Positions 1 to 64,000 of a DNA stretch of 64,000 nt are shown piece by piece (within the stretch, counting starts at the first letter, position 1; each line of letters starts with the position of its first letter). The notes below the pieces were generated by a model, which saw nothing but the letters and a program-made list of their open reading frames with translations, had not been told where the DNA came from and made no database searches. Source of the stretch: Taxillus chinensis (taxonomy: Eukaryota > Streptophyta > Magnoliopsida > Santalales > Loranthaceae). Made by a program: the position numbers and the translations under genes. The stretch spans positions 52,322,265 through 52,386,264 of the forward strand of contig CM042087.1 of the NCBI GenBank assembly GCA_023512835.1. The letters run 5' to 3'.

Positions 1-433
1 GGAAACATACATGGTCAGAAGAATTATTTCTTAAGACCACTGAGTATATGTCCTCATCTCTTGATCCGGATAATTTAACATCTCTGGATAAGTTTTCCCT
101 TACTGTGCGGGTGTTGGACATAAAGGAAACAGTAAATCCTTTGTCTCATAAATTACTGACACTTAGTAAGCTATGCTTCAAACCTTCGACTAGTGCAACT
201 CTAGTGATAGATACACAGCTGTTGGTTAAAGTGCCATACCCGACAGTCTTACCTTTGCTGTTGTCACCATATGACACGGATGGACCTCGTTTGTGATTAA
301 CTTCAACAAGTAGAGTCTGATCACCCGTCATATGTCTGGAGCATCCACTATCGAGGATCCACTTGCTTTGATTGATCTTTAACTTCAAGTGATCCGACAA
401 TGCATTCCAAAGATGCTCTTGAAAGACAACAGT
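1..433 (-). pseudogene. Pol fragment of copia A (protease, pre-integrase)
   Basis: In frame with gag after the TAA at 434-436. The aspartic protease signature WILDSGCSRHMTGDQ is clear around 305-365, followed by the YGTLTNSCVSITRVALVEG region that leads into GAG_pre-integrase. The window edge cuts the gene before the integrase core, so the state of the rest of pol is unknown. Confidence 0.85.
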
Positions 434-436
434 TTA

Positions 437-2725
437 CACTTTTGGTGCCCAAACTTGCTTCGGGCGGTTAGAAGGAACAACATTAATGTCAACAGTTCCG
501 GATTTAACTTTGCTAGGATTTTTAGCTTTCTAGGTTGACCTTAATTTGTTAGTTTCAGCTGTTACCTTCTCTTGGGTTTTCTTTGGAGAGACACTCCTTT
601 GAGATTTAGATTTTGTCTTGCTAGAAGAACCTCTTTTATTTAACTGATCTTTATTGATAGGAACTTGATTACACAGCCAGTTATCAGATAGACTCCAACA
701 TTCATAGTGATAATGACCTATTTTCCTACAGATGGAATAGACACTATAATGTGGAGTACAAACGGGGGATACAGGTCTCTTAGATTTTATAGATTTTCTA
801 CTCTGTTCCCTATGGCCTAATCCATTGCATTTGGGTGACGCGCTCTTGGCCCTAGATGCATCAGCCTTAGCCTTTCCTTTCTTTTCGGGTGCTACAGTTT
901 TGGCTTGAACTGCAGCAGCCTTCCCTTCATCATTAGTTACGGGTGCTACTGCTTCGGGAATAACAGTAACAGGCTCTCTTCCACAATCATAAACTATGGT
1001 GCCACCTGAAATGAAACCATCCAACGGTTTAGACGTACTAACAAAATATAAGTTGGTTAGTTTCGGAGTGAAGTCCGGAGGACACTCAGTAGCATGAGTA
1101 GTGGAAGTCGATGGTTCGGAGCCTAGGCCAGGTTTGACTCGAATATTATCCGGATCAGTCCTAAATGTAGAGGCTATTTCCCTGGATTTTAGCCATTTAT
1201 GATTTATTTCCTTTTCCTGTTCAAGTTCATTCTCGAGTCGTTTCATAATGACTTTTAGGCCCGTTAGGTTGGTATTTAACAGATGATTTTCAGCTCTTAG
1301 ATCATGATACCAAGCCTCTTTAGTCCTGAAGTCAGTTATGTCCTTTTCTAATCTAGCAACAGTGATCTCAAGACGTTTATTCTGACTTTCCATATCTTTG
1401 TACATTTGAGTAATTATTAGTCTCTCATTCTTTTCATGATCACGTTCAATAATAAGAGATTCTAATTTACTCATGAGCTCAGAGATCGAAGGTACCTCAG
1501 AATTTGCCATGAGGCAGACGTTCGGCTTGGGAGTTGGCTCATCATCCGATGATTCCTCCTCTTCTTTGGAGCCACTGACGTATTTTGTGATGAATGCCTT
1601 CCTCTTGTTCTTGCTGTTGTCTGAGGTGGAGCGGCGAGGAGTTACCTTGTCACTTTTCTCGGCCACTTTAGATTTGGATCTGCAGTCCTTGGCCCAGTGA
1701 CCGGTTTTCCCACAGTTGTAGCATTCCTGGGAACTGGACTCCGGTCGCTCCTTCCTTTAGAAAGATGATGAGGAGCGTCTCCTGAATCGTTTTCTGCTTT
1801 TCCGTAAGAATCGCTCAAAGGATTTGACGAGAAGAGCTATCTCCTCCTCGTCAGAATCAGAATTCTCGGACGCGTCCGTATCATCACTCCTCAGTATGCT
1901 AGGAATTTCCGTAGCTTTGAGAGTTACCCCCTTTTCTTTTCGAGCTATTTTCTCATCCCGATCAGAGTACTTAAACATGACTTCGTGAGTCCGCAGCTCT
2001 CCATACAGTTCTTCACGGGGAACATACTGCCAGTTCTTGTCCGATTGTATCTGGAGTTGTTTGGAGTAATAGCGATCCGGCAAGGAGCGAAAGAACTTGT
2101 CATTGATCTGAGATTGAGAATAATGCTCATTGACAGTTTTCAGTTCAAGGATGAGTTTGCCGAATCTCCAATAGATGCTTTCGAGTGATTCGCCTGGTTT
2201 ATGATTGAAACTCTCAAAGTTCTGCCTGAGAGTACAGATGACATTCTGCATTTGAGACTGACTTCCCTCATAGGGGATTGTCAGTTTATCCCAGACAGCT
2301 TTCGCTGTCGTGCAGCCCTGGATGTCCGTGAAAGCCTCGGAATCCAAAGACGATGTGACATATGCCAGAGCCTTTTCGTTGGTACACTGCCAGGCTCTTT
2401 CATCATTGGTGAGTTCGGCATCAGTCTTTGGTCTTCTTACTCCATGTTCTCTGATAGTCATCGGAGTGGGTATGTCCTGATGAAGACATGGCCACATGAG
2501 GTGATCATGTTAGACCATGAACATTCTCATGCGAGCTTTCCACTGGGAGAAAAGCTCAAGTGTGAACTTGGGTGGTTTTGTTAGAGTGAAGCCAGAACTC
2601 CGTGGTTGTGCAGCAGCGGTAGCAGCAGGTTGAGGTGGATCGACATTTTCACTGTTGCTTCGATTTGGAAGTGCACCTCCTGAGTTAAGGCGAGTTTTGA
2701 AAAGCATGCTACTTTCTTCAGCCAT
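437..2725 (-). pseudogene. Gag of copia A, with premature stops
   Basis: Start chosen at the ATG of MAEESSMLF, conserved in B and E. The N-terminal part is a UBN2-type copia Gag (ELTNDERAWQ, AKAVWDKL, SLPDRYYSKQLQ). A CCHC knuckle, CYNCGKTGHWAKDC, lies at 1682-1723. A long heptad-rich, probably coiled-coil segment follows (about 1180-1470). A second knuckle near 690-735 has lost its first Cys (YSICRKIGHYHYEC). In-frame stops occur near 2509 (TGC to TAA), at 1757 (CGA to TAA) and at 530 (TGG to TAG). The frame otherwise runs to a TAA at 434-436 that is also present in B and E. Gag would build the virus-like particle; this copy cannot. Confidence 0.88.
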
Positions 2726-2769
2726 TTGTAAGAGAGAAAGAGTGGGATCTCTACTTGGAACAAATAGAA

Positions 2770-2784
2770 CTTGCTCTGATACCA
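2770..2784 (-). other. Primer binding site of copia A
   Basis: Read on the minus strand this is TGGTATCAGAGCAAG, the usual plant site complementary to the 3' end of initiator tRNA-Met. It lies two bases inside the LTR end and marks where minus-strand DNA synthesis would start. Confidence 0.9.
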
Positions 2785-2786
2785 CT

Positions 2787-4113
2787 TGTTGGTCCCTGTT
2801 AGCCTAGAGGGGGGGGGTGAATAGGCTTAAATCAACAACTCTTTTCTCACAGGTATAACACAATCTAGTTAAAGGATATAAAATTAATGCGAAAGATAAC
2901 TAGATAGTGGAAGTATTTTGCTTTTATTATCAAATGATATTTACAACAAAATAAGTAGCAGTTAGCTGATTACACTAGCACTCAGCTTTATAATCACATA
3001 CACTGGCGTTAATTGTCTCTATAAGCTTTTGTACAATTATTTTGCTCACGCGCGTATTAGTTTTCCTTAGTATATGTACGCTCTCTTTTTAATGTACACC
3101 ACTACAGATATATATATATATAGACATCCTAGGAATCTATCTTGGAACTGTGTTTTCCGAGCGCTGTGTAAGTATTAAGTTCTCCTCGGAAAATGCTTCT
3201 GCTGTAACTGCTTCGGATGTGGAGCTCGAAATATTGGAAGCATAAGTAAATTAAATAACTTCGCTTGCTTCCAACTACATTTGGGACTGCATCCCCATCC
3301 GAGTGGTCCACGTGTAAGATAGTTTAGATCTTCAATGAGTTTGTCTTACATCGGAACACAGCGAGCTGATATCATAAATGCGGTATTGATAAGTTGAAGT
3401 AGTGTCCTTTTAGTCCGGTGTAGATTTCCTTACTCCGTATCAACGAGGTTCGGATCCTCACTTCATATAAGTTATTGCTTACTACGTGTACATGAAGTCT
3501 TGAAATCCTTATTCCATGTCAGCGCTTCCTTACTCTGCATGAGGTAGATATGTGGAATCCTTATTCCGCATCAGCGCTTCCTTACTCCGTGTGAGTTCCT
3601 TACTCCGCTTGAGTAATGATTCGGATTTCTTATTCCGCATCAGATGTCCTTACTCTACATCAGTCATTTCTTACTCCGCTCGAATGAAAGACTCGGATTC
3701 CTTAGTCCGTATCTTCTTTTCCTTAGACAGCTGGAGTGAAAGACTTAATTCTTTCTCTACAATAAATCTCTCTTACTCTGTACGAGGCATAGACTCGGAT
3801 TCTCATTCCGCATAAAATGACTTAGTCTAATCAACAATAAGAGCGCGGATTCCTTAGTCCTTTCAACAAGTGATTAGTTCGTACGAGAAAGTCCTTACTC
3901 CGGATGAAGACTTGGTTATTTACCAAGTGTTAGACGACACTCATGATGTTCCAGATCAGGATTATGTATCCTATCCTTTGCTTTGCTCTTACAGGAGTAG
4001 GTCCAGATAACAATTTAATCTTCTGCACAGACTTAAAATAAACGTGAAAGAACTAAGATCAAATTACATTAGGTTTGATCTGCATTATCCAAATTCTAGG
4101 TTTGATCCAATAA
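2787..4113 (-). repeat. 5' LTR of copia A
   Basis: The plus-strand sequence begins TGTTGGTCCC next to the primer site and ends CCAATA at 4113, a decayed form of the CCAACA end seen in B and E. The LTR is 1327 bp. It contains the purine-rich end (GGGGGGGG near 2810), a TA-rich promoter-like stretch at 3107-3121, and from about 3400 to 3905 a degenerate array built on TTACTCCG, shared with the B and E LTRs. Confidence 0.88.
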
Positions 4114-5472
4114 GGTGTATATCTGTATCACACCTGAAACAATTAAGAAAACCTTTGACCTTCCTGTCCCTACTGATCACTTCCCTCAATTGATCTTAGG
4201 GGAGTATGGTACTGCCTTCAACTATGCAAAACGATCTGAGAGGAGGAGGCAGTTTATTGAAAATGGCTTTGCGGGTAAATTTAGATGTTTAGCTCATCTG
4301 GTAGGGAAGTGTTTGTTGTTGCAAACTAGTGGAAAGGATGGTGTGCCTATGACCCATCTTGAATTCATGTATAGCATTGACCATATGTTAGATGTGGACT
4401 GGGCTGCTGCCATTTTCAAATGGTAAACGAAAAACTTGACAAAGAGAGTATATGGAAGAATGCTATGTGTCATTTTTCAAAACCAATATGGCCAACACTT
4501 TACCTCTTTAGATAGCATCCCCTTCCCATCTCAGCAGCTTTTGAGAGTATTGCAACCAAAAGGAGGTTTAGGGGTAAGCTCTAGAGGCAATTGGGGGAAT
4601 GTTTCCCAAGCTGAACCACAGCCATCAAGGCACAGTGTTCATATGGAGAGACCCACTGATTTTGCTGAGCGAGACACCTCCACCCCATTAGATGAAAGAA
4701 AGCAGACCCTCTTCAGGCTCACTGCCATGTACATGCAGTTTAATGTGCATAAGGAAGATGTTTTCAACTTCTTTCAAGGTATTAGTGGCCAAGTGGTTAG
4801 TGAGGTGGAAGTTATAAATTGGGCATTCACCAATGGTCACATCAATGGTGCCCAATTTACTGAGTTAATGGCACTTATTTCACAAGATCAGCAGTCCAAT
4901 TCTAGACTGTCAGCCAAAGCATGGGAAGCTCCAGCAGCTCCTGTTGCTGTCTCTCATGATGCATGGAGGCAAGAAACTCAAGAGCTGAGAAGGGATCAAG
5001 CTGGAACAACGCGTGCAGTAGAAGAGCTAAAAAAAGACAACAAGGAAATAAAAGGGGTTCTGGGAAAAATTTGGAGGGCCTTGAGCAACAAGCACAATTC
5101 AAAAAATCTCCAGTAGTGGAGATATCTGATGAGGATGTACCTCCAGCACATGAGGACTCTGCTCTAGTACCTGCAACATACGACAGTTTCTACCCTGCCC
5201 AAGAAGAGTACCCTCCACCAGGGCCATCTGCGGAGTACACTGATTATCATCCATTTCAGCAGGACGCTGCACCGGAACCACACTACTCATCTTTTGATCC
5301 CTATGTGGACCTGGCCTATTCTCAGGCCATAGTGCCTGTTGTGCAACCTATTTCATGGGGGACTTATATGCCAGCTGCACCTCACGATTCACTGGAGAGC
5401 CGGTGCATCTGAGGATTAATCCGGTCATCTCTTCTGTGGAAGCTCAAGCGGAATTTGAGCGATTTATAGAAC
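4114..5472 (+). pseudogene. C element ORF, 5' part: plant transposon-protein-like domain and linker
   Basis: Cut at 4114 by A and at 5472 by B. From 4115 the frame reads ITPETIKKTFDLP, then GKFRCLAHLVGKCLL, then DVDWAAAIFKW. These line up by eye with ITPAVLRAALHLP, GRYRCMATILSRC and GLPMDWGMFLFRLL in ORF2 of B. A TAA at 4424-4426 interrupts, and the same frame resumes. A probable coiled coil follows (about 4960-5100: QELRRDQAGTTRAVEELKK) and an acidic, Pro/Tyr-rich linker in a shifted frame to 5412. A third frame runs into the B insertion and continues after it at 20539. The domain name is a visual assignment to the putative plant transposon-protein/mobile-domain class; function unknown. Confidence 0.65.
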
Positions 5473-6700
5473 TGATGGTCCCTTGGAGCCTAAAGGGGGG
5501 GGGTGAATAGGCTCTAATTAAAACTCTTTTCTTTCTCTCAAGACATAAACACTTATCTAGTTTAAGTGATAGAATCACTGCGGAAGATAACTAGATAGTG
5601 GAAGTATTTTGTTTTATTATCACGAGATGAATACAACAAAATAGAAGCAAAACTCTCTTACACTCTGTTTACAAATGAACTCACACTCTAGCCAAATTTT
5701 ATCTCCAAAGATGGAAAAACTCCTCTATCTTTTTGATAACGTACAAGTATGAATATTTATACAAAACATTCCTAAGAGACAACCTTGGAACTTGTAGTTC
5801 CGGAATGCGTTCAGCACTAACTATCCCTCGGTAATCTCTCTGCCTTGACTGCTGCGAATTGTGGAGCTCAAGATCTTGGATTTGAAGAGTATAAGTGTCT
5901 TTGTGAGTTCCCAGATACAATTAAGGTTGTGTCCACATATCCGGATGATCCACGTGTAAGATCCTTCAGGTTCTCAATAAATTTGTCTTATATCGGGACA
6001 CCACGAGCTGATAACTTTAAATGCGGTTTAGTTGAAGCAGTGTCTTCTTGGTCCGGTGTAATTTTCCTTACTCCGTAGCTAATGAAGCTCGGAACCTTAC
6101 TCCGTGTCAGTGATTGCTTACTCCGTATCTATTTAGTACCGGAATCCTTAGTCCATGTCAGCGCTTCCTTACTCCGCATGTAAATTCCTTACTCCGTATG
6201 TAAGTTCCTTACTCCGCATGTAAGTTCCTTACTCCACATGTAAGTTCCTTACTCCGGGCGAGTCTTGAAAAGTCTGATAACTTATTCCGTGTCAGCGCTT
6301 TCTTACTCCGCATGTAAGTTCCTTACTCCGTATGTAATTTCCTTACTCCGTATGTAAGTTCCTTGCTCCGTATGTAAGTTCCTTACTCCGGGCGAGTAAT
6401 AAATCCGGATTCCTTACTCCGCATCTGGTTTCCTTACTCCGCACTTATCCTTTAAGTTCTTAGTCCGTACGAATGTTCCTTATTCCGTATGTATCTGTTA
6501 CTTGGTTATTTACCAAGTGTTTGACGACACTCACTCTTGTCCGGATCAGGATTATGTATCCTGTCCTTAGCTTTGCTCTCACGAGTGCATTTCTGGATTA
6601 GTGACATATCTTCTGCAATGATCAAATAAACACAAAAGATCTCAGATCAAATTACATAAGGCTTTATCAGCATTATCCAAATTCTGGGTTTGATCCAACA
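5473..6700 (-). repeat. 3' LTR of copia B
   Basis: 1228 bp, from TGATGGTCCC at 5473 to CCAACA at 6700. The first bases are TGATGG rather than TGTTGG, so the terminal inverted repeat is imperfect, and the 5' LTR shows the same change. From about 6063 to 6491 it holds an array of roughly 20-bp units of type GTAAGTTCCTTACTCCG. A TATA-like TATAAATA (minus strand) lies at 5754-5761. Confidence 0.93.
6063..6491. repeat. TTACTCCG minisatellite in the B 3' LTR
   Basis: About 18 imperfect copies of a unit near CATGTAAGTTCCTTACTCCG, spaced about 20 bp in the cleanest part. The matching array in the 5' LTR is at 19877-20327, and related ones lie in the LTRs of A (3400-3905) and E (41707-42277, reversed). 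It lies in U3, upstream of the TATA-like box, so it could be an enhancer array; this is inference. Confidence 0.85.
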
Positions 6701-6712
6701 ATCTCCCCCAAT
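6701..6712 (-). other. Polypurine tract of copia B
   Basis: On the minus strand this reads ATTGGGGGAGAT directly against the LTR start TGTTGG, the expected position and composition for the plus-strand primer of an LTR retrotransposon. Confidence 0.88.
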
Positions 6713-6862
6713 TATGGATATGCCCAAACCTTTTGTAATCTGATCTGGTAAGCAATGCAAAAGAATAACATACAGAATACACAACACAACCAATTTCATT
6801 GATCAGCAACTAAATACAATTCAGCCTTAATACAAGTTTTTCACTAAGGTACATAAGGCTTA

Positions 6863-7582
6863 CTATACTTGAAGATCATAGTTCTTTGCCTTCTCTCTTA
6901 GCTCCATTGTCTGCTTCATCGTAAAGGTGGAGTGTTGGCTCCAATGTTTGTCCACAATTAAGAACGACTTGATGAAGTGACAGACAAAGGCTCCGCAGCT
7001 ATCCCCATCCGGCTGTTGTGGCACTTGCTTCTTGCCCCGGAATGTCGCCTTGAGTTTCTCAGTCCGACGTAGGGGTGTGATGCCCAACTCTTCATATAAT
7101 CCGGCTTTCTTCACGGCTTCAGTCAGCCTGAGACACAGAGGTTCCCATTGATTCTTCCTTACGAAGTGCTCCACAATCTGATGAGAATCAATGAGAATCA
7201 TTTGCTTGGACTGAATCATGAAGACAGCCATCATGAAGTGTGGTGACATGATCCGGTACGGAATGAGGATGGTTGAGAGAGTTTTCCATGGCTTGCTATC
7301 CTCAAGCCTTCCGTCGATGAAAGACTGAATTAGCTCCACACTGGGAAGATAGCCCTCATTCCAACATGGCAGAACGTCAAACAAGTGCCCATCTTCGTAG
7401 AGAGATGGAAACAGCCTCATCTCCATTTTAGCAGCTCTTGAGAAGTTGTCAATGTCTTTTGTAGTAAAGAGTCCTTTCTCCGAACAAAGAGTCTGAATGT
7501 CGGCCGGAGAGAAAGGGTACATTTCAGAAAGACATTTTCTCTCAGCAGAAGATGCAGCATAGGCTTTCATTGCCTTGAGCAA
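6863..7582 (-). CDS. Ulp1/SENP-like C48 cysteine protease domain, C-terminal part of ORF2 (copia B)
   Basis: 239-codon open segment, uninterrupted. The 7582 start is only the beginning of an open frame (TTG codon); the true protein should begin upstream at 9622. C48 signatures are clear: PHFMMAVF (His115 of the segment), LIDSHQ (Asp132) and QQPDGDSCGAFV (Gln190 and Cys196, six residues apart as in Ulp1/SENP proteases). The H-D-Q-C set is complete, so the domain could be active. Family members cleave SUMO or related modifiers from target proteins in the nucleus or cytoplasm. It is the last coding segment before the purine tract. Known precedents are Ulp1-like domains captured by plant DNA transposons; a copia host is unusual to my knowledge. 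Confidence 0.85.
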   Translation of the reverse strand: MLKAMKAYAASSAERKCLSEMYPFSPADIQTLCSEKGLFTTKDIDNFSRAAKMEMRLFPSLYEDGHLFDVLPCWNEGYLPSVELIQSFIDGRLEDSKPWKTLSTILIPYRIMSPHFMMAVFMIQSKQMILIDSHQIVEHFVRKNQWEPLCLRLTEAVKKAGLYEELGITPLRRTEKLKATFRGKKQVPQQPDGDSCGAFVCHFIKSFLIVDKHWSQHSTFTMKQTMELREKAKNYDLQV

Positions 7583-8894
7583 GCTTCCATCCGCATCAGA
7601 CGGGTCAAACTCCGCATAGGATGGGAGGAAGGTATCAGCTGCGGATGAGGAGGATGGAGGAGGAGCTGGAGCTGCAGAGAGGAGCTTGGTTGAGAAAAGC
7701 GGCTTCGTTTGGGAATTTGAACTCCCCGAAGCACCGGAGTGGCGGGCCGCTTCTCGGTCCGAGTAGATGGTTGTGGTGCAGAAGGAGCAGACGGATCAAA
7801 TGGCACTCTCTCCCCCGGTTTGGCAGATCGCTGGGAAGCAACAGGAGGACGAGCCATCGTATGCGCCAGATCCGCGAAGGAAGTAGACAATGAATGGACA
7901 GAGGTGGCGACAAGATCCATTTTCTGCTCCATAGAAGTGGAGGAGTCAGTGAGAGCGGAGAGGAGTTGGGCGCCGAGGGCATCAACTTTGGCAGCGATAG
8001 CGGAAATTTGGGCGCTTTGAGCTTGGGCGTGTCGGTCCAGCTGGGCGGAAAGCACAGCGTCGGAGTGGACCATGCCAAAAGAGGCACGCCCAAGGACTAA
8101 CTCCGGAGCTTTGGAGGACTCCCCCGCATGAACAGGAGCAGGAGTGCGGTGGGCAGAGGAGTCCGCAGGAGTATCAGCAGCAGCAGGAGCATCCGGAGCA
8201 TCAGAGGCATCCGGAGCATCGGAGGCATCCAGAGCAAGGGAGGCATCCGGAGCATTGGAGGCATCCGGAGCAAGGGACCCGCTGTGACCAGATAAGTCAA
8301 CCACGGGAATCGCGGCGGCAGTAGAAGAGGGTCCAGCCTTAGCAGGGGAAGGACTCGTGTAGCGAGGGCCGGGCCGGAGGGTGTAGGGAATGGCACATCG
8401 GGAATGGCGGCCGGCGTAAGAAAGCCGTGGTCCAGGTTCCGGATGATCATGGTCTCCGGGGATTGGGTATTGCGTGTGTAAAACACCCGGAGGTCGGTGT
8501 CGAGAACGAGAGGAGGTGTGGGCTAGGGCGATACGGAGCCAGGGTCCGTTAAGGTGTCGGCGGAGAGATGGTCAAGGTAATCTCGGGGTTGAGGTAGGGG
8601 AGGCAAAGGGGCTTCCAGGAGAAGCGACCAGGACATCGGCGGTGGCGACGAATAAGCGGTATGAACCGCGGCGGCTATAGCGGATGTGGAGGGAGTGGGG
8701 ACATTAGCAGCGAGAGGGGGCCGAGGAGACAGCTTTAGACGCACTGCGCCGAGAGGGCCCCGCAACCTCGGACGGTTCAACACGGACGCTTGGGCGGGAG
8801 GCCCTTGAGTGGGAGGGTGCGAAGAACGGACCGAATCCGGGAGGATCGGTGTGCGAACCGACCTCGTGGGCTTGGCTGTCGGAGGGGTCACCAC
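7567..8894 (-). pseudogene. ORF2 linker region with coiled coil (copia B)
   Basis: Joins the N-terminal domain to the protease but is split over several frames. 8523-8894 is Pro/Ala/Ser-rich and ends YLDHLSADTL. Then comes NLDHGFLTPAAIPDVPF (around 8400-8450), and 7567-8304 holds a DASDAPDA-type repeat, HTPAP-like linkers and a probable coiled coil (QLDRHAQAQSAQISAIAAKV, about 7970-8040). The same order occurs in E, where more of it is in one frame, so the ancestor was one long ORF. The low-complexity repeat of GGAGCATCCGGAGCATCGG type lies around 8190-8280. Frames change near 8890, 8500, 8300 and 7570. Confidence 0.75.
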
Positions 8895-9622
8895 AGAGCC
8901 GCCTTGTTGTTCGAGGCGGGGAGAATACGGAGAGCTACGATGGGTCGGCGAGCGGTCATGTTCCCGTCCGGCGTAAGGTAACGAAGGTAATAAGCCGAGG
9001 GAAACGAGACAAGATCAAATCGGGCGAAATGGTCCGGACGTAGATCTTGGGAAGACAATGCGAGGATGCGCCCGAAGGAATGGTTTTTGGGACCATTCTG
9101 CAGCAAACGAAATAAAAACATCCCCCAATCCATCGGAAGACCTTCAAAAACGCCGTACATGGCCAGGGAGAAGGTCGTACGGAACGGAGTCCAGGGCGGA
9201 TGTGCGAGCCGAGGGCATCGACTTAGAATAGTCGCCATACATCGATAGCGACCCTGGAAGGATTTCACCTTGTATTCCTTCCCTTTGTTCGTGCAACCCA
9301 TAGAAGCCGCCATTGGATCGGCATCTGGGCGCTGTGGTTCACCAAGAGGTAGGTGGAGAGCAGCGCGGAGAACCGCCGGAGTGATGATGATGGATTCACC
9401 GCGGACATAAGAGGTTATGGAATCGGTGGTGCAGCGAATCCGTTGGTAATACTCAAGAATGTCATCGATCAGAACATCGACGGGATTGGAGACCAGGCTG
9501 AGTATATGCGAGGCTTCAAGGAGAGGGCGAAGCTGGAAAAACCAATCCGGAGGATTAGAAACAGCATTCCAATCAACTAGATGGCCAGGATTAACACCGG
9601 AAAGAGAGATTCTGGGTGCCAT
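8888..9622 (-). CDS. ORF2 N-terminal domain, plant transposon-protein-like (copia B)
   Basis: Start is a real ATG (MAPRISLSGVNPGHLVDW), conserved in E at 58803. The 244-residue segment has LLEASHILSLVSNPVDVLI, then ITPAVLRAALHLPLGEPQRP, then FQGRYRCMATILSRC, then GLPMDWGMFLFRLLQNGPKN. The pattern resembles the N-terminal helical domain of plant transposon-associated proteins that often precede Ulp1-like domains. The segment also lines up with the ORF of element C, and ends by frameshift at 8888. I see no signal peptide or membrane segment, so it does not look like an envelope protein. Role unknown; a DNA-, RNA- or host-protein-binding role is only a guess. Confidence 0.7.
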   Translation of the reverse strand: MAPRISLSGVNPGHLVDWNAVSNPPDWFFQLRPLLEASHILSLVSNPVDVLIDDILEYYQRIRCTTDSITSYVRGESIIITPAVLRAALHLPLGEPQRPDADPMAASMGCTNKGKEYKVKSFQGRYRCMATILSRCPRLAHPPWTPFRTTFSLAMYGVFEGLPMDWGMFLFRLLQNGPKNHSFGRILALSSQDLRPDHFARFDLVSFPSAYYLRYLTPDGNMTARRPIVALRILPASNNKAALW

Positions 9623-9738
9623 TGCAGATTGGATGGGAAGGATAAGAGGAAAGGTGAGGTCTTGATAGTGGAAGGAGCAACGAGAGGTTTAGGGATTTGA
9701 AATGAGCAATACTCGTGCTTTGCAGGAATGATCAGAAC

Positions 9739-9747
9739 ATATAAGAC
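9739..9747 (-). promoter_or_regulatory. TATA-like box upstream of ORF2 (copia B)
   Basis: Minus strand TCTTATATG, about 120 bp before the ORF2 ATG at 9622. In E the same place reads TTATATAT (58685-58692). It could be a promoter for a separate ORF2 transcript; the sequence match alone cannot prove it. Confidence 0.35.
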
Positions 9748-10720
9748 CGAGTCCGCAAATGTCAGCGGGTCTAGGAATGTGCGAGTGAGATAGGGACCCG
9801 CGCGACATGCTGATGTCATTAGTCTGGATATCGAGGCGTCTCTGAATGAAACGATGTCGTGGAGACCGCATGACCAAGTAGAGATTACAACTGGTTGCCA
9901 TCCAGAGAAGTGTGTGTGCAACCCGAGATATGCATTTAATGAATCATCATTATTCCTCCTCAAAAGCATGCGACATATGAGTATACGTGGATTGTCACAA
10001 TTGATAATGTCAGGAGTCCGGAGGAAAGAGCCGACACTCATCCGGGGTAAATAATATTCGTGAAAGAGTATCCGGATGAATAATAGACCTTGTCCGTCGT
10101 AAACAGAGTTTGGTGAGAGAGTAGAGTAGATTCCTTTGCAGTCAAAAAGTCGAAGAGAAGAGAAGTACCACAACACTTCAAATCCGAGACTATGGACTGG
10201 ATTTATCGATACGGTTGCAAAGAAAATCTGAACCTGTAGCTAAATAAAGATATACTGAAAATACAAAAGCTTAACAGGCAAGGATTAGTACGGATTAGAG
10301 ATAATAAGCAGTGAAAAACAACATAATCCGAACTAATGAGAAACAGAACTCATGCATGGCTAAGAATGTAGTAGACTTATGCAACGTGAAAGTGATCAAG
10401 ATTACTGAATCGGGGCATATGTCGGGATAAGAATACACGAGTTCATATAGGTCAACATAAGTAAACCGTCTTGCTGAACAACGTAGCTAAGATTAATTAA
10501 AGAGCATATGATTTGGCCACATTAGAATTCATGAGTGAACAATGATAGAGCGAACACATGTCAAAAGAAAGCAAATGATTAGTCGATTAAAATGCATGGT
10601 TGAAGAAGGAAAATACATCCAAACATGCCACTTTTCTGATTCAAAACAGCATGTCCAGTCAGATCTGGAAGTAAAAGTTTAGAGGAGGGAGAATCCGAGA
10701 CATATTAGGGGTTCATTGCT

Positions 10721-10842
10721 GCTCCCCCGTAGATCATTTAATCCCCTCAAAGAAAAGCTCCCCCTTGACAAGTCAGGAAAGAGGTCATGAGACATATACG
10801 GGGGTATTACTTGAATAATATATAAAGCATTTTCTCCCCCGT
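10721..10842 (-). other. Three internal polypurine boxes (copia B)
   Basis: On the minus strand three GGGGGAG boxes occur: CTACGGGGGAG (10833-10842 side), CAAGGGGGAG (10757-10767) and CTACGGGGGAG (10721-10730 side). E has three boxes at the same relative places (57581-57590, 57661-57671, 57698-57707). Multiplied purine tracts downstream of RNase H are known in Sireviruses, which supports the lineage call. Confidence 0.75.
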
Positions 10843-11282
10843 AGATTGTGCAATCCTCTCGGTTGACCGTTTCGATTTGTAGAAGTTCGATCTTGTCATC
10901 TTATTAGAAAACTATACTTGTAAGTGATCAGATCATGAACGAGTATTCATCCACCAGGCATTCCAAGCTAGCCCATTTCACTTCTTTCAACTATGCATGT
11001 TAATAGAGTAATCTAAATGAACATGCTTTTGTCATGTGGTGATTAATGGTAGTTAAGATCATGAACCCGAAAGAGGTAAATCATATAAGCCTGTAATTAT
11101 GTTAGCTTTAAATGACTTGATCGGGAAAGCAAGCATCCTTCCATATATGAGGTTGAGATTAATATCGAAACATGAAACCATTAAACAAGAAGTATGATCA
11201 GCAATACAATTGAAGTTTCTACTACTTTCAGGAAATGTACAATGCATGGTCCGAGAGTAAATATACTATTGGGTAATTCAAA

Positions 11283-11780
11283 TGTGAAGCTATCTTTGAG
11301 AAGTCGAGCATACCTAATCGGAAGAGTAGTTCGAAAACCTGGCATCAGGTAGGGGCTTTGTAAGTATGTCCGGCTAATTGATCTTCGATGGCAACATGTT
11401 CCAGCAAAATATGCTTTTTTGAGAACATGATCGCGTATGAAGTGATACCTGACCTCAATGTGCTTCGTCTTAGGATGCATGACAGGATTGTTGCTGATGG
11501 CAATTGCACTAGTGTTGTCACAATAAAGTGGAATAGAGGACATGTCGAATCCGTAGTCAGTAAGTTGACTTTGCATCCAAAGTAGCTGTGCGCAGCAACT
11601 TCTGGCAGCTATATATTCCGCCTCAGCGGTAGAGGTTGATACGGAATTCTGCTTCTTACTGAACCATGAGATCAATCTATTTCCTAGAAACCGACACGTC
11701 ACGTTGTGCTTTTCCTTGTCGATGCGACATCCAAATGGGTCGGCATCGAAATATCCAGGATAAGGTGAAGTTGGACTCCT
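11283..11780 (-). pseudogene. RNase H of copia B
   Basis: Copia-type RNase H, which removes the RNA strand during reverse transcription. Visible motifs are SVSTSTAEAEYIAARSC, LYCDNTSAIAISNNP and TKHIEVRYHFIRDHV (11400-11660). It is joined to RT by a frameshift near 11700-11780, and another frameshift near 11385 leaves the end (LGMLDFSK) in a different frame. The end of pol is placed by comparison with E. Confidence 0.85.
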
Positions 11781-12903
11781 TTGGGTACCAGAGTCCCAAA
11801 TTCATCGTTCCCTTGAGATACCTTAATATCCGTTTAACATGAAGCATATGTGACTCCTTGGGATTCGCCTGGTATCGTGCACAGATGCAAGTTGCAAACA
11901 TAATGTCTGGGCGACTTGCTATAAGATACAACAAGGATCCGATCATCCCTCTGTAGCCAGTCACATTTACTGATATGCCATCCACATCCGGATCTAACTT
12001 GGCACTTACAGACATGGGAGTTTTGACGGGAGATGAGCCTTCCATACCAAACTTCTTAATAAGATCGCGAGTGTACTTAGCCTGATTAATGAAGATTCCT
12101 TCCTTTAATTGTTTAACTTCTATTCCAAGGAAGTAGGACAGTTCTCCCATCATGCTCATTTCAAATTTGTCTGTCATCAACTTAGCAAACTCTTCACAAA
12201 GCTTCGGATTCGTTGATCCGAAAATGATATCATCCACGTATATTTGTACGATCAGAGTGTGTCCTTTCTCTTTTCGTAGAAATAGTGTGGTGTCTATCTT
12301 CCCTTTTTGGAAGTTATGAGCAAGTAGGAATTCTGACAGTGTGTCGTACCAGGCTCTTGGGGCTTGCTTCAAACCATATAGAGCTTTCTAAAGTTTGTAG
12401 ACAAGATGTCTTGCCTTAGGTTCAATGAAGCCGGGAGGTTGTTCAACATACACCTCCTCTTGAAGGTCTCCATTTAGGAATGCGCTCTTGACGTCCATTT
12501 GATAAACTATGAAGTTTTCATATGAAGCATACGCCAGAAACATTCGGATTGCCTCAAGTCTTGCGACCGGAGCAAAGGTTTCATCATAATATATTCCTTC
12601 TTCTTGACGATATCCTTTGGCTACCAGTCTGGCTTTGTTCCGGATTACTATTCCATCCGTATCAAGCTTGTTCCGGAACACCCATTTAACGCCAATGACT
12701 TGATGAGACTTAGGCCTTGGTACTAAGGTCCACACATTATTTCTCTTAAATTGATTCAGCTCTTCTTGCATGGCTTCTATCCAATTCGAATCTTGAAGAG
12801 CTTCATCTACCACCTTTGGTTCTATTTGAGATAGAAAACACGAGTAAAGACTCATGTTGGAGGTAGCTGCTCTTGTTCTTACACCAACGAGTAGGATCAC
12901 CAA
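11781..12903 (-). pseudogene. Reverse transcriptase of copia B
   Basis: Copia RT (RVT_2 type). It starts with [20 protein letters not shown], then [46 protein letters not shown] (first catalytic Asp), [13 protein letters not shown] and YVDDIIFGS (12220-12245), so the catalytic aspartates are intact. A single TAG at 12388-12390 (between LVYKL and KALYG) splits it into two open pieces. With B and E sharing over nine residues in ten by eye, E is its closest relative here. Confidence 0.9.
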
Positions 12904-13097
12904 TCACTTGATCCGAGGGATGGTTTCGGGTCCATCTATAATTCTTGCATATGTTGGTTGATCTTGAACAATTTGAAGCTCTTCCAGTTGGGTGGTTCAA
13001 TTGTATCGACTGGTTGAGCTTCGTCCGGACTAGATGTTTCCGTATTGAGAGGTATGGATGAACTAGTTGGTTCTTCAACACTTGTTTCTTCCAAGTG

Positions 13098-14078
13098 TTA
13101 ACTAGTCCGGACGGACTTGAAGGTGCTCCGAATTTTGTGTATCCGTAGGAGTATGTCCGGAGCTAAATGATAGTCCGGTGTCGAGTCATCCGTAGCATCA
13201 TCCATAAAGTTTCGTTGTGTTTCGCTGATGCCACGTGGTTGGTCGGGATATGTAACGGGAATATTCATAAACTTCGAGTAATCGACGTTGCTTGTCCATG
13301 ACCTGCATATTGGAATTTGAAGAACCGACTTTTGACCAATTGAGATTTGCTTCATCAAAGGTCACATGGATAGATTCTTCAACTTTAAAAAGTTTTCTAT
13401 TAAAGACCCGATAAGCCTTGCTATGTAGTGAGTACCCGACAAAAAATCCCATCATCGTTTTTTGGTTCAAACTTATTCCGGGTCTCTTTGCCATTGATCG
13501 GTATATGCAAGTACACCCAAAGCTCCGAAATGTGAAATTGAAGGTTTTCGTCCTCTCCACATCTCATAGGGTGTTTTCATGGTAGATTTATTTATTAGAG
13601 TTCCGTTTCCGAACATAGCAGGCAATGGACACAACTTCAGCCCATGGGCGAGAGGAAGCGTTGCCCCTGCTAACATGGATCTACCAGCTTCAACTAAAGT
13701 ACGATTCTTGCGCTCGGCTACCCCATTTTGTTGTGGGGTTCGGGAGAGCAGAGAAGTCATCTTGTATGCCCTGTTCAGAACAATATGATCTCATTTCGAA
13801 AAATCAAATTACGGACCATGATCACTCCTGATGCATTTAATGCTCGGTCCTTGTGAGTTGCTTATCCAGTGAAGAGATCTACAAGATGCTCAAAAGTTTG
13901 ATCCTTTGATTTCAGGAACATCACCCATGTGTATCTGGTGAAATCATCGATAACCACAAGGGTATATCTCGACTGACTAGAGATGGAACGGATATAGGAC
14001 CACGAGAGGTCCATATGAAGAAGTTGTAGAGGAGCCAGTTATTGAGTTAACCGATTTGCTCTTAAAGCCGTGTTTGGT
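13098..14078 (-). pseudogene. Integrase core of copia B, decayed
   Basis: The core is spread over frames: the TLVVIDDFTRYTWVMFL-type stretch near 13900-13990, then RTPQQNGVAERKNRTLVEAGRS (13650-13740), which holds the third catalytic residue Glu. Next come STMKTPYEMWRGRKPSISHF and a C-terminal segment with NRKLFKVEESIHVTFDEANL (13340-13400). Several short indels and stops (near 13830, 13480, 13360) break it. It would insert the cDNA into the host chromosome; this copy cannot make a whole enzyme. Confidence 0.85.
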
Positions 14079-14675
14079 CTATTTACCAAGTTGGCATTCT
14101 CGACAGAGAGAGTCTCTGGAGAACTTGAGTTTGGGTAGACCAGTGACAAGATCAAGTGACGCTAATTTAGACAAAGTCTTAAAGTTTAAATGTGCGCATC
14201 GCTTATGCCATAGCCAACTATCTTCATCTGATGCTTTCGTGAGGAAGCATACAGGGTTAGAAGAATTATTTCTTAAGACCACTGAGTATATGTTCCCATC
14301 TCTTGATCCGGATAACTTAACATCTCCGGATAAGTTTTCTCTTACTGTACAGGTGTTGGACAAAAAGGAAACAGTAAATCCTTTATCACATAGATTACTA
14401 ACACTTAGCAAATTATGCTTTAAACCTTCGACTAGTGCAACTTTAGTGATTGATACACAGCCGTTAGTTAAAGTGCCATACCCGACAGTCTTACCTTTCT
14501 TGTTGTCGCCATATGAAACGGATGGACCTTGTTTATCATTAACTTCTACAAGCAGAGTCTGATCACCCGTCATATGTCCGGAGCATCCACTATCAAGGAT
14601 CCACTTGCTTTTATTGATCTTTAACTTCAAGTGATCCGGCAATGCATTCCAGAGATGCTCCTGAAAGACAACAAG
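14079..14675 (-). CDS. Protease and pre-integrase domain of copia B
   Basis: Open for 188 codons (14079-14642). Aspartic protease active site WILDSGCSGHMTGDQ at about 14560-14605, then the integrase HHCC zinc-binding region: HKRCAHLNFKTLSKLASLDL with CRECQLGKQ near the 3' end. The frame is continuous with gag except for the TAA at 14676-14678. This is the best preserved protease in the A/B/E family here. Confidence 0.87.
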   Translation of the reverse strand, partial: LVVFQEHLWNALPDHLKLKINKSKWILDSGCSGHMTGDQTLLVEVNDKQGPSVSYGDNKKGKTVGYGTLTNGCVSITKVALVEGLKHNLLSVSNLCDKGFTVSFLSNTCTVRENLSGDVKLSGSRDGNIYSVVLRNNSSNPVCFLTKASDEDSWLWHKRCAHLNFKTLSKLASLDLVTGLPKLKFSRDSLCRECQLGK

Positions 14676-16217
14676 TTACACTTTTGGTGCCCAAACTTGT
14701 TTCAGGCGGTTAGAGAGAGCAGCGAGATTGTCAACATTTACTGGATTTGATTTTGCTAGGACTCTTAGCTTTCCAAGTTGACATTAACTTGTTAGTTTCA
14801 GCTACTTCTTTTATTTGGGTTTTCTTGGGAGAGACACTCCTTTTAGATTTAGATTTTGTTTTGCTCGAAGAACCCCTTTTATAAAACCGATCTTTATTGG
14901 ATTGAAATTGATTACAAAGCCAGCTATCGGATAGACTCCAACATTCATAGTGATAATGACCCATTTCCCTACGGATGGAACAGACACTATAATGTGAAGT
15001 ACAAACAGGGGATACAGGTCTCTTAGATTCTACAGATTTTCTACTCTGTTCCCTGTGGCCTAATCCATTGCGTTTGGGTGACGCGTTCTTGGCCCTAAAT
15101 GCGTCAGCCTTAGCCTTGTCTTTCTTTTTGGGTGCTACAGTTTTGGCTTTAACTGCAGCGACCTTCCCTTAATCTTTAGTTATGGGTGCTTCTTGGTTCG
15201 GGAAGTGCGATGGCACCTCGACCACAATCATAAACTATGGTGCCACCTGAAATGAAACCATCCAACGGTTTAGATGTACTAACAGGATATAAGTTGGTTA
15301 GTTTAGGAGTGAAATCCGGAGGACACTCAGTAGCTTGAGCTATGGAAGTTGATGGTTCGGAACCTAGGCCAGGTTTGACTCGGATGTCGTCAGGATCAGT
15401 CCTAAAGGTAGAGGCTATTCCCCCGGATTTTAGCCACTTGCGGTTTATTTCCTTTTCCTGTTCCAGTTCATTTTCGAGTCTTTTTACTATAACTTTTAGG
15501 CCTGAGAGATTGGTATTTAACAAATGATTTTCAGCTCTTAGATCATGATACCAAGCTTCTTTTCCTCTGAAGTTAGTGATGTCCTTTTCGAGTCTATTAA
15601 TAGTAAATTCAAGACGTTTATTCTGACTTTCCATATCTTTGTACATTTGAGTAATTATTAGTCTCTCATTTTTTTCGTGATCACATGCAGTAGTAAGAGA
15701 TTCTAATTTACTCAGGAGCTCAGAGATAGAAGGTACCTCAGTATTTGCCATGAGGCAGACGTTCGGCTTAGTAGTCAGCTCATCATCCGAGGATTCCTCC
15801 TCTTCTTCCGAGCCACTCATGTATTTTGTCACGAGCGCCTTCCTCTTGCTCTTGCTGTTATCTGAGGTGGAGCGGCGAGGAGTTACCTTGTCACTTTTCT
15901 CAGCCACTTTTGTTTTGGACCTGCATTCCTTGGCCCAGTGACCGGTTTTCCCACAGTTGAAACATTCCTGGGAACTGGACTCCGGTCACTCCTTCCTTTG
16001 GAACGATGATGATAAGCGTCTTCTGAACCCTTTTTTGCTTTTCCGTAGGAATCGCTCAAAGGATTTGACAAGAAGGGCTATCTCTTCCTCCTCGTCAGAA
16101 TCAGAATTGTCGGATACGTCCGTATCATCATTCCTCAGTATGTTTAGACATTCTGTAGCTTTGAGAGCTACCCCCTTTTCTTTCCGAGCTATTTTCTCAT
16201 CCCTGTCAGAGTACTTA

Positions 16218-18455
16218 TGTCACGTCCCCGAATTCCAGGGAACCCGGAACCGGGTACATGACTTCCCCTTGCCCGCACCCGAAAGGTCAAGGGGTTGGTG
16301 ACTAGCACCAAAAGAGATTACACCGCGGGTGCTGTCTCAAATATGCAACCCTGTACAGTCATACATCAAGGGTAATCCTGTACTTTCCCATATATCATCA
16401 TGCATACAAAGAATCAAACAGTCATACAGACATCACATCATACAGTATGCAAATACAACTGTCCACGGACCCATGTCCGGGATATCACATAAAACAATAC
16501 AGAATATAACTATATCATACATCAGAGTAGGGGGCGTCCTCCTGGAAGAAAGTCCTCCACTAGTCTCGGGTCACACCTGAAAAGGGTAAACAACAAGTAG
16601 GGGTGAGCGACAAGCTCAGTAGGTGACCCTAACACTCCACATCATGCAACACATATAAGTCTATACTATATGCTTAGTGTACTCGTGCACCGTGTAGTGT
16701 GCACAATCATCAGGACTCGGCTGCAACAAACATCAGGACAACTTGTCCACGATCCTCCATGAGATCCCGGCTCGGGGCACTCGGCCCTAGCTCCACGAGC
16801 TCAACGGCTCAACTCAGGCCTTAGCTTTGTCCCACGCGCAATATGCCCGGCCACGATCGCCACACAGGCCTGCCATCGGTGCATATGCCTGCCACGTCAA
16901 CCACATAGCACCATCGGTGCATCACGGTGAGAACCCAAACAAGTCACGGAGTCCATGCCCCAATACCTCACACCAACATACTAACATTAGTATGGCATGT
17001 CATTTTCAATATTCCTTTAAGCGTAGCCGGTATTCACAAGTAAGTCTTTAATCCTTGATTTATGAAGGAAGTACCCATAGCAACTATTTTCTTGAAATCA
17101 AAAGTCCCGGCATTGGGTTCCCATAGCATAAATAAGATAATCTGATTTTTTGGGGATTTTTCGAGATGTCTAACCCCACTTTCCAAAAATTCACCACTAC
17201 GAACTTTTAGGTTTTTCCGAGATTTTACACTAAAACCCAATTTTCACATTTTGAAATAGTGGGAATTAATTTTTCTAGTATTTTTCTTTGAATCCAAATG
17301 GGGGGTATTTCGTTATTTACATAGTAACTTAAGTAGAAATGTGTAGATGGGTATAGGTTACTTTGTAAATAGGTCCAGTCAAACTGTATTTCGAATCTGC
17401 CAGTGAAACTACATTTTCGAATCTGCCTTTACTGTATTTCGAATCTCTTTTCGGACTGCCTTCGACTCTCGAACCTACACTCGAACTACCTTCGAAAACT
17501 ACCTTCGAAGTACCCATGAACTGCCTTCGAAACTCCCTTCGAAGTACCTTCGAACCTTCGAAACGATACTCGAAAATTTCACATTCGACACTCGAAATTA
17601 CACTACATCGAACCTACCTTCGAACCTTCGAAACTGCACATTCGAAATTTCCAATTTCCGATCGATCTCATCGGTCGTTCTCTACCTGATTCACGACGAT
17701 TCATCGTTCATCATCGTTTTTCACTGTTTCTCGTCTGGATTCAACCGAAACCTCCAGACCTTTCGAATCTCATAAAACTCATACCTAATACTATATATTA
17801 GGTTTTAAATCACGTCTTACCCCTCGAACGCATTTTAAATACAAGTTTCAACCCAAAATTGGTTTTTCCCCAAATTCTAGGGTTCAACACGAATTTGCAT
17901 GATTTCATCAAATTCTTACATGTTAATCCAAAAAAAACGGCAAGAAAAGGGTGAAGAATCAGTGGAACACCTACCTGGAATGATTCTTAATGCTTGAACG
18001 AGCTCAAAACGCCCCAAATCGCCAAGGCCTCCAAGCTTCCTTCTCTCTTTCTCTCTCTAAGCTCTCCAACGCAGATGCAGAAATGCTAAAACGTAACGTG
18101 GAAGCTCTCTTTCCCCTATTTATATTTTTGCCAGTCAACTGACCTAGTCAACCATTGACCCAGTCAATAATTAACCTCCAAGGTCCCGAACTCCAAATTG
18201 AGTCAAACTACAGTCAAAACGCTCGAAATGATGAGCACAATACTACACAGATATTAGTACACCCAAATGACCGCTCAAATGCAAAGTCAACCAATAGACC
18301 CCGAAAAGTCAACAATCGGGTCAAACGGGGCCCCGACTCGGAATCGGGCCCAAGTACAGTCAAAATGCTCACATTGACGGCTACACTACCGTCCTGATAG
18401 TTACATTCCCATAAAATGACTATCTCTCAAGACTACCCAAATACGAGTCTTTACA
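16218..18455 (-). mobile_element. Solo gypsy LTR S3 inside gag of B
   Basis: 2238 bp running from TGTCACGTCCCCG to CTTTACA, with a perfect TSD ACTTA at 16213-16217 and 18456-18460. On the minus strand it starts TGTAAAGACTCG and ends CGGGGACGTGACA, like the G LTR (TGTAAGGACCCG ... GGGGCGTGACA) and the F LTR end, so it belongs to a related Tekay-type gypsy family. It holds no primer site or coding region, so it is a solo LTR left by LTR-LTR recombination. Promoter-like TATAAATA on the minus strand at 18117-18124. Confidence 0.9.
17385..17650. repeat. TTCGAA-rich cluster in S3
   Basis: A run of more than fifteen TTCGAA/CTCGAA words, several as GAACCTTCGAA, which fits the GAAnnTTC core of a plant heat-shock element. 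The cluster lies upstream of the S3 TATA box in its transcription direction. Similar but looser CGAAG/TTCGA arrays occur in the LTRs of D and F. Confidence 0.6.
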
Positions 18456-19266
18456 ACTTAAACCTGACTTCGTGAGTCCGCAGCTCTCCATACAGTTCTT
18501 CAAGGGGAACATACTGCCAGTTTTTGTCTGATTGCATCTGGAGTTGTTTGGAGTAGTAGCGATCCGGCAAGGAGCGAAAGAACTTGTCATTGATCTGAGA
18601 TTGAGAATAGTGCTCATTGACAGTCTTCAGCTCAAGAATGAGCTTGCCGAATCTCCGATAGATGCTTTCTAGTGATTCGCCCGGTTTATGATTAAAACTC
18701 TCAAAGTTACGTCCGAGAGTGCGGATCACATTCTCGTATCCGGGACCGACTCCCCTCATAGAGGATTGTCGGTTGTCCCAAACGGCTTTTCTTTGTCGTG
18801 CGGCCCTGGACGTCCGTGAAAGCCTCGGAATCCAAAGACGATGTAACATAAGCGAGCCTTTTCACTAGCGCACCGCCAGGCTCTTTCATCGTTGGTAAGT
18901 TCAAGATCTGTCTTTGGCCTCCTAACTCCATGTTCTCCGATAGTCATCGGAATTGGAATCTCCCGATGAAGACATGGCCACATAAGATGATCATGGCATA
19001 CCATAAACATCTTCATGCGAGCTTTCCACCTGGGAGAAAAGCTCAGGTGTGAATTTGGGCGGTTTCGTTAAAGTAAAACCAGAACTCCGTGGTTGAGAAG
19101 TGGCGGCAGCAGCAGGTTGAGGTGGGTCGACATTTTCATTGCTGCTTCGATTCGGGATGGGCTCCTGTGCACCTTCGGAGTTAAGGGGAGTGTTGAATAG
19201 CATACTGCTCTCTTCGGCCATTTCTGAGATTGAAAGAGTGGGATCTCTACTTAGAACAAAGTAGAA

Positions 19267-19281
19267 CTTGCTCTGATACCA
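19267..19281 (-). other. Primer binding site of copia B
   Basis: Minus strand TGGTATCAGAGCAAG, complementary to initiator tRNA-Met, two bases from the LTR end. Confidence 0.9.
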
Positions 19282-19283
19282 CT

Positions 19284-20533
19284 TGATGGTCCCTTGGAGC
19301 CTAAAAGGGGGGGGGGTGAATAGGCTCTAATTAAAACTCTTTTCTTTCTCTGAAGACAGAAACACTTATCTAGTTTAAGTGATAGAATCACTGCGGAAGA
19401 TAACTAGATAGTGGAAGTATTTTGTTTTATTATCACGAGATGAATACAACAAAATAGAAGCAAAACTCTCTTACACTCTGTTTACAAATGAACTCACACT
19501 CTAGCCAAATTCTATCTCCAAAGATGGAAAAACTCCTCTATCTTTTTGATAACGTACAAGTATGAATATTTATACAAAACATTCCTAAGAGACAACCTTG
19601 GAACTTGTAGTTCCGGAATGCGTTCAGCACTAACTATCCCTCGGTAATCTCTCTGCCTTGACTGCTGCGAATTGTGGAGCTCAAGATCTTGGATTTGAAG
19701 AGTATAAGTGTCTTTGTGAGTTCCCAGATACAATTAAGGTTGAGTTCACATATCCGGATGATCCACGTGTAAGATCCTTCAGGTTCTCAATAAATTTGTC
19801 TTATATCGGGACACCACGAGCTGATAACTTTAAATGCGGTTTAGTTGAAGCAGTGTCTTCTTGGTCCGGTGTAATTTTCCTTACTCCATAGCTAATGAAG
19901 CTCGGAACCTTACTCCGTGTCAGTGGTTGCTTACTCCGTATCTATTTAGTACCGGAATCCTTAGTCCGTGTCAGCGCTTCCTTACTCCGCATGTAAATTC
20001 CTTACTCCGTATGTAAGTTCCTTATTCCGTATGTAAGTTCCTTACTCCGCATGTAAGTTCCTTACTCCGCATGTAAGTTCCTTACTCCGGGCGAGTCTTG
20101 AAAAGTCTGATAACTTATTCCGTGTCAGTGCTTTCTTACTCCGCATGTAAATTCCTTACTCCGTATGTAATTTCCTTACTCCGTATGTAAGTTCCTTACT
20201 CCGTATGTAAGTTCCTTACTCCGGGCGAGTAATAAATCCAGATTCCTTACTCCGCATCTGGTTTCCTTACTCCGCACTTATCCTTTAAGTTCTTAGTCCG
20301 TACGAATGTTCCTTATTCCGTATGTATCTGTTACTTGATTATTTACCAAGTGTTTGACGACACTCACTCTTGTCCGGATCAGGATTATGTATCCTGTCCT
20401 TAGCTTTGCTCTCACGAGTGCATTTCTGGATTAGTGACATATCTTCTGCAATGATCAAATAAACACAAAAGATCTCAGATCAAATTACATAAGGCTTTAT
20501 CAGCATTATCCAAATTCTGGGTTTGATCCAACA
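19284..20533 (-). repeat. 5' LTR of copia B
   Basis: 1250 bp, TGATGGTCCC at 19284 to CCAACA at 20533, matching the 3' LTR with only scattered substitutions and small repeat-number differences. TATA-like TATAAATA (minus) at 19567-19574. TTACTCCG array at 19877-20327. The right TSD AGAAC follows at 20534. Confidence 0.93.
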
Positions 20534-20538
20534 AGAAC

Positions 20539-21227
20539 CTAGGGTGCTGCAGGCTCGCTTTGTAAGGGACATGGACATCTTCACATCTGACTTCTTACGG
20601 CGGATTTCAGGTAATGAATTTTTATGTACAAATGATGTGGATTTATTTTGCAGGACCATGCGATTCGTAGTGGAGGCTGAGCCTCATGATTATCCGTTGG
20701 CCCAGTACACGTCTATTATGCTGTGCGAGTTATACGAGCACCCCTTGTCTGAAACTGTTCTACGTCAGCACATGAATGGTGCGAATGAAGGCCACTGACC
20801 CTGGCGCACCGTGCATGAGGTACTAATACCTGTACACATTGACCACCATTTTGTCTTAGTGTATTTGGATTTGAGTGTAGGGCATGCAGTGCTGTATGAT
20901 CCCAGTCAAGGCCATGGGTTTGGAAGAAGAAAGAGACAGCTTGTTCATGGCTTCATGAAACGAATCAAAGACGCCATGACGAAAGAGGGGTTGTTGCAGA
21001 GCAAATTACCTCTGATTCACCTCATTGAAATGGAATTCCCTCAACAGCCTGACTAGTTCAGCTGTGGGATTTTTGTTTGCTATTATTTACTGGCTATCCT
21101 GCAGCACAGAGATAGTTGGGCGGTCCGCGGCGAAATTTCAGCTGATTTTGTGACTCGGGTGCGGAGAATGGTGGCCCAAGTGATATACTATTATAGCTTA
21201 CTAGCAGATAGGTCAGGTTCTTCTTAA
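20539..21227 (+). pseudogene. C element ORF, 3' part: Ulp1/SENP-like protease
   Basis: Continuation of the ORF interrupted at 5472; the frame carries on across the AGAAC duplication. The N-terminal part reads RFVRDMDIFTSDFLRRISG. The C48 protease signatures follow: HIDHHFVLVYLDL (His codon 20847-20849), LYDPS (Asp 20898-20900), QQPD, then FSCGIFVCYY (Cys 21063-21065). Two nonsense codons in one frame, TGA at 20796-20798 and TAG at 21054-21056, break it. The natural end is TAA at 21225-21227. All catalytic positions are still readable, so it decayed after a functional period. Confidence 0.8.
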
Positions 21228-22751
21228 CCTCTCTACCATGCCATGAGGACATAGCATATTTTAGGTGTGGTGTGGGGAGTGGCTTGAGCCACTTGTTTGT
21301 CCTTTATTTTGCTTGATTGCATATGTTGGTTTGTTTTGGTTTGTTTGTTAGTTAGAATTTTATCTTTATGTTGTGTGTTTGTTTGAGTTGCTTGAATGAG
21401 TGATTTGCATGTGGAGAGCATGGATACTAGGTATGCAATTTTGGCGTAAATTTTAAATTTTTGGCTTAAATTTTAGCTAAGGTGTGTTATGATTTGGTTT
21501 AAGCATGTCTCTATCTTTTGAATGATATCACCATGTTTTTGGAGCTGAAGTTTGAATATTAGCTAAGTATGACATGTTAGGATAACACTTAGTGACCCTG
21601 AGAGTGGAATGAAAAATAATCCAAAAGAAAAATGAGAGAAGCCTCTTTCTAGCCCTTGAGTGACATTTATTTTTGGGTATGAGTAATAGTTTGCTTCGCT
21701 CCTCTCTGTTTTCAACATTGGTTATTTAATGGTAGGAGTTAAGTAAGTATGATGATTACTTCTTAGTGCTTAGTGTTTGGTGTGTTGCTAGTGATACAAG
21801 GCCATTTAAGTCACTTTGACTTCCTATGTATCCTAGTTTTTGTTTTGTTGTATTGTAAATGTAGACAGCTGTGATGTAGAATGTGAAAAAGCCATCACTT
21901 AATTTGATAATGGGATGTGAGACATCAATGGATTTCTGTCTCTCCTTATGTAGCAAAATGGCAAGGGCTATGCATTAGAAAAAGCCAGCCTTATTTATGT
22001 GTTATGTTAAAAAAAAAGAGTGAGTTTATTAAAAAAAAGAGTGAGTTTATTTTAAAAAGAGAGTGAATAATCCATCAAGGGAGAGCATAAAATGCAACCT
22101 TGTAAGGTTATTACTTAAAAAAACATATTTTCAGAATAAAAGCCACAATGGCTGAGTTGTGTTTGTTGAAAGAGTTTAGCTTAACTCTTAGGCTCAAGGT
22201 GTGTTTATTAGAGTAAAGTGTGAGTTCATTGAGTTAGAATAGTGTGTGAGTCTCCAAATAAAGTAGAATAGAGAGTGTGTTTTCTTTCATGAGCACAGTA
22301 GGGAACTCTCATGTTTGCTTGGTAAGTACTTAATTAATAACTAGTGGAAAATATAGGAGGAGCTTTCAACCTATTGATTTTCTGTGGTGTACTGTACTTG
22401 GGCTTGTGTGGAGAGAAATGCGAGTTTATATTTGAGTGAGGCAGCTCTATCCTTGGTGAGAACTTTAAGGGAACTAGGTACTATTTTATCATGGTATGCT
22501 TGCTAATGTCTGAATTTTCAGTGATGAGACTGCATGGTTGTTGGACTTAGGGGTATGGACATGATTGAGCTTAATTATAATTCATTTTGGTTACTTGATT
22601 GCCCACTTCATCATGATAGAGTTGCATGCCTAGGAAACCATGACTCTCCTTGATTGTTATTTATTTATTTTTGTTTTTGTTCCAGTGTGATTATTTGTTT
22701 ATTCTATTTTTGTGTGTTTGTGTGTTTTTGCTTGAGGACAAGCAATGGTTC
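21228..22751 (+). other. Untranslated 3' tail of element C
   Basis: 1.5 kb, AT- and GT-rich, with only short chance open frames. It contains poly-A-like tracts (about 22006-22060). It ends in GCTTGAGGACAAGCAATGG, a signature I recall from Tat/Athila-type gypsy 3' ends. Confidence 0.6.
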
Positions 22752-22765
22752 AAGTGTGGTGTATT
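22752..22765 (+). other. Polypurine-like tract of element C
   Basis: AAGTGTGGTGTATT just before the LTR start TGATAACG; an imperfect tract, as is usual for this element type. Confidence 0.6.
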
Positions 22766-22884
22766 TGATAACGTACATTTATGCCGTTATTCTAGTGCAT
22801 ATTTAGGGTATTAAAGAGCATGATTAGAGCTTAATTTATCCATATTTCTTAGATATTTGCTCTAACACCCTAAGAAGACTACTT

Positions 22885-22887
<3 letters not shown>

Positions 22888-22915
<28 letters not shown>

Positions 22916-22916
22916 C
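22888..22916. repeat. (TA)n microsatellite
   Basis: About 14 uninterrupted TA units inside the C LTR. Confidence 0.95.
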
Positions 22917-23371
22917 TGTTTTTGAGCTGTTTTGGTAGGTTTTTAGGCAATTTCATCTCATGGACACCAGCCAAATCACTTCATTTATCAAAGAAAGGAC
23001 TTGTGGCAAAATGGGCAGCCTGAGGAGGCAAAATAAGGGTGCACGTCATATGGACCCTTATGACGTGTAAGGATTTTATTGCAGCCCTGCCTTCTACACG
23101 TTTCAAGGAAGCCTGGAGCAAAATTTCAGATCATTTGGAGGTGCACGTCATATGGCCATATGACGTGCAATATGCCGTGCAGCCAGATTTTTGCATGGAT
23201 TGCTTTGTTTTGTTATTTTAAACACTTCTCTCTAAAGCATCTAGTCCAAATTATGCTTGGTTTGAGTTATATTCAAGTTGAGGGAAATTGGAAACTACTT
23301 AGTAAAACTACGTCGTTTTGATAAGTGGTAACAGCTGGCGGCTAGGGCACCCATTACACTCCATGTTTCTC

Positions 23372-23379
23372 TATAAATA
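23372..23379 (+). promoter_or_regulatory. TATA box of the C LTR
   Basis: TATAAATA within TCTCTATAAATAGAGG, about 50 bp after the ACGT palindrome at 23304-23322. It marks the likely start of R in this LTR. Confidence 0.6.
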
Positions 23380-24247
23380 GAGGGGGAAGCATCCCTTTTT
23401 GGAGGAATGAAGAGGGGGCACGTTTTTAGAGAGAGGAGAGAGAGAGTCTCACGATTTTGGAGGCTAGGGTTCTGATCCTGGAGCTGCCGGCCCTGGGAGG
23501 TTTGACGGCTGGAGAAGACTTAAAGTTGGAGTTCTGCTGCACCTACTTGAGGATGATGTTCTTTATTTCTTATTGTTTATTCAAGAACATGTGTGAGTAG
23601 TTTCCTTTATCTAGGGGAGCAATGTAGCCCCTTATGTTGTCAAACTGATTGATTGAATATTAAGTTTGTTTAATTGAGATTGCATGTTTTATGAATTTGT
23701 TTTTAATCGTTCATATCTGGGCTGTATACACCTAGGTTTCTTAGCCTTAGTTTGAGGCTGATCTTTGATTCATAACATATTTGTGATTGGTGTGACCATT
23801 ATCCTATCATGAGTATGATAATTAGGCTTTGCATGTTGATGTCATGATGACCATTCAGGCAGACAGCACTTAGACGGTCTGGCAAGGACCAATTGCAGTA
23901 CCTTGGTCTAGTTATAGTATGTTATCAATTAAATAATCTCAAGAACCTTAAAATCAGTAGAAACAGCATAGGGAGGTGAAGTTGTGACCCTAGATGCCTT
24001 TAATCCTTGAATCTTAATCCTAAAAGCAATTTGCTTTCTTTGTTTATTCAGAAAACCAAATAAAAATTAGATCTTTAGTTATAAAAAGAATTCGTTTTTG
24101 CCAAGACATTTTATAGAGCAAGAGTAATTGAGTGGTTTGGTTTGAAAAACTAGAGAACTAGGCTAATCCTTGTGGGTTCGACCCCTTACTTTCTACTATT
24201 CTGTTTAGTGCAACCTAAGGGAATTAATTATCTTGAAGAGAGGTTTA

Positions 24248-26065
24248 TGTTGGAATACTGGAATGGGGTTAATGATTAACCGCAGCGGAAACGAATTTTA
24301 AAAATTTTATTCCAGCAAACAAACAGCAGGATCTAAACATGAATCAATTCGTTTAATTTTGCAAAGAGAGAAAAGAAGAAACCAACCTGAAGAACGGTAA
24401 AGCTAGAACCCTCTTCTTTTCCCTCCAAGAACGAACTCACGATCTGCCTTTGATCGTTCTCGCAGGTCTCCTGGATTCAACCACCAAATAGCCTTCTCTG
24501 CTATTCACCTTCTCAAGGAGTCAGTACTGTGGCACCCTTGGATCAAAGAACAGAACACCACCTCTGCTAGGGTTGGCCGTCACTGTCTCTCTCTCTCTCT
24601 TGGTTGTCAATGATTGCATACGCACCCCCTTTAACCTAGGAGGCTATGCATCTATTTATAGACCTAGGGTTACCCGTGCTATTACGCATACGCCCCTTTA
24701 GTTAAATAATAATAATACATATTATTTAAACTATTTAAATAATATAATTATTACGCAACAAACTAATTAAATAAATATATAATATTATTTATTTATCAAA
24801 TAAATAAATAATATATTTATTCATTTAATCACATTAAATGGATAAAATATTTATTATTATTTATTTAATCTAATTAAATAAATAACCATGTGATATATAT
24901 TTAACTCTTAAATATATATTAACACACGTTAATTAATTAGCTCTTAAGCACAACCAGGAGAATCAACTCACAACGATCCAAGACTCCATACAAGAATAAA
25001 CGGTGCTAGCAAGAGGGACCAAATGGACCCACTTAATCGAAGCTCCAATAAATAATATTTAATTAATTAATCTCATTAATCAATTAAATCATTATTTATT
25101 AGTTTTAGTCCGAGCCACGATCAGGGACTAAAACCGCACTCTAAGATCAAGCAGATATGATTACAAGAATCCATAATAAATTATTTGTCCATCGATATAA
25201 CTGATTTCCATGTGATATGATCCTCCACTATGATATTCATAATTAGAGACAGTATCAATAGATTCCGTTCAACCTCTCTAATTATATCTTTATCCATGTG
25301 TTACCATTAATTCTCTAATGGGTGACCTATTCATGATTCAATCATGAATTAGGATTTATAATAAATTATATCTAATATAATTACAAGCGCTTGATTCACC
25401 CAAGAATCCTGAATTAAACAACATGGGAATATCATTACTCTTCGTATAACGAAGCGTTGGATTCCATGCACCTGACTTGACGCTCCCACTATCTATAATA
25501 TTATATCTCCAAGATATCGAGGTATTTGAAGCACTAAGCCTCTCACTCATTAATAAGTCAAAAGACATAAATTATAGACATGAGTTAATCAAACGGTCTG
25601 GATTAAGATTAATCCATAAATCGTCATCTAGCGATAAAATATAAAGTTCTTCATACAATGCAACGGATATTAGTTGAAGAACTTATTCTATCATGGTCCT
25701 GTTCAATATGTATGATTACATACTGGCACTACTATTTGTAAACTCTTTACAATGATCCTAGATTAGATCACTCCCACTATGGAAATAGTCCGCACCACAA
25801 TCTTATCAGAATAGAGCATCCCAAACTCTATTAACCGATTGTGAACTAATTTTATACTTAGTCTAATTAGTGGATCTATTGTATGTGTCTCACACATACC
25901 CAGTAATAGACTTTGATAAGCAATGAGATGTTATGATGCTCAGCCACACAAGAAAGCAGAATAATGCAATCTAATAAATATTTAAACAAAAAATATTTCA
26001 ATTAATCAGAAATAGTCTTTACATTATTAGGATTACACATTGCTTTATATAGCACTATCCCAACA
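24248..26065 (-). mobile_element. Solo LTR S1 in the C LTR
   Basis: 1818 bp, from TGTTGGAATACTGG to CTATCCCAACA, with a perfect 5-bp TSD GTTTA (24243-24247 and 26066-26070). The minus strand reads TGTTGGGATAGTGCTATATAAAG at its start and ends with CGTTTCCGCTGCGGTTAAT...CCAACA, a copia-like LTR pattern, so transcription would run on the minus strand. No primer site, purine tract or coding region inside. The middle (24700-25100) is very AT-rich with TTATTTA repeats; a CT tract is at 24587-24601. Confidence 0.85.
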
Positions 26066-26113
26066 GTTTAACGACGTTAGCTAACTCTTTTAGGGAGGCT
26101 AAAAATCTGTCTA

Positions 26114-26389
26114 TCATTTGTCCTCGAACAACTCCGGGTGCTGCTCACGCATCATGGACTCACGTTCCCATGTCTCCTCCTCAATGCCACGGTGCTGCCA
26201 CAGCACGCGAACCAAAGGAATAGTACGACCACGCAAAAGCTTCTCCCGTCGATCTAGTATACGGATAGGGGCCTCAACAATGGACATGTCATCCTCAATA
26301 TCCAATGTCCCCCAATCGATCACATGAGTGGGGTCAGGATGATACTTTCTCAACTGGGACACGTGGAACACATTGTGCACCCGACTCAA
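26114..26389 (-). CDS. Chromodomain end of gypsy F integrase
   Basis: 91-residue open segment. VHNVFHVSQLRKYHPDPTHV is the conserved integrase C-terminal stretch. ILDRREKLLRGRTIPLVRVL and WQHRGIEEETWERESMM are the chromodomain-like end, which in chromoviruses steers integration to marked chromatin. The last codon and the stop come from the C LTR, so a few residues are missing. The end of G (53181-53241) has a homologous tail. Two stops (near 26390 and 26489) separate this part from the integrase core. Confidence 0.88.
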   Translation of the reverse strand: MSRVHNVFHVSQLRKYHPDPTHVIDWGTLDIEDDMSIVEAPIRILDRREKLLRGRTIPLVRVLWQHRGIEEETWERESMMREQHPELFEDK

Positions 26390-26488
26390 TCACGGTGGCA
26401 ACGCTAACCGGTAGGCCACTGGCCGCACACGATCCATAACCTCAGAAGGACCAATAAACCGTGGAGATAACTTGGAACCTCTCCCAAA

Positions 26489-27427
26489 TCACCGATGTCC
26501 ATGACGTGGGGAAACATAGAGAAACACATGTTCTCCCACAGAAAACTCCAAAGGTCGCCGCCGCTGATCTGCATAAGACTTCTGTCGACTCTGCGCGGAC
26601 AACAGGCGCTGACGAATCAACTTTACCTTCTCGGTAGCCTCTTGAACCAAATGTGGTCCCAAGAGAGCTGCCTCCCCAACCTCAGTCCAACACAAAGGTG
26701 ATTGGCACGGTTTGCCATACAACGCCTCAAAAGGAGCCATCCCAATGGATGCCTGATAACTGTTGTAGGCAAACTCCACCAAAGGAAGGTGAGTTGCCCA
26801 CGAACCCCCAAAATCTAACACACATGCCCTCAACATGTCCTCCAATGTCTGATTTGTCCTCTTAGTCTGACCGTCAGCCTCAGGGTGAAAGGTTGTGCTC
26901 AAGTTAAGCTGTGTCCCCATAGCCTCTTGTAAGCCTGCCCAAAAATGAGAAGTGAACCTCGAATCTCTGTCGGACACAATCAACGATGGTACTCCATGCA
27001 ATCTCACAATCTCGTTCACATATAGCTGGCTCAATGCCCCAATGGAGTCCCACTCTCGAACGGCAAGAAAATGGGCCAACTTGGTTAGCTGATCCACAAT
27101 CACCCAAATCATGTCTTTCCTCCCAGTAGTGGGTGGAAGACCAGTCATAAAATCCATCACTATGTGGTCCCACTTCCACTCCACTATTGGCAACGGCTGT
27201 AACATGCCCGCCGGCCGCTGATGCTCAGCTTTCACTTGTTGACAAGTGAGGCACCTCGAAACAAAAGCAGCTACATCACGTTTCATCCCAAGCCACAAAA
27301 AATGCCCCCGAAGTGCATGATACATCTTCGTGCCCCCTAGATGCATAGCAACTCTAGACTGATGAAACTCCCTCATCACCTCATCTCTGAGAGAAAAAGC
27401 CACTATTAGCTGCCCCTGAAAAGACAA
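26489..27427 (-). CDS. Integrase core of gypsy F, third catalytic residue changed
   Basis: 312-residue open segment. The HHCC zinc finger is seen as His22, His29, Cys59 and Cys62. The catalytic core has Asp92 (MDFMTGLP) and Asp153 (SDRDSRFTSHFW), then exactly 35 residues to position 189, which is Lys (DGQTKRTNQTLEDML) where the D,D35E family has Glu. The codon is at 26861-26863. LPLVEFAYNSYQASIGMAPFEALYG confirms the gypsy family. The enzyme would join cDNA to the chromosome, but with Lys at the Glu site it should be inactive. Confidence 0.92.
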   Translation of the reverse strand: MSFQGQLIVAFSLRDEVMREFHQSRVAMHLGGTKMYHALRGHFLWLGMKRDVAAFVSRCLTCQQVKAEHQRPAGMLQPLPIVEWKWDHIVMDFMTGLPPTTGRKDMIWVIVDQLTKLAHFLAVREWDSIGALSQLYVNEIVRLHGVPSLIVSDRDSRFTSHFWAGLQEAMGTQLNLSTTFHPEADGQTKRTNQTLEDMLRACVLDFGGSWATHLPLVEFAYNSYQASIGMAPFEALYGKPCQSPLCWTEVGEAALLGPHLVQEATEKVKLIRQRLLSAQSRQKSYADQRRRPLEFSVGEHVFLYVSPRHGHR

Positions 27428-27631
27428 CTCATGCTAAGGACCCTCTATCCAATCCTCAGATAGCTCACCAGCTTCAATACGGGCACGAAGAACCTCACAC
27501 TCAATATCCCCCAATTGTCCCTCCCGGACTCACTGGTACAGCGCAGGTACAACAACCATAGGACTCAGCATTGTCCTACCATCACAAGCCATAGGCTGCA
27601 ACTGCAACATCGCCAACTGCTCCATCAGCTT

Positions 27632-28351
27632 TCACTCTCTCACTGCCACCTCAGCTTTTCCTTTCCTGCTCAACGCGTCAGCTACAACATTGCCCTTGCC
27701 TGGGGTATAGGCAAGAGTAAAGTCAAAAGTTTGCAAATACTCCACCCATCTCCTCTGCCTCAAATTCAAGTCCTTCTGAGTAAAGATGTACTGAAGGCTC
27801 TTGTGATCTGAGAACACCACAAACTTTCCCCCCAAGAGATAATGCTGCCAACTCTTCAAGGCAAAGATGACAGCCGCCAACTCAAGATCGTGAGTAGGGT
27901 AATTCTGCTCTTGAGGTTTCAGCTGCCTCGACCCATAAGCTACCACACTGTGCTCCTGCATAAGCACACACCCCAAACCAATTCTGGATGCATCACAATA
28001 TACCTCATATGGGACGTCCTCCCTAGGTAACCTCAACACAGGTGCAGTGGTCAAACGGGTCTTGAGAGCCTCAAATGCCTGCTGACACTTGTCAGTCCAC
28101 TCAAACTTCACTCCCTTCCGGGTCAACGCCGTCATAGGAGCCGCCAAACGGGAGAACCCCTCTACAAAATGACGATAATACCCAGCCAAGCCAAGGAAAC
28201 TACGAACCTCATAGACATTGGTTTGCCTCTCCCACGATGATACAGCCTCAATCTTAGCTGGGTCCACTCTCACACCCTTAGTTGACACTACATGACCGAG
28301 AAAGTGAACCTCTTGCATCCAAAACTCACATTTGCTAAACTTAGCAAACAA
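27632..28351 (-). CDS. RT connection and RNase H of gypsy F
   Basis: [20 protein letters not shown] and [16 protein letters not shown] are the RT thumb/connection. RNase H follows: [36 protein letters not shown] and [20 protein letters not shown], ending at the conserved [12 protein letters not shown] stop at 28349-28351 separates it from the RT palm, and one at 27632 from the integrase linker. Catalytic Asp, Glu and Asp are visible. Confidence 0.92.
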
Positions 28352-28850
28352 CTACTGGTCCCTCAAGGTTTGCAGCACTGTCGCTAAATGCTTCACATGC
28401 TCCCTCTCCGTCTTGGAATACACCAAGATATTGTCTATAAACACCACCACAAAGGAATCCAAATATGGAGCAAAGACTTGGTTCATCAAATGCATGAACA
28501 CTGCTGGTGCGTTAGTGAGCCCGAAAGGCATCACTACCCACTCATAGTGCCCATACCTGCACCGAAAAGCCATCTTAGGGATGTCCTCCTCCCTAACCCT
28601 TAACTGGTGATACCCCGATTGCAGATCTATCTTGGAAAACCACTGAGCCCCACTCAACTGGTCAAACAAGTCGTCTATCCGAGGCAACGGATACTTGTTC
28701 TTCACTGTCACCAAATTCAGCTTCCTGTAGTCAATGCAGAGGCGGAGCGAGCCATCTGCCTTCTTTGTAAAGAGCACCAGAGCACCCTAGGGTGAGGTAC
28801 TCGGTCTGATATACCCCTAGTCCACCAACTCCTATATTTGCCTCTGAAGC
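28352..28850 (-). pseudogene. Reverse transcriptase palm of gypsy F, FIDN variant
   Basis: Gypsy [50 protein letters not shown] (first Asp), [17 protein letters not shown], then [13 protein letters not shown]. The FIDD box has become FIDN: the codon at 28430-28432 (plus ATT) is Asn, which removes a metal-binding Asp. Stops lie just upstream (around 28790-28830). The change fits CpG deamination on the plus strand (ATCGTC to ATTGTC). Confidence 0.9.
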
Positions 28851-29832
28851 TCGCTCAACTCGGCTGGCCCCATACGATATGCTACCTGGGAGATTGGGCT
28901 AGTCCCTGGTACCAATTCAATGGTGAACTCCACACTTCTCTTAGGAGGTAAACTCCTCAACTGGTCAGGGAAGACATCCTGAAATTGGTCAACAACTACT
29001 GGCCACACTCTCTTTTCAACTTTTCTCTCCTCAGCAAAGGTCAGGGCTACCAATCTGTGGGTAATGGCACCCCACTAGTCCAACACTGGCCCAGCTCGAC
29101 TCGCCTCACAGTCCCACTCCCCCTGCAGGGTGCAAGAAGTCCCTGCAGGTGACATGAAGGATACATGCCGCTGATAACAATCTATCTTGGCCTGGAAAGC
29201 CATAAGTCAATCCATACCCAAGATCAGGTCAAAAGTACGCAAGGGCATCACATACAAATCAAAGCTAAGCTCCACATCCCCTATAGTTAACACATAGTCA
29301 TGACATACTTGCCACACCTCAATCATACCCCCCACCGGAGACTCCACAACTAGGGGTCTCACTACCTCAAAACATGCGAATCCCAACCGCTCAATCAGAA
29401 GTTCAGCAACAAATGAATAGGTTGCACCCGCATCAAAAAAGCAGAAACAAACGTACGAGAGATCAAAAGGGTACCTCTAACCACCGATGGTCCTGCCCCA
29501 CCCTCTGCCGGTGGAGGTGGTAGCTCAGCCTCCTCCTGGGGTGTTGCATTCAGCGCAAACACCCACCCTTGGCCCGTGCTACTAGTCGGCTTAGCCTCTG
29601 GACGATTTCCACCCTATCTGCCTCCAACATCAACCTGCTGTCGCTTTGGCCTCCCCTGAGGTCGGGTCTGGTTCGATCCTGCCTGAGTAGCCTGCCACTG
29701 ACGAGCTAGTTTCTCTGTTGGTGCACGGAAACTGGCATCACTCCTCCTGCTGGATGCCATGCCCCCAACTCCCCTATTGCCACTCCGGCAAACCCAGCTC
29801 AAATGGCGCTCTCATCCCCAACTATTGCATCT
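28851..29832 (-). pseudogene. Protease and RT N-terminal region of gypsy F
   Basis: A retropepsin-like site FFDAGATYSFVAELL is near 29415-29445, with Ala where Ser or Thr is normal (DSG/DTG). Then come LTIGDVELSFDLYVMPL and DLILGMD, followed by a TAG in place of the usual Trp near 29205. The RT N-terminal part VVDQFQDVFPDQLRSLPPKR lies at 28950-29000. Several stops (near 29205, 29080, 28832) show decay. Confidence 0.78.
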
Positions 29833-30885
29833 CTAATCCTTCTTTGGACACTCCCTCCTGAAGTGGCCTTGCTCCCCACAGCAATAACAACCGCTGGGGA
29901 GACCTCCTGTTGGACCTCCCTGTCTACTGCCGCCAAAGCTAGACCTCCCTGGGTTCACCGATGGCTGTCCCCTGCTGTGGAAGGAACTATTATCTCTCTC
30001 CTCAATCTTGGGCCTCTTGGGCCCCGAATCACGTTCAGATCCACCCTGCAACTGGCAACCCTGATGGGCCTGCCTCCCATCATCTAGCTCCCTCTTAGCT
30101 ATACGAGTTGTATCCACAACCTCAGCATAGGTCCTCAAACGCAGAATCGCCACCCTCTGCCTAAGGGCTGGCCTGAGACCCAAGGTGAACTTGTGGGCCT
30201 TCAGGTCCTCCTTTGCCACAGTCTTGGGAGTAAATCTACTCAAGCTCCGGAACTCCCGCTCATACTCGGGCACCGTCTTTGATCCTTGCTTCGAGCTGCC
30301 AAATTCCTCCCTCTTCTGTCATCTCAAGGACTCAGGGAAAAACTTATCGTGGAAGAGTTGCAAGAACTCCTCCCACAACATGAACTGCTTTGCACGGCTC
30401 CCTATGACACTCTACCACCACTCCAAAGCATTCCCCTCCAGCTGCCGAATGGCCAGTCTCACCTTATCCTCCTCCCGGGGTAGGAGAAAGGAAAACACAT
30501 GCTCGTTCTGCCTCAACTAATGCTCAACCACCACAGGACCCACTTCTCCCTTGAACCTTGGAGGTTGTTCCTTTCGGAACCTCATCACCACATCTTCCTC
30601 TGCACGAATCGGTACACCACCATGCAAACTTTCATGCTCACGAGGTAACTCCCCCATTGGTGGTGGTGGCACCACCTGCTGTGCTGCCATCTCACGACGC
30701 GCCTCCTCCCGAACCTCTTACCGGATACCCTCTCGTAGCTCTCGGACTTCCAGTCGGATACCCTCTCGCAGCTGTGCCAATAACAACAAGATGTCCTCTA
30801 GCGGGCTGCCCCACACCTGACCCTCATGGGTAGATGACTCATCGCCCATTGTCCTGGACGCACGTGTTGCTCTCCTCGGTAGCAT
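29833..30885 (-). pseudogene. Gag of gypsy F, with stops
   Basis: Starts at the ATG at 30883-30885 (MLPRRATRASRTMGDES). A Retrotrans_gag type core is visible in pieces (EEDKVRLAIRQLEGNALEWW, WEEFLQLFHDKFFPESLR around 30300-30490), and the C-terminal part is open from 30273 (PEYEREFRSLSRFTPKT). One CCHC knuckle, CYCCGEQGHFRREC, lies close to 29840-29885. At least four stops interrupt the N-terminal half. Confidence 0.85.
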
Positions 30886-31338
30886 TCTTATTACACGAAG
30901 TAAGAAAGACAACCGTCAAAACGCATTCATAATCTATCGCATGTCACTATCTCTACCCCATCTATCAATTCTACCATCACATGGCATGTCACACATACAT
31001 TACATCAATCCACATGCATCAATCCACATTATACACAGCTTATTCCACATTGCACACAGGTCAAACAAACAAGGACTTTTCCTTGTCATCATGCTCAAGG
31101 TATTCCAAGAAATTCGAGTTGCACATTTTAAACTTTATCACGGTTTAGCACACATAGACAACAAATGCAACTAGTGCCCTATTGCTAATGCATGCAAATC
31201 CTACCTCAGGTCTGGACTACCCCAAGTACACCTTAGAGGCTCAAAGAGGACCATGTTGATCAGGCATGTCCCTCCAGGCTCCTCCAAACGACTCAAGATA
31301 ACCAGATCCGCCCACTACCCTAGGCCAACTAGACCATG

Positions 31339-31350
31339 CTCTAATACCAC
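31339..31350 (-). other. Primer binding site of gypsy F
   Basis: Minus strand TGGTATTAGAGC, an initiator tRNA-Met-type site with one change (TTA for TCA), two bases inside the LTR end at 31353. The segment between it and gag (30886-31338) is untranslated leader shared with G. Confidence 0.85.
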
Positions 31351-31352
31351 AT

Positions 31353-31439
31353 TGTCACTCCCCGAATTTCCAACCCGAGGAAATCGGTTCGTGACTCCCC
31401 TTACCCAGCCGTGGATAAGGGGTTGAAGTGAAATAACTC
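31353..31439 (-). repeat. 5' LTR of gypsy F, first segment
   Basis: Begins TGTCACTCCCCGAATTTCC on the plus strand and is cut after 87 bp by element D at 31440. The rest resumes at 62076. Its minus-strand end GGGGAGTGACA matches the G LTR end GGGGCGTGACA. Confidence 0.88.
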
Positions 31440-32321
31440 TGTTGTTCCCACAAGGTTGAGTTGTCATTGTTGTCAACATGTTGCGGAAACGGAATTCGTA
31501 AGCTCGAAGGTCTAGGTCGAAGATCCGTACTTGGTTGGATAACTTCGTAGAGTGATCTCTTAGAGTGAGCTCGTAGAGGGAGTCTACCTATGTACGTTCT
31601 ATACGTTCTGACTCGAAGGTCGTAGATCAAAAGACTCGAAGGTCGAAGACTCGCAGGATGTAGGCCGACGGACCATGAGGCTCGTAGCACCCTCAAAGGA
31701 CCACAGGGTCGAAGCCTCATAGGGGTACAGGGTCGAAGCCTGGAAGGGACACAGGGTCGTAGAGTCGTAGACTCAAGGTGCAGACAGATGCAGAGTCGCG
31801 TCTCGCAGATTCGAAGCCAAGACTCGTTGAGTCGTAGCACGTAAGGTCGTAGACTGAAGCTCGCAGGGTCATAGGACCTGTTGCACAGACCCGGAAGTAT
31901 CTACTAGCCAAGGCAGAATGCAGTTGCCAGATTCAAAGACTCGTAGAGCTTAAAAGCTCGTAGCACTGACTCCGACCTAGCTTCGAAGCCAGAAAGCAGA
32001 AGTCTTGGAAGATAAACGCCCTTGGTTCGAAGACTCAGACTCGAAGAATCGAAGAGGAAGACTCATAGACGCGTAGTAAGGCTACGATGCAATATCTCCG
32101 AGGCTGTGGCTTGTGAAAGGAACGGAGCGCGCTACGAAGGAGTGAAACGCGTGGACGCTCACTATTTCAGTAACTCGTTTCCCAGGCAATAGTTTTAAGT
32201 ATACTAAGTACTACAAAACACGTGGACGTCATCCAAGAGGGGTGTAACTTGTTTCTACGGTGAAGATCACAGGCTGAAAGATGCTTAACCCTAGCTAGAG
32301 GGTTTCGGACTTCGGCCGGCC

Positions 32322-32329
32322 TATAAAAA
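32322..32329 (+). promoter_or_regulatory. TATA box of the D 5' LTR
   Basis: TATAAAAA in GGCCTATAAAAAGCAAGG; the same sequence occurs in the 3' LTR at 41205-41212. Confidence 0.65.
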
Positions 32330-32548
32330 GCAAGGAATGTGCCTGACGTAAAGTGTGCGCCAAATAATATTCTTTGTGCAGTGAAGAAACGTATCTGCAG
32401 AGATACAAGTGGCGACGCAGAGTAGTTCATACACACACAGAGAGAGGGAGATTGAAAGAAAGATAACAATGAGTTCGTCCATCTTTCTTCCTTATACATT
32501 TGGTGAACAGATCGTGAGTCCGGCATAGGAGTGATTGAAGGTCGAGCA

Positions 32549-34154
32549 TGAAATTCCCAGACACGCACTGAGAGGGGGGGTGAATCAGTGTATCAATTTA
32601 ATTTTTACCCCTTTTCTTATTTACCCCTGATGATCTCTTTAGTCAACTCAATTTTTGTGTTTGTATGCCAAATAAAAAGAAACAACAAAGACAAGGCACA
32701 CAACAATTACGTGGTTCACCCTACATTGTGTAGAGCTACGTCCACGGCGTGATTAGTAATCTGTTAACCACAGAATCTCCACTATACGATTTAGGATAGC
32801 ACACTACTACCCAAGGCTCACTGCCTCGATACAAGTTTAGGGTCTCTGCCCTTGGGTTCACTACCCAATTACAATCTTCTCACAATCAAAACAATGACTG
32901 AATCACACTGATTCTAGCCTTACAATCATAACAAATTGATTTCTCAAATTCCACAGCCTAAACAACCAAAATGCAAGTTGATTTTGATCACCAACCTGTG
33001 AGAAATCAAAATAAGAAGTCTTGTTGTTGTAGACTAACCCTTTAACTCTAGGGTTCTTCCTTCTGACCTCTTGAATGATCAGAACACGCTCCTTGTGACT
33101 GGATCTTGATCTTCAGTTGATTCACAGTCACTATATCTCTCTTTTTCTCAAATATAATCAATAAAATTGCTCTGGAGCTATCTCTCCTCACACCCCCTGA
33201 AGATAGGACGAAAATTATGATATATATATCACCATATAACCCTAATCTCCTCCCATATAATCAGCAGCCAGCTCCTGACCATTGATCTCTTTCTTTGAGT
33301 TAATATCCACCCTTGGATCTAGGTTAAAGCCTCTCTCTTAACCTAATCCAACAGCCAAATCTCCACCATTGATCTATTCTTGAATATAATATTAGCCATT
33401 GGATCAAACTTATTTAAATGAAATAATCTTAACCATTGGACCAAGCTCACCTTAATCAACAGATCTCAGCCATACACCTGGCAAACTCTGATCTGCATGT
33501 GCTGATGTTGGTATGTTGACCATAACTTTCTCCACAGAGCTCAAATTCACTTGAAGTCAAAAGAAAAGATGTATATCCTTAAGTCCTCTATCCACCCCTA
33601 AAAAATGGTGAAATTCTGAGCTAAAAATAAACCTGCACACATCATCCTATTTGCACACGATATCATTTTAGATGGCTATTTTGACCTAGAAGAAGGTCTC
33701 AAACTTTTTCACGTGCAGAACAAAAGTTGCTCCAAATAATGTCAGAAATATGTCCTCGAAATTTTAGAGCAATCGGACAAGAATTGCCTTTGCACGTGAT
33801 ATGGACTTTTCACGTGCAGAGCCCAATTGGCTCCAAATTAGGCTATAAACATGTCCTCAAAATTTCAGAGCAATCGGACAAGAATTGCCTTTGCACGTGA
33901 TATGGGCTTTTCACGTGCAGAGCCAAATGTGCTCCAATTTCTCTAGTGAGTCCCCCATAAACTGTAGATCAATAATGCCTTCTGCACGCAATATTGATTG
34001 TAGCTCCAAACTTCATTAAAATACTATTTTTGCATGTGATAATATCTGCTTCTCTGGACCTCCTCTTTCTTTCATACGATGCAATCACAAGGTTGACAAC
34101 AATGACAACAACAATCAGCATGCCAACTCTCAACAACTCACATTGGGAATAACA
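32549..34154 (-). mobile_element. Solo LTR S2 in the D 5' LTR
   Basis: 1606 bp from TGAAATTCCC to GGGAATAACA, with a perfect TSD GAGCA (32544-32548 and 34155-34159). The intact 3' LTR of D lacks it, which proves insertion. The GAGGGGGGGTGAATCAG at its left end is the reverse of the CACCCCCCTC end of copia LTRs, so it reads on the minus strand. It contains a 101-bp tandem repeat with CACGTG pairs (about 33700-33960). No coding region. Confidence 0.9.
33700..33960. repeat. 101-bp tandem repeat with paired CACGTG
   Basis: Units start about 33720 and 33821, with a partial third. Shared words are AGAGCAATCGGACAAGAATT and TTGCACGTGATATGG, and each unit ends TTTTCACGTGCAGAGCC. CACGTG occurs at 33710, 33793, 33811, 33894 and 33912, so each full unit has two G-boxes about 18 bp apart. 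Confidence 0.85.
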
Positions 34155-34608
34155 GAGCATAGCAAACGGTCAAAAGCACAGGAGCAGATTGCACAGACAG
34201 ATTTTTACATGGAGTAAAGTCTAGAGCAATACTGTTTTAGTATTTGCATTGACAAGAAGAGAGAGTTGATCCTATTTGTAAAAAGGGGTAGACCCTACTG
34301 TACTACAAGATATATAGTGGATTGGACTTGGTGTAGGTACACCCTCACCACCGTGGAGTAGATCACATTGATCGAACCACGTACATTGTGTGTCTCTGTC
34401 TTTCTTTCCCATACATGCTTGCTTGTGACTGATCTTGCATGAGACACTAATACATCACCCAAACAAAGACCGCCACAGTGAAAGAACTCTACTAAGTATC
34501 CTACTCATAAAACTTAAGAAAAAGTTTTATAGTATACAGATTCACCCCCCTCTCTGTATACAAACCCTTATTTAAAGATAATTGTGCTTGGAACCTGGGA
34601 ATATCAAT

Positions 34609-34620
34609 TGGTATTAGAGC
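34609..34620 (+). other. Primer binding site of copia D
   Basis: TGGTATTAGAGC two bases after the LTR end, an initiator tRNA-Met-type site with one substitution. Confidence 0.85.
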
Positions 34621-34728
34621 TAAGTTCTCACTGGAGGCAGATCTATCACTCTGTGGAGAAGTGATCTCACAGCTTGATAAGTTAGTGTTGTTTGAGATCT
34701 GTGGCTTAACATCTTAGTGAGTCTTTAA

Positions 34729-37123
34729 ATGGAGATTCCAATCAGCGGACCGAGTACCAGCTCCAACTACGCTAAGAGAGTGCCTATCTTTGATGACACA
34801 AATTATAAGATGTGGAGAGCGAGGATGGAGACTATGTTTATGTCCATGGGTATGGAGGTTAAGCGGGTAATCAGAGACAAATATATAGAACCAGCCAACG
34901 ACAGAGAACCCACAGAAGCTGAAAGAAGAACTTATGAGCAAAACGGCAGAGCTATGAGTGTCATTACATCAGCACTCATAGACTCTGAATATGCAAAGGT
35001 GATGGACTGCAGGGTTGCGAAGGATTTATGGGATAGACTCAAAAGTGTCTATCAAGGTGATGGCAGACTAAATGAAACCCAGTTGCAACTGTATACTCAG
35101 AGATTCGAAGCTCACAAAATGGAGGAGCAAGAGAGTATATAGGAGTTCTTTGTATGATTAACAGAAAATGTCAATGACATGCGAAGTCATGGCAAAAATA
35201 AAAAGAACTTTTCCATAGTAAAAAAGGTATTGAGAGTTTTACCCAAAAGATTCATTTCACGGGTGGAAGTTTTGGAAAACAATGAGAGACCTGGGAGACA
35301 ATGTCATTGCGGGAGTTGCAATGCGATCATTTGCGTTCGAGATGAAACTCGCTCTTATGAAGAGCCATCTACATCTATATCCCAGCCCGACCAAGGAATC
35401 AAAAGAAGTAGCCTTCAAGGCTATGAGAAAATTAAAATTAAAGAAGGAAGCCGAGTCCTCGGACAAACAAGAGGACAAGGACGGTGAAGATGGTGAAGAT
35501 GAGGTGGTAGCCTACTTCACCGAAAAATTCAGGAAGAATGGAGCAGGAAAGCAAGCTGGAGGAAAAGGGAAAGGAGGGCTTTCCCTCAGATGTTTTAAAT
35601 GTGGAAAGCAGGGGCACTTTGCATCTCAATGCAAAGTGAAAGCTAATGACTCGGATGATAAAGCCTCGGATGAAGAGGATACAAAGTGGAAGAAGTCATC
35701 ATACCGAAGAAGCTATTCCACAAGAAGACCAGCAGCTCCACAGGAGAAAAAGGGCTCACACAAGAACTACATGAGCCAGATTACTGAATCTGATGATGAA
35801 GTGGAATGTTCATCAGATTGTGCCTTTGTCGCCAAGATAGAGGTAGACAATGGCAGCACTGCCTCTGAGGAGAATGAGGGAGTAGAAGAAGAAGTAGATT
35901 TGCATGAAGCGGCTCAAGGGAGAGCTCAAGTTAGCCAAGGGAGAGCATGGTGAAATCAAAGGTGAGAAGGATAAAGTTTTGGTGGACTCCAAGGCGTTCT
36001 GCGAAGAGATTGTCAATCTAAAGCTTAAGTTAGGGGAGCAGATCAAGATTTGTGATGACATCACCACAACACTTACCACCAAAGACACCACAATCCAATT
36101 GCTTGAAGAAGAACTGGTAGGCCTTCAACAGCAGATCTCAAAAGACAGAGGCAGTCAAGCCTCAACCTCTGGCAACTCCTAGATCAGATCACTCATCAAA
36201 GCACCAGACACTCAGAAGAACGGGGCGACACCGCATGTTACGGGAATGGCTGTCAATTCAGATAATCCTACGAAGGTAGTCAATCCTTTTTCCCATGACA
36301 ATCCACTGGATGAAATGGAGAGAGTGAGTGACGTGATCCCGAGCAACATGAAAGGGAAGGGTGGCGTAAATAATGAGAAGATGGAGAGACATCCGAAGGA
36401 GTCCAAGCTCAATGGAGTGACCAAATGCGTTCAGAAATCTGAGCATTCCAAGAATGTGAAGAAATCTAATGCAACTGTCATTTCTTCAAGTGTTCGGGTG
36501 CCCCTCAAGAAAGAAGGTAAACCTGTGAAACCAACCGTCAAGGCCAGGCCTATTTTGAAGAAGATCCCAGTTGTTCAGAGGGGAACAACACCAGCTTTCA
36601 GGGTCACTGCTACTACTGTGCAGTGTGGGGACACATGGCTAGACATTGTTGGTGGAGGTATCCAGTGCAAAGTCCTAGAACAGTGATGAATACATCCACA
36701 AGGAACTTGCATCAGAAGGAAAGAAAGAAACCAATTAGAAGTTTCTGCACTTACTGTCAGAAATAAGGTCATGAAGAAACTTCATGCTGGTGGAAGCCAA
36801 AGCCGATTACCACAGGCAACAAGTTTGCTGTACTTTCGGACTTAGATGTTTGTGATAATTGCGGGAGTGAACGACATAGTACAAGAAGAGTACTTATTCC
36901 TGAGTAGAATAAGAAAAAGGATACTGTGAAAGTTAAAGAGAAAAGGAAAGTGTTTGCATCTCAGAAGACTATGAAGCCTACATCTCAGAGGGAGTGCTTC
37001 AAGTCTAAAGTAAAACAGGGAGAGCACTTCAAGTCTAAAGTAAAACAAGTCTATATGACTAAAGGGAAAGAAGTGGCTCACATTGCTGAGATTGCATTGA
37101 AAGCAGACATCAAGGACAGATAG
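34729..37123 (+). pseudogene. Gag of copia D, with stops and frameshifts
   Basis: Start is the ATG of MEIPISGPSTSSNYAKRVP. The DUF4219/UBN2 domain shows YKMWRARMETMFMSMG, AKDLWDRLKSVYQGDG and TQLQLYTQRFEAHKM. Stops at 35140-35142 and 35155 and a frameshift near 35280 follow. The knuckle CFKCGKQGHFASQC is at 35591-35632. A charged coiled-coil region (35890-36180) comes next, then a basic region (36246-36686). A second knuckle, CTYCQK(stop)GHEETSC, near 36745-36785 carries a stop at its middle. The frame reaches the protease at a TAG 37121-37123. Gag is unrelated in detail to A/B/E. Confidence 0.85.
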
Positions 37124-38716
37124 TGGATCCTTGATAGTGGCTGCTCAGGTCACATGACTGGTAACCTGAAGAAACTGTCAGATGTAAACAAAGACAAATC
37201 TGGCAAAGTGAGATTTGGCAATGATAGCTCTTTGAAGATCAAGGGGCTAGGCTCTGCCAAATGGGGTAAGGACAAACTGAAGGATGTGTTGTATGTTGAA
37301 GGATTAAAGTATAATCTCGTATCCGTTAGTCAGCTGTGTGATGCAGGTCATGAAGTGACCTTTACTAAAACTGATTATCAAGTAAAGAGAGAAAATGGCA
37401 ACACAGTAGCACTTGGAAGAAGGACAGATGGGGACTTGTATATAATTGATGAGAGCAAGACCCATAGCTGTCATATGACGAAAGTAGAAGAAAATGAACT
37501 CTGGCATAGAAGACAGGGACATCTGAATCAGAAGAACATGAGAAGACTTGTGAACCGCAAGGTTATTAGGGATATCCTAGACATCAAAAGAGAAAGAGAG
37601 CATGTCTGCTCGGCATGCCTACATGGAAAACAAGCCAGATTTCATTATAAAGTAAAAGAGTACAGTTCTGAAGCAGCTCTAGACATTGTGCATATAGACC
37701 TATGTGGACCAATGAGAAACAAGGGACTCAATGGTGAAAGATATTTCATCTTGTTTGTGGATGACTTCACCAGAAGAACTTGTATTATGTATCTAAAGCA
37801 CAAGACAGAAGCTTTGGAGTACTTCAAGAAGTATAGAAGAATGGCTGAAAATGACTATGGTCGAAAGATTAAGATATTGAGATCTGATCAGGGTACTGAG
37901 TTTACAAATAAAGTTTTTGAAAGATATCTAAATAAACATGGGATTCAGCATCAATTATCAGCAGCAAGGACTCCACAACAAAATGGAGTTGTTGAAAGGA
38001 AAAATAGGGCTATCATTGAAATGGGCAGAACCTTATTGCTGGAAGCTAATCTACATGCAAGATTCTGGATAGAGGCAACCAGAACAGCAGTACACTTACT
38101 GAACAGAGTCACATTAGGACCAAGGACAGATTGCACTCCTTATGAACTATGGTGTGGGAAGAAGTCAACAGCCAAATACTTCAGAATATTTGGAAGTCCT
38201 TACTTCGTGAAGATAAAGGAGCAAGGAAGAGGAAAGTTTCATGCCAGATCTGAGGAAGGAACATTCATTGGATACTTATATCAGACAAAGGGATATAGAG
38301 TCTTTCTTCCAAGACTTGAAAAAGTTATAACTTCAAGTGAAGTTAAAGTGGATGAAAATTGGAAGAAGAATGTAACTGAGGATGAGAATCCAGATTTTAA
38401 AGTAGCAGAACCTCAGATAGAAGAAGAGACTGAGCATGGAAAGGAAAAGAAAGATGAGGACACAGACTCAGAGAAGTCTGATGAAGAAGAGAAGGAAAAG
38501 TCCAACCCTGGAGAAAATTCAACCAAAAAGACTAGGAGGACATGGTCCAGTGTGCATGACAAGGATCAGATCCTTGGTGATCCCCAAGCAGGTGTAACTG
38601 CCAGAAGAAAGTTTACAAGGGCTACTGCCTTGCTCTCTCAGATAGAGCCCAAAACAGTTGGAGAAGCAGTAGAGGATGAAGCTTGGGTCACAGCAATGAA
38701 TGATGAGCTAGACTAA
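37124..38716 (+). CDS. Protease and integrase of copia D
   Basis: Protease WILDSGCSGHMTG begins right after a TAG (37121-37123). The open part 37154-38716 covers GAG_pre-integrase (LWHRRQGHLNQKNMRRL with CSACLHGKQ, the HHCC site). The integrase core has all three catalytic residues: Asp in VHIDLCGPM, Asp in RSDQGTEFTNKVF and Glu in QQNGVVERKNR. The C-terminal part has FGSPYFVKI and an acidic linker (about 38380-38540). It ends with a TAG where RT begins (NDELD, then stop). This is the longest open pol segment in the window (520 codons). Confidence 0.92.
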   Translation, partial: WILDSGCSGHMTGNLKKLSDVNKDKSGKVRFGNDSSLKIKGLGSAKWGKDKLKDVLYVEGLKYNLVSVSQLCDAGHEVTFTKTDYQVKRENGNTVALGRRTDGDLYIIDESKTHSCHMTKVEENELWHRRQGHLNQKNMRRLVNRKVIRDILDIKREREHVCSACLHGKQARFHYKVKEYSSEAALDIVHIDLCGPMRNKGLNGERYFILFVDDFTRRTCIMYLKHKTEALEYFKKYRRMAENDYGRKIKILRSDQGTEFTNKVFERYLNKHGIQHQLSAARTPQQNGVVERKNRAIIEMGRTLLLEANLHARFWIEATRTAVHLLNRVTLGPRTDCTPYELWCGKKSTAKYFRIFGSPYFVKIKEQGRGKFHARSEEGTFIGYLYQTKGYRVFLPRLEKVITSSEVKVDENWKKNVTEDENPDFKVAEPQIEEETEHGKEKKDEDTDSEKSDEEEKEKSNPGENSTKKTRRTWSSVHDKDQILGDPQAGVTARRKFTRATALLSQIEPKTVGEAVEDEAWVTAMNDELD

Positions 38717-39540
38717 ATTGAAAAAAACAAGACATGGGAGCTGGTTCCTAGACCAAAGAGTAAAAATGTCATCGGAACAAAGTGGGTGTTCATAAATAAA
38801 CTGAATGAAGATGGCAAGGTTATTAGGAACAAGGCTAGACCAGTATACAAAGGATACTCTCAGATTGAGGGTATAGATGTTGATGAAACATTTGCCCCAG
38901 TAACAAGGTTAGAAATGATTAGGATGTTTCTTGCATTGGCAGCACACAAGAGGTTCAAAGTCTATCAAATGGATGTGAAGTCTGCATTTCTAAATGGATT
39001 GCTGAAAGAGGAAGTTTATATTGAGCAACCAGATGGAGTACAGATTGCCGATGATGAGACACATGTATGTAGGTTAAAGAAAGCCTTGTATGGCCTGAAG
39101 CAGGCTCCTAGGGCATGGTACAACCGACTGGATGGGTATCTACAGAAAATGAACTTCAGTAGAGGAACAGTGGATCATAATTTATATATACTGAATTCAG
39201 ATAGAGGTCAGCTGGCTACCATAGTCTATATAGATGACATCATATTCGGAGGCAGTCACTAAGAAAATGAGTGATGAATTTGAAATGTCTCTCATAGGTG
39301 AGTTAACATACTTCTTGGGCTTACTGATCAGGCAAACTGCTGAAGGAATCTTTATATCACAGCACAAGTATGCCAGAGAACTGTTACAGAAGTATGGGAT
39401 GAATGATAGCAGGCCTGTTGGAACACCAACGCCTACATTGCTGCAAATTACACAAAGATCAGGAAGGGAAGAGTGTAAATCAAAAAGAGTATCGAGGCAT
39501 GATTGGAAGCCTCCTCTACATTATAGCCTCCCGACCTGAT
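38717..39540 (+). pseudogene. Reverse transcriptase of copia D
   Basis: Copia [57 protein letters not shown] (Asp), [20 protein letters not shown] and [11 protein letters not shown] (39225-39252), so the catalytic box is intact. A frameshift at about 39255 moves the rest (MSDEFEMSLIGELTYFLGLL) to another frame, and another near 39450 breaks the C-terminal part. Confidence 0.9.
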
Positions 39541-40085
39541 CTCATGCAAGTTGTGTGCTAAGCAAGTAGATATCAAGTGGATCCGAAGGAGTCTCACTTG
39601 CTGGCAGTCAAGAGAATTCTTAGATACCTAAATGGTACACTAGAAATGGGGTTATGGTATCCCTCTAAGGATTCTAATGAATTACAGGCTTACAATGATG
39701 CAGGCTGGGCTGGAAACATAGATGACAGACGATCTACCAGGTCTGCAGCTTTTTATCCTGGGTTCGAAGTGTGTTGCATGGTTGAGCCGTAAACATAACA
39801 ATGTAGCCTGCAGCACAGCCGAAGCTGAATATGTGGTGGCACATGTTGTATGTACTCAAGTGGTATGGACGCATACTCAACTGTCAGACTTGGGAGTGAA
39901 TGTGGAATTACCTGTCACCATTTGGTGTGACAACCAGAGTGCAATCAGTATTAGCAGGAATCTCGTTCAGCATTCAAAGACCAAGCATATCGACTACCGA
40001 TACCACTACATCAAAGAACAAGTGGAAGAGGGAACTGTATAATTTGTGTACGTTCCCACGCAAGAACAAACTGCAGATATACTCA
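39541..40085 (+). pseudogene. RNase H of copia D
   Basis: KESHLLAVKRILRYLNGTLE, AYNDAGWAGNIDDRRSTR (Asp), then, after a frameshift near 39745, CSTAEAEYVVAHVVCTQVVW, IWCDNQSAISISRN and HSKTKHIDYRYHYIKEQVEE. It ends with the conserved QEQTADILTKPL near 40060-40090. One frameshift and one stop (TAA at 40040) break it. Confidence 0.87.
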
Positions 40086-40310
40086 CCAAACCTCTTTCCA
40101 TTTTGCTATTTGATAGACACCGAAGCAGGCTGTCTGTACAGTTACCACCTCACGCGTAAGGTGTCTGCGAGGTTCCCCTCTCTTTCTTTGCAATTGGTTG
40201 GCAAAGGGGGAGACGAGACGAGAGTACAGTGTCCAGGGGGAGCACATAGTGGCAGAGTTTAGGGGAAATGATTTGAAAGGTTTGCGCATCCTGTATGTTG
40301 CCAACAATTC

Positions 40311-40323
40311 CAAAGGGGGAGAT
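40311..40323 (+). other. Polypurine tract of copia D
   Basis: CAAAGGGGGAGAT directly before the 3' LTR start at 40324. The 220-bp stretch between pol and this tract is untranslated. Confidence 0.9.
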
Positions 40324-41494
40324 TGTTGTTCCCACGAGGTTGAGTTGTCATTGTTGTCAACATGTTGCAGGAAACGCAATCCGCAAGCTCGAAGGTCTAG
40401 GTCGAAGATCTGTACTTGGTTGGATAACTTCGTAGAGTGATCTCTTAGAGTGAGCTCGTAGAGGGAGTCTACCTATGTACGTTCTGTATGTTCTGACTCG
40501 AAGTTCGTAGATCAGAAGACTCGAAGGTCGTAGATCAAAAGACTCGAAGGTCGAAGACTCGCAGGACATAGACTGACAGAACATGAGGCTCGTACCACCC
40601 TGAAAGGACCACAGGGTCGAAGCCTCGAAGGGACACAGGGTCGTAGGGTCATAGACTCAAGGTGCAGACAAATGCAGAGTCGTGTCTCGCAGATTCGAAG
40701 CTAAGACTCGTTGAGTCGTAGCACGTAAGGTCGTAGACTGAAGCTCACAGGGTCGTAGGACCTGTTGCACAGACCCAAAAGTATCTACTAGCCAAGGCAA
40801 ATGCAGTTGTTAGACTCGAAGACTCGTAAAGCTTAAAAGCTCGTAGCACTGATTCTGACCTAGCTTCGAAGACAGAAAGCAGAAGTATTGGAAGATGAAC
40901 GCCCTTGGTTCGAAGACTCAGACTCGAAGAATCGAAGAGGAAGACTCGTAGACGCGTAGAAAGGCTACGAGGCAATATCTCCGAGGCTGTGGCTTGTGAA
41001 AGGAACGGAGCGCGCTACGAAGGAGTGAAACGCGTGGACGCTCACCGTTTCAGTAAGTTGTTACCTAGGCAGTAGTCTTAAGTACACTAAGTACTGCAAA
41101 ACACGTGGACGTCATCCAAGAGGGGTGTAACTTGTTTCTACGGTGAAGATCACAGGCTGAAACATGCTTAACCCTAGCTGGAGGGTTTTGGACTTTGCCC
41201 GGCCTATAAAAAGCAAGGAATGTGCCTGACGTAAAGTGTGCGCCGAATAATATTCTTTGTGCAGTGAAGAAACGTATCTGCAGAGATACATGAGGCGACG
41301 CAGAGTAGTTCATACACACAGAGAGAAAGAGAGGGAGATTGAAAGAAAGATAACAGTGAGTTTGTCCATCTTTCTTCCTTATACATTTTGTGAACAGATC
41401 GTGAGTCCAGAAAAGGAGTGATTGAAGGTCGAGCATAGCAAACGGTCAACAGCGCAGGAGCAGATTGCGCAGACAGATTTTTACAGTGAGTAAA
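40324..41494 (+). repeat. 3' LTR of copia D, first part
   Basis: Starts TGTTGTTCCCACGAGG; collinear with 31440-32548 plus 34160-34220 of the 5' LTR. Cut at 41494 by E; the last five bases GTAAA (41490-41494) are the left TSD. TATA box at 41205-41212. Confidence 0.93.
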
Positions 41495-42922
41495 TGTTGG
41501 ATCAAGCCCAGAATTTGGATAATGCTGATAAAGCCCTATGTAATTTGATTTGAGACCTTTGTTGTTTTATCTTAAGTCATTGCAGAAGATATAACCTTCA
41601 TTCGTATCTACACTCGTATGAGCAAAGCTAAGGACGGGATATTTAATCCTGATCCAGGTGAGAATGACTGTCGTCAAATACTTGGTAAATAACCAAGTCT
41701 TTACCTCATATGGAATAAGGATCATTCGTGCGGAGTAAGAACCTAAAAGCTACGGACTAAGAAATCCGCACCTAATACTTCAAACGGACTAAGTCTAAAA
41801 GATGCGGAGTAAGAATCTTAGTCTACAAAGTCGCACGGAATAAGAGAGTCAATGCGGAGTTAAAAAGATCAGTTTTCCACTTAACTAGACTAAAGTACAG
41901 AAGACACGGAGTAAGGAATCCGAGTCGTCCATACATGCGGAGTAAGGAAGTACTTCTACGGAATAAGGACTTGAGTCTTTATTAGAGGCGGAGTAAGGAA
42001 GCTAGATGCAGAGTAAGGAATCCGAACCACTCACTCATGCGGAGTAAGGATGTGCTGATACGGAGTAAGCCATCCGTTCCTTTAACTCATGCGGAGTAAG
42101 GAAACTAGTTGCGGAGTAAGGAAGCGCAGATGCGGAGTAAGCACTCCAACCTTCTCTTTCATATGGAGTAAGGAAGCGCTTACTCGGAACAAGGATTCCA
42201 GCACCAAATTGATACGGAGTAAGCAATCAGTATTACGGAGTAAGGATCCGAGCTTAATTTAAGCACGGAGTAAGGAACCTTACACTGGATTCATGAAAAC
42301 GCTACTTCAACTTATCTCTTCGTGATCAAAGTGATCAGCTCGCTGTTTCCCAATGTAAAACAAACTTGTTGAGAACCTAAAGCATCTTACACGTGGATCA
42401 TCCGGATATGTGGACACAACTTTAACTACGCTTGGGAACTTACAAAGACTCTCACGCGTTGCAAACCCAAGATCTTGAAGACCACATCCGCAACAATTAA
42501 TGCAGAGAGATTTCCGAGAGACAGTAAATGGACACAATATCCGGAACAACAAGTTCCGAGGTTGTCTCTTGAGGATGTCATTATAAATAGCAACACTTGT
42601 ATATTTATAAAAAGGGACTTCTTTGTAAACAAAAAAAAAAGGCGTACATGTACAAAAGCTCACAGAGATCTAAGAGGCTAGTGTGTGTGTACTTGTAAAT
42701 GGAGTGTTAAAGAGTTGTTAAGTAGGTCTAAAAGCTTTCAAGCTTTAGACTGCTTTCATTTTGTTGTACTTATCATACTGATAATAAAACAAAATACTTC
42801 CACTATCTGGTTATCTTTCGTATTGTTTCTATCTCTTAACCAGATAAGTGTTGTGCCAAAGACTTAGGAAAGAGCTTTGATAAGAGCCTATTCACCCCCC
42901 TCTAGGCTTCAAGGGACCAACA
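41495..42922 (+). repeat. 5' LTR of copia E
   Basis: TGTTGGATCAAGCCC to GGGACCAACA, 1428 bp. The U3 array of CGGAGTAAGGA words runs 41707-42277 (the reverse of TCCTTACTCCG in A and B). TATA box TATAAATA at 42582-42589. CACCCCCCTCTAGG run near the end. Confidence 0.93.
42582..42589 (+). promoter_or_regulatory. TATA box of the E 5' LTR
   Basis: TATAAATA in GTCATTATAAATAGCAAC, repeated in the 3' LTR remnant at about 61342-61349. It follows the CGGAGTAAGGA array, the normal order of enhancer then core promoter in U3. Confidence 0.65.
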
Positions 42923-42924
42923 AG

Positions 42925-42939
42925 TGGTATCAGAGCAAG
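42925..42939 (+). other. Primer binding site of copia E
   Basis: TGGTATCAGAGCAAG, initiator tRNA-Met-type, two bases after the LTR end. Confidence 0.92.
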
Positions 42940-42983
42940 TTCTATTTGTTCTAAGTAGAGATCCCACTCTTTCACTCTTATCA

Positions 42984-45285
42984 ATGGCCGAAGAAAGCAG
43001 CATGCTATTCAACACTCGCCTTAACTCCGGGGGTGCACAAGAGCCCCTTCCAAATCGTAGTAGTAGTGAAAATGTTGATCCACCTCAACCTGCTGCTGCC
43101 GCTACTTCACAACTACGGAGTTCTAGCTTCACTCTAACAAAGTCACCCAAATTCACACCTGAGCTTTTCTCCCAGTGGAAAGCTCGCATAAGAATGTTCA
43201 TGGTCTGCCATGATCATCTCATGTGGCTATGTGTTCATCAGGAGATACCCACTCCATTGACTATCGGAGAACATGGAGTTAGAAGACCAAAGACTGATAC
43301 CGAACTCACCAATGATGAAAGAACCTGGCAGTGTGCCAACGAAAAGGCTCTGGCATATGTTACATTGTCTTTGGACTCCGAAGCTTTCACGGACGTCCAG
43401 GGCTGCACGACAGCGAAAGCTATCTGGGATAAACTAACAATCCTCTATGAGGGAAGTCAGTCCCAAATGCAGAACATTATCCGTACTCTCTGGTAGAAGT
43501 TTGAGAGTTTCGATCACAAACCGGGAAAATCACTCGAGAGCATCTATTGGAGATTCGGCAAGCTCATCCTTGAGCTGAAAACTGTCAATGAGCGTTATTC
43601 TCAATCTCATATCAATGACAAGTTCTTTCGCTCCTTGCCGGATCGCTACTACTCCAAACAACTCCAGATGCAATCCGATAAGAACTGGCAGTATGTTCCC
43701 CTTGAAGAACTATATGGAGCGCTACGGACTCACGAGGTCAGGTTTAAATACTCTGACCGGGACGAGAAAATAGCTCGGAAAGAAAAAGGGGTAGCTCTCA
43801 AAGCTACGGAATGTCTCAGCATACTTAGGAATGATGATACGAATGAGTCTGAGAATTTTGACTATGACGAGGAGGAGGAAATAGCTTTCCTTGTCAAATC
43901 CTTTGAGCGATTCCTATGGAAAAGCAGAAAAGGATTCAGGAGAGGCTCCTCATCATCTTTCCGAAGGAAGGAGTGACCGGAGTCCAGTTCCCAGGAATGC
44001 TACAACTGTGGGAAAACCGGTCACTAGGCCAAGGACTGCAAATCCAAATCTAAAGTGGCCGAGGAAAGTGACAAGGTAACTTCTTGCCGCTCCACCTCAG
44101 ACAACAGCAAGAACAAGAGGAAGGCGTTTGTCACAAAATACGTTAGTAGCTCGGAAGAAGAAGAGGAATCCTCAGATGATGAGCCAACTCCCAAGCCGAA
44201 CGTCTGCCTCATGGCAAATTCTGAGGTACCTTCGATCTCTGAGCTCATGAGTAAATTAGAATCTCTTATTATTGAATGTGATCATGAAAAGAATGAGAGA
44301 CTAATAATTACACAAATGTACAAAGATATGGAAAGTCAAAATAAACGTCTTGAGATTACTGTTGCTAGATTAGAAAAGGACATAACTGATTTCAGGAGTA
44401 AAGAGGCGTGGTATCATGATCTAAGAGCTGAAAATCACCTGCTAAATACCAACCTAACTGGCCTAAAAGTTATTATGAAGCGATTCGAAAATGAACTGGA
44501 ACAGGAAAAGGAAATAAATCGTAAGTGGGTAAAATCCGGAGAAATAGCCTCTACCTTTAGGACTGATCCTGACAACATCTAAGTCAAACCTGACCTAGGT
44601 TCCAAACAATTGACTTCCACACGTACCATGCGAGTGTCCTCCGGATTTCATTCCGAAACTAACCAACCTCTATCCTATTAGTACATCTAAACCGTTGAAT
44701 GGTTTCATTTTAGGTGGCACCATAGTCTATGACTGTGGAACCGAGGTTTATTCTTGTAGTTCCCAGGAGCGAGCACTTGTAACTAATGATGAAGGGAAGG
44801 CTGCTGCAGTTCAAGCCAAAACTGTAGCACCCAAAAAGAAAGGAAAGGCTAAGGCTAGCGCATCTAGGGCCAAGAGCGCGTCACCCAAACGCAATGGACT
44901 AGGCCATAGGGAACAGAGTAGAACGTCTGTAAAATCTAAGAGACCTGTATCCCTTGTTTGTACTCCACATTATAGTGTCTGTTCCATCTGTAGGGAAATA
45001 GGTCATTATCACTATGAATGTTGGAGTTTATCTGATAACTAACTTTGTAATCAAGTTCGTATTAATAAAGATCAGTTCATCAAAAAGGGTTCTTCGAGCA
45101 AAACAAAATCTAAATCTCAAAGGAGTGTCTCTCCCAAGAAAACCCAAGTAAAAGAAGCAGTTGAAACTAACAAATTAAAGTCAACCTGGAAAGCTAAAAT
45201 TCCTAGCAAAGTTAAATCCGGAAATGATGACACTACTGCTGTTCTTTCTAACCACCCGAAACAAGTTTGGGCACCAAAAGTGTAA
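42984..45285 (+). pseudogene. Gag of copia E, with stops
   Basis: ATG of MAEESSMLFNTRLNSGG. UBN2-type Gag to a TAG at 43494-43496, then the same frame resumes (KFESFDHKPGKSLESIYW). 43635-43976 carries SLPDRYYSKQLQ and an acidic patch. A TGA at 43974-43976 is shared with B. The knuckle CYNCGKTGH(stop)AKDC at 43998-44039 has TGG to TAG at 44025-44027. The coiled coil is open at 44055-44582. The second knuckle CSICREIGHYHYEC (near 44980-45020) is complete here. Gag ends at the TAA 45283-45285 that is conserved in A and B. Confidence 0.9.
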
Positions 45286-46975
45286 ACTGTTGTCTTTAAG
45301 GAGCATCTCTGGAATGCATTGCCGGATCACTTGAAGTTAAAGATCAATCAAAGCAAGTGGATCCTCGATAGTGGATGCTCCGAACATATGATGGGTGATC
45401 AGACTCTACTTGTTGAAGTTAATGACAAACGGGGTCCATCTGTTTCATATGGTGACAACAGCAAAGGTAAGACTGTCGGGTATGGCACTTTAACCAACGG
45501 CTGTGTATCAATCACTAGAGTTGCACTAGTCGAAGGCTTGAAGCATAATTTTCTAAGTGTTAGTAATTTATGTGACAAAGGATTTACTGTTTCCTTTATG
45601 TCCAACACCTGCACAGTAAGGGAGAACCTATATGGAGATGTTAAGTTATCCGGATCAAGAGATGTGGACATATACTCTGTGGTCTTAAGAAATAATTCTT
45701 CTGACCCTGTATGCTTCCTCACTACAACATCAGATGAAGAAAGTTGGCTATGGCACAAGCAATGCGCACATTTAAACTTTAAGACATTGTCTAAGTTAGC
45801 ATCGCTTGATCTGGTCACTGGTCTACCTAAACATAAATACTCCAGAGACACTCTCTGTAGAGAATGCCAACTTGGCAAACAAACCAAACATAGTTTTAAG
45901 AGCAAATCAGTTAATTCAATAACTGATCCTCTACAACTTCTTCATATGGACCTTAGTGGTCTCATTTCTGTTCCTTCACTAGCTGGTGCGAGATATACCC
46001 TTGTGGTTATCGATGATTTCACTAGGTACACATGGGTGATGTTCCTGAAATCTAAGGATCAAACTTTTGAGCATCTTGTAGATCTTTTCAACTGGATAAG
46101 TAACTCACAAGGACTGAGCATTAAGTGCATCAAGAGTGATCATGATACAAAATTTGATTTTTCAGATATGAGATCATATTGTTCTGAACAGGGCATTCAG
46201 CACGACTTCTCTGCGCCCAGAACTCCACAACAACATGGGGTAGCCGAGTGCAAGAATCGCACTTTAATCGAGGCTGGCAGATCCATGTTAGCAGGGGCAA
46301 AGCTTCCTCTCAGTCTATGAGCTGAAGCTGTGTCCACTGCATGCTATGTTCAGAATAGAACTCTAATAAATAAACTTACCATGAAAATACCCTATGAGAT
46401 GTGGAGAGGACGAAAGCCCTCGATTTCACATTTCAGAGCTTTTAGGTGTACTTGCTACATATTGAACAACGGTAAAGAACCCCGGAATAAATTTGAACCA
46501 AAATCTGATGATGGGATTTTTGTCAGATACTCATTACATAGCAAGGCTTATCGAGTCTTCAATAGAAAACTTTTTAAAGTTGAAGAATCTATCCATGTGA
46601 CCTTTGATGAAGCTAACTTAGATTGGTCAAAAGTTGCTTCTTCAAGTTCTAATGTACAGGTTCAGGATAACAACATCGACTATTCAAAGTTTAGGAATGT
46701 TCCTGTCACACATACTGATTTACCACGCGGCACCAGTGAAGGACAAAGAAATGATGTTGATGATGCTACAGATGATTCCGACTCAAGACTACCATTAAAC
46801 TCCGGACATATTCTTACAGATATCCAACATTTCGGAGTACCTTCAAGTCCGTCCGAACCAGTTAATACTGAAAGCAACAGTGTCAAAGAACCACTAAGTT
46901 CTTCTAAAGCTGCTAATACGGAAACATCTGGTTCGGAAGAAGCTCAACCAGCGGATATACCTGAACCACCTAATC
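45286..46975 (+). pseudogene. Protease and integrase of copia E, interrupted by G
   Basis: Open for 333 codons (45319-46320). Protease WILDSGCSEHMMGDQ. Pre-integrase with HKQCAHLNFKTLSKL and CRECQLGKQ. Integrase core with HMDLSGLISV (Asp), IKSDHDTKFDFS (Asp) and QQHGVAECKNR (Glu kept, the neighbouring Arg changed to Cys). A TGA at 46318-46320 breaks it, and the same frame resumes with AEAVSTACYVQNRT. The C-terminal segment (NRKLFKVEESIHVTFDEANL, Ser-rich linker) reads to PEPPNL, where G entered after TAATC (46971-46975). RT follows beyond G. Confidence 0.92.
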
Positions 46976-47406
46976 TGTAAGGACCCGTACCTTGAGTTAG
47001 TCAGTTTTGCCTCCTGAGTAGAGTTTTTCTAGATTTTGACCTAGTAAGTGGACTCCAATGAATTCACGTGCAAAAGGAAAGATGCTTAGAATGATGTCCT
47101 CTATCTACCACAGAAGTTTCAGGCCAAATGGACATGTATGTGAGGTGCACGTGATATGGGTCCAATTCACGTGCAAGTGTGGTTGTCTTCTAAATGATGC
47201 AAGGAGGCTAGGGGTGAAGTTTGAGAGCATTTGGAGTGCATATGGAGTTGCACGTGAATTGGAGAATTCACGTGCAAATTGGCGTGCAGGCATATTTTTG
47301 TATGGTTCCCTTGGTTTTGACATTCTAATGAACTTTCTCCAAAGGACCATGTTGAAATTCTGAGTATTTTGGCCTATATGGGTGCGGAAAGGTGCTAACT
47401 TGTGTG

Positions 47407-47465
47407 ATCAAAACTACGTCGTTTTGATGCTGGGATTCACTTAATCAAAACTACGTCGTTTTGAT
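47407..47465. promoter_or_regulatory. Paired ACGT palindromes of the G LTR
   Basis: Two near-perfect 22-bp palindromes, ATCAAAACTACGTCGTTTTGAT, with starts 37 bp apart and just upstream of the TATA box. The ACGT core is the type bound by bZIP factors. The 3' LTR has the same pair near 53996-54053. Function is inferred from position. Confidence 0.6.
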
Positions 47466-47476
47466 GGTGTGTTGTC

Positions 47477-47484
47477 TATATAAG
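47477..47484 (+). promoter_or_regulatory. TATA box of the G 5' LTR
   Basis: TATATAAG in TGTCTATATAAGGAGG, 12 bp after the second palindrome; repeated in the 3' LTR near 54065. Confidence 0.65.
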
Positions 47485-47830
47485 GAGGAGAAGCTCTCTG
47501 TTTTAGGTTTAGGGTTCTCTTCAGCTGCTGCAGCCATCGTAGAGAGAGAGAGAGCTAGAGAGGGAGAAGGAAGGGGAGTTGCTGGTTGCTGCCGGAGCAT
47601 CTTGCGTGGGGAGGACGGCGTTTAGTGCGGGAGCAAGGAAGATCTGTTGTAAGGTAGGGATTCTGTTTTCTTATACCTAATCCGGGGTTAGGCCCTGTGG
47701 TGAATTACCCGTTGGATATTGTCCTTGTTATCATACTATTTATATGTAAATTCATATAGGTGTGATCTCCTATATGAATGTTGGCCTTCAATGGCGTGTT
47801 GTTTGGATATATGTATATATGCCGTGAAGT

Positions 47831-48011
47831 GTTTGACATAATGCCTGTGAGGCCGTGCATGTTATATGTTTGAGGTAATGCCAGGGAGGTGTGCATGTTA
47901 TGTGTTTGAGGTAATGCCTGTGAGGCCGTGCATGTTATGTGTTTGAGGTAATGCCTGTGAGGCTGTGCATGTTATGTGTTTGAGGTAATGCCTGTGAGGC
48001 CACGCACGTCC
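47831..48011 (+). repeat. 37-bp minisatellite of the G LTR
   Basis: Five imperfect units of type GTTTGAGGTAATGCCTGTGA followed by GGCCGTGCATGTTATGT. The 3' LTR array is at 54421-54604. It lies in transcribed R/U5 sequence. Confidence 0.9.
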
Positions 48012-48160
48012 AGTGTGTTGGATTATGTCTGTGTGGCTGGGTTTATGAGCTTGTGGATATATGCATGCTAAGTGTTCGATGTTATTCCTGTGTGACTAAG
48101 CAAACTAAGTGTTTGATGTTATGCCTGTATGGCCATGTGTGCTGCGTGTTTGCTTGTACA

Positions 48161-48372
48161 CCCGGTGGCTGTGGAAGCCCGGGACTATTTTATGGAACCT
48201 GGTGGCTGTGGAAGCTCGGGACTGTTTTGTGGAACCCGGTGGCTATGGAAGCCCGGGACTGTTTTGTGGAACCCGGTGGGCATGGAAGCCTTGGGATGTT
48301 TGTGGGACCCGGTGGTGTGGAAGCCTGGGACTGTTCTTGAAACCCGGTGGCTGTGGAAGCCCGGGAGTGTTT
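48161..48372 (+). repeat. CCCGGTGG minisatellite of the G LTR
   Basis: About six units of roughly 36 bp of type CCCGGTGGCTGTGGAAGCCC then GGGACTGTTTTGTGGAA. The 3' LTR array (about 54753-54985) differs in unit sequence and spacing. The long frames across it are by-products of the repeat. Confidence 0.9.
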
Positions 48373-48859
48373 ATGTACCAGCCCATGTATGATTGTGTTT
48401 CTTGTTATAGCTTTGTAACTATATTTGGTGGAATAATTATAACACGACACGACACTTGTACACAAGGCATGTAGATATTAGGTGCATGGGATGGGTTGGG
48501 GAGACATGATCCCTCTTGAGCTGGTTGCTCACCCCTCCTACCATGTTGTTTTCTTTACGGAACCTACCAGGGCGTTAGGTGGGACCCCAAGGTGGAAGAC
48601 CTTATTTATTTTATTGTTTATGTTATTTTATTATGGGAACTGATGTAACCCCAATGGGGATGGATTGAAAAGAAAACTTTGTATTAAAGACTGATTTGGT
48701 TTGTGGACTACTTGATGGACTTTATTTTTCTTGAATGTGTTGTGAATGTTTAAAATGTTCAATTCTTGGTTTGTATCCTAACCCCTTTGCCCTCCGTGTG
48801 GGTAAAAAGGGGAGTCACGTACCGGTTTCCTCGGGTTGGAAATCCGGGGCGTGACAATA

Positions 48860-48870
48860 TGGTATCGAGC
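48860..48870 (+). other. Primer binding site of element G
   Basis: TGGTATCGAGC three bases after the LTR end, a variant of the tRNA-Met-type site TGGTATCAGAGC missing one A. F has TGGTATTAGAGC here. Confidence 0.75.
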
Positions 48871-49676
48871 ATGGTCTAGTTGGCCTAGGGTAGTGGGCGG
48901 ACTTGGTTATCTTGAGTCCTTTGGAGGAGCCTGGAGGGACATGCCTGATCAACATGGTCCTCTTTGAGCCTCCAAGGTGTACTTGGGGTAGTCCAGTCTT
49001 GTGGTAGGATTTGCATGCATTGGCATTAGGGCACTAGTTGCATTGGTTGTTGTATGTGAAGGTGTGGATACCTGTGAAAATTTTAATTGTGATAAAAGAA
49101 AAATATGAATAATGTGATAAGGTGAGAACTGTGCAACTCTGATTTTATTTGAAGTACCTTGAGCATGACTACAAGGAAAGGTCCTTGTTTAACTGAACTG
49201 TGTGCTTATGGAATGGATGCTTGTGCAATGTGGTTTAATGAGAACTGAAATGTGTGCAATGTGTGTAATTGCATGGATAAAAGGTTTGAACATGATAAAA
49301 TTTCAATTGTGCAACTCAAATTTTGTGATGGTTCGAGCATGAAAACATGGAAAAGAATTTGTGGTATTGAACCTGAGTACTTGCGAACGTGAAGATTGTG
49401 AAATGTGAACTGTTAATAAAATAAAATAATAATAATCAAGAAAGAAATAAATAAATAAATACATTAAATTAAATATGTAATAATGTTGGTGTTCTGTGAA
49501 GGATTGAGCATGTGTTAAGCCGATGGAGTGTAAATTTGTTTGGCATGGTGTGCAATAAACAAGGTTATGAGCAATGTGGTGGAGTGTAAATTTGTATAGT
49601 CTGTGAGATTTGTTTGGCAAATTTGTAAATTTGTGTGGTAATAATGCGTCTTATAGCTTAAGCCGCTTAGTCGGTA

Positions 49677-50343
49677 GTGGTCTTGCGATTGTTGGGATCA
49701 TTTAGTGTTAATCTGGGAGCACTATCTTTTCGCTTAACCAATGTTTCGGAAACTATAAGCCGTGCGACTATTGAGGTAACGAGAGGAGGCCGCGACCCAG
49801 GTTGGGCAAGTGAGAGAGCTGCAGTGAAGGTGATAGACAAATCACGGCGAGAGGTTGGCGTCTTGAGCTCGATTATTCCAGAGGTGAGGGATGCGATTCG
49901 ACAACGATCGGGGAGCGAGGTACGCCGAGAGCTGTCGCCCTCAACACCCCCCGTTTGAGTCCTGTTTCTCAAAAGATTGCGCTTGTTGTGGACAACCGGG
50001 CACTGGAACAGAGATGTGCCAAGGAGCAATCCGGTGTTGCCTCTGTGGAAAAGTAGGACGTCTTCGTACGATCTGTTTTAGTAGGACCGGAAGTGATGCT
50101 AGGGGATTGGCTCGGCGAGCTAGGGGTAAAGCTCAACGCCGAGTCCCGATTTGGAGGCAGGAGGACTACCCAGTGAGGCCAGTGGAAAAGCAAGACAGAA
50201 CTTCATTCATGGTATCGTGCCCCTTTGGTGGGTTGTCGGTTGAGTCTCGTACTAGTTATGTGAGGCAGGGTGGACTTTATCATGTCCAGTTTGAGTTAGC
50301 ATTTCGAATGGATGTGGTTGGTGACCTGTTAGGGAATAAATAA
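49677..50343 (+). pseudogene. Decayed Gag-like remnant in G
   Basis: Two overlapping open stretches (49677-49958 and 49891-50343). The second contains CACCGQPGTGTEMC and CCLCGKVGRLRTIC. Both keep the Cys spacing of CX2CX4HX4C knuckles, but the His is Thr in one and Arg in the other. No capsid core can be recognised. I read it as the tail of a Gag that has lost zinc binding; a chance match cannot be excluded for the first part. Confidence 0.45.
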
Positions 50344-53130
50344 GTAAAAAGAGTAAATATAGATTTATAACGCTAGAAGAATAATAAGTAACTAATGAGT
50401 ATCTGGGTGTTGATTTTATAAGTGAGTGATATTCAATTTTGGCACATGTGAATAATCAAAGTAACCAAATCTTGTAGGCAACCCTTCTTCTAGTGGGAGG
50501 GAATTTAGACTGGCTAGCTAGTAGAGCTTGAGGTGTGAGGTGATGGCTTGTGAGTTATTGTGTGACACCTCCTTGGCAACCTTGATTAATAGAAATATGT
50601 TCTTCAGCGGATAGAGGTGTGTGTTGGAGTACTGCTTAAAAGGGATATTCCTATGGTTACTTTTCTTTTCCAAGCGTTGTGGTTGAGGGGAAAACGCAGC
50701 TAGTATAGCCTGCTCTTAGAGTCTTTGAAGCGTTATCTTGTTGGCTAGAGTGGTCGTTGCAAGTTCTGGTTAATAACTATATGGGTGTTCTGGGTTCTCA
50801 GATGGTCAAGCAGTGGCCATGTGTCATGTTTATCGAGTGTGAAAGACCATGAGTGATGTTCTTAGAACATGTTGTGAAATGGGGATGCACACGTGTAAAA
50901 TGTGAAGTGTTCTGGAGCTCAACTATCGGCTATGAGTGGGTTTTGAGGGTTATGCCTGGTGCATCAACTTGGTAAAAAGAGGTAAGCAAGTGAGATTTGG
51001 CAGGCCTTGTTCGGGCTATCTTTCTCTAGGGACTAAGGGTGTGCTTTTGCGTGGTAGGGCCATTCCTTCGGTTCGTATCTTGTGGGAGTAGGCTTAGAGG
51101 AGGAGAGAAGGTGTAAGGCTGGTACGTTCTACTCGTCAGGTGTCTTGTGTTCCGTTGCTTGTGTTGCAAATGTGCTGGAAATTTGGTATTGTGTTGTTGT
51201 ATGTATTGCATTCGTGGTAAAGGTATACAACAGAGTTACTACATGTGGGTGTTGTGACATGTGCGTAGAGAAGGATGAGGTGTAGTGTATTAGAATATTA
51301 AATGCGGTGTGAGGATGAAGGTGAAGGAGAGTGTTCTAGGTGATGTTGTGTATGTTATACCTTGTCTAGTGCGATGGCCGGCTAAGCTAAATATTAAAGT
51401 GTTGTTGTCTGGAAAAAGGTTGTTTGATGCCCAGAGTTGAGTCGGTTGTGACATTTTTGCTTGGACGGGGTGTTAGTGCTACTCCTTGAGGAGAGATTTA
51501 TGTCGGACAGATGTCACAAAGGTGTATGTTTTAGAGCAGTGGTGGTAGACGGATGACCTCCATCTGTACTCCTTGGAAACCTTTCATGTGCAGTATAACG
51601 GGGTAAGTGAGATGGTTCATGCCATCAAGGTGTTGGGGTGTTTGGGAGTAACGTGGAAGTCCCGAATCAGGAGTTTGCATGTCTTGTTTCTTATGCCTAC
51701 CCGGAGGAATTGTAGTGACCACCTTAAACGAGGGTTAAAGCCTGAGTATTTCTTGGCCCATTTGAGTGTTTCATTGGTGTGTAGGAATAGAACGTGATGG
51801 TTGGTATGGCGGAGATGGTGGGAGATTCCCTTGTGACTGTGAGTGGTGACACGAGAGGATTCCGTTGTTGTCATGTTGCAGGTAGGAGAGTTTTCCATGG
51901 TGGAGAGAACTATGTTGTTGGTACCTACCCATCGTCAAAGGATTCCTATCGCATGGAATGTCTGTTGATCGAGTAAGGCGTTATCACTTGGGTTGTAACG
52001 AAGCCTCGGTTCGTGAAGGCTGTGTGGGACCTTGGTGGATCCCTATCCTGACCGTAGTCGAGAGGTGTTATTTGTGTGGCGTTCTGGTTCATGGGATTCT
52101 TTGGTAGATTCTCACCGTTGGTGACCGGTGTTAGCCCGATCGTAGTTTTTAGTCTTGCCGTGGTTGTGTCTGGTCATGAATTTGTCATCCCCTGGGCTCC
52201 ATTGGGCATCATGTTGGATGTAACCGAATGGAAACTTCATCCTAGTATAGTTGTGTCCTGGATTGTCAATTGTGGCAAGCCATCATTGGTGCTGGTTGGG
52301 TTTTAATGTGGCTTGCTAGCAGATGTATTCTTCGGATCCCTAAGCCTGTTCTACGTTCGCGTGAGGGGATTCAACTTGTGATGCTTGTCTGCTTTGGTGA
52401 TATCAAATGTGGCACCGTGATTGTGGTTTACATCATGCTCTTATCCCGTTTATTTGTTTTTCATTGTGGCCTCCTGGTGCTTGCTTTGTAAGGGTGAGGT
52501 CTACATCTCGGGGTGTCGCGAGTTCTTGTTGGGGTACCGTTAATTGGGGAGTGTTGGTTCTATTGTGACGCGCGTAGGCTAATGGTGTTGGCCTTGTTCG
52601 GTTGTTGGGGTCTTAGCGAATTTGTGGGAGGTTTCTGACCTCACTGTTGTCCGACTTGCTCACATGAGTTGTTGTCAGCGCGCTACTTAACTACGCTCTA
52701 GTTCTTGATATGCTCTTGCGTGTTACGCTAGTGTTGGCTAAATGGAGGTACTCCTTTGGAGCGTACTAACAATGTTAGTATTTGTTAATGCATTTTGTAT
52801 TGCTTTGATCTCATTGTGGTGTTTGCAATTGGGTTTCTCTTTTCGAGGACGAAAAGTCCAAAGGTGGGAAGGTTGTGAGGGAACTTCCAACGGATGTGTT
52901 TGTATGGTGTTGGCGGATGGGCAGTGGAACATTAAATGTGCAGTAGTGTTTGTGCTGTGAGTTGATCTGTGACCGAGGTGATTTGTTAAACGTGTTGGGG
53001 ATGGGAGTATATGTCTCACACCGTCGTGCCATGTACTTACTTCGACACGTGTTATGTGTGTTTTTGTGTGATATCTTCAGTCGCAGGTATGTGGATGGTT
53101 GTGGGCAAGGTGCATCAGCTTGTGCGTTAT
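50344..53130 (+). other. Non-coding interior of G
   Basis: About 2.8 kb, rich in G and T on the plus strand, with no frame above about 95 codons and no recognisable pol motif. A copy of the tail word TTTTCGAGGACGAAAAGTCC occurs at about 52838-52860, far from the true end. Whatever pol was here has decayed or been replaced. Confidence 0.6.
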
Positions 53131-53149
53131 GGAAGGTGTGTTATCTTTT

Positions 53150-53241
53150 CGAGGACGGCATGTCCTGCGAAATACACATGGGAACGTAAGTCCGTGATGC
53201 GTGAGCAGCACCCGGAATTGTTCGATGACGAACAATCTTAA
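53150..53241 (+). pseudogene. Chromodomain-tail remnant of G
   Basis: The frame reads YTWERKSVMREQHPELFDD, homologous to ETWERESMMREQHPELFED at the end of F pol (26117-26190). Upstream chromodomain residues are not recognisable. It shows that G descends from a chromovirus with integrase. Confidence 0.8.
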
Positions 53242-53549
53242 GCGTGGGAGGTGGCTGTTGGCCAAGGGATAGTGATGTTTTCTTGTGATGTGTTTTCTTG
53301 TATTAGTTGATGTATTTGTATTGTCTTGACATGTTCTTATTTGTGATGTGCCTTGAGATGTGTATTCGTGCCATGTGGACATGTGTTATGTGCATTATTG
53401 TGGTTATGGATTATGGTGGTACTGTTATGTCTTTGTTGTCTTGTGTGTGGTGTATGACCCATTTGGGTGTTGTGGCTCGCCGTGTGGCAAATGGGTAGCT
53501 TGTGTTTGTTTTCCTCTTATGTCATTTCTTTTCGAGGACGAAAAGTCTT

Positions 53550-53562
53550 AAGGGGGAGAGGA
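53550..53562 (+). other. Polypurine tract of element G
   Basis: AAGGGGGAGAGGA-type tract directly before the 3' LTR, preceded by TTTTCGAGGACGAAAAGTCT. Confidence 0.88.
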
Positions 53563-55470
53563 TGTAAGGACCCGTACCTTGAGTTAGTCAGTTTTGCCTC
53601 CTGAGTAGAGTTTTTCTAGATTTTGACCTAGTAAGTGGACTCCAATGAATTCACGTGCAAAAGGAAAGATGCTTAGAATGATGTCCTCTATCTACCACAG
53701 AAGTTTCAGGCCAAATGGACATGTATGTGAGGTGCACGTGATATGGGTCCAATTCACGTGCAAGTGTGGTTGTCTTCTAAATGATGCAAGGAGGCTAGGG
53801 GTGAAGTTTGAGAGCATTTGGAGTGCATATGGAGTTGCACGTGAATTGGAGAATTCACGTGCAAATTGGCGTGCGAGCATATTTTTGCATGGTTCCCTTG
53901 GTTTTGACATTCTAATGAACTTTCTCCAAAGGACCATGTTGGAAATTCTGAGTATTTTGGCCTATATGGGTGCGGAAAGGTGCTAACTTGTGTGATCAAA
54001 ACTACGTCGTTTTGATGCTGGGATTCACTTAATCAAAACTACGTCGTTTTGATGGTGTGTTGTCTATATAAGGAGGAGAAGCTCTCTGTTTTAGGTTTAG
54101 GGTTCTCTTCAGCTGCTGCAGCCATCGTAGAGAGAGAGAGAGCTAGAGAGGGAGAAGGAAGGGGAGTTCTGGTTGCTTTGCCGGAGCATCTTGCGTGGGG
54201 AGGACGGCGTTTAGCGCGGGAGCAAGGAAGATCTGTTGTAAGGTAGGGATTCTGTTTTCTTATACCTAATCCGGGGTTAGGCCCTGTGGTGAATTACCCG
54301 TTGGATATTGTCCTTGTTATCATACTATTTATATGTAAATTCATATAGGTGTGATCTCCTATATGAATGTTGGCCTTCAATGGCGTGTTGTTTGGATATA
54401 TGTATATATGCCTGCCAAGTGTTTGACATAATGCCTGTGAGGCTGTGCATGTTATATGTTTGAGGTAATGCCTGTGAGGCTGTGCATGTTATGTGTTTGA
54501 GGTAATGCCTGGTGAGGCCGTGCATGTTATGTGTTTGAGGTAATGCCTGTGAGGCTGTGCATGTTATGTGTTTGAGGTAATGCCTGTGAGGCCACGCACG
54601 TCCAGGTGTGTTGGATTATGTCCGTGTGGCTGGGTTTATGAGCTTGTGGATATATGCATGCTAAGTGTTCGATGTTATTCTGTGTGACTAAGCATACTAA
54701 GTGTTTGATGTTATGCCTGTATGGCCATGTGTGCTGCGTGTTTGCTTGTACACCCGGTGGGCTGTGGAAGCCCGGGACTGTTTTTGTGGAACCCGGTGGG
54801 CTGGAAGCCCGGGACTGTTTTGTGGAACCCGGTGGCTGTGGAAGCCCGAGATCGTTTTGTGGAACCCGGTGGTCGTGGAAGCCCGGGACTGTTTTGTGGA
54901 ACCCGGTGGGCGTGGAAGCCCGGTGGGGTGGAAGCCTGGGACTGTTCTTGAAACCCAGGTGGGCCTTGGAAGCCCCGGGAGTGTTTATGTACCAGCCCAT
55001 GTATGATTGTGTTTCTTTGTTATAGCTGTAACTATATCTGGTGGAATAATTGTAACACGACACAAGACTTGTACACAAGGCATGTAGATATTAGGTGCAT
55101 GAGATGGGTTGGGGAGACATGATCCCTCTGAGTCGTGGTTGCTCACCCCTCCTACCATGTTGTTTTCTTTACAGGAACCTACGAGGCGTTAGGTGGGACC
55201 CCAAGGTGGAAGACCTTATTTATTTTATTGTTTATGTTATTTTATTATGGGAATCGATGTAACCCCAATGGGGATGGATTGAAAAGAAGACTTTGTATTA
55301 AAGACCGATTTGGTTTGTGGGCTCGCTGATGGACTTTATTTTTCTTGAATGTGTTGTGAATGTTTAAAATGTTCAATTCTTGGTTTGTATCCTAACCCCT
55401 TTGCCCTCCGTGTGGGTAAAAAGGGGAGTCACGTACCGGTTTCCTTGGGTTGGAAATCCGGGGCGTGACA
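53563..55470 (+). repeat. 3' LTR of element G
   Basis: 1908 bp, collinear with the 5' LTR. Long stretches are identical; differences are a few substitutions (for example near 53874-53890) and small indels, mostly in the two minisatellites. Confidence 0.95.
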
Positions 55471-55475
55471 TAATC

Positions 55476-57119
55476 TGGCAAAGCTTCAAATTATACAAGA
55501 TCAACCATCACATGCACAGAATTATAGGTGGACTCGAAACCACCCTTCAAAACAAGTGATTGGTGATCCTACTGTTGGTGTAAGAACAAGAGCGGCCACC
55601 TCCAACATCTGTCTTTACACATGTTTTCTATCATAGATAGAACCAAAGGTGGTAGATGATGCTCTTCAAGATTCGAACTGGATAGAAGCAATGCAAGAAG
55701 AGCTGAATCAATTTAAAAGAAATGATGTGTGGACACTAGTACCAAGGCCTAAGTCTCAACAAGTCATTTGTGTTAAATGGGTGTTCCGGAACAAACTTGA
55801 TACGGATGGAACAGTAATCCGGAACAAAGCCAGACTGGTAGCCAAAGGATATCGTCAAGAAGAAGGAATAGACTATGACAAGACCTTTGCTCCAATAGCA
55901 AGACTTGAGGCAATCAGAATGTTTTTGGCACATGCTTCTTATGAAAACTTCGTAGTTTATCAAATGGACGTCAAAAGCGCATTTCTAAATGGAGATCTTC
56001 AAGAGGAGGTGTATGTTGAATAACCTCCCGGTTTCATAGAACCCAAGGCTGGACATCTAGTCTACAAGCTACGGAAAGCCTTGTATGGGTTGAAGCAAGC
56101 TCCAAGAGCCGGGTACGACACACTGTCAGAATTCGTACTTGCTCACAACTTCCAAAAGGGAAGATAGACACCACTTTATTTCTACGAAAAGAGAAAGGAT
56201 ATACTCTGATCGTACAGATATATATGGATGATATCATTTTCGGATCATCAAATCCGAAGCTTTGTGAAGAGTTTGCAAGGTTGATGACTAGCAAGTTTGA
56301 GATGAGTATGATGGGAGAACTATCCTACTTCATTGGAATAGAAGTCATCTTATTAAGAAATTTGGTATGGAAGGTTCATCTCCCGTCAAGACTCCAATGT
56401 CAGTCAGTGCCAAGTTAGATCCTGATGTGGACGTCAAATCAGTAAATATGATCGAATCTGAGAGGGATGATAGGATCCTTGCTGTATCTTACAGCAAGTC
56501 GCCTGGACATTATGTTTGCAACCTGCATCTGTGCACGATATCAGGCAAATCCCAAGGAGTCACATATGCTTCCCGTCAAACGGATATTAAGGTATCTCAA
56601 AGGGACTGTGAATTTGGGACTTTGGTACCCAAAGGAGTCCAACTTCACCTTATCCAGGATATTCGATGCTGATTTTGCTTGGGTGTCGCATCGACAGGAA
56701 AAGCACAAGTGGTACGTGTCGATTTCTTGGAAATAGATTAATTTCATGGTTCGATGAAGCGAATTCCGTATCAACCTCTACTGCCTGAAGGGAATATATA
56801 GCTGCTAGAAGTTGCTCCGCACAGCTACTTTGGATGCAAAGTCAACTTACTGACTACGGTTTCAACATGACATCTATTCCACTCTACTGCGACAACACCA
56901 GTGCAATTGCTATAAGCAACAATCCTGTTATGCACCCAAAGACCAAGCACATTGAGGTAAGGTATCACTTCATTCGTGACCATGTTCTCAAAAAAATATA
57001 TATCACTGGAACATGTTGCTCTTCGAAGATCAAGTGGCGAACATACTTACAAAGCCCCTACCTGATGCAAGATTCTCTGAACTATTCTTCCGATTAGGTA
57101 TGATTGACTTCTCTGCATA
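55476..57119 (+). pseudogene. Reverse transcriptase and RNase H of copia E
   Basis: Resumes after G. RT open at 55649-56023 ([30 protein letters not shown]), a TAA, then [19 protein letters not shown], a 1-bp loss near 56160, and IYMDDIIFGSSNPKLCEEF (Met in place of the Val of B). About 46 bp present in B are missing near 56350, which shifts the frame. RNase H follows in pieces: KESHMLPVKRILRYLKGTVN, LYCDNTSAIAISNNP, TKHIEVRYHFIRDHV. The end, LTKPLPDARFSELFFRLGM, is in another frame to the TAG at 57117-57119. Confidence 0.9.
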
Positions 57120-58802
57120 GCTTCATATTTAAACTTCCCACCAGTATTTTTTTTCTTAGAACTTGCATTGTGCTTTTATTGTAAGTAGAAAACACATACT
57201 GAACCTAATGTTGATCATACTTACTGCTTATCGTGCTTCATGTTCTGATATGAATATCTAATTTCATATTGGGAGGACGCTTGTGTTTCCCGACTGAAGT
57301 CGTTTAAGCTAACATAATTAAAACGGATATGAATAACTTCTTTGGGATTTCATGATTCTAATCTCCACTCATCACCACATGACGAATGCTGGTTCATATT
57401 GATTGCTCTATTAACTTGTATGGTTGAAGAAATAAAATGGGTTAGCTCGGAATGCTTGGTGATGGTCCTCACAATCGCAATATGATTAGCTCCTGAAGTG
57501 TAGTTTCCTAATAGATAGATAGTGTTGTTTCAAGATCTAAATTTTATAACAGGTAATGCCATCGAGAGGACCGCATGATCTACGGGGGAGAAAATGCTTT
57601 ATTCATTATCCAAGTAATACCCCTCGTATATGTCTCGTGACCTTTTTCCTGGCTGTTTATCTAAGGGGGAGCCTGTCACTGAGAGGATCGCTTGATCTAA
57701 GGGGGAGCAAGTAATAATCCCCTAATATGTCTCGGATGCTCCTTCCTCTAAACTATCACTTCCGGATCTACCTGGACATGCATTGTTGAATCAGATTTGT
57801 GGCATGCAAGGATGTTTTTCTTTCTTCAACCGTGCATTTTAATCGGATAATCATTTGCTTGCTTTTGACATGTGTTCATTTATTCTGTTTCACTCATGAA
57901 TCCTAAGTTGAACAAATCATATGATTTTTAATTATCTTAGCTACGTTGTTCAGTAGGATGGTTTCGCTATGTTGACCAATATGAACTTGTGTGTTTATTA
58001 TCTGACATATATCTTGATTCAATAACAATGATCATTCTCTTGTTTGTATGTGTCTTTTACATTCCCTTTCAATGCATTAAGTTCTGTTTCTCATTAGTTC
58101 GGATTCAGCTGCTTTACAAAAGACTATATCTTCATATCCGTACTAATTCCTATCTGTTAAGCTTGTGTTCTTCTAGTTTATTTTCGTGAAGCTACAGTGT
58201 GATTTCTCTCTGCACCTTTATCGATATATCTTGTCTATAGTCTTGGATTTGAAGTGTTGTGGAACTTCTCTTCTCTTTGACTTCAAGACAGCAAAGGAAT
58301 CTACTTTTCTCTTCAAGCACTCTGTTTCTCCGTACACGGTCTACTTTTCATCTGGATGATCTTATCTCGAATATCATTTACTCCGGATGATTGTCGGTTC
58401 ATTCCTCCGGACTCTTGGAACTCTCAAATCGCGATGAATCATGTCTTATTATATATCACGTGCTTTTGAGGATGAATAATGATGGTCCATTAAATGCATG
58501 TCTCGGGATGCACACACTTCCCAAAGAAGGCAAACAGCTGTTATCATTCCCTGGTCATGCCATCTCCACGTCATCTCTATATCTGGAGGCACGCCGCTCT
58601 CAAGACTCATGACATCAGCATGTCAAGCGGTTCACTGCCCCACTCGCTTAATCCCTAGACCCGCTGACATTTACGAACTCGGTCTTATATATCCTGGACA
58701 TTCCTGCGCAGCGCGAGTTTTACATCTTCCAAATCGCTATAACCTTCGTCGCTCCTTCAATCCCCAAGACCTCACCTCCTTCTCCTCTCAATCTTTCCCT
58801 CA
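57120..58802 (+). other. Pol-ORF2 spacer and leader of copia E
   Basis: 1.68 kb, no gene. Three purine boxes with GGGGGAG at 57581-57590, 57661-57671 and 57698-57707 match those in B in order and spacing. The last 420 bases are similar to the B leader and include TCTTATATATCC, a TATA-like box at 58685-58692, about 110 bp before the ORF2 ATG. Confidence 0.75.
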
Positions 58803-60985
58803 ATGGCACCCAAAACTTCCCTTTCCGGCATTAACCCTGGCCATCTGGTTGATTGGCGTGCTATCTCCGATCCTCCAACTTGGTTTTTGGACCTTCGCCC
58901 CCTTCTAGAAGCCTCTCACATCCTAAACCTGGTCTCCAACCCTATTGACCTTCTCATTGAAGACATCTGTGAGTTCTATCAACGGATCCGCTGCACCACG
59001 GACTCCATTATCCCCTACGTCCGCAGTGAATCCATATTGATCACCCCTGCTGTCCTCCGTGCCGCACTCAATCTACCTCCCGGTGATCTTCAGCGCCCGA
59101 ATGTTGAGACAATGGCTATTTCCATGGGTTGCTCTTATAAGAGGAAGGAGTACAAAATGAAGTCTTTTCAAGGTCGCTACCGGTGTATGGCGACCATATT
59201 GAGTCACTGCCTCCTGGCTCGTACCACTGCTCTGGATTCTATCGCGTACAACCTTCTATGTACGGCGTCTTTGAGCGTCTCCCGATGGACTGGGGGACTT
59301 TCTTGTTCCGACTGTTGAAGAACGGTCCAAAGAACCACTCTTTTGGGCGGATACTCAGCACTGTCTTCAGGCATCTACATCCGGACCATTTTGCCCGATA
59401 TGATGTCGTTCCTTTCCCTCAGGCTTATTATCTTCACCATCTTATGCCTGATAGAAACATGACAGCTCGCCATCCCTCGGCTGCTCTCCGCCTTCTTCCT
59501 ACCTCAGAACAACAAGGCAGCTCGATTGGTGACCCCTTCGACAGCCGTGCCCCCGAAGTCAGCTCTACTCACCGGTCCTCCTGGATTCAGTCCGTTGTTG
59601 CTCCCTCCATCTCTCGAGCCTCGCAGCACAGCTTTCGTGCCGACCCTTCTAAGGTTGCGGGACCATCTCAGCCCAGTTTGCCTACGACTGTTTCCCCAGC
59701 ACCATTTGCTGCGGATGTCTCCACTCCCTCCACTTCCGCTGTTGCTGCCGCAGTTGATGCTGCCGTTGCCACCACCGTCGCTGATGTCCCGAAATCTCTT
59801 CCGGAAGTTCCCTTGCCTCCTCTCCCTTAACCCAAAGACTACCTAGACCATCTCTCCGCCGACACCCTAATGGACCTATGGTTCCGATTTAGCCTCGCCT
59901 GCACCGCCTCCATCCCCGACGACGACCTCAAGGTGTTTTATGCCAAACACACCCGCACCCCAGAGGATATGATTGTCTGGAATCTGGATCATGGCTTTCT
60001 TACGCCTACCCACATTCCGGAGGTTCCCTTTGCTGTCTCCTCCAGAAAAGCCCTTGACGCACAGGTTCCCTCCCCTGCTAAGTCTCGGTCTGCCTCTCCT
60101 GCAGATGCCATCCCGGTTGTTGACTGTCCTGGTCATAGTGGCTCGCTCTCCTCCGGAAGCCTCTGATGCTCTGGATGCCCCCTCTACTACTGTTGCTGAC
60201 GCCCACTTCACTCCTGCAGACTCCTCTGCCCAGCACACACCTGCACCTATTCTTGCCGGGGAGTCCTTTAAAGCTCCGGAGTTGGCGCTTGGACGTGCCT
60301 CCTTTGGCACGGTTCACTCCGATGTTGTGTTGTCTGCTCAGCTAGACCGTCACGCCCAAGCTCAAACCGCCCAAATCTCTGCCATTGCCGCTAAGGTTAA
60401 TGCCCTTGGTGCCCAACTCTTCTCCGCCTTAACCGATTCTTCCACCTCCATCGAGTAAAAGATGGAGATGAGGTTGTTTTTGTTCCTATACATGGACAGG
60501 CACATGTTTGACATCTTGCCTTGTTGGAATGAAGGGTATCTTCCAGACTTAGCCGATATTCAGACATTCATAAATGGAACTGTTGAGGATAGCATCCCCT
60601 GGAAGACTCTGCAATTCGTCCTCATTCCATACCGGGTCATGACGCCGCACTTCATGGTGGTTGTCTTTATGATTCCGTCCAAGCAGCTGATTCTAATTGA
60701 TTCCCATCAAATTATGGAGCAAAATGTTAGAAAGAATCAATTTGAGCCTCTGCGTATTCATCTGACGGAAGCCGTAAAGCAATCGGGCCTTTATGAAGAA
60801 AGAGGCCTACCATCATTGGGTCCAATTGAAAAGCTCAAGGTGACAGTCCGGAGCAAGAAGTTAGTACCACAATAGCCTGATGGAGATAATTCAGGAGCTT
60901 TTGTCCTGTCTTTTTTATCAAATCTATTGTCAAGGTGGATAAAAACTAGAACAGCATCCAAGCCTACACAATGGAGCAAGGATCC
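58803..60985 (+). pseudogene. ORF2 of copia E: N-terminal domain, linker, broken Ulp1-like protease
   Basis: ATG of MAPKTSLSGINPGHLVDW. The N-terminal domain is open to 59318 but frameshifts near 59210; the frame at 59183-59830 continues it (RLPMDWGTFLFRLLKNGPKN) and runs into the Pro/Ala/Ser linker to a TAA at 59828-59830 (CAA in B). NLDHGFLTPTHIPEVPFA and the coiled coil AQTAQISAIAAKV follow. About 0.5 kb of linker and protease start is missing at 60456-60465. The protease keeps PHFMVVVF and LIDSHQ, but has a TAG at 60873-60875 and Ser (TCA, 60891-60893) where B has the catalytic Cys. Its 3' end is lost at the LTR junction. Confidence 0.85.
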
Positions 60986-61679
60986 GAGCTTACACAACGG
61001 AGTAAGGATCCGAGCTTAATTTAAGCACGGAGTAAGGAACCTTACACTAGATTCAAGAAAACGCTACTTCAACTTATCTCTTCATGATCAAAGTCATCAG
61101 CTTGCTGTTTCCTGATGTAAGACAAACTTGTTGAGAACCTAAAGCATCTTACACATGGATCATCCGGATATGTGGACACAACTTTAACTACACTTGGGAA
61201 CTTACAAAGACTCTCATGCGTTGCAAACCCAAGATCTTGAAGACCACATCCGCAACAATTAATGCAGAGAGATTTCCAGAGATAGTAAATGGACACAATA
61301 TCCGAACAACAAGTTCCGAGGTTGTCTCTTAACGATGTCACTATAAATAGCAACACTTGTATATTTATAAAAAGGGACTTCTTTGTAAACAAAAAAAAGG
61401 CGCACATGTACTAAAGCTCACGAGATCTAAGAGGCTAGTGTGTGTGTACTTGTAAACAGAGTGTTAAAGAGTTGTTAAGTAGGTCTAAAAGCTTTCAAGC
61501 TTTAGACTGCTTTTATTTTGTTGTACTTATCATACTGATAATAAAACAAAATACTTCCACTATCTGGTTATCTTCCACATTGTTTCTATCTCTTAGCCAA
61601 ATAAGTGTTGTGCCAAAGAGTTAGGAAAGAGCTTTGATAAGAGCCTATTCACCCCCTCTAGGGCTCTAAGGGACCAACA
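60986..61679 (+). repeat. 3' LTR remnant of copia E
   Basis: Begins within the CGGAGTAAGGATCCGAGC array, equal to about 42234 onward of the 5' LTR, and runs to CCAACA at 61679. The first half of the LTR and the purine tract are deleted. The junction shows a doubled GTAAGGATCCGAGCTTA / GCAAGGATCCGAGCTTA word, suggesting short-homology recombination. TATA box near 61342-61349. Confidence 0.88.
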
Positions 61680-62075
61680 GAAAAGTCTAGAGCAATCTTG
61701 TTTTTGTATTTGCATTAAAAAGAAGAGAGAGTTGATCCTATTTGTAAAAAAGGGGTAGACCTCTACCGTACTTACAAGATATATAGTGGATTGGACTTGG
61801 TGTAGGTACACCCTCACCACCGTGGAGTAGATCACATTGATCGAACCACGTATATTGTGTGTCTCTGTCTTTCTTTCCCATACATGCTTGCATGTGACTG
61901 ATTTTGCATGAGACACTAATACATAACCCAAACGAAGACTGCATCAGTGAAAGAACTCTCCTAAGTATCCTACTCATAAAACTTAAGGAAAAGTTTTATA
62001 GTAGACAGATTCACCCCCCTCTCTATATACAAACCCTTATTTAAAGATAACTGTGCTTGGAACCTGGGAATATCA
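61680..62075 (+). repeat. 3' LTR of copia D, second part
   Basis: Resumes with GAAAA (the right TSD of E, one base changed from GTAAA), then GTCTAGAGCAAT as at 34220 onwards in the 5' LTR. It ends GGAATATCA at 62075, followed by F LTR sequence. Confidence 0.93.
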
Positions 62076-62936
62076 ACTACGGACAGGGTCACAACCCACA
62101 TCAGAAATTCACCAAGGCAAAACAAATGACTTTATTAGATTTGAAACACGTCAACAAAGCAAGCTTGCCGTTATTACATTATTACAATTTAGTCTCCTTT
62201 ACAACATCTCCCCCAGGGGGTTACAAGGCCTCACAAAAAATAACATAATACAAATAACATTTAACAAGCCACAAAACAACTTGTCTTCCACCTTGGTGTT
62301 CCCACCTAACATCCGTAGGTTCTGAAAGAAAACACATTACGGTAGGAGGGGTGAGCAACCACAACTCAGTAGGAATCATGTCTCCCCAACCCATCCCATG
62401 CTCCTAGCATCTACATGACGACGTGCACAAGTGCAGTGTCATGGCAATAAGATATAAGCAGTTTTTAATCCAGTCAAGCGCCAACACATAAGTCACAAAA
62501 CAAGAACAACTTTTGCCATAGCCACACAGGCTAATGTATCCATAGCCACACATGCTAACATAAACAGTCCCGGGCTTTCACAGCCACTGGGTTCCAAAAC
62601 AGTCCCGGGTTTCCACAGCCACTAGGTTCCAAGCAAACACACAACACACTTAGCCACACAGGCAAAACATCAAACACTAAACATGCACAGTCTCACATGC
62701 ATAACATCGAACACATAGCGTGCACACATTCACATACTCTCAAACTTAGTCACACATACATAAAACCAAACACATAGCATGCACACATTCATAGGTTCAC
62801 AAACTTAGCCACACAGACATAAAAACAAGCACCTAGCATGCGTAATCCCCAGCCTCACGGGCATGTATACAAATATCCAAGCAAAATACGCCATTGAAGG
62901 CCAATATCCATATAGGAGGTCACACCTATATGGATT

Positions 62937-62939
<3 letters not shown>

Positions 62940-62976
<37 letters not shown>
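62940..62976. repeat. (AT)n microsatellite
   Basis: About 18 AT units inside the F LTR. Confidence 0.95.
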
Positions 62977-62977
<1 letters not shown>

Positions 62978-63140
62978 ATAATATACAACATACTGCCTAT
63001 AACAAGGCCAAAACCCTAGGATAGGTTCAAGGAGGAACATAACCCCTACCTCAAAAGGTTCCTCCTTACTCTTGCTCCCACGCTAGATACCGTCCACCCA
63101 CACGAATCACCCCAGCAGCAGCGCTCAAGAACTCTCTCTT

Positions 63141-63170
63141 TTTCCCTCTCTCTCTCTCTCTCTCTCTCTG
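63141..63170. repeat. (CT)n microsatellite
   Basis: About 14 CT units (GA on the transcribed minus strand) at the place of the GAGAGAGAGAG leader in G. Confidence 0.93.
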
Positions 63171-63216
63171 CGACGGCTGACAATAAAAACCCTAAACCTA
63201 AAACAAAGAGAGCTCC

Positions 63217-63258
63217 TCTTTATATAGACCTCACTTATCAAAACGACGTGGTTTTGAT
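63217..63258 (-). promoter_or_regulatory. Core promoter region of the F LTR
   Basis: Minus strand: palindrome ATCAAAACCACGTCGTTTTGAT, then CTATATAAAG, the same order and spacing as in G. It would start the F genomic transcript. Confidence 0.55.
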
Positions 63259-64000
63259 AAATGAAACACACCATCAAAGACTCGTAGAACACTGCCTCAA
63301 AGATCATCGCCTCGGAGCCTTGAAGATCCCTAGAAACGCAGCCTCAAAGATCTGTCTCGAAGATCAAACCTGCAACCCTTAAACCTTCGAACTTTGACCC
63401 TCAGACCTTCGGCCCTCGGTCTTCAACCTTCGACCCTCGATCTTCGACCCTACGACACAAATCTTCGGGTCTTCCACCTTTTGACCCAAGCGTTCGCCCA
63501 GGGTACTGTTTATCTTCGTTCTAGCTTGTTCTTCCCAAAACACTGATCATTACACCATCTAAAGGTTTCGAGCTTAAATTCTCACTAACAAACTAAAAGA
63601 AGCAAAATAGGTTGTTAAAATAGTAAAGATTTTGTCTCGATTTTGAAAAATCATAACTAATTTTATAGATCTTCGATTTGCTTATAATACCTACCATTTC
63701 GAAGGGCTTTTAACTGGCTATTTAAATAAAATATACAAAAATTTGCACATAGTGATGCTCGCCACGTGCAGAGCTATTTTTCCATATTTGTTTCCAATTT
63801 CAAAAAATCATAACTATTTCCATAGAACTCCAATTGGCTTATAAAACCTACTATTTTGTAGCTATTTCAACCCTCTATGCATTAAAAATATAAGAAAAAT
63901 AAAATAAAGTAAAAAAGTACACATGGTGACATGCCACGTGCACCACCACGTGCACACCTTGTATGTCCCCTTGCCTTATACCCAACTTTCATTATGTGCA

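What the first reader, a model, noticed from the sequence alone, without database searches (positions are those of the whole stretch)
6863..9622. Copia retrotransposon with a built-in Ulp1/SENP-like protease ORF in the env-like position
Element B carries, between RNase H and the 3' LTR and on the coding strand, an ORF2 made of an N-terminal plant transposon-protein-like domain, a coiled-coil linker and a C48 protease with His, Asp, Gln and Cys all present at family spacing (Gln to Cys six residues). Sireviruses are known to have env-like ORFs here; a SUMO-protease-like module in this place is not something I know to be described. It is flanked by the element's own spacer and purine tract, so it is part of the element and not a later insertion. 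A plausible role is reversing SUMO-dependent silencing or processing element proteins; this is inference.
Basis: partly seen in the sequence, partly recalled or inferred. Interest (0 to 1): 0.88.

Follow-up and report, generated by a model that had tools for sequence, protein, structure and literature searches.

The report
Retrotransposon "env-like" gene encodes a protease
In this plant genome, the extra "envelope-like" gene carried by two unrelated kinds of jumping gene turns out to encode the same kind of protein, ending in an enzyme domain of the family that removes the small tag SUMO, which offers a testable answer to the old question of what these plant envelope-like genes do.

Summary
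Element B (window 5473-20533, minus strand) is a Sirevirus-type Ty1/copia insertion with LTRs, PBS, PPT and a GTTCT target duplication. The stretch 7582-6863 is a Ulp1/SENP (C48) domain: Pfam 24.7 bits against a cut-off of 20.7, with His, Asp, Gln and Cys in place. In this copy ORF2 is broken by frame changes; other copies have stop-to-stop frames of 895-1,059 codons. I found at least four diverged ORF2 families with one layout (weakly Transposase_32-like N-domain, coiled-coil linker, C48). Families 1, 2 and 4 lie behind Copia RT and/or RNase H, family 3 behind a Ty3/gypsy (Athila-like) gag-pol. Element B itself sits inside a family-3 ORF2. N-domain and C48 are under purifying selection (dN/dS mostly 0.1-0.2), and the four catalytic residues are invariant in 7 aligned members of families 1-3. 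So the env-like ORFs of both superfamilies are homologous here and look like cysteine proteases. Activity, SUMO specificity and an anti-silencing role (as in VANDAL VANC/KIU) are inference. Ten searches of the held open-access library listed no paper that I saw describing this.

The parts
19284..20533 (-). 5' LTR of element B (TGTTGG...CCATCA)
   Evidence: 1250 nt; 14 substitutions to the 3' LTR in 1228 aligned columns, 22 gap columns
5473..6700 (-). 3' LTR of element B
20534..20538 (-). target-site duplication copy GTTCT (5' side)
5468..5472 (-). target-site duplication copy GTTCT (3' side)
19271..19281 (-). primer binding site TGGTATCAGAG of element B
15176..15985 (-). gag zinc-knuckle part of element B
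   Evidence: name by reading, no family scan run
11181..14675 (-). PR-INT-RT-RNase H region of element B (several broken frames)
   Evidence: by reading; one search used its RT and RH as queries
9623..11180 (-). spacer with GGGGGAG tracts at 10840, 10764, 10728 and a TACTAAT...CAG acceptor-like stretch near 10290-10255
8888..9622 (-). ORF2 N-domain (weakly Transposase_32-like)
   Evidence: B/C dN/dS 0.13 in frame
7583..8887 (-). ORF2 proline/serine/alanine-rich linker with coiled-coil stretch, frames shifted in this copy
6863..7582 (-). ORF2 C48 (Ulp1/SENP-like) cysteine-protease domain; His 7240-7238, Asp 7189-7187, Gln 7015-7013, Cys 6997-6995
6703..6710 (-). terminal polypurine tract TGGGGGAG followed by AT/TG
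41495..42922 (+). 5' LTR of sister element C
58860..59491 (+). element C ORF2 N-domain
60459..60932 (+). element C C48 remnant: Gln codon is a stop, Cys is Ser, 3' part lost
60997..61679 (+). element C 3' LTR (partial)
4115..4735 (+). element D (Athila-like, family 3) ORF2 N-domain
   Evidence: 4139-4735 is 85% aa identical to L046
4910..5394 (+). element D ORF2 coiled-coil linker, interrupted by element B
20541..21212 (+). element D ORF2 C48 domain (two in-frame stops), resuming on the far side of element B
22766..22800 (+). probable start of element D 3' LTR (TGATAACG) after a TTGAGGACAAGCAA motif
   Evidence: that the motif is typical of Athila-type elements is recalled

Best explanation
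The env-like ORF2 of these plant LTR retrotransposons encodes a two-domain protein: a target- or partner-recognition N-domain joined by a coiled-coil linker to a C48 cysteine isopeptidase. Shown here: the layout, its homology across Ty1/copia and Ty3/gypsy elements, purifying selection on both ends, and conservation of the catalytic residues. Inferred: it is an active protease; it strips SUMO (or another ubiquitin-like tag) from host or element proteins; and it thereby counters SUMO-dependent repression of the element. It would work like the Ulp1-bearing VANC (KIU) proteins of VANDAL MULEs, with the N-domain choosing the target. My odds step by step: conserved C48-type ORF2, 0.95; catalytically active in open copies, 0.85; acts on SUMO/UBL conjugates, 0.55; main role is anti-silencing, 0.4.
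For: C48 above the Pfam cut-off (20.7) in all four families: family 1 at 23.7-27.1 bits (4 proteins), family 2 at 50.3 and 52.1, family 3 at 47.9 and 49, family 4 at 60.9-66 (5 places). 20 invariant columns among 7 sequences of families 1-3 include His, Asp, Gln and Cys. The profile reaches SENP1 1.2e-8, SENP2 4.7e-5, SENP5 9.3e-5, yeast Ulp1 7e-4. dN/dS between B and C: N-domain 0.13, C48 0.16. Within families: 0.08-0.22 in 12 of the 19 C48 pairs, the other 7 giving no value (synonymous change saturated); 0.17-0.39 in 4 of 4 N-domain pairs. N-domains of Copia family 1 and Athila-like family 3 match at E 9e-24, C48s at 5e-24. Precedents: KIU/VANC proteins carry Ulp1, and KIU-bearing VANDALs escape silencing (PMC13317346, passages); in yeast lower SUMOylation derepresses Ty1 (PMC8585004, abstract and one results section).
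Against: No activity or expression data. SUMO-interacting motifs are not shown to exceed shuffled linkers. DUF1985, the N-domain I recall for VANC/KIU, was not found in this genome (the tool warns that this does not show absence), so kinship with VANC is not shown. The review itself says that the function of Ulp1 in those elements is unknown. C48 includes enzymes that act on other tags; the profile also reaches bacterial deubiquitinases/deneddylases at about 2e-5. The structure model is unusable (mean pLDDT 36.5). The early linker (8887-8523) shows no frame with clear constraint (dN/dS 0.58-1.00).
Confidence: 0.45

Rival explanations
1. The ORF2 protease is a second maturation enzyme: it cleaves element proteins (Gag, Pol or ORF2 itself), as the C48-like proteases of adenoviruses and African swine fever virus do (recalled).
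For: C48-type folds serve as viral maturation proteases (recalled). The domain is encoded in cis at the 3' end of the element and kept under selection about as strong as pol.
Against: An aspartic protease seems present already (Athila-like L046: Asp_protease_2 21.1 bits and gag-asp_proteas 18.1 bits, both below their cut-offs; none scanned for B). The best solved match is a SUMO protease. No Pfam scan of the N-domain gave a gag or capsid family.
Confidence: 0.2
2. It is a deubiquitinase or deNEDDylase that protects element proteins from proteasomal turnover rather than a SUMO protease acting on chromatin.
For: The C48 profile also hits Dub1-type deubiquitinases/deneddylases at about 2e-5. Ginger1 transposases carry either OTU or Ulp1 (PMC2836005, passages).
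Against: SENP1 is the best match (1.2e-8); no direct test.
Confidence: 0.25
3. It is a true envelope/movement protein for cell-to-cell spread.
For: Position downstream of pol and the historical 'env-like' name (PMC2829016, PMC7264820).
Against: No transmembrane segment by hydropathy: highest 19-residue Kyte-Doolittle mean 1.60 in the 5 ORF2 proteins scanned. A protease domain with the catalytic residues kept.
Confidence: 0.05
4. Passenger: a host ULP gene piece was captured and carried along without function.
For: Plant LTR elements do capture host genes (PMC13317346, passages; PMC7264820, part 1 of 3).
Against: Four diverged families keep the same two-domain layout; dN/dS mostly 0.1-0.2; catalytic residues invariant between families 1-3.
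Confidence: 0.03
5. Chance match or nested insertion of another transposon.
For: Family 1 alone scores only 24-27 bits. In L040 and L042 Gypsy pol, not Copia, lies upstream; I read it as an insertion, untested.
Against: Same place and strand in B, C, L039 and L041, and in family 2, and in the Athila-like L046; hits up to 66 bits; no second set of repeats around ORF2 in the window self-comparison (matches of 120 bases or more).
Confidence: 0.01

Closest known systems
Sirevirus (SIRE/Maximus) env-like ORF / eORF-3'F (PMC6317226, PMC2829016)
   Same: Sense ORF between pol and 3' LTR; PPT octamer 10 bp before the 3' LTR, extra PPT copies, poly-C before the LTR end.
   Different: Neumann et al. [quoted passage not shown] here three Copia ORF2 families are homologous and end in C48.
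Athila 3' aORF with Transposase_32 in sunflower (PMC11728184)
   Same: Passages seen: an Athila 14 sense aORF has partial similarity to PF20167 and a nuclear localisation signal; my N-domains match the same model weakly (6 of 8 at E<=1).
   Different: 'protease' and 'SUMO' have 0 occurrences in that main text; no link to Copia in the passages seen.
KIU genes: VANC proteins with Ulp1 in VANDAL MULEs (PMC13317346)
   Same: Mobile-element protein with a Ulp1 domain; escape from silencing reported for VANC/KIU.
   Different: DNA transposon; DUF1985 (the N-domain I recall for it) not found in this genome.
Ulp1 domains in Ginger1 transposons and NeSL/Utopia non-LTR retrotransposons (PMC2836005, PMC4640811; passages)
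   Same: Ulp1-like cysteine protease coded by a mobile element.
   Different: Fused to the transposase or to the RT protein; not a separate ORF in an LTR retrotransposon.
SENP1/SENP2/Ulp1 SUMO proteases
   Same: Catalytic His, Asp, Gln, Cys aligned to SENP1.
   Different: Distant; substrate untested; extra N-domain and linker of a different kind.

Membership tests
Peptidase family C48 (Ulp1/SENP) | Profile match above curated cut-off | tested here: met
   24.7 bits vs 20.7 for the window copy; 47.9-52.1 in families 2 and 3; 60.9-66 in family 4
Peptidase family C48 (Ulp1/SENP) | Catalytic His-Asp-(Gln)-Cys in family order | tested here: met
   Invariant in 7 of 7 sequences of families 1-3. In the 30 best-scoring family-1 places, the window copy included: His 30/30, Asp 30/30, Cys 29/30, oxyanion Gln 28/30. 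Element C has lost Gln and Cys
Peptidase family C48 (Ulp1/SENP) | C48 fold in a structure model | tested here: inconclusive
   AlphaFold2 with 2 sequences, mean pLDDT 36.5; no fold search run on it
Peptidase family C48 (Ulp1/SENP) | SUMO isopeptidase/endopeptidase activity | not testable with these tools
   needs an enzyme assay
Sirevirus (Ty1/copia) | INT before RT, Copia RT (RVT_2) | tested here: met
   RVT_2 113.7 bits in L041, whose RT pieces are 94-96% identical to B's; INT before RT in B is by reading
Sirevirus (Ty1/copia) | AGGGGGAG PPT 10 bp before the 3' LTR, extra PPT copies, AT/TG site, poly-C near the LTR end | tested here: met
   TGGGGGAG-AT-TG at 6710-6699 (one mismatch in the octamer), AGGGGGAG at 10765, GGGGGAG at 10840 and 10728, C-run near LTR ends; criteria from PMC2829016
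Sirevirus (Ty1/copia) | RT phylogeny with reference Sireviruses | not tested
   no plant reference set among the tools used
Ty3/gypsy (family 3) | Gypsy RT, RNase H and integrase downstream of gag, ORF2 after INT, one strand | tested here: met
   L046: Retrotrans_gag, RVT_1, RT_RNaseH, Integrase_H2C2, then N-domain and C48
Athila clade (family 3) | Clade placement by RT | not tested
   the label Athila rests on recalled sequence motifs
VANC/KIU (VANDAL MULE) | DUF1985 N-domain | tested here: inconclusive
   PF09331 gave 0 matches in the own genome, 1 candidate scored, and rang in no control genome, so the tool does not count this as absence; no DUF1985 among Pfam hits of 8 N-domains
VANC/KIU (VANDAL MULE) | Lies in a MULE with a transposase gene | tested here: not met
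   neighbours are RT, RNase H or integrase of LTR retrotransposons
Transposase_32 (PF20167) | Score above curated cut-off 45 | tested here: not met
   best 23.6 bits, E 5.3e-5; 6 of 8 N-domains match at E<=1
Retroviral-type envelope | Transmembrane segment | tested here: not met
   max 19-residue hydropathy 1.60 in 5 ORF2 proteins; no dedicated predictor was run

The most novel reading that the evidence does not exclude
The 'env-like' genes of plant LTR retrotransposons, in both Ty1/copia Sireviruses and Ty3/gypsy Athila-type elements, are not envelopes but one mobile cassette: a recognition domain plus a SUMO/UBL protease that works as an anti-silencing factor and has been exchanged between the superfamilies, with the Ulp1-bearing VANC genes of DNA transposons as a third instance of the same strategy.
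Probability: 0.35. Interest if true: 0.92.

Novelty: new variant of a known kind. Interest (0 to 1): 0.8.

Why it matters
Papers on these ORFs call an envelope function in plants controversial or speculative (PMC7264820, PMC6317226). A shared catalytic domain replaces that debate with an enzyme that can be assayed. It would link hundreds of scored retrotransposon places in one genome (perhaps thousands of copies) to the SUMO/UBL pathway, give plants a second case of transposon-coded anti-silencing proteins, and show a gene cassette shared between Copia and Gypsy elements.

Tried and rejected
Structure prediction of the window's C48 domain (B and C only) gave mean pLDDT 36.5, so no fold search was run. 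Public protein searches with the domain (109 candidates, none at E<=0.001) and with the 7-sequence alignment (1499 candidates, none at E<=0.0001) found nothing; I suspect that the collection is poor in plants. A viral-contig scan found 45 pattern matches, none confirmed. I proposed SUMO-interacting motifs in the linkers from reading, then dropped them: 3 of 5 linkers had a match, but shuffled linkers had one in 4-36% of cases. Kinship with DUF1985/VANC: no DUF1985 match. The C48 tree (19 rows) holds the core of each family together, but the deep order of Copia, Athila-like and family 4 is unresolved (bootstrap 58-60, long-branch warnings), so I make no claim on the direction of exchange. A splice acceptor upstream of ORF2 (TACTAAT...TTTTCAG) is only partly kept in C, L039 and L041, so I leave it open.
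Full report
What was checked. The finding names 6863-9622 (minus strand) as an ORF2 with a C48 protease in the env-like place of a Copia element. The ORF listing shows that this copy is not a single frame: 9688-8888, 9014-8523, 8571-7567 and 7795-6863 are successive overlapping frames. The last of these matches Peptidase_C48 at 24.7 bits, above the curated cut-off of 20.7; the first matches Transposase_32 only weakly, 12.5 bits against 45.

The element. Element B has LTRs 5473-6700 and 19284-20533 with 14 substitutions in 1228 aligned columns (K2P 0.0115), a 5-bp duplication GTTCT on both sides, a TGGTATCAGAG primer site and a TGGGGGAG-AT-TG terminal purine tract. The spacer after RNase H holds further GGGGGAG tracts. 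These are Sirevirus marks listed in PMC2829016 (passages), with one mismatch in the terminal octamer. B carries a 2.2-kb insertion in its gag part (about 16218-18455). Element C (from 41495, plus strand) is a sister at 75-90% nucleotide identity over the coding pieces. It keeps the same ORF2, with a decayed C48 whose Gln codon is a stop and whose Cys is Ser.

Selection. Between B and C, counted in B's frame, dN/dS is 0.13 (bootstrap 0.07-0.18) for the N-domain and 0.16 (0.08-0.22) for C48. It is 0.43 for the later linker (8522-7916), while the early linker (8887-8523) shows no clear frame (0.58-1.00 in the three frames). Gag and pol pieces give 0.11-0.49, the spacer 0.62-0.76 in all three frames, and wrong frames of coding pieces 0.42-3.10. 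Synonymous divergence is higher in the two ORF2 domains (1.2-1.3) than in gag-pol (0.23-0.47), which hints at a mosaic history. Among the 30 best-scoring family-1 places (the window copy is one), pooled pN/pS is 0.19 over 435 pairs; variants shared by two or more copies are mostly synonymous (31 N: 60 S), singletons mostly not (101: 61). That sample was chosen by protein score and so leans to conserved copies. Within families, 12 of 19 C48 pairs give 0.08-0.22; in the other 7 synonymous change was saturated and no value was computed; 4 of 4 N-domain pairs give 0.17-0.39.

How many. The own genome (521 Mb, 264 contigs) gave 150 scored places for family 1 out of 9180 first-look candidates, 150 of 3698 for family 2 and 143 of 7429 for family 3. 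The scored numbers are lower bounds set by the tool; the candidates are loose. In one search, 5 of 150 places lie in an open frame of 850 codons or more with no stop inside the match.

Four families, two superfamilies. A search with the Pfam model (150 scored of 4308 candidates) led to other C48 loci, of which I looked at part: L001-L008 and the regions fetched as L043-L049. Family 2 (L043, 1059 codons; L044, 844 codons with only the end of the N-domain) lies on the same strand behind Copia RNase H or RT in 2 of 2 loci. Family 1 does so in B, C, L039 and L041, 4 of the 6 copies with enough flank; L040 and L042 show Gypsy pol there, which I read as an insertion. Family 3 is in a Ty3/gypsy element: L046 carries Retrotrans_gag, RVT_1, RT_RNaseH and Integrase_H2C2, then the N-domain and C48 (49 bits), all on one strand. 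L045 shows the same integrase tail upstream (read by eye). For the C48 copy in L047 and for the window's element D, the upstream part lies outside what I held. So pol was seen in 2 of 4 family-3 loci. Family 4 has Copia RT upstream in L049; L048 has no match to the RT, RNase H and integrase queries in its 5 kb upstream, so 1 of 2. L005 and L007 are diverged relatives of families 3 and 2 and were not followed further. The label Athila for family 3 is recalled; the tools show Ty3/gypsy.

Homology. The Copia family-1 and Gypsy family-3 N-domains match at E 9e-24 (33% over 131) and the C48s at E 5e-24 (27% over 221). Family 1 and family 2 match along most of the protein (E 7e-33). Families 2 and 4 share the N-domain at E 8e-41. 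In a 7-sequence C48 alignment of families 1-3, 20 columns are invariant, among them the four catalytic ones. A profile of it finds SENP1 at 1.2e-8, then bacterial deubiquitinases, SENP2, SENP5 and yeast Ulp1.

The window shows it three times. Element B has inserted into a family-3 ORF2 (element D, plus strand): N-domain 4115-4735, linker 4910-5394, C48 20541-21212 beyond B. So one 64-kb window holds three C48-bearing ORF2s (B, C, D) from two superfamilies; all three copies are broken.

How it most likely works. A soluble-looking protein (no transmembrane stretch by hydropathy) with a conserved N-domain, a coiled coil and a cysteine isopeptidase is best read as a targeted deconjugase. The precedent is the Ulp1-bearing VANC (KIU) genes of VANDAL transposons, which the review PMC13317346 (passages) describes as letting related elements escape silencing, while noting that the function of the Ulp1 domain there is unknown. 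In yeast, decreased SUMOylation raises Ty1 transcription (PMC8585004, abstract and one results section). This makes anti-silencing by deSUMOylation the leading idea, at about 0.4-0.45; maturation protease and deubiquitinase remain open.

Literature. Ten searches of the held open-access library turned up no paper that I saw to describe a C48/Ulp1 domain in an env-like ORF of a plant LTR retrotransposon. 'Sirevirus'+'Ulp1' gave one review whose passages do not link the two; 'Athila'+'Ulp1' gave 3 papers, 'Ulp1'+'LTR retrotransposon' 17, and the broad search 22. Of all these I saw passages of PMC13317346, PMC2836005, PMC4640811, PMC5821449, PMC6317226, PMC2829016, PMC2820488 and PMC11728184, part 1 of 3 of PMC7264820, and the abstract and one section of PMC8585004; the rest only as listings. 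PMC11728184 reports Transposase_32 in a sunflower Athila aORF, and its main text never mentions a protease or SUMO; the part of PMC7264820 that I read reviews env-like ORFs without naming C48. Subscription papers and database architecture pages were not searched.

Limits. Only one plant genome was seen; its species was not identified. The wider claim for other plants rests on literature marks of the same ORF class, not on data here.

Noticed in passing
L048:1439-2362 (G000:C2, about 27.76 Mb): An open frame that reads like a geminivirus Rep helicase part (recalled motif) lies about 3 kb upstream of a family-4 C48 gene; the C48 domain there has an identical copy in opposite orientation about 19 kb away (L003/L004).
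   Followed up: no
L001 (G000:C191:93103-96594): A C48 gene with a near full-length Pfam match on a short contig; by its look perhaps fungal contamination of the assembly (not tested).
   Followed up: no
window 16218-18455: A 2.2-kb insertion in the gag part of element B with a 5-bp overlap; about 90% identical pieces of it occur in L044.
   Followed up: partly
window 46976-55470: A large element with 1.9-kb terminal repeats (95.6% alike) and 37-bp tandem repeats, nested in element C between its integrase and RT.
   Followed up: no
window 31440-41436: A Copia element with three AGGGGGAG tracts just before its 3' LTR but no ORF2 seen: a Sirevirus-like relative without the module.
   Followed up: partly
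window elements B and C: Synonymous divergence of the two ORF2 domains (1.2-1.3) exceeds that of gag-pol (0.23-0.47), as if ORF2 and gag-pol had different histories.
   Followed up: partly
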